Shown here one piece after another: positions 1 to 26,426 of a stretch of DNA of 26,426 nucleotides; the first letter of the stretch is position 1, and each line of letters begins with the position of its first letter. A program made the translations under genes and the position numbers. The notes beneath the pieces were generated by a model, which ran no database searches, was not told the DNA's origin, and saw only the letters and a program-made list of their open reading frames with translations. This DNA comes from a virus: positions 1 to 26,426 of IMG/VR virus record IMGVR_UViG_3300037189_007104; one strand, written 5' to 3'.

Positions 1-160
1 CAGAAGTGCCAGAAGTGCCAGAACTACCACTGCTACCACTAGTTCCACTTGAACCATAAGTTCCAGAAACGCCAGAAGAACCAGAAGTTCCATTAGTTGC
101 AGAATTACCAGATGTACCAGATGTTCCAGATGTTCCACTTGATCCGCCACTACCACCACC
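1..160 (-). repeat. Collagen-like Gly-X-Ser triplet repeat (9-nt DNA unit)
   Basis: On the plus strand the DNA repeats variants of ccagaagtg and ccagatgtt in phase with the fibre reading frame. On the minus strand these encode tandem G-T-S and G-S-S triplets, with a few substitutions such as GNS, GVS and GTY. The tract starts after a GTGGGSGG stretch and is still running at base 1, so its length is unknown. Such tracts in phage fibres are flexible or triple-helical linkers, and the near-identical 9-nt units make the region prone to expansion, contraction and recombination. Confidence 0.85.
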
Positions 161-2341
161 AGTACCAGTAATTATCTGTCTTTTGATTATGTTATCTTCT
201 ACCACCAATGAATATAAACCAGTAGAAGCTGTTGTATTTGGTAATTCTGTAAAAACAATATTATTGCTACCACTATAATATAATGTTCCAGTTCCTATGC
301 TATCAGCATCTGTAAATTTAGGTATATAACCACTAATTCCATTACCATCAATAACATATTTGTTATTAGTAACTCCAGTTACTAAATCATATACTTGACC
401 AGAAACAAATCTTATTGTATCTGAGAAATTCGAAACGCTACCATCTTGATAAGATGCGCGGGTTTTTATTTCGTAATTCTTATTAGGTTTAATTGGTATT
501 TTAACATTTGGCTCAAATTGTGAAAAAACAAAATTAGAAGATCCTGTTATTCTTTTTGCCAATAAAACACCAGTTTCATAACTTGTAGTCGAAGGATAAA
601 TACTATAAGGAGTAATTAATATTTGATCGCTTGTCGCAAAAGAAGAAATGTTTTTTTGATCGTAGTTAGTTACTTGAATTGTATACCAGCCACCATTTAC
701 TAAAACGTCAACAACGTAAAAGATTCTATAAACAGAAGAATCTGTTTTTTTAGATACTTTTATATAATATTGAGTACTAGCAATAAGCGGTTGCCAATCT
801 GTAAAATTTAAACCATTATAATCGACACTATCTACATAAATTTCTGTAAGCGCACTTGCTGAAAGCGCCAAATCGCTTTTTAAATTTCCAACACCGGGAT
901 CAGTTGCAGAACCAGCGCCTAAATTATCATACTCTAATGAAATAAAACCAGCAGGATTATAACGTGCGCCAGTATATGTACCAGTATAAATGCTTCCAGA
1001 GTATTGACCGCCGCTAGGTTTAATTATGAAAGAATTGCTTGATGTTTCGTAAGTATAAACGAAGTAAAGCTCTGGACCAGTCGATACGCCTTTTGGAATT
1101 CTTACTTCTGTTACATATTTTGAATCAATATTTGTTGGATACGTTCCCAGCGGCAAAGAATAATAATTATCAATATATAGCGTATGATCCTCCCACTGAA
1201 TACCAGTAGATCCGTAGTTAGAAAAGATAGGAGTATTTCCTGAGTAATAATTAGATTTTAAACTGTTTCTTACTACGCCAGAACCCGTTCCAAAAACTAT
1301 ATCACTTATGCTTTCAACTACTGCATTTGAAGAATTAAAAATATAAGAAGCATTATCAACGCCATCTTCATAAACATATGTTTCAAAAGTTAAAGGATTT
1401 GTTGTTTGAACCGCATCCCATTTAACAACAGCTTTAAGATCCAAACTTTTATCAAAAATATTTTGATCACAAGAAACATAAGCAGTAATATTATCAATCT
1501 TTTCTGGCACTGCATCTGTATTATAATACGATGTTTTTATGCCAGAAGTTAAATAATAAGCACCAGTATAAAAGTAATCATTCGGTACTGCTACTATATT
1601 ATAAGGCAAAGAAATTTCCAAAGAAGGATCTATAAAAGATACTTTTTGTAAATTAAATGTTTGTTGTTGTCTATTATTTTCGTAACTAAAGTTTGTCTTA
1701 AAAAGACCGCTAGAAGATTCAAAAAATCCAGCTTCTGTTGGAACTATTGATTTATTAGGAACACCATAAATATCAATATTTTTAAGATAATTATAATTAT
1801 TTACTAGAGGAGATAATATAACAGGATTTGTATTTTTAATTTCAAAACCTGTAATATCTACTTGTGGATAATTAACCAGAAAATAATAAGCATCAGCATT
1901 ACCTGTTTTGTCAAAAGTCTTGAAATCAAGATAAAAACTTCTTAAATTATTTACTCCAGAAGATCCTGTATAATTAAGAATTAAATTAGAAAGCTCCGAA
2001 CTACTTATATTAATAACTGTATTATTAGTATTTTGTATATAAGTATTGATGTATTGTCTATCTGGAGTATAAAGATCGACTTTTATACCAGAAAATACAT
2101 CAGAATCAATAGCTCCATTTTTGATCAACTTATTTGTTGTTGGATCTTTAACGGTTAAACTAATTTGTAAAGCACTCTGAACAATGTCTCCCGTTACAAA
2201 CTTATCCTCTAAAGACAAGCCATACTGCAAAGGAGAAGATGTATAATCCAATTCTGTAAAAGAATTTAGATTAGTTATCTCGAAATTTTCTATTGAAAAC
2301 TTGCTATAAGCTGTATTATTAAGCGACGTAATAATCGGCAT
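1..2341 (-). CDS. Tail-tip/receptor-binding fibre protein with collagen-like tract (partial, 3' end off the window)
   Basis: An open frame of 780 codons begins at an ATG 8 nt after the stop of the J homologue and runs off the left edge without a stop, so the C-terminus is missing. A GAGGTG at the end of the J gene lies 11 nt upstream and may act as a ribosome binding site. The first ~690 residues are beta-rich, rich in Ser, Asn, Tyr and Thr, and resemble strings of Ig/FN3-like domains. Near the end is a fibre-type segment (ISGYIPKFTDADSIGTGTLYYS-like, shortened here to YIPKFTDADSIGTGTLYY), a pattern common in phage fibres just before the distal domain. It is followed by Gly-Thr-Ser/Gly-Ser-Ser triplets that continue to the window edge. 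The J homologue upstream lacks obvious FN3 repeats, so this gene may supply the external part that lambda keeps within J. The receptor-binding role is inferred from position and composition; no catalytic motif was seen. Confidence 0.75.
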   Translation of the reverse strand, partial: MPIITSLNNTAYSKFSIENFEITNLNSFTELDYTSSPLQYGLSLEDKFVTGDIVQSALQISLTVKDPTTNKLIKNGAIDSDVFSGIKVDLYTPDRQYINTYIQNTNNTVINISSSELSNLILNYTGSSGVNNLRSFYLDFKTFDKTGNADAYYFLVNYPQVDITGFEIKNTNPVILSPLVNNYNYLKNIDIYGVPNKSIVPTEAGFFESSSGLFKTNFSYENNRQQQTFNLQKVSFIDPSLEISLPYNIVAVPNDYFYTGAYYLTSGIKTSYYNTDAVPEKIDNITAYVSCDQNIFDKSLDLKAVVKWDAVQTTNPLTFETYVYEDGVDNASYIFNSSNAVVESISDIVFGTGSGVVRNSLKSNYYSGNTPIFSNYGSTGIQWEDHTLYIDNYYSLPLGTYPTNIDSKYVTEVRIPKGVSTGPELYFVYTYETSSNSFIIKPSGGQYSGSIYTGTYTGARYNPAGFISLEYDNLGAGSATDPGVGNLKSDLALSASALTEIYVDSVDYNGLNFTDWQPLIASTQYYIKVSKKTDSSVYRIFYVVDVLVNGGWYTIQVTNYDQKNISSFATSDQILITPYSIYPSTTSYETGVLLAKRITGSSNFVFSQFEPNVKIPIKPNKNYEIKTRASYQDGSVSNFSDTIRFVSGQVYDLVTGVTNNKYVIDGNGISGYIPKFTDADSIGTGTLYYSGSNNIVFTELPNTTASTGLYSLVVEDNIIKRQIITGTGGGSGGSSGTSGTSGTSGNSATNGTSGSSGVSGTYGSSGTSGSSGSSGTSGTS

Positions 2342-2349
2342 ATTGTATA

Positions 2350-5300
2350 TTACACCTCAATTATCTGTTTATTATTATTATATAAATACAATTTTATTCC
2401 AGAAATCGCAGATATCAAAGATTGCCCTTGTATATTTGCACCGTCATAACGACCTAAAAATACTCTAATTAATTTGTTAGAATCAAAAGATACCGTAAAC
2501 TTTATAGATTGGTTTCTATAATTAATTTTGCACAAAATGCCGCCACCATTCTTTAATATATCAGAAACTGCCGTAGAATATGCCGAACTACCAACAGTAG
2601 TTAAATTTGCAATCATTGTTGGGAAGTCTAATACTAGAACTACATAATTTTTTATAGCATTATAAGACAATGAAGATTTATTTTCATTGAAACTATAATC
2701 TACATTCAAGCCCGCAACTTCACTAAGATTATAATTTTTAGTTTGAAAATAAGATGCTCCGAAATCAGGAAGAGTTATTTCTTTTATTGTTTGCGCGTCC
2801 GAAAAAGAAACCGTATTGTTTAGTGTCGTTGTATTTACGGAAAATTGATTATTATCTAAGAAATCATACTTAGCGTTATCATGTTTAATACAAAACAAAG
2901 AATATTCATTTTGTTCTACCTCAGAAATAGAAACTATCTTATATAAAGTATCAGTATTTGAATTTACATCTTTAATTATAAATGGTGTTGTATTAATTAT
3001 GCGATTAAATAATTGAAAATTGTAACTCGTATCAAAATAAACTCTATTAGTATTATTTTCTATTCTTGAGATCTGCAACTCAACTACGCTTAAACGATTA
3101 GTTTTTTCAATATCTGAATCGCTGACTTCTGATTTATTATTTAGATCATCATTTGTTAAAACAGGGCTGTCGAAAATGAATTTTATTTTTTGACCAGTTA
3201 AGTTAAGATTTAATTTTCTATCAACTGTAATAAAACTATTTATATAATCTACGGATGTTACGCGACCTTGTAGTGTCGAATCATTTTTAAATTGATCTTG
3301 AACCTGAATTACATCGCTAGGTTTTAAAAGTAAACCTTGCAAGTCAGTGGTGAAAGTAACAGTTTGATTTTCAAATCTGTTAGTTAAAAGCAACCATTCA
3401 CCTATTCTTCTTGCTTGATCTTTAGAAGTCACACCGAATCCAAGTATTTCTTTTGTAATTATACCATAATCATGCTTTAATTTAGAATCTTCTATTATTT
3501 CTACTTGTTCTGTATGATTTTGGTATTTGTCTTTATATAAAACTTTTGCGACTGTATAATTTCCATCTAAACTACCATTAGCATATGAAAATGTTCCTTC
3601 TTTTACATTACTATTATTAAATAAATAAGAAACTGGTTTTTCAACGTCTATTGTTGTTGTAATTAATTCATTTTTATAATAAGTTAAACCTCTGAATGTA
3701 GAAGCTATATCATTTAATAATTTTAAACATTCAGTTTCATTATCAATATATATATTAGCACAGAATCTAGGCTCTAAAGCATCTCTATAGTTTAAAGTTC
3801 TTGGAGAACAAAATCCTCTGATATTATCCCCAAAAATAGCGCTTCCAAAAACAGGAGCATTTATAATGTTATTTACATAATCATTTTTAGCGAAATTTGC
3901 AGCATACCATTGTAGGATAAAACTTTTCGCACCATTTTCGGTGTTAGATTCGCTTCTAGAAATAATATAAGATAAAGCATTTTGTGAAGATGCGTTTATA
4001 AAAAAAGAATCAACATATTTTGCAAACAAATCACCAGAAGGCTCTTTTTCTAAAGCTTTTCTTGGTCCAAAATCGTTTATAAGCTTAACCCTAAAAGCTC
4101 CACCTTTTTCTTCAACGCTCCAAATTATTTTTTTACAATTTGCGTCTATATTTCCAGAATCATTTTTCCAATCATACAAATAAACAATAGAGTTAGAAGC
4201 GCCACCATTTTTAACAGCATATTTTGTAGCTTCTAAAACAGGAGGGTATTGAGTTTTAAATGTTTCTAAATCTCTGTTATTTTTCGCTATGTAAATAACA
4301 TTTGGATCTTTCTCATCAGTACTTGGAATTATAGAAAAAGAATCTTCATCAAATGCTTTCGGATATGATGTTTTAACCAACTCGTCGCAATATTTAGATA
4401 TCTTATATAGCTCCCATTTATTAAGGTCTTTTTCAATTATATTTCCATTGCCAACTCCATATCTGCTATTAGTACAAATGTCGTAAAAAATCCATGCTGG
4501 ATTATCTGTCCACCTTAAAAAAGAATCAAACACGCCATTCCAATTGCCAGTATATTCTTTAGCTTCAGAATCGTAATTAGAAGGGACTTTGATTTTTAAA
4601 AGTTTTAAATCAAAAGTTCTAGCAGGATCTTGTTTAAAATGTCGCGAACTAACCCCTGTTCTAATACAAGCAGTGAAAGGATAAGCGAAGGTTCCTCTTG
4701 TTTTAACTCTTTCAATTACAGAAGCTACCGATATATTTATATAACGACTAACATCTGTTGGTTGTACTTTTTGAGTCAATGGATAAACTTTGACATAATA
4801 ATTATTAGATGTTTCTGCATCTAAATTTAAATTTATCGTTATTTCATCAACAAACCCTGCTTTAGAAACACCATCTTTTTCATAAACAATAAAAGTTCTA
4901 TCGCTACTATAATCTTGAGACAATTCAATAGCTAATAAAAGCTGAGTATTTCCCGTATTTCCTTTGTTTGAACTAAAAAGTTGATCAAAACGAATTTGTA
5001 CACCCAATTGATCAGTATATTTATTTACAATTTTATGGCAAAATTCCAAACAAGAATTTTTTGCTGAATCTAATGTAGCCACTAAACTATCAAAACTAGA
5101 TCCTAAAGAAAATTTAGTAACAATTTTATCTCTAAAAGTGTCTGGGGCAGTAATTATTGAATACTGATTATTAAGTTTAGTAAAAGCAAACAAACCATCA
5201 GTTGGAGCGATTAAAGCATTAAAACTTGTCGCGAAATCATTTTCATTTAAATATAAAGTCTGAGAATATCTATAAATTGTTGACGGATACTCACCAATAT

Positions 5301-5610
5301 TTTCAAATTCATTTCCATAAAAAATATGAAAATCAGTAGCATTAAAATTTAATTTTTTTAGTTTTGTATCTATTAATGGAACATCATTATAATATAAACC
5401 CTTACCTAAAACTATATCATTATAAGTATTTATTGGTATGTATTTTAGCAAATTACCATCTTTATCCACCAATCCTTCAACTGGTCCTTCACAAATGACA
5501 TCAGTTGCGAAAAAATACTCATCGCTTTCCAATTTCATTTCCTTATCATTAATTGGAACTGAAACCTTTGAAACCGAAAGAGTTATAGGTTTTACGATTA
5601 TATCAGGCAT
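2350..5610 (-). CDS. J: Tail tip attachment / host specificity protein, lambda J-like
   Basis: This 1086-aa protein is the central tail-tip protein that forms the distal end of the tail tube and contacts the host receptor. The N-terminal ICEGPVEGLV segment and the block from residue ~369 (NPAWIFYDICTNSRYGVG, then a KWELYKISKYCDELV-like stretch) are hallmarks of the lambda J family. The middle region, with sequences such as RIGEWLLLTNRFENQTVTF, corresponds to the tube/hub-like beta domains. The gene starts 2 nt after the gpI homologue, as in lambda. Its C-terminal third lacks clear FN3 repeats, and a separate downstream gene appears to carry the external domains. The family call is strong; the receptor is unknown. 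Confidence 0.9.
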   Translation of the reverse strand: MPDIIVKPITLSVSKVSVPINDKEMKLESDEYFFATDVICEGPVEGLVDKDGNLLKYIPINTYNDIVLGKGLYYNDVPLIDTKLKKLNFNATDFHIFYGNEFENIGEYPSTIYRYSQTLYLNENDFATSFNALIAPTDGLFAFTKLNNQYSIITAPDTFRDKIVTKFSLGSSFDSLVATLDSAKNSCLEFCHKIVNKYTDQLGVQIRFDQLFSSNKGNTGNTQLLLAIELSQDYSSDRTFIVYEKDGVSKAGFVDEITINLNLDAETSNNYYVKVYPLTQKVQPTDVSRYINISVASVIERVKTRGTFAYPFTACIRTGVSSRHFKQDPARTFDLKLLKIKVPSNYDSEAKEYTGNWNGVFDSFLRWTDNPAWIFYDICTNSRYGVGNGNIIEKDLNKWELYKISKYCDELVKTSYPKAFDEDSFSIIPSTDEKDPNVIYIAKNNRDLETFKTQYPPVLEATKYAVKNGGASNSIVYLYDWKNDSGNIDANCKKIIWSVEEKGGAFRVKLINDFGPRKALEKEPSGDLFAKYVDSFFINASSQNALSYIISRSESNTENGAKSFILQWYAANFAKNDYVNNIINAPVFGSAIFGDNIRGFCSPRTLNYRDALEPRFCANIYIDNETECLKLLNDIASTFRGLTYYKNELITTTIDVEKPVSYLFNNSNVKEGTFSYANGSLDGNYTVAKVLYKDKYQNHTEQVEIIEDSKLKHDYGIITKEILGFGVTSKDQARRIGEWLLLTNRFENQTVTFTTDLQGLLLKPSDVIQVQDQFKNDSTLQGRVTSVDYINSFITVDRKLNLNLTGQKIKFIFDSPVLTNDDLNNKSEVSDSDIEKTNRLSVVELQISRIENNTNRVYFDTSYNFQLFNRIINTTPFIIKDVNSNTDTLYKIVSISEVEQNEYSLFCIKHDNAKYDFLDNNQFSVNTTTLNNTVSFSDAQTIKEITLPDFGASYFQTKNYNLSEVAGLNVDYSFNENKSSLSYNAIKNYVVLVLDFPTMIANLTTVGSSAYSTAVSDILKNGGGILCKINYRNQSIKFTVSFDSNKLIRVFLGRYDGANIQGQSLISAISGIKLYLYNNNKQIIEV

Positions 5611-5612
5611 AA

Positions 5613-6185
5613 TTATAGACTATATGGTACTAGACTTGTATCTACAGAATAAGCGACTCCATTATAATAATTAACTGTAGGATTACTATTTGCCATTATT
5701 TGTTTTACTTTTAAATCATTAGAGACGACAGCGCTACCAACCCTCAATCGTCCATAAGCTATCGGCACTACGATATTTCTATTCAAAACATTTCTTACTC
5801 CTCCAACAATAGTAGAATCTGTTTTTATATCTTTTGGAGCTTTAGGACTCAACACAAACATTAAAACAATTGACAAAACCATAAGAGTTAAACCTATCCA
5901 AATTAAATTTGGAGTTATGATTGCTCCACCTTGAACAATAGGAACTATAGATACTTCTTTTTTATTTTTTAAAGTTTTGCTTTTCAATAAATGCGCTGGC
6001 ATTGCTTTACCATCAATGTATACTATAAAATGACTAAACAATTTTTGCCAATCAGCGAAAATTTTTGAAAAGTTATCTAAGTTAGCATTAAAAGCTTGGA
6101 ATATTTCAAAAACTGATTCCACATCTAATTCCCAATCTTTTCCTAAATCTTTAGCAAGAGACCCTTCTAGTTTTACAGTTATCAT
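5613..6185 (-). CDS. I: Tail assembly protein, lambda I-like
   Basis: The 190-aa protein has the usual gpI layout. A ubiquitin-like N-terminal domain (residues ~1-85) is followed by a strongly hydrophobic segment at ~92-114 (WIGLTLMVLSIVLMFVL). Then comes the family motif around residues 132-155 (NRNIVVPIAYGRLRVGSAVV), which matches the conserved PVPxxYGRxRVGS pattern. Its ATG overlaps the stop of the K homologue by 4 nt (ATGA), indicating translational coupling, and the J homologue starts 2 nt downstream. In lambda, gpI is needed for tail-tip assembly with J, K and L. No separate function can be assigned to the short Tyr/Asn-rich C-terminus (~160-190). Confidence 0.85.
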   Translation of the reverse strand: MITVKLEGSLAKDLGKDWELDVESVFEIFQAFNANLDNFSKIFADWQKLFSHFIVYIDGKAMPAHLLKSKTLKNKKEVSIVPIVQGGAIITPNLIWIGLTLMVLSIVLMFVLSPKAPKDIKTDSTIVGGVRNVLNRNIVVPIAYGRLRVGSAVVSNDLKVKQIMANSNPTVNYYNGVAYSVDTSLVPYSL

Positions 6186-6514
6186 ATAGATTTATAATAA
6201 AATACATTTCTATTTACACTATATAATAACATTGGTAAGCAGAAATATTGTTGATTTTCAAGGTCCCATTCTGAAAAACCATCTAAATCTACATGTTGTG
6301 GATGGCTATGGAATAAAATACTATTTTCAAAAACACATTCTTTAGGATCAATTACAAAAAAATTTGATCCATCAGGATGAAGATTTTTGCACGATTTATA
6401 ATAACAATTATTATCTTTATGTATGATAAAACCGCAAACTTCAATTTTCGAAGCTATTGACAATTCTCTTAGTTCATCTAGCAATTCAGCATTAACCGGG
6501 AAGTCTGTATTCAT
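6182..6514 (-). CDS. K: Tail assembly protein K-like, JAB1/MPN (JAMM) metallopeptidase domain only
   Basis: From the ATG at 6514 the protein is 110 aa; a TTG at 6541 would add nine residues. It is a single JAB/MPN domain. The JAMM glutamate is E25 (in EVCGF), the zinc histidines are in H69-S-H71-P, and S81 and D84 complete the motif. The usual HxHx10D spacing is two residues longer here. The LPMLLYSV strand near the end matches the family. Lambda K has a C-terminal NlpC/P60 peptidoglycan hydrolase domain after the JAB domain; it is absent here and the next gene starts at once. The gene overlaps the end of the L homologue and, by 4 nt, gpI. It may process a tail protein or act structurally; the catalytic residues look intact. 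Confidence 0.85.
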   Translation of the reverse strand: MNTDFPVNAELLDELRELSIASKIEVCGFIIHKDNNCYYKSCKNLHPDGSNFFVIDPKECVFENSILFHSHPQHVDLDGFSEWDLENQQYFCLPMLLYSVNRNVFYYKSI

Positions 6515-8312
6515 AAGAAACTGTGCCGGGAAAACTTCCAAATGGAAGAGTTCCTAAATCCGAAAATCTTAAACTACAACCATTTAAAGTTTTTGAACAT
6601 TTATCTTCTTTCCAATTAACTGTGTCATTAAAAGGATTTTTACCGCTTGAATTTTCGCTTATTAAAACGAAAAACTTGGAAGGTGTTTCGTTATTTTTTT
6701 GTATGAAAGGTTCATTAAAATCATAATCTATATTTGCATCTATTTTTACAAAGTCTCCTCTGACATACAAAGTATTAGGATCATAATCGCCTTTATAATT
6801 GATTTTATCTAAACTATAACTATCGAATTTTGAAATTGTTGGATTTGCTGTAGCAAGGAATGTTTTATTATTTTCATCCGCCATCGGTATTCCTAAATTT
6901 CCTTCTTGAGCATAACTTCCAGTGAAATAGTCTGCACTACTCTTCGTTTCATAATAAGAAATAACAGAAGAATAAGGAATAGAATATTTGGTGCATAAAT
7001 AATTATTTACTGCATCAATTTGTTTTTTCGTTAAAACTCCTTGAAAAATTATAAGTTCATACAAAACAATTTCACTTTCTTCGTTACTACCAGATACATT
7101 TATACCGGGATAATTTGGATTAGCAGTAGGATTCGATCCGTTTGTTAAAGGCGAATTCAACTTAACCAAATCACCATTTTTTGTATAAATATTTTGGGTG
7201 GAATTTAGTTTATTAACCAAACCATAAACGATAGGATTATTTAATTGAGTAGATACTGCGCCGTACAAAACATACCAATCAGAAACAAAATAAGCTGTAT
7301 CACAATAGCTATTCCAATAACCTAATAGCCAATTATTATATTGAGCAGTCAAACCTCTGCGTCTAACGCCATTCGCATTAATAGCATTAACCATTTCGCT
7401 AACATAAAAAACAGTTATATCAGAAGACGCATAACTATAGTTCACAGCTACTGAATCGTTTGTATTAAAAAGTATTCCTTGTTTATTATTTAAACGCCCT
7501 GAATTTGTATATTTTTTAGGACTACCGGTTAAAGCTATTGTTTTAGATGTTCCAGATTGATCAGCCCAAGCTGTTAATTTAGGCCAAGTTGTTTTTACGT
7601 TATTCTTCGTTGTATCAATTGTACCCGTAAAAGTAACTCCAGTATCAGCCAATAAGTGAGTAGAAAGAGTTGGAAAAGTTCCAAACAATGTAGTATTCGA
7701 AGTTACAGATGACAATGTTGAAAATTGTATCTGCTTAACTTTCATTACTGGTCCTGAATATCCATAGAACTTTCCATAATTACAACCGCAACCTCTATAC
7801 TGCCATTGACATGTATTATTATAAACTTTTCTTGTAGGACAAGTTAAACCATCAATATCTAATATATTAGCTAATTCAAAATCTACTTTTTCTTTAGTTT
7901 CATTATTTTTCTTATGTATTATGTAAGTATCTAAAGAAATATAATCAGTAAAAAAATTTGTGCCTAAAGTGTTTTTATCAGTTCCACCGAAATTAGAATC
8001 ATCTAAATCTTTTGCTAGTATTTTTTTTCTATAAAAACGCTTTCCAAGAAAATCATTTCTGTCTTTAATGATATTAGAAATATAATTATTAACATTAGCA
8101 ATAGATAATGATGGGCGATTTTGTTTTCCTTCTGAATTGTATTCTAAATTGGATATTTCAGAAGGTATGTAAATATAAGTGCGACCTTGAAAAACTACAT
8201 CTTTAGTTAAGTTTTTTGAGCCGTGAAACAAAAAGTAACCTTCAAAATCACTCAACTTGATCTCAAAAAGATCAATAACTAAATTATTTTGTAAGGTAAA
8301 TATATTTGACAT
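6492..8312 (-). CDS. L: Minor tail protein L-like with LamG- and CBM-like insertion in the Fe-S domain
   Basis: Residues 1-185 follow lambda gpL closely: LFEIKLSDFEGYFLFHG, a QGRTYIYIPSEI strand, NRPSLSIAN, a FELANILDIDG segment, then C158 and the first cysteine cluster C168-QWQYRG-C175-G-C177-NYG. In lambda the second cysteine pair follows within a few tens of residues. Here it comes about 395 residues later as C572-SKTLNG-C579-SLRF, followed by the family ending LPFGSFPG. The insert contains a LamG/concanavalin-like domain (~235-445; WADQSG near the start and a closing helix at GVLTKKQIDAVNNYLCTKYS) and a CBM5/12-like segment (~505-569; YDPNTLYVRGDFV ... NPFNDTVNWKED). The role is tail-tip assembly below the tube; the insert probably projects from the tip and binds glycans (inference). 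Confidence 0.88.
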   Translation of the reverse strand: MSNIFTLQNNLVIDLFEIKLSDFEGYFLFHGSKNLTKDVVFQGRTYIYIPSEISNLEYNSEGKQNRPSLSIANVNNYISNIIKDRNDFLGKRFYRKKILAKDLDDSNFGGTDKNTLGTNFFTDYISLDTYIIHKKNNETKEKVDFELANILDIDGLTCPTRKVYNNTCQWQYRGCGCNYGKFYGYSGPVMKVKQIQFSTLSSVTSNTTLFGTFPTLSTHLLADTGVTFTGTIDTTKNNVKTTWPKLTAWADQSGTSKTIALTGSPKKYTNSGRLNNKQGILFNTNDSVAVNYSYASSDITVFYVSEMVNAINANGVRRRGLTAQYNNWLLGYWNSYCDTAYFVSDWYVLYGAVSTQLNNPIVYGLVNKLNSTQNIYTKNGDLVKLNSPLTNGSNPTANPNYPGINVSGSNEESEIVLYELIIFQGVLTKKQIDAVNNYLCTKYSIPYSSVISYYETKSSADYFTGSYAQEGNLGIPMADENNKTFLATANPTISKFDSYSLDKINYKGDYDPNTLYVRGDFVKIDANIDYDFNEPFIQKNNETPSKFFVLISENSSGKNPFNDTVNWKEDKCSKTLNGCSLRFSDLGTLPFGSFPGTVSYEYRLPG

Positions 8313-8344
8313 ATTAATTATAAGAGTTTAAAAATCTATTTCTA

Positions 8345-9850
8345 TTACTTGTTAACTGCGTAAAAATTAGTAAAAGGATGAGACAGATCAGGAGCAAAAG
8401 CTAAAGAACTTGTTGAATTTGTTATTTGCAAATCAGTTGTTGATTTTAATAATAAATTTCTATACTTAAAAGCTAGTGACTCAATAGCTTTTTTAGAATT
8501 GTTTTTCATTTCAGTAGCAGTTCTTCCTCCACCCTGTAAATAATCAAACAAAAACATATCAGCCCTAGATCCACCAGTGCTATAATGATTATTGCTTAAA
8601 GAAATATTATAATTAGCAGAAGAAGGAAGAGTTACTTTTTGATCATAAGCCATATTAGCAGAAAATGCTGGCACTCCATTTATAAGTGTTTCGTATTTTA
8701 AATTATAAAAAGGATAATTTTGCGATCCAACGTATTGGTTAGTATTTCCAATAGTTCCATCCATATAAGTATACATTTCAACAAAAAATAATGAAAAAGC
8801 TGTATATGAAGATGTTGTTGACCCATCGTAAACAGCAACACTAACTGGTGTATTAGTAGCTGACAAACTAGTTCTTAAATCATATAAATTAAATAATTTA
8901 CAATCTTCGTATTTAGCATTACAATAGATTGTCGAATTTAAATTTAACCAAGCGGCAAAAGTTTTTTTATCAAAAAATGTAACGCTATTATTTGAATTAT
9001 TTGGACTTAAAGCAGAAAATTCTAATTGAGATCTTGGATTTATATTTAATAAATAAGTTGGATCATTCAACGTCGAAGCATTAAAACTAAATCTTGCAAC
9101 ATCGTTAGTAGCACTCATGCCAAAATTAATAAATTTATTATTTGGCAAATAATCATTTTTAACGAATTTATGAACGCTATTAGTAGAAGTATTTCCAGAG
9201 AACAAATCCGACAGGCTTCCACTTGTATTTGCTAAAGCAAACGCAAAAATAGTATATGTTGGATAAGTGGTTGGTGACATTGCATAACTAGCATTAGCAA
9301 TTGATTTATTAGCTAATAATTTATAAAATTTTAAACCATAAGCTGAAACACATTGTAAAGAATTAGCAGTTGTACCTGTTAATATTAAATTGCTAACCCC
9401 CGAACTGTCTGTCCATGTATTAGAAGGTGTTCCAGCAGACACAGATGACAACGAATCAGTATCAAGTTTAAAAAATAAAGAATTATTACTAAAAGTATTT
9501 TCTCTTATGTTTAAATAAATATTTGGAAATTTATCATCAGATGTTATTTTAGTGCTTTGGTTATTGATTCCTCCACCATCATTCGCTGGACCATTAGAAA
9601 CGTATGTACTACCTTGTAAATTTGTTGAAATTACTTGCCCACCATTTGTAGTTTGGCTTGCAGATGGATTTTCTACAACTGTAACAGCTGTGTTATTAGT
9701 AGTCTGAGAATTAGTTAAACCATTTGAATTAGTGGCTGTAGTGCCGCCATTAGTTGGCTGGGCAACTGGAATAAAAAATTCTGTAGCAACAGTAACTGGT
9801 ACAACTTTTCCATTAATAATGTCTGAATCTTTTAATATTGTTACTGGCAT
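8345..9850 (-). CDS. Minor tail protein with LamG-like domain
   Basis: This 501-aa protein has a short N-terminal domain (1-30), a low-complexity Asn/Thr/Gly/Ser linker (~30-110) and a long beta-rich region (~120-480). The latter has the marks of a LamG/concanavalin-like jelly roll: TWTDSSGVSNLILTG near 145, internal strands such as YPTYTIFAFALANT, and an end helix ATEMKNNSKKAIESLAFKYR that matches the closing helix of the LamG-like domains in the two related tail proteins. No catalytic residues were recognised. It lies between the 475-aa protein and the L homologue, with a 7-nt gap upstream and 32 nt downstream. A decorating or glycan-binding tip protein is the best inference; the exact family is not identified. 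Confidence 0.6.
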   Translation of the reverse strand: MPVTILKDSDIINGKVVPVTVATEFFIPVAQPTNGGTTATNSNGLTNSQTTNNTAVTVVENPSASQTTNGGQVISTNLQGSTYVSNGPANDGGGINNQSTKITSDDKFPNIYLNIRENTFSNNSLFFKLDTDSLSSVSAGTPSNTWTDSSGVSNLILTGTTANSLQCVSAYGLKFYKLLANKSIANASYAMSPTTYPTYTIFAFALANTSGSLSDLFSGNTSTNSVHKFVKNDYLPNNKFINFGMSATNDVARFSFNASTLNDPTYLLNINPRSQLEFSALSPNNSNNSVTFFDKKTFAAWLNLNSTIYCNAKYEDCKLFNLYDLRTSLSATNTPVSVAVYDGSTTSSYTAFSLFFVEMYTYMDGTIGNTNQYVGSQNYPFYNLKYETLINGVPAFSANMAYDQKVTLPSSANYNISLSNNHYSTGGSRADMFLFDYLQGGGRTATEMKNNSKKAIESLAFKYRNLLLKSTTDLQITNSTSSLAFAPDLSHPFTNFYAVNK

Positions 9851-9857
9851 ATAATTA

Positions 9858-11285
9858 TTAGTTAGTTCCTTTTAAGTTTGGTGTTCTAAAATCTTTGTGT
9901 GTTAAATTATTTACTTGTGGACCATCAAGAGTAATGCTTACTTTATTTTTATCAGTTATCACAACAGACTGACCTCCACCGGGACCAGCATAAAACTTAC
10001 TATCTAAATCTTTATATATATAGTATTGTATTTTTTTAATAGCGCTTGGATTAGATGTATCTAAAACATTATCTAAATTAAAAATTGGACCACCAACTGT
10101 CGCACTTGTTGTTGGACTTGCACCATAGCCGCCTTTTCCAAATAAAGATACATTTTCAAATTCCAATTCTAATCTAAAAACATTATCAGAAGGATTAGCG
10201 TTAAATAAAATGGGCGCTTGAGTATTATAAACAAAATTAACAGCGCCTTTAGATATATCACTAGCAATAAAACTAGCTACAGTATTTTCCGTTTTAGGAT
10301 AAAATTTTATATTGACACCTGTATAATATCTAAAATCTACAGATCCTTCATTAGAGTTAATTAAAAAATTATAAATATCAAAATCAGTTTCAGAATCTGA
10401 TCTGTACGTCAAATATAAACCAGTTGGCAAAACCTTTAAATTATCTCCCGGCGCAGGATGCAAACCGCTATAAGTTATATCATCAATCACAAAATTTTTA
10501 TCAATAAAACCAGTAGCATAACTATATGCTCCAGTTCCTCCCGTAGCATTTACCGCTTGAACTCTTGCATAATAGTTTGTGCTAAAATTTAAATTAGTAA
10601 ATTTATTAGAATATTCATATCCAGACAGCCCATGATATTTTCCATAAATAGGCAAATCAGGATCGTCATTTGCAGATATTATCTTAGAAACTGAACTGAC
10701 AACACTTGCAAAAGAAACATCTGTTGCTAAATCAATATTATAACCAGTAAAATAATCTAAATTATTTACAGAAGAAAAATAACAATCCAAATTAACACCA
10801 TCATCATGATTATATCCTTTGATAGCATAAAATTTTCCAAATCTTTCTGGTGTTGAGCAACCAGTTATTCTTTGACCTGTTATGTATATATTGATATCAT
10901 CTCCAAGATCTCCAAAAGAAGATTCTGATTTAATATTTAAAGTCGCATATTCTAATCCAGTAGATCTACTTGCTAAATTTTTAAAAGTACTAAAAGGTTT
11001 ATTAACAACATAGAAAATCCCAGAATCACTAGTATTTACTATTTGCGAATAAGAACTAACATCTGTAGACACATTATCTAAATCCGTAGCAACAAAAATT
11101 GTATTATATATATCAGCATTCAAAGCCGTAGCAGTACTGACAGTACCAGCTTCAAATGTTGTATCAGACATACTTAAAGTATACTTAATAGGATAATTAC
11201 CACTATTAGTTAATACAATTCCTGTATAACCACCAAAACCTGTTGGCGTTGTATTTAATAAAGTTCTGTAAGTTACTGCGCTCAT
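9858..11285 (-). CDS. Minor tail protein with Ig-like and FN3-like domains
   Basis: The 475-aa protein starts with an ATG that overlaps the upstream gene's stop (ATGA), so translation is probably coupled. Residues ~1-140 are beta-rich and Ig-like (NSGNYPIKYTLSMSDTTF). Residues ~150-260 carry a fibronectin III pattern ending in FSTNYYARVQAVNATGGTGAYS. The C-terminal part (261-475) contains glycine-rich turns (LFGKGGYGA ... VGGPIFN ... YAGPGGGQ) that resemble glycine-rich regions of some phage tip proteins. It is probably exposed at the tail tip. No enzymatic motif was seen and no named family is claimed. Confidence 0.6.
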   Translation of the reverse strand: MSAVTYRTLLNTTPTGFGGYTGIVLTNSGNYPIKYTLSMSDTTFEAGTVSTATALNADIYNTIFVATDLDNVSTDVSSYSQIVNTSDSGIFYVVNKPFSTFKNLASRSTGLEYATLNIKSESSFGDLGDDINIYITGQRITGCSTPERFGKFYAIKGYNHDDGVNLDCYFSSVNNLDYFTGYNIDLATDVSFASVVSSVSKIISANDDPDLPIYGKYHGLSGYEYSNKFTNLNFSTNYYARVQAVNATGGTGAYSYATGFIDKNFVIDDITYSGLHPAPGDNLKVLPTGLYLTYRSDSETDFDIYNFLINSNEGSVDFRYYTGVNIKFYPKTENTVASFIASDISKGAVNFVYNTQAPILFNANPSDNVFRLELEFENVSLFGKGGYGASPTTSATVGGPIFNLDNVLDTSNPSAIKKIQYYIYKDLDSKFYAGPGGGQSVVITDKNKVSITLDGPQVNNLTHKDFRTPNLKGTN

Positions 11286-13144
11286 GAAGTATAAGTAATT
11301 ATTGTATTAAAAGCTGTTGAAGTTTTTAAAGGATTTTTAAATTCTATAAACTTGGCAGTGATTGTATGATTATTAGCAAAATCAAAATTATGATTCCACT
11401 CAGGACAATATACACTGATTGTTTTATTATAAGGCTGAGAAAGAGTATAATCAAAAATCTTAAATCCAGCTTTATCATCTAAAAACTTCAATAAAGCATA
11501 TGCTTCTTTATTACTTCTTTTTGAGAATTTTACTTCAAATTCCAACAAATTATAATTAATACCATCTTTTTCATATTCTTTAGTAGAGTTTTTAAAATCA
11601 TTTGTAAAAAGTCTTACTTTAGAATTAACGTTATAATCTAAATCAGGTTTAAAATAAAAACTTCTAGTAAAATAAGATGAAGCTCCAGTTGGGCTATTTT
11701 CAGGCGCTATATAAACTGGACCAGTAACAATTGGACCACTAGAAGAAGAGCTATTTACATTAGCTCCTGTATAAAAATAAAAACCTCTATTAACGAAAGC
11801 CGTCGAAGGATAATAAAAAACATCATTATAAGTTAAAGAATAAATATTTTTTTCGTTATAAGTTTTAGAATTATTTTCATCTAATTTTATGAACATGCCT
11901 TTATAATTAAGCGCACTTTCATACAAACCTTCTGCCGTAATTACTATTTTATTTATGTCTTTATAAATAGAATCGTGTTTTATGTCCAAGAAATATAATT
12001 CCTCATTAGAATCATAAGGAAAAAATAAACTTAAACCAACACCTTTAAAACCCTCATAAATACTTTTATTTGCGGCTTCTGGAGTGTTTTCAAAATAAGT
12101 TATCAAAGATTTTGTTTGCTTATCCGTTAAGCCATCATAATTCAATTCAAAATTCGCATTTAAAGTATTGATACCATTAACAACATTAGTTTTATAACCA
12201 TCACCGAATTGCAAAGGAGTTAACTTAGCTGAAAAATTAACAGAACATGGATATGTTAAATAAAACAAATCATTTATGTTTCTTGTCCAATAATTATTTC
12301 CTGTAAAAGTTGTTGGAGAATAAGCATCAGAAGATGGCACATCAGATTTTGCAAAATAAAGACCGGCTTTATTAGAATATTTTTCAAACAAATATTTTTC
12401 ATAATAGCTCAACTGAGTATTGTTTAAAACGCCAGTAAAGTTGGCGATTTCATGATATTTAATACCTAAATAAGATCCTTTATTTGTGTTAACATTAGAT
12501 CCTATTCTAAAAACATCTTCACTCCACTGACTGTTATAACTATTAACAGTTCCTATATTTATACCGTTATGTCTAACATTTAAAGTTGAAGTATCTTGAA
12601 CAATTGTAAAAATATTTAATTCATTATAAATTGGGGAAACGGCGCTGAATTTATTAGTATCAATAAATACTTTTGAAGAGTCTATTGTATTTGAACCAGA
12701 GACTTTTAAAACGCCATAGTCTTCCGTCGTTCCAAATCTAAATATTTCTTGAGCTTTTCCAACTACTTCGGAGTCTAATTGAACTGCCGCAAAGATTGTC
12801 TTTTTAGGAGAAGCGAATCCAACACCAGATAAAAACTGATCTACCCCTAACTTAAAATAACTTTGATTGAAATCTACAAATCCCCCTGAACCTGTTATAT
12901 ATCCACTTAAAGGAACTAAATTTTTCCAACCAGTGACCAAATAATTAGCATCTAAATAAAAATTTTCTAGTTGATCGTTATTGAACCAACTAGATAATCC
13001 TGAAACAGAAAATCCAGTATAACTTGGATAAACAGATATTCCAGTCACCAATTGATAATCGACAATATCATATTGAGAATACGAATTTGAACTATTGTAT
13101 TCTGAAATATTTTTAATATTTAAGCCTGAAATTATATCACTCAT
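11282..13144 (-). CDS. Minor tail protein with two gpM-like domains and a nested LamG-like domain
   Basis: The 620-aa protein is a mosaic. Residues 10-32 (EYNSSNSYSQYDIVDY) look like the first half of a CBM5/12-type module, and residues 262-290 (LYFAKSDV ... YWTRN) like its second half. Between them sits a LamG/concanavalin-like domain (~45-257), closing with the helix GVLNNTQLSYYEKYLFEKYS. Residues ~300-412 match the lambda gpM pattern (QFGDGYKTNVVNGINTLNANFEL ... LTDKQTKSLITYFEN). Residues ~495-610 look like a second, more divergent copy (DGINYNLLEFEVKFSKRSNKEAYALL). gpM joins the tape measure complex to gpL at the tail tip. The position upstream of L, after the TMP, agrees with that order. 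The domain boundaries are by eye. Confidence 0.65.
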   Translation of the reverse strand: MSDIISGLNIKNISEYNSSNSYSQYDIVDYQLVTGISVYPSYTGFSVSGLSSWFNNDQLENFYLDANYLVTGWKNLVPLSGYITGSGGFVDFNQSYFKLGVDQFLSGVGFASPKKTIFAAVQLDSEVVGKAQEIFRFGTTEDYGVLKVSGSNTIDSSKVFIDTNKFSAVSPIYNELNIFTIVQDTSTLNVRHNGINIGTVNSYNSQWSEDVFRIGSNVNTNKGSYLGIKYHEIANFTGVLNNTQLSYYEKYLFEKYSNKAGLYFAKSDVPSSDAYSPTTFTGNNYWTRNINDLFYLTYPCSVNFSAKLTPLQFGDGYKTNVVNGINTLNANFELNYDGLTDKQTKSLITYFENTPEAANKSIYEGFKGVGLSLFFPYDSNEELYFLDIKHDSIYKDINKIVITAEGLYESALNYKGMFIKLDENNSKTYNEKNIYSLTYNDVFYYPSTAFVNRGFYFYTGANVNSSSSSGPIVTGPVYIAPENSPTGASSYFTRSFYFKPDLDYNVNSKVRLFTNDFKNSTKEYEKDGINYNLLEFEVKFSKRSNKEAYALLKFLDDKAGFKIFDYTLSQPYNKTISVYCPEWNHNFDFANNHTITAKFIEFKNPLKTSTAFNTIITYTS

Positions 13145-13145
13145 A

Positions 13146-13943
13146 TTATACTAAAGTTTTGATATCATCGACTTGTTGCATTATGTTTGCAGAACTCATT
13201 AAATACTGGCCGTTACTAACATCATATTTTTGATTTGTTATTATTCCGCTAACCCCAAAACTATCCAACAAAGTTCCATAAGTATCTTTTAAATAAATTA
13301 ACGTACTTGCGTTTCTTCCTAAATAATTTATATTACTACCCAAATCATCCGAAGATAAACTTATCTCTACTTTTTTATTTAACTTCGCCACCCTAAAAGG
13401 AACAACATTATTAACTTTATAATATGCTGGTCTATCTGCACTTGCAGTATAACTTATACTGGTTACTGTTCCAAATCCCCCTCCCATGTTGTTATTTGTT
13501 GAATAAGATTTATAAGCGTTAGCAATATAATTTGGTACTTGTATACTATTCTTTAATATTTGAGAGTTAGGATTAAAATCAGAAACACTTACTGAACCAT
13601 ACCAATCAAATTCCGCAGACATCAAAATAGGCTTAAAAGGTTCGACACTAAAAGACAATGATTTTGCATAAACCTCTGGTATAGAAACTCCAGCAAAACT
13701 TGCCGCAATTGCTGAAGTATTAGAACCAGTTAAATTTAAGAAATCAGGTATTGCACCAGTCAAATAAAACTCACAACTTAAACCACCAACCAAAGCTCCC
13801 TGCGGAGCATAATTTAATAACGAGCCATCACTTAACAAAACTGGATCAAGCGAAGCTTGCATTGAAAGCGACACTTGATTTGCATAATAAAAAGTATTAT
13901 CTAATCTAAAATCAATATTCTGATAGCTTATGAATTTAGACAT
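13146..13943 (-). CDS. Tail-tube-like protein, paralogue of the 302-aa protein at 15712-16620
   Basis: The 265-aa beta-rich protein has a pattern shared with the 302-aa protein located two genes upstream: a SLSM strand near residue 26, then DPxL, an NLTG turn near residue 72, and the block SLSFSVEPFKPILMSAEFDWYG (95-116, cited in part: SLSFSVEP and SAEFDWYG), which aligns with residues 103-124 of the other. The ending (NQKYDVSNGQYLMSSANI) is typical of tube-type barrels that close with paired strands. It is separated by 3 nt from the gene before and 1 nt from the gene after. It may be a tube, tube-terminating or distal tail ring protein; which one cannot be told from sequence alone. Confidence 0.5.
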   Translation of the reverse strand: MSKFISYQNIDFRLDNTFYYANQVSLSMQASLDPVLLSDGSLLNYAPQGALVGGLSCEFYLTGAIPDFLNLTGSNTSAIAASFAGVSIPEVYAKSLSFSVEPFKPILMSAEFDWYGSVSVSDFNPNSQILKNSIQVPNYIANAYKSYSTNNNMGGGFGTVTSISYTASADRPAYYKVNNVVPFRVAKLNKKVEISLSSDDLGSNINYLGRNASTLIYLKDTYGTLLDSFGVSGIITNQKYDVSNGQYLMSSANIMQQVDDIKTLV

Positions 13944-13946
13944 TTT

Positions 13947-15710
13947 TTACTTTGTTGTGTATGAAATAGAAGATAAAACAGTAAAGTCACAATTAGTAGT
14001 AGCTCCAATGCTATTTACTAATCTATATTGCAATAACTGACCAGATGTAAATGCTGTTGTTCCATTAAATTGATTTTTATTTAATGTTGTTATCACATTT
14101 TGTCCTAGATCAGCAAAATTTAATGAAGCATATGCTATTATTCCGCTTACTCCATATCCAGCACTTGTGGGACTTATCGAAAAACCAGAAACGAAATTTG
14201 AAGGAGTTCCTACTTTATAACTTGGAGAAATTGCACTTATTTCAAATCTCAATGGATAATTTAAAGTAGCTAATGTTGCAACACCTACAGAAGAAAATAA
14301 TTGAACTTTTTCTACAGAACCTCCAAAAGGTGCAATAGTAAACGGAGCATTTAAAGAATTATGTCCGCTAGGATTAACATTAGAATTTGGTATACAAGGG
14401 CTAAAATAAGAACAATTTCCAGTCACTCTTGTTTCGTATGATTGAATAAATTTTCCTAAACAATAAGAAGAATTTGTAGTATAATTTCCTTGTATATCTA
14501 AATTACCGCTACGATCCAAAGCAGCTTTGATTGCAGCATCAGAAGCTGTACTTCCATCAACACGCCATACGAAGACATCATCGTAAGACGTTGCTTTATA
14601 TAATCCCACAGCCCATTTCAAAACGTTAGTAGAACCACCATCATATCTACCAAATGTATAAACAGAATGAAAAGGGCCAGAAGCTGGACCACTAGGATAA
14701 TTGTTTACTTGCAGAACTTCGTTAAAAGCGCTTGTTACTGTTTCATATTTAGCTATTCTAGTATCAGAAGAAGAGTAAACATGAACTTTATTATCTGGCG
14801 CGGTCGTTCCAACTCCTAATCGTTTAGTATCAAGTCTATAAGCTAAGTTAGCATTACTAGCACCATTTGTTGGACCTACAGTAAAAGTTGAAGAATTTAA
14901 ATTAAAATATCCAGTCGCTGAAGTATTAGTTATAGAAAATGAAGAATTAGCACTAGAACCATTCTTCATTCTAAACATCAAACTTGAACCAGAAATATCT
15001 AATGGATAAGCTGGAGTAATATTATTAATTCCAACGTAAGAGTTTGTTCCGTTTTCTACATATAAAACATTATCGCCCAAAACAACATCATCAGCAGTAT
15101 TTTTATTTATATAAAAAATGTCACCAGCCGTAGATGTTCTTATTTCGGCAGCGCCGGGATCAAAAACAAAACCAGATAATCCACTTTCAAACTTAATACT
15201 TCCACCAGAAACATAAAGCTTATCAGTTAAAGGCGAAGCTCCATTGAAGAGACCAACATTACCGCTCACATCAATATTCAATACTCCAGTAACTGTTGTT
15301 CCTCCATTTTGAGAGACTTGAATATAAAAATCTGTATCACTTGCTTTCTTTACTGTCTGCCACAAAACATTTGAATCTTTTAAACTAAAAGAAGCTTGTC
15401 TACCGGGAACAGAAGTCGTGACGCGAACTTGTGCGCTGCCATCTGTAGAAATATCACCGACATCTAATGCTACAGTTGGAGCATTATTATCAATACCCAC
15501 AAATCCATTGTCGCCAACAAAAACGCCACTAGGCGTAGTTCTTCCATAAATTTTTAAACCATTCGTTGTTCTGGCTGTTAATCCAGTAATTGATTTTTGC
15601 AACTCTCCTAAAGAAAACTGTTCAGTAGTTGATGGAGTAGCAACAGCAAAAACATGAGAATCAGTAATTGTTGCGCTTGTAATTGTTGGTAGGTCAGTAA
15701 ATGTTGCCAT
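13947..15710 (-). CDS. Fibre-like structural protein with VGI...P...LDV beta repeats
   Basis: The 587-aa protein carries at least three copies of a repeat seen in many phage fibres and trimeric beta-structured proteins: GFVGIDNNAPTVALDV (~69), SYVGINNITPAYPLDI (~222) and RLGVGTTAPDNKVHV (~296). The N-terminus (FTDLPTITSATITDSHVFAV) resembles fibre attachment segments. The C-terminal ~170 residues (from about 415) form a separate domain that is rich in hydrophobic strands and has several cysteines (NSSYCLGKF, TGNCSYFSPC). No S74-type autocleavage motif was recognised. It sits between two tube-like paralogues, which is unusual for a fibre and suggests decoration of the tail shaft or a side fibre. 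The specific function is unknown. Confidence 0.55.
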   Translation of the reverse strand: MATFTDLPTITSATITDSHVFAVATPSTTEQFSLGELQKSITGLTARTTNGLKIYGRTTPSGVFVGDNGFVGIDNNAPTVALDVGDISTDGSAQVRVTTSVPGRQASFSLKDSNVLWQTVKKASDTDFYIQVSQNGGTTVTGVLNIDVSGNVGLFNGASPLTDKLYVSGGSIKFESGLSGFVFDPGAAEIRTSTAGDIFYINKNTADDVVLGDNVLYVENGTNSYVGINNITPAYPLDISGSSLMFRMKNGSSANSSFSITNTSATGYFNLNSSTFTVGPTNGASNANLAYRLDTKRLGVGTTAPDNKVHVYSSSDTRIAKYETVTSAFNEVLQVNNYPSGPASGPFHSVYTFGRYDGGSTNVLKWAVGLYKATSYDDVFVWRVDGSTASDAAIKAALDRSGNLDIQGNYTTNSSYCLGKFIQSYETRVTGNCSYFSPCIPNSNVNPSGHNSLNAPFTIAPFGGSVEKVQLFSSVGVATLATLNYPLRFEISAISPSYKVGTPSNFVSGFSISPTSAGYGVSGIIAYASLNFADLGQNVITTLNKNQFNGTTAFTSGQLLQYRLVNSIGATTNCDFTVLSSISYTTK

Positions 15711-15711
15711 A

Positions 15712-16620
15712 TTAATTTAAATATGTTTTATATGATATCTTTACACTTAATACGTCGTCTGCACTTGAAGTCATTTGTTCGCTTAATATTATAGCGTTTG
15801 CTGCATTAAAATTAAATATTGGTACGTTACTTTCATTTTTTAAATAAGAATACAAAGGAATCAAAGAAGCAGTTGTTAATGGAACTCCCGCAGCGGTTGT
15901 TAACGGTTGATCGACAAGAACCGATCCACTAATTTTAATACTAAAATTAGTTAAATTAGTAGAACTAAATATACTATAAGCCCTTTGACTTTCATAATCA
16001 TCGACATCCAAACTAAAAGATCCATCAACAACAACAGGATAAATATTATGAACTTCTACAGGTATTTCAGAAAGGCTTTGGTTTAATGCATAAATAGGAC
16101 GATTTGGACAATCAACATTTAAAGTAAAATCTTTTACTCTATTTGTAGAAGATTGATTACAGCCAATGATTATGTTTTTAACTTGAGGAACGAACACCGC
16201 ACCGTCTTTGAAAGCTCCTGAAGGATCTAAATAGCCACCGATATCTCCACCATAAACATCAAAAGTTGACTGTATTTTTGGTACATCGCCAACCGAACAG
16301 TTAATACTATAAGAAGATAAATATCCAGTACCGAAAGCAAAAGATTTATTATTATATTTTAACCCCGCACTGACAGCATCAGCTATATAATCATATCCAT
16401 TACCAGTTAAGCTTAGTACTGGATCTTGATTAACTAAATATCTATCTACTGTTAATTGAGCTTTTGGAACTTCAGCAACAACTTGCTTAAGAAATCCTTT
16501 ACCAATAACATTAATTGGCTCCATCGATAAATTATAAGAACCATCAACTGAGATTACGCCAGACAAAGCCGTCTGATTTAAAAAGAACGTATTCTCGTAA
16601 TTTGTAATTGCGTTTTTCAT
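15712..16620 (-). CDS. Tail-tube-like protein
   Basis: The 302-aa beta-rich protein starts 1 nt after the TMP stop. It has no low-complexity sequence and the even strand pattern of a tail tube or tube-like ring protein. The block YSINCSVGDVPKIQSTFDVYG (residues 104-124, cited in part: INCSVGDVPKIQSTF) aligns with the 265-aa protein at 13146-13943, as does the SLTG turn near residue 70, so the two are probably paralogues. The lambda tube gene V lies upstream of G/T rather than after the tape measure gene. This protein could be the main tube protein moved in order, or a distal tube/ring protein. Which of the two paralogues is abundant in virions would decide. Confidence 0.5.
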   Translation of the reverse strand: MKNAITNYENTFFLNQTALSGVISVDGSYNLSMEPINVIGKGFLKQVVAEVPKAQLTVDRYLVNQDPVLSLTGNGYDYIADAVSAGLKYNNKSFAFGTGYLSSYSINCSVGDVPKIQSTFDVYGGDIGGYLDPSGAFKDGAVFVPQVKNIIIGCNQSSTNRVKDFTLNVDCPNRPIYALNQSLSEIPVEVHNIYPVVVDGSFSLDVDDYESQRAYSIFSSTNLTNFSIKISGSVLVDQPLTTAAGVPLTTASLIPLYSYLKNESNVPIFNFNAANAIILSEQMTSSADDVLSVKISYKTYLN

Positions 16621-16621
16621 G

Positions 16622-19600
16622 TTATGTTCTTAATGGATTCTTATACAATTCGCCGCCGTATCTTTTTTCGTTTGACATCGATTTTACAACGATATTATTT
16701 ATTTGTTTAGCCATCTTCTTGCTAAACATGATATCAGTTGATTCATAACTGCTATTATTAGCGCCATAAACTGAACGACCATTACGATCAACGTTGATTG
16801 ATATATTAGTAGCGTTATTGTTTGTATTATTAGTATTAGAAGAGCTAGTGCTATTAGAACCGCCACTTTGGAATGCACCAGCGTTCATCATGTTCATGGT
16901 TCCGAGTCCGTATTTCTTAACTGCTGAATTATTCATTACATATTCTCCACCAGTCAATAAAGCAGGTATTGTGTCGCTTAGTCTTGAACCATGAGGAACA
17001 AAACCGCCAGAATTATAACCAATATAACCTCCGGTTTGATGTCTAGTTGAACCTAAAATACCAGTTGTGCTATTGTATGCTGGTTGTAATAAGTTTTTAA
17101 AGAAACCTGCTTTACCTATTTGAGGAGCAACAAGACCTTGTTTACCTAAGACTGATACTAATTGTTGATTTCCAGTAAATTTAGAAAAACTAAAAGCTTG
17201 TTTTGCCACTCCATTCGAAATAGTCATTCCTTCCGCTCCTAAATTACTAACATTAGTTAAAAGATTACCATTTAGCATTATACTATTAGCATTTTTTTGA
17301 ATAAATTTAGAAGTTTCTGCTGCTCCTGCTTTAGAAGCCTCTTCTAATCCTTTTTGTATTTCTGGAGTAACTGCTTTCATCGTTCCATTTTCAATTGCAG
17401 GTATAGCAGCAGTACCTCCTTCAGCGGCAGCAGCAGCATTTGCCATTCCACCAGCCAAAGCTAAAGATCCAACTGCACCAACTATAGAACTAACTAATTG
17501 TGCGGTTCTTTGTTTTTTAGCAAAATCTTTTTGTACTTTTTCTTGATACTGTTGTATAGATTTTTCTCTTAACTTAGTAAAGTATTCATCATTAGCGTAA
17601 GCATAAGCGCTAAAATTAGAAGCATCTATTGCTCCAGCATTAACACCATTATAAAGCTGATTACCACTGTAATCTGTTGCGCCGAGTTCAGGAGCTAGTG
17701 AGAAGCCGCCGCCTTCTTGAAAACCGCGACCAAATCTTGGAGCAGAATCAAAATTAAATTTATCAAGAGCGGCAGGACCACCAAAAGCTTTTACAGCATT
17801 ACGATTTAATACATATTCGCCGTCTTCCAACATTGCAGGATTTTTATCACCAGTGCGACCGCCACTGATGTACATACCGTTTTGAGCGTATATCATGCCT
17901 CCTGCCTGACGACCAATAGCTCCACCACCAACTGATCCGCCAGTCTGACCAAACATATTAGTGAAAGCGCTGCCAACTACTCTACCAATTGCGGCTCTCA
18001 TAACTTCTTGCATGATCATCTGACCGAAGTTAATAGCCATGTCAGAGAATGCATCTCCAATAGATTTTGTTCCCTTCGCGACTTCCATCAAAGCATTAGT
18101 CATACCATCTGCAAACTGAGTAGGTATTTGTTTTCCTAATCTATTTCCAAGAGTTTCAGCGCCTTTATATAATTCATCAATGCCTTCTTTCATTCCATAA
18201 GTGAAAGAAGTACTTCTTCTGGCTCTTTCTATTTCGTCTTCATTAATACCTTTAACTAAATCAGCTTCTTTCTTTTTACCACTTAGAATATCTTGTTCAA
18301 GAGCTTTTAGTTTCTCTAATGTTTTGATTCGTTTTGTGTCTTGATCAAGATTTTTAAAACTAATTTTTTCAAGATTTCCAATTTCGCTTCTTAAAGTTTC
18401 TAAATTAGTCACGTTACGATTGACATTCACTCCCGCCGCTGCAAATTTAAAACCTTGTGAAGACATCGAATCGCCTTTTAATTTAGCATCAGCGGCTTGA
18501 ATTAAATAATTTTGGCGCTGCATTAAATAAATATCATTCAAATCACTTTGAGAAGACATAGATTTAGTTCTTTCTTCTTCAGCAATTTTTTTATCAGAAA
18601 TTTCGGTTCTAAATCTTGATTTTTCTACCGCAGATCCAACAATACCTCTTCCTAAATACCTAGCTTCATCACCCATTTGTCTTTCAAGAGTGTTTATTTC
18701 TAAGTCTAGATTAGATTTTCTCATTATTTCTAGACGCTGTCTTTCTGTAACTAGATCAGTTTCAGATTTTAAAAGACTATACTGCGTCTTACTGACTTCT
18801 TGTTTTATGGTCTGAAGTCTCGCATCTTGCTCTAAAGTTTTTTGTTGTTTTTCGTTATCTTGTCTTACATCTCTTATAGTTTGTCTTCTGCTTTCTAATG
18901 AACCCTGAACCTGAGAAAGAGCTTCTGGATATTTTGTTCTTAAAGTTTCATTGCTTGTCAAATCGACCATTTCAGAAAAATTACCTTTTTTAGCTTTTTC
19001 AAAAGCTGGTGCAACTGTTGATTCAATAAATTCTTTATCACTTATCAAACCATTTATTTTATCGTAATTTTCTTTAACGTAATTAGTGTTTATTTCTTTT
19101 AATTTATCATTTAATTCAGCCTCAAGCTGACTGCTCATAAATTTAAATTTAGATGATATAGCATCTAGCGGGTTCACAATTGAACTCAACAAATCTTGTT
19201 GAAAATTAAAAACACCTTCTTTTAATTTTCTTTCAGATTCATTTGTTTTAAGAAGTCGATTAGTTTCTGCAACATATCGCATATTTTGCAACATTAAATC
19301 TCTTTTATATTCATAAGCAGAAAATTCTTTTTGAGCTAATTCAACATTTTTTTTCAATCTTTCAGCCACTGATTTCTCTAAACCTGTTAAATTTTTTAAA
19401 TTTTCTATTCCTTGAGGACTAAATAATGCATCCCCTAAAGCTTCATAAGCTTTAGAAAATTCATCTGTTCCTTCTTTTAGATTAGATTTTTTTAAAATAT
19501 CTTCAATGCTTGACTTATTTTCTTTCAAAAACTGTTCTTTGTATTTTGCTTCAACAAATGTATTTTGATTATCTCTTACGTTAACATCTCCTTCATTTGT

Positions 19601-22600
19601 TTTTATTTCTCCTTGAGCTTTCAAATAAGCTCTAGCTCCAGCACTAGTTATACCTCTTAACGATTCGCTTTTTATTCCAGCATTGTATAGAGTTTGAACA
19701 AATTCAGAAGTTTTACTTGCACTCAATATACCTTGCTCTTCTGCTGTTCTATTTGAGAATAGTGAATTATTTTTTCCAAATTCTCCTATTTTAGCCGCTG
19801 CTTGAGTTTTATTTTGTTCTTGTGCATATTTAGATAAAGCTTCTTGCATCTTTTCCGCGCTAGTTCCAACTTTATTAAAAATTTCTTGCAATTTAACATC
19901 TTTAATTTCTGAAAAAGATTTAGCAAGTTGCAAACTAGCCGATTTTATTTTATCTTGGCTTGCACCAGAAGATGCCAAATCAGATAAGTTTTTTTGAGCG
20001 CCTATATAAGAATTTGCACTAGTTATGCTTTCTTGTATTTTATTTGCGTTTTCTTGATTTATTTTAGCCAATTCTTCAGTAGTTAAAGAAGCTGCATCAA
20101 CGGCTTTAACCCATCCATATAAAGCTCCAACACCAGCACCAATTGCAGCACCCCAACCGGGAAGAATCATATTTCCATAAAAAGCTCCTGTACCAACAGC
20201 CGTAGCTCCAGCGCTTATCGCTGACTGACCCATTCTTTCACCAGCGGTCATTTCAGTACGTTGTTTATTTCCAAAGGCGAATTGTTCAACAAATCCAGCG
20301 GCCATAGGTAAATAACCAGCAATATCTGCTAATTTGCTACCAAAATTTTTAATATCGAATGATGAAGTTGTCGTAGTTGTTGCAGCAGTAGTTTGAGCTT
20401 GTGCATTTCTTCTCAAAGCAACATTTAGTTCTCTATTAGCATCTTGAACAATTTTTGTAGAACCAGTTGTTATTTCCAATTGACGAGCATAGTTTTTAAC
20501 ATCTTGAGAAAGAAGCTGTGTATCATTTGCGCTTAAATTTGTAGCATTTCTCAACTTCGCTAAAGCCTTTTCAAGTTCAGCATATTGACCTCTTTGCATT
20601 CCTGTCAAAGCTCCAAGACCTTGACCACCGAAAAGTCTAATAGGATCTAATCCCATAGGAGCAAAATTAGGAATAAATCCACCATGAACGAGACCAGCGG
20701 CTCTTTGATTCTTCACTGAATCGCTCATCGCTTTACTCAATCCACCATGATCAGCAATAGCTGAACTAAATGTTGGCTGACTTGCGTTGCGAATATGAGG
20801 AAAAGGATTAGTATCAAAAATCGCTTTGTTACCACTTAGATTTTGTTCAAGACCCATTACAGATTGTTTATAAGCAAAATTAGGTATGAAACCATTAGAG
20901 TATCCCCAATTAGGATTACTAACTAAAACATCATTCCAACTATCAAGTTCTTTTCTATATTTATCTGCAAGCTGTTGTCTTACTCCTTTAAATTTAGCCA
21001 TCAATTCGGCTGGCGTAGTTGGATCGCCGCCTTTCATTTCAAAAAATGTCTTTGAAGCGTGATCTATAGCATCAACTCTTGAACTTGGTCCGCCGGGAAT
21101 ACCTGCGGAAATAGCATCCAAAATACCGGGATATTTTCCTTTTAATTGACTAAGTGCGAAAGATTCATAAGCAGCGCCATAATCAATAGTAGATCCACCA
21201 AATTCATCATAAGTTTTCCAAGGAATATCTATATTTCTATAAGTAATACCCGCAAGCTTATCCGCTTTATCTTGTGCGGTTCTTGTTTTTCTTTCTGAAA
21301 TTTTTTCTGAAGTTGGCTTCCATCCCATCGCTCTTGCGTCAGCTTCGCTCATTCTTCCCAAACGAACAGCGGCGGCAATTTGAGACATAGACATGTCTGC
21401 AAAATTAGGAATAAAACCATCAGCATATTTTCTATCATAAACATTTTTTGATCCTTGATATCTTAAACTGTCAAGCAAAGTTTTATCTTTGAAAACTGGT
21501 TCTCCTATATTTACTGTCCTTTTGTATTTATCTTGAATGTCTTCAGATTTATATAATATTCCTAACTTATCGCCCTGCATCTCAAATTGTAGTGTTTTTG
21601 GATGAGTAGCATATCTCCAAAGACCTTTGGCTTCATTTTTATTATCGAGACCTTCAAAAAATCTTTCTTTTGCAAGATTGATTAAATCTTGATCTTTTGT
21701 GTATCTTAAATCAGGAACTGCATAACCTTTATCAATCAAATCCCTTGCAAGCGCTTTATCAGCGAATGTACCTCTATAATAAGCAGCCTTTCCTTTAGTT
21801 ATTGAATCATTTAATTTTGATGCATTTTCATAACCATAATTTTTTAAAAGCTGTATAGCTTCATTATTAAACATTTGATTTGATTCTACAGCATCCGCTT
21901 CAGCCAAACGATAATCTTTTGATATAGGTTCAACTGGATAGCCGCTGACAGTATCACCATCTTTTATTTTGATTTTATCAGTAACAAACGCTTTATTTAT
22001 TTCAGCAAAATTAGGTATAAACCCTCCAAATCTATAAGGATCAACACCAGTTCTGGAAATTGAATTTTGTCTGTGTGCTTGACCTGCCATTGATCCAATA
22101 GGAGGATTAATAAAAGGTTGAGCGAAGCCGGGAATGTAACGAACACTTTCGGCACTGTTCATTACTCCACCAACTGGAGAATTAATTACTGCGCCGGGAA
22201 CATAACCACCGGCTCTAGCACCTCTCATTTCGGCATTTCTTGCGGAAGCTGGTATATATCCTCCAGCGCGAGTAACCTGCAAACCACTTTGACCTTTAGC
22301 TGTTACTCCTTGACCAACTAATGTAGAAGCCAATTGTTTAGCTAACGCAGCTTGTTGTTGATATTCTGCTGTTTGCTGTCTAGCTAATTGAAGCAATAAT
22401 TGAGATTGAGCAGCTTGATTTCCAGCAGTTCCTAAAAGAGCTTGAGCAATAGGCGTTTGCTGAGACATGATCTGCAAAATGGCGGCTTCAACATTTTGTC
22501 TTTTTTGGGTTTCAGTTGTGATGCCAGCAATTTGAGGCAAAGCCTGAGTAATATAAGTAAAAGAATTTTGTATTAACTTAAATAAAGTATAAAACGCTGC

Positions 22601-23902
22601 AACTGCGCCGGGACCAGCAAGAGTATTTCTTAAACCTTTCAACAAACCATTTGCTAAATCAGAACCAAAAGTATCGCCTTGAAGTAATTCATTTATTCCC
22701 TCAACAATAGATTTAACTGTTTGAGTAGCATTCTTTGCAAGAGGTTCAAAAGTAACTTTGCCAATATTAAAAGCTAATTGTTCAGCAGCAGTTCCTGTTT
22801 GAGAAAGTAGTGCGGATAAAGTTTGATTTAATTGAGCAGCCGCCGCAGTTGCTTCGTTTGTTGCAGAAGCTCCTTTTTTCAAAGCTCCTTCATAAGTGCT
22901 TTGAGAATTATTTAAATCATTAACTACTGCTTTTAAAATGTTAATTTGATTGACACCAGCGACTTGTTCTGAAAGCTGTGCGCGTTGAGCGTCTCCTAAA
23001 GTTCTATAAACAGAAGCGAAATTCTTTAATATTGTAACTGCTGGCAATATATTTCCTTGGACATCTCTTACGGCTACATTAAACATTTCCAACTGATCCA
23101 AAGTGTCGGAACGTTGCAAACGAGTAAAAATTGTTTTTAAAGCGTTACCGATTACAGCGCCACCTCTAGCAGTATTTTGTTGAGCGGCTGTAACTAACGC
23201 ATTCAACTGATCGATATCAACACCAGCTTCTTGAGCGGCTTGACCTGTACGAGAAAGAGCTTGAGCGAGATCTCCAGCACCAACAGCGTATTCTTGTTCT
23301 ACAGCAACTAGCTTATTTAATACCTGACTAGTTGTGATGCCTGTTTTTGCAAAACCGTTAACAGTAGAAGTCAAAGTGTCTACAGCATCAGCAGTACTAA
23401 TACCTGCAATTCTAGCTAAACTTAGAGCATCTTTTGTTCTTTCTAGAGTATCAACGGCTTTCAAACCTTGACGAGAGAATTCAAGAGCAGCTTTCGAAGC
23501 GTCACCAAAAGAACTTGCAGTAGCTTTACTTACATCAAATAAGTCACCACTAAATTTTTGTAGTTGGCTAGTTGTTAATCCGAATACGCGATTAATATCA
23601 GTAAGATTCTTTTCAACTTCAATTGTGACATCTGCTAAAGCTTTGAAACCTCTGACGACACCTCCAAGAACAGCAGTTGAAGCGCCGAATGCAATAACAC
23701 GCGCATTAGAAGCTGCCAACGCAGCTTCGAAATCTTTTACGTCACCAGTGATTCTTCCTAATGGCTGGCTAAAACCTCTCGCATTAATCTGTAAATTAAC
23801 TTGGTTCTGAGCGGCAAAACGCTGGTTGTACGCTTGGACACCAGCTTGAATAGAACCAATTAGTGCTGCTTGATTCGCTGCGACATTAATTTGAACTGCC
23901 AT
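16622..23902 (-). CDS. Tape measure protein with embedded nuclease-like modules
   Basis: This is the largest gene (2426 aa). Residues ~60-400 match the phage tape-measure N-terminal domain (helical, Ala/Gln/Leu-rich; ISTADAVDTLTSTVNGF, ARGGAVIGNALKTIFTRLQ). A hydrophobic stretch follows at ~435-460. Residues ~547-1081 contain GGYIP/GGYVP/YIPGFA elements and four exact GFIPNFA motifs, which separate a staphylococcal-nuclease-like module (643-764), a PD-(D/E)XK-like module (907-998) and a short third segment. Next come a hydrophobic Gly/Ala region (~1215-1262) and a long coiled-coil region (~1270-1900). The C-terminal quarter has two copies of the tape-measure DGEYVLNRNAVKAFG-type motif (~2023 and ~2315) and a hydrophobic segment (~2134-2165). 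The protein sets tail length and is normally ejected before the DNA. If fully stretched as helix (about 0.15 nm per residue) it would span ~360 nm; the globular modules would shorten this. Confidence 0.93.
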   Translation of the reverse strand: MAVQINVAANQAALIGSIQAGVQAYNQRFAAQNQVNLQINARGFSQPLGRITGDVKDFEAALAASNARVIAFGASTAVLGGVVRGFKALADVTIEVEKNLTDINRVFGLTTSQLQKFSGDLFDVSKATASSFGDASKAALEFSRQGLKAVDTLERTKDALSLARIAGISTADAVDTLTSTVNGFAKTGITTSQVLNKLVAVEQEYAVGAGDLAQALSRTGQAAQEAGVDIDQLNALVTAAQQNTARGGAVIGNALKTIFTRLQRSDTLDQLEMFNVAVRDVQGNILPAVTILKNFASVYRTLGDAQRAQLSEQVAGVNQINILKAVVNDLNNSQSTYEGALKKGASATNEATAAAAQLNQTLSALLSQTGTAAEQLAFNIGKVTFEPLAKNATQTVKSIVEGINELLQGDTFGSDLANGLLKGLRNTLAGPGAVAAFYTLFKLIQNSFTYITQALPQIAGITTETQKRQNVEAAILQIMSQQTPIAQALLGTAGNQAAQSQLLLQLARQQTAEYQQQAALAKQLASTLVGQGVTAKGQSGLQVTRAGGYIPASARNAEMRGARAGGYVPGAVINSPVGGVMNSAESVRYIPGFAQPFINPPIGSMAGQAHRQNSISRTGVDPYRFGGFIPNFAEINKAFVTDKIKIKDGDTVSGYPVEPISKDYRLAEADAVESNQMFNNEAIQLLKNYGYENASKLNDSITKGKAAYYRGTFADKALARDLIDKGYAVPDLRYTKDQDLINLAKERFFEGLDNKNEAKGLWRYATHPKTLQFEMQGDKLGILYKSEDIQDKYKRTVNIGEPVFKDKTLLDSLRYQGSKNVYDRKYADGFIPNFADMSMSQIAAAVRLGRMSEADARAMGWKPTSEKISERKTRTAQDKADKLAGITYRNIDIPWKTYDEFGGSTIDYGAAYESFALSQLKGKYPGILDAISAGIPGGPSSRVDAIDHASKTFFEMKGGDPTTPAELMAKFKGVRQQLADKYRKELDSWNDVLVSNPNWGYSNGFIPNFAYKQSVMGLEQNLSGNKAIFDTNPFPHIRNASQPTFSSAIADHGGLSKAMSDSVKNQRAAGLVHGGFIPNFAPMGLDPIRLFGGQGLGALTGMQRGQYAELEKALAKLRNATNLSANDTQLLSQDVKNYARQLEITTGSTKIVQDANRELNVALRRNAQAQTTAATTTTTSSFDIKNFGSKLADIAGYLPMAAGFVEQFAFGNKQRTEMTAGERMGQSAISAGATAVGTGAFYGNMILPGWGAAIGAGVGALYGWVKAVDAASLTTEELAKINQENANKIQESITSANSYIGAQKNLSDLASSGASQDKIKSASLQLAKSFSEIKDVKLQEIFNKVGTSAEKMQEALSKYAQEQNKTQAAAKIGEFGKNNSLFSNRTAEEQGILSASKTSEFVQTLYNAGIKSESLRGITSAGARAYLKAQGEIKTNEGDVNVRDNQNTFVEAKYKEQFLKENKSSIEDILKKSNLKEGTDEFSKAYEALGDALFSPQGIENLKNLTGLEKSVAERLKKNVELAQKEFSAYEYKRDLMLQNMRYVAETNRLLKTNESERKLKEGVFNFQQDLLSSIVNPLDAISSKFKFMSSQLEAELNDKLKEINTNYVKENYDKINGLISDKEFIESTVAPAFEKAKKGNFSEMVDLTSNETLRTKYPEALSQVQGSLESRRQTIRDVRQDNEKQQKTLEQDARLQTIKQEVSKTQYSLLKSETDLVTERQRLEIMRKSNLDLEINTLERQMGDEARYLGRGIVGSAVEKSRFRTEISDKKIAEEERTKSMSSQSDLNDIYLMQRQNYLIQAADAKLKGDSMSSQGFKFAAAGVNVNRNVTNLETLRSEIGNLEKISFKNLDQDTKRIKTLEKLKALEQDILSGKKKEADLVKGINEDEIERARRSTSFTYGMKEGIDELYKGAETLGNRLGKQIPTQFADGMTNALMEVAKGTKSIGDAFSDMAINFGQMIMQEVMRAAIGRVVGSAFTNMFGQTGGSVGGGAIGRQAGGMIYAQNGMYISGGRTGDKNPAMLEDGEYVLNRNAVKAFGGPAALDKFNFDSAPRFGRGFQEGGGFSLAPELGATDYSGNQLYNGVNAGAIDASNFSAYAYANDEYFTKLREKSIQQYQEKVQKDFAKKQRTAQLVSSIVGAVGSLALAGGMANAAAAAEGGTAAIPAIENGTMKAVTPEIQKGLEEASKAGAAETSKFIQKNANSIMLNGNLLTNVSNLGAEGMTISNGVAKQAFSFSKFTGNQQLVSVLGKQGLVAPQIGKAGFFKNLLQPAYNSTTGILGSTRHQTGGYIGYNSGGFVPHGSRLSDTIPALLTGGEYVMNNSAVKKYGLGTMNMMNAGAFQSGGSNSTSSSNTNNTNNNATNISINVDRNGRSVYGANNSSYESTDIMFSKKMAKQINNIVVKSMSNEKRYGGELYKNPLRT
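20909..21184 (-). other. PD-(D/E)XK nuclease-like module inside the tape measure protein
   Basis: TMP residues ~907-998 show the order expected of a PD-(D/E)XK nuclease. A helix has a conserved-type glutamate (E913 in DYGAAYESFALSQL). A strand RVDAID (D944, or D947) leads through a turn to FFEMKGG, with E955-x-K957. A helix with K970/K972 and Gln residues (KFKGVRQQLADKYRK) follows. The module lies between the GFIPNFA motifs at 829 and 1004. The ~70 residues before it (836-906) are charged and mostly helical. It could cut DNA, but the family is diverse and structural confirmation is needed; the call rests on motif order and spacing. Confidence 0.6.
21611..21976 (-). other. Staphylococcal nuclease (TNase)-like module inside the tape measure protein
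   Basis: TMP residues ~643-764 match the staphylococcal nuclease fold pattern. IKIKDGDTV supplies the IDGDTV motif (D648 and D650, equivalent to D19 and D21). YRLAEADAVES follows with R665, D670 and E673 at the same spacing as R35, D40 and E43 of the S. aureus enzyme; only T41 is replaced, by A671. R710 in AYYRG is a candidate for R87. LARDLIDKGYAV matches the helix before the GLA/GYA turn, and ERFFEGLDNKNEAKGLW matches the C-terminal helix that ends in a conserved Trp. The module is flanked by the GFIPNFA copies at 627 and 829. Retained catalytic residues suggest an active calcium-dependent nuclease (inference). Confidence 0.72.
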
Positions 23903-23930
23903 AATAGGTATTTACACATTAAAAATACAA

Positions 23931-24926
23931 TTATCCAAATAATTTCATCATATCTTCCATAGACAGAGACCCACCTTTCTTTTTGGCCTCTTCAGCCAAA
24001 GACAGTGTTTTTTGCCCCGGTTTGGTAATATTTAGGTATTCTAGATCTTCTTTTGTTGCGCCAACTATGGATTCTGCTGAATTTTCCTTATCAAAATTCT
24101 TTTCTTTCATTCTCTTGGCATTATCATTAGCATTTACATAATCAATAATCTTGTCTGGATCTGCCTTAATTTCAGGAGGCATATTTTCATTCTGCTGAAA
24201 TACATTCTTAAAAAATCGAGAATAAACAAGTAACTTTAACTGATTATAACTTAACTCACAGATTGGACGGCCATAAAACTCAATAGGATTTTCAGCAAAC
24301 GGCATGAATAAATTAAAAAAATCTTGTAAAACTATACGTTGAATACTTTCATCGTTTATTTGTTTATAAACGCGATTATACTCTTTTATGATAGCGAATA
24401 ACTGTTCTGAATCAATATCATCAAATTCATTAATACTAAAAGCTGGTTCTTGTAATTTTTTATCTTTATAAAGGCATTTTATAATGTAATAATCATTAAC
24501 TCTTTCTTCGGCATAAGATTCTGCCGTTCTAGAAAAGAACATTGCTCGCACATTTTTCAAATCACTTAATTTCTTTTGAGCTTCTTCCAAATCTTTATTT
24601 ACTCTAAGTATTTCTGATTTTAAATATAAAGCTTTCTTTTGCTTTACTAAATTATCAATAAAATCTTCTTGTTGAGATATTTCGCGTTCTTTCTTATTTG
24701 ACCATTCATCTTCTTCGATAAGACGCTCCAAAGTTTCTTTATGTGTTGGCACACCCTTTAACTTGGCTTGTTCAAAATACTTATCATAGATTGTGTCGAT
24801 ATCGACTTGATCTTCGAAAGACATGTGTTTCAAATAAAAAAGATTCTCCAAGATTTTAACCTCAGAGAATCCATTTTTTACGTCCCGAAAAATCTTTTTG
24901 TAATTACTCTGTTGGGATTGTTCCAT
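23931..24926 (-). CDS. Tail assembly chaperone-like protein upstream of the tape measure gene
   Basis: This 331-aa, highly charged, mostly helical protein lies directly before the TMP gene, in the position of lambda T. The start chosen is the ATG at 24926 (MEQSQQSNYKKIF), preceded 6 nt upstream by GGGAG. An ATG at 24959 or a TTG at 24965 would extend it by 11 or 13 residues. A coiled-coil-like region covers ~70-140. The C-terminus (GATKEDLEYLNI ... KKGGSLSMEDMMKLFG) ends in a short amphipathic helix that could bind the TMP. The frame overlaps the end of the upstream gene in a different phase. Whether it is made alone or also as a frameshift fusion is open. No enzymatic motif was seen. Confidence 0.55.
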   Translation of the reverse strand: MEQSQQSNYKKIFRDVKNGFSEVKILENLFYLKHMSFEDQVDIDTIYDKYFEQAKLKGVPTHKETLERLIEEDEWSNKKEREISQQEDFIDNLVKQKKALYLKSEILRVNKDLEEAQKKLSDLKNVRAMFFSRTAESYAEERVNDYYIIKCLYKDKKLQEPAFSINEFDDIDSEQLFAIIKEYNRVYKQINDESIQRIVLQDFFNLFMPFAENPIEFYGRPICELSYNQLKLLVYSRFFKNVFQQNENMPPEIKADPDKIIDYVNANDNAKRMKEKNFDKENSAESIVGATKEDLEYLNITKPGQKTLSLAEEAKKKGGSLSMEDMMKLFG

Positions 24927-25683
24927 CGATTTCTCCCACGATTCTATCGAATTCAGCATTATCAATATTACTAGTAAAGAACCAATAACTAATGATACTG
25001 GCTAGTTTACTGTAACACTTTTCATAGATTTCATTTCGACTTTCTTCGCATTCGAACATTGCGTTCTCCTTGATTTCAAAAGTTTTACCGGGAAAAAGTG
25101 GTTCAAATTCAATACTCTTCTTTGAGCTATCCTTAAAGAATGATAGATGTAGAACGTACCACAAAATCGCCCTGTTCTGAGCCTTGATATCAGCAGTGTG
25201 ATTAAACAATGTGATGTAGCTCGTTTCCTTTTCAATTAGCGTCTTGCGGCGTTGTAGAATTTGAGAAGTCAAAGTTTCAATCTTCTTCTTGTCATCTTCG
25301 TCTCGCTCGGACTCTGGCTTTAAATTATAAATAGTAAGCTTGGCCTGAATCTCTTTAATTTCTTCAGCAGAGCCAACCATTGTCTTAGCATCAGCCTCAC
25401 TGATAAGACCGCCAGTATCGTTATACTTATTTAGCAACATCGCTTTTGTCAAAATACCATTTCGAATACACTTACTCATTTCAATGCTGAACTCCATGTC
25501 GGCTTCTTGCATCTGTTTTCGAGTGGGTTGATTAATGAGGATTTCTACTGGAACCTCCTTCTTGACAACCTCCTTATAAGTGCGCGTCACTTCTTCGCCA
25601 CTTTCATTCTTAACTACCTCGGTCCTTTCTTCTTCGATTTGAGCGATTTTGTTGATCGTGAACTTGTATAAAACTTTAGCCAT
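24904..25683 (-). CDS. Tail assembly chaperone-like protein (lambda G position)
   Basis: The 259-aa protein is the first gene of the leftward tail block. The N-terminus (~1-55) is beta-like and very rich in Glu, Lys and Val. The middle (~55-100) is helical and ~105-165 is a charged coiled-coil-like stretch with PESERDEDDKKK. The C-terminal domain (~165-259) is helical with aromatic residues (AILWYVLHLSFF, SIISYWFFTSN). The position immediately before a second chaperone-like gene and the TMP mirrors lambda G/T, whose products coat the tape measure protein during tail assembly. Codon use is richer in G/C-ending codons than in most downstream genes. No Shine-Dalgarno sequence precedes the ATG. 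The functional call rests mainly on synteny. Confidence 0.55.
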   Translation of the reverse strand: MAKVLYKFTINKIAQIEEERTEVVKNESGEEVTRTYKEVVKKEVPVEILINQPTRKQMQEADMEFSIEMSKCIRNGILTKAMLLNKYNDTGGLISEADAKTMVGSAEEIKEIQAKLTIYNLKPESERDEDDKKKIETLTSQILQRRKTLIEKETSYITLFNHTADIKAQNRAILWYVLHLSFFKDSSKKSIEFEPLFPGKTFEIKENAMFECEESRNEIYEKCYSKLASIISYWFFTSNIDNAEFDRIVGEIDGTIPTE

Positions 25684-25739
25684 AGTTTATAAGATAATAA
25701 TATAAATTCTATAGTTTTTCAACCAGTGTAAATAAAAAT
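25684..25739. promoter_or_regulatory. Divergent intergenic region, likely promoter(s)
   Basis: The 56-bp A/T-rich gap is the only one between genes transcribed away from each other, so promoters for the leftward tail block and possibly the rightward genes are expected here or just inside the genes. On the minus strand TTGAAA (25722-25717) and TATTAT (25699-25694) are 17 nt apart, like a sigma70 promoter, but the transcript start would fall within a few bases of the ATG at 25683. On the plus strand no clear promoter or ribosome binding site was recognised before the ATG at 25740. The evidence is gene layout plus weak motifs. Confidence 0.35.
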
Positions 25740-26195
25740 ATGGCAACGAGCTTATTAACTACCGCTGAAAAATCTGCTTTGAACGATGTTTTTGATGATA
25801 TCCACGAAACATTTGCTCGCGATATCATTGTTTATAAAGACGGCTCACAAGTCGTTATAATTACAGATCCCAACTTCAACCCATTATATAATACTGCTGG
25901 TCAAACTACTTCAATCATAAATACACCAGTTTATAAGACATTTAAAGCTAGAATACAATATAATGATGATATTAAGAAAGAATACTGGGAAGATTACAAA
26001 GTAAGTACTCAAATTAAGTTACAAGAAGTAGTTGGAACAGTTAGAATAAAGATTAGAGTCGATGATTATGAATATATAAAAGATGGTCGCCGCTTTGAAC
26101 TTGATGGTGCGCGATTTGTTTTGAATTCCTCAAATAGACCACACGGTTTATTCGGTGTTCGTTTCCAGACTTTATATTTAAAGCCAGATCGTTAA
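25740..26195 (+). CDS. Putative head-tail connector/neck protein
   Basis: The 151-aa protein opens with a helix (LLTTAEKSALNDVFDDIHETFARDI) followed by an all-beta region (IIVYKDGSQVVII ... TFKARIQY ... VRIKIRV ... GLFGVRFQTLYL). A short N-terminal helix plus a small beta-barrel is the layout of many head-closure or neck proteins in long-tailed phages. It is transcribed rightwards, away from the tail block, and its stop is followed 1 nt later by another short protein gene. A neck or connector role is inferred from layout and neighbours; no named family is claimed. The leader TAAATAAAAAT has no Shine-Dalgarno sequence. Confidence 0.5.
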   Translation: MATSLLTTAEKSALNDVFDDIHETFARDIIVYKDGSQVVIITDPNFNPLYNTAGQTTSIINTPVYKTFKARIQYNDDIKKEYWEDYKVSTQIKLQEVVGTVRIKIRVDDYEYIKDGRRFELDGARFVLNSSNRPHGLFGVRFQTLYLKPDR

Positions 26196-26196
26196 T

Positions 26197-26426
26197 ATGA
26201 ATCCAGAATATGTAAAAATGTTTCAAAGTTTGCAAAACGACAAAGATTACATGGCTATAAGAAACAAAATTGTTAAAGAAAACTTTGATCGAATTAAAAA
26301 AGAAATACTAAATGATTTTAATCGTCATCCTATAACTATAGAATTAGAAGCTGGCGTTGACGCTCCAAACAGTTCAGGAACATTGAATGGTATAACAAAT
26401 TTATATTCTTTTATTGGATTTGATGC
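26197..26426 (+). CDS. Putative neck/tail-completion protein (partial, cut by window edge)
   Basis: An ATG 1 nt after the previous stop opens a frame of 76 codons that continues past the right edge. The N-terminus is a long charged helix (YVKMFQSLQNDKDYMAIRNKIVKENFDRIKKEIL). It is followed by FNRHPITIELEAGVDAPN and GTLNGITNLYSFIGFD, which suggests a beta domain with a glycine-containing loop. The tight spacing with the upstream gene indicates one operon and probably a shared role in the head-tail junction. The function is inferred from context only. Confidence 0.5.
   Translation, partial: MNPEYVKMFQSLQNDKDYMAIRNKIVKENFDRIKKEILNDFNRHPITIELEAGVDAPNSSGTLNGITNLYSFIGFD

Follow-up and report, generated by a model that had tools for sequence, protein, structure and literature searches.

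Polymorphic toxins such as Rhs, CDI, and MuF combine a conserved carrier with a variable enzymatic module and a short conserved junction sequence; the toxin is single and C-terminal and is usually followed by an immunity gene. A conserved carrier, variable enzymatic modules, and a short conserved junction, the heptapeptide GFIPNFA, also characterize the viral tail tape measure proteins (TMPs) described here. In contrast to the toxins, however, their modules are internal, number up to six per TMP, and have the motif on both sides. The single C-terminal variable toxin of those systems was not found in these TMPs, and the open reading frames (ORFs) examined beside the TMP either matched a tail family or had no match, with no recognized immunity gene among them.

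Among TMPs themselves, that of mycobacteriophage TM4 has a built-in peptidoglycan-hydrolase motif (Piuri and Hatfull 2006, PMC1796659, as cited in PMC13277306). As far as these TMPs are described in the citing account, the resemblance lies in an enzymatic domain embedded in the TMP and acting at infection, which is reported there and proposed here, whereas the proteins described below differ by several modules in tandem, nuclease-like where identified, by a motif at each boundary, and by active exchange. The Sle1-type, tape-measure-related effectors of contractile injection systems (Nagakubo et al. 2026, PMC13277306), compared here by their description, share a TMP-related carrier and interchangeable functional domains; Sle1 possesses one C-terminal functional domain and belongs to a phage-tail-like particle, whereas the present modules are multiple, internal, and found in phages. 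Enzyme domains within TMPs are already known, as are TMP-related effectors whose domains can be exchanged (PMC13277306). Domain-level shuffling is likewise a feature of mosaic phage proteins, and TMPs were flagged as mosaic by sequence, but genuine recent mosaicism of TMPs was suspected and could not be confirmed (Smug et al. 2023, PMC10684548); in the cases described here, it can be seen at codon resolution and is linked to a specific peptide. The literature searched contained no description of a row of internal TMP modules that are punctuated by a motif and actively exchanged, and a search for GFIPNFA retrieved no paper mentioning the motif.

Tape measure protein and motif copies of the window

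The window, i.e., the whole stretch of DNA that was analyzed, is a 26,426-base record of an uncultivated virus from IMG/VR. Its 2,426-aa ORF is identified as a tail tape measure protein by several matches. Residues 123 to 316 match the Pfam family PhageMin_Tail (93.6 bits; cut-off, 33.2), PHROG tape-measure families match as well (the best being PHROG 4211, with an E value of 1.3e-44), and the tail gene order is lambda-like, with M-, L-, K-, I-, and J-like tail genes following downstream in the order phrog_14, 18, 30, 32, and 31, respectively. Upstream of the TMP (window 23931 to 25683, minus strand), two ORFs (259 and 344 aa) share 62 nt, read in different frames (offset +1 or -2), and the second ORF also possesses its own ATG starts. 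Frameshifting at this place in the gene order usually yields the tail-assembly chaperones G/GT; no obvious slippery site of the X XXY YYZ type was seen in the 62-nt overlap. The features of the TMP are listed in Table 1.

Table 1. Features of the tape measure protein gene in the window
Feature	Position	Strand	Basis
Tail tape measure protein (TMP), 2,426 aa	16622..23902	-	Pfam PhageMin_Tail, PHROG families, gene order
Conserved N-flank, aa 1-626, ending in GGYIP/GGYVP/NSAE unit	22025..23902	-	Alignment of 27 TMPs
GFIPNFA copy 1, aa 627-633	22004..22024	-	Exact sequence match
Module 1, 195 aa, staphylococcal-nuclease-like, family c8	21419..22003	-	Pfam and PDB profile matches of the family, invariant residues
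GFIPNFA copy 2, aa 829-835	21398..21418	-	Exact match; homology to L002 resumes here
Module 2, 168 aa, PD-(D/E)XK-like nuclease, family c9	20894..21397	-	Invariant residues, dN/dS
GFIPNFA copy 3, aa 1004-1010	20873..20893	-	Exact match; homology to L002 ends here
Closing unit, 64 aa, family c1	20681..20872	-	Family of 19 members, which usually directly precede the C-flank
GFIPNFA copy 4, aa 1075-1081	20660..20680	-	Exact sequence match
TMP C-flank, aa 1082-2426	16622..20659	-	Sequence

A preliminary description of this DNA had reported four exact GFIPNFA copies, written with different codons and separating segments of about 195, 168, and 64 residues. The copies were located at the positions reported (starting at residues 627, 829, 1004, and 1075), the segment lengths proved to be exact, and the four copies are encoded by four different codon strings. 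From the composition of the TMP, about 3e-6 exact copies would be expected by chance, and the back-translated pattern had 4 matches in the window versus 0 in 100 dinucleotide shuffles. The looser copies also reported, i.e., GGYIP (residue 548), GGYVP (566), and YIPGFA (589), are present and belong to a conserved unit of approximately 80 aa ahead of the first exact GFIPNFA in related TMPs. The N-flank shows 33 to 78% identity to the window among the 27 aligned TMPs, and in the C-flank clear conservation with two relatives, L002 and L003, is found again from approximately residue 1650 to 1720 onward. The C-flank includes common TMP-type units of the form GGFVPxGxxxxDxxPALLxxGEYVMN, and GFIPNFA may be a specialized offshoot of the GG[FY]xP start of this unit. 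Such units lie at window positions 16997 to 17008 and 17891 to 17902.

Distribution of the motif among viral tape measure proteins

IMG/VR was scanned for every codon spelling of GFIPNFA, and the motif was found in at least 120 viral contig stretches. Among the matches listed, 183 of 189 were in frame within ORFs, nearly all of them long, and an HMM of the N-domain of this TMP matched 77 of the 122 motif-bearing ORFs; the remaining ORFs were nearly all fragments cut by the stored stretch, together with about ten short chance ORFs. On this basis, nearly all in-frame matches appear to lie in TMPs. The consensus over 329 copies, collected with a pattern that required P and let other residues vary at most positions, was [AS]-x-G-[FY]-[IV]-P-N-[FY]-[AS], with P in 100%, G in 99%, and N in 97% of the copies. 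D, E, I, L, and V are scarce among the residues ahead of the motif.

In the 39 TMPs for which both flanks were available, only the N-flank was near-constant, with the first motif at approximately residue 535 to 575 or 620 to 660; it is followed by 0 to 6 long modules, often by a closing unit of 60 to 85 aa, and then by a C-flank of 728 to 2,273 aa. As the preliminary description had anticipated, the motif is kept in related TMPs, and what its copies enclose differs greatly among them, with 0 to 6 modules per TMP; the opposite pattern, uniformly conserved intervening segments with a motif that is not conserved, did not occur. Some modules are closed by motif variants with a changed last residue, specifically GFIPNFY (L102 and L138), GFIPNFN (L003 and L140), and GFVPNFV (L006), so that the true module boundaries outnumber the counts obtained with the strict pattern. 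In L128 (orf 9860-16537), two motif copies are 84 aa apart with no long module between them, and this TMP is a candidate for the "empty" state of the cassette block.

In genome contigs, motif-bearing TMPs occurred only on MAG-binned contigs, from several phyla. A tblastn search of INPHARED with the TMP, the N-domain, the module block, and the units gave no match for the modules or units, and the N-domain matched at only approximately 25 to 30%, in phages of mostly Gram-positive hosts; consequently, neither a cultured model phage nor a close relative was found among the cultivated phages of that collection.

Module boundaries in related tape measure proteins

The proposal that GFIPNFA copies delimit swappable modules found support at both the protein and the DNA level in comparisons of 111 nonredundant relatives. 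At the protein level (identity of ≥50%), 66% of 1,129 internal homology ends lay within 5 aa of a motif, compared with 7% for random positions, and at the DNA level (TMP identity of ≥88%), 113 of 127 homology ends (89%) lay in the motif or at most 9 nt away, compared with 9% expected; since the breakpoint pairs share members, these figures count comparisons rather than independent events. Between the window and L002, protein homology extends over residues 4 to 633, then 827 to 1010 (83%), and then from 1002 onward, i.e., from motif to motif. The N-domains of L002 and L003 are 99.5% identical, and their first modules are different. At the left junction of this pair, nucleotide identity is 93 to 100% through the final motif codon and falls to chance with the codon that follows. 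The far junction is the mirror image, with chance-level identity ahead of the motif and 90 to 100% behind it. Relative to L137 (N-domain, 98%), L138 shows the clean gain of a 176-aa module plus motif, and L010 and L031 have a module that is 95% alike and N-domains that are 66% alike. As read from the sequences, these comparisons show that TMPs have acquired, lost, and exchanged modules at breakpoints that coincide with the motif.

Properties of the modules

Searches of 99 modules against Pfam, PHROGs, NCBIfam, and PADLOC yielded few and mostly weak matches, the PADLOC matches not being counted as evidence. Most module families carry no identification by these searches, and dozens of them appear to be unannotated families. 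The preliminary description had judged two of the segments to look like enzymes, and the two long segments of the window did prove to be enzyme-like, module 1 as an SNase homologue and module 2 as PD-(D/E)XK-like.

By itself, module 1 gave no Pfam SNase match; it is assigned via its family, c8. L102, one of the family members, scores 38.4 bits against PF00565 (cut-off, 21), two other members match under the cut-off, and the family profile matches S. aureus thermonuclease in the PDB with an E value of 1.7e-9. The invariant residues D25, R40, D45, E48, and R85 (A3 numbering) correspond to D21, R35, D40, E43, and R87 of SNase; for the first four of these catalytic residues, the correspondence is backed by aligning the profile with thermonuclease, and the R87 equivalence was assigned by eye. 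Together, profile matches and invariant residues show module 1 to be a staphylococcal-nuclease homologue at the sequence level, with its predicted catalytic residues conserved. A scan with the family detected seven further loci, all in TMPs between motif copies. The dN/dS ratio of module 1 relative to a related sequence was 0.58, higher than that of module 2 or the N-flank.

In family c9, E86, D117, and E128-x-K130 (alignment numbering) are invariant in five members, across sequences 36 to 85% identical to module 2. This E-D-ExK signature shows module 2 to be a putative PD-(D/E)XK-like nuclease that has kept the active-site residues; the best Pfam lead was Tox-REase-9, with an E value of only 0.19. 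The dN/dS ratio of module 2 was 0.19 to 0.21, compared with 0.18 for the N-flank, indicating that module 2, like the N-flank, is under purifying selection. The AlphaFold prediction for window residues 545 to 1100, based on 16 sequences, had a mean pLDDT of 41 and thus gives no placement of the window motifs.

Profile comparison unites c2, c3, c6, c18, and several singletons in the largest module group. The few invariant residues of c3 include E, D, and K, arranged as E-D-(E/D)xK. The model of a c3 module (pLDDT of 78) displays a folded core, and both motif ends have pLDDT values below 50 and lie outside this core, as expected of linkers if the model is correct. A motif copy inside one folded domain, which would be at variance with a linker, was accordingly not seen in this well-modeled module. 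A fold search with the c3 model gave no Foldseek match below an E value of 0.04 and a VIA Z of at most 3.1, and comparison of the c3 profile with PDB sequences gave nothing. As the fold has no clear match, none is claimed, and the nuclease nature of c3 is a lead from the residue pattern only. Pfam further identified a GNAT acetyltransferase module above the cut-off and a cytidyltransferase-associated domain; P-loop hits were weak and denote possible P-loop domains, and HAD-like modules were recognized by eye only. Hydropathy was also scanned for a membrane segment common to the TMPs behind the cassette block, with no consistent result.

Proposed mechanism and alternative explanations

The TMP resides in the tail lumen, in phage 80alpha with its N terminus near the head and its C terminus at the tip, and its ejection together with the DNA has been proposed (PMC11661146); the lambda TMP was found beside inner-membrane proteins during injection (PMC13190303). 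Given this location and ejection, enzymes embedded in a TMP would be present at DNA entry. A modular, cargo-carrying TMP with exchangeable modules between GFIPNFA copies is the best explanation of our observations, and we consider it probable. As parts of the TMP, the modules would be carried in the tail lumen and would reach the host when the DNA is ejected; the nuclease-type enzymes might then attack nucleic acid of the host or of competitors or contribute to disarming defense, and the quick exchange of modules may reflect an arms race. GFIPNFA would be a protein-level junction, i.e., a hydrophobic linker, short and exposed, that is not part of the folded modules, could make any module compatible with any neighbor, and would be tolerated, or needed, by the tail machinery. 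Its probable mode of action is docking, with the tail lumen, assembly chaperones, or an adjacent unit as the partner. Recombinants breaking elsewhere would, according to this proposal, be lost, so that breakpoints are visible only at the motif. A more far-reaching version, in which a widespread uncultivated lineage possesses a delivery platform of tandem, rapidly exchanged nucleases and other enzymes, loaded into the tail lumen, with GFIPNFA as a universal docking or release signal and with modules carried and delivered independently, is conceivable but rather doubtful.

Other roles of the motif were weighed against the junction. A binding site for tail-assembly chaperones resembling lambda G/GT, which would keep the long insertions coated during assembly, suits the aromatic heptapeptide repeats along the TMP and the two ORFs directly upstream, which fit G and T in place and size. 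The copies are confined to the cassette block, however, instead of being spread over the C-flank, which is most of the ruler, and the 259-aa ORF matches no chaperone family; we regard this role as unlikely. Still less likely is a proteolytic processing signal at which a phage or host protease frees the modules, in the virion or after ejection. Proteolytic trimming is known for lambda gpH, and each module boundary offers a conserved, repeated hydrophobic sequence that is apparently unstructured. Against this role, cleavage prior to ejection would separate the N-flank from the remainder of the ruler, and copies also flank small units of 64 to 75 aa and occur in L128 without a long module in between.

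Maintenance of the motif as a DNA recombination site, through short homology or as the target of a site-specific recombinase, with the peptide being incidental, would agree with breakpoints exactly at the motif and with the codon sharing of copies within one TMP, which is slightly above expectation (0.63 versus 0.56). Motif codon use is near background, however, except for a preference for CCT, the window spells its four copies in four ways, and at the right-hand junction of L002 and L003 the two motifs have only one of seven codons in common but six of seven residues. Since its codon use is ordinary, the motif appears to be kept as protein, with selection acting on the peptide and not on a DNA recombination site; site-specific recombination is disfavored on the same grounds, and a DNA-level role as a whole is very improbable. 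Finally, the modules could be ordinary fast-evolving structural domains, with rate variation or assembly error mimicking swaps, a false mosaicism of TMPs of which Smug et al. 2023 (PMC10684548) warn. This reading has almost no credibility here, being already contradicted by the breakpoints seen in DNA comparisons: identity of 93 to 100% falls to chance and later returns, each time over a single codon, the same module families occur in different TMP backgrounds (e.g., 95% versus 66% for L010/L031), and many independent contigs agree.

With a TMP carrying exchangeable cargo as the preferred explanation, these phages seem to keep a changeable enzyme toolkit inside the tail. Delivery of the modules, if it occurs, would make tail tape measures multi-enzyme injection devices and would explain phage nucleases entering ahead of or with the DNA. 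GFIPNFA could serve as a search tag for phage-borne enzymes, by which dozens of unannotated module families can be excised, and it marks a natural junction for accepting cargo in a phage tail.

Additional observations in the tail gene region

The L-like minor tail protein (window 6492 to 8312, minus strand) matches phrog_18 in two stretches, as if a large domain were inserted. The last ORF (window 2 to 2341, minus strand) terminates, at the window edge, with a long SGTSGTSGTSG repeat of collagen-like low complexity.
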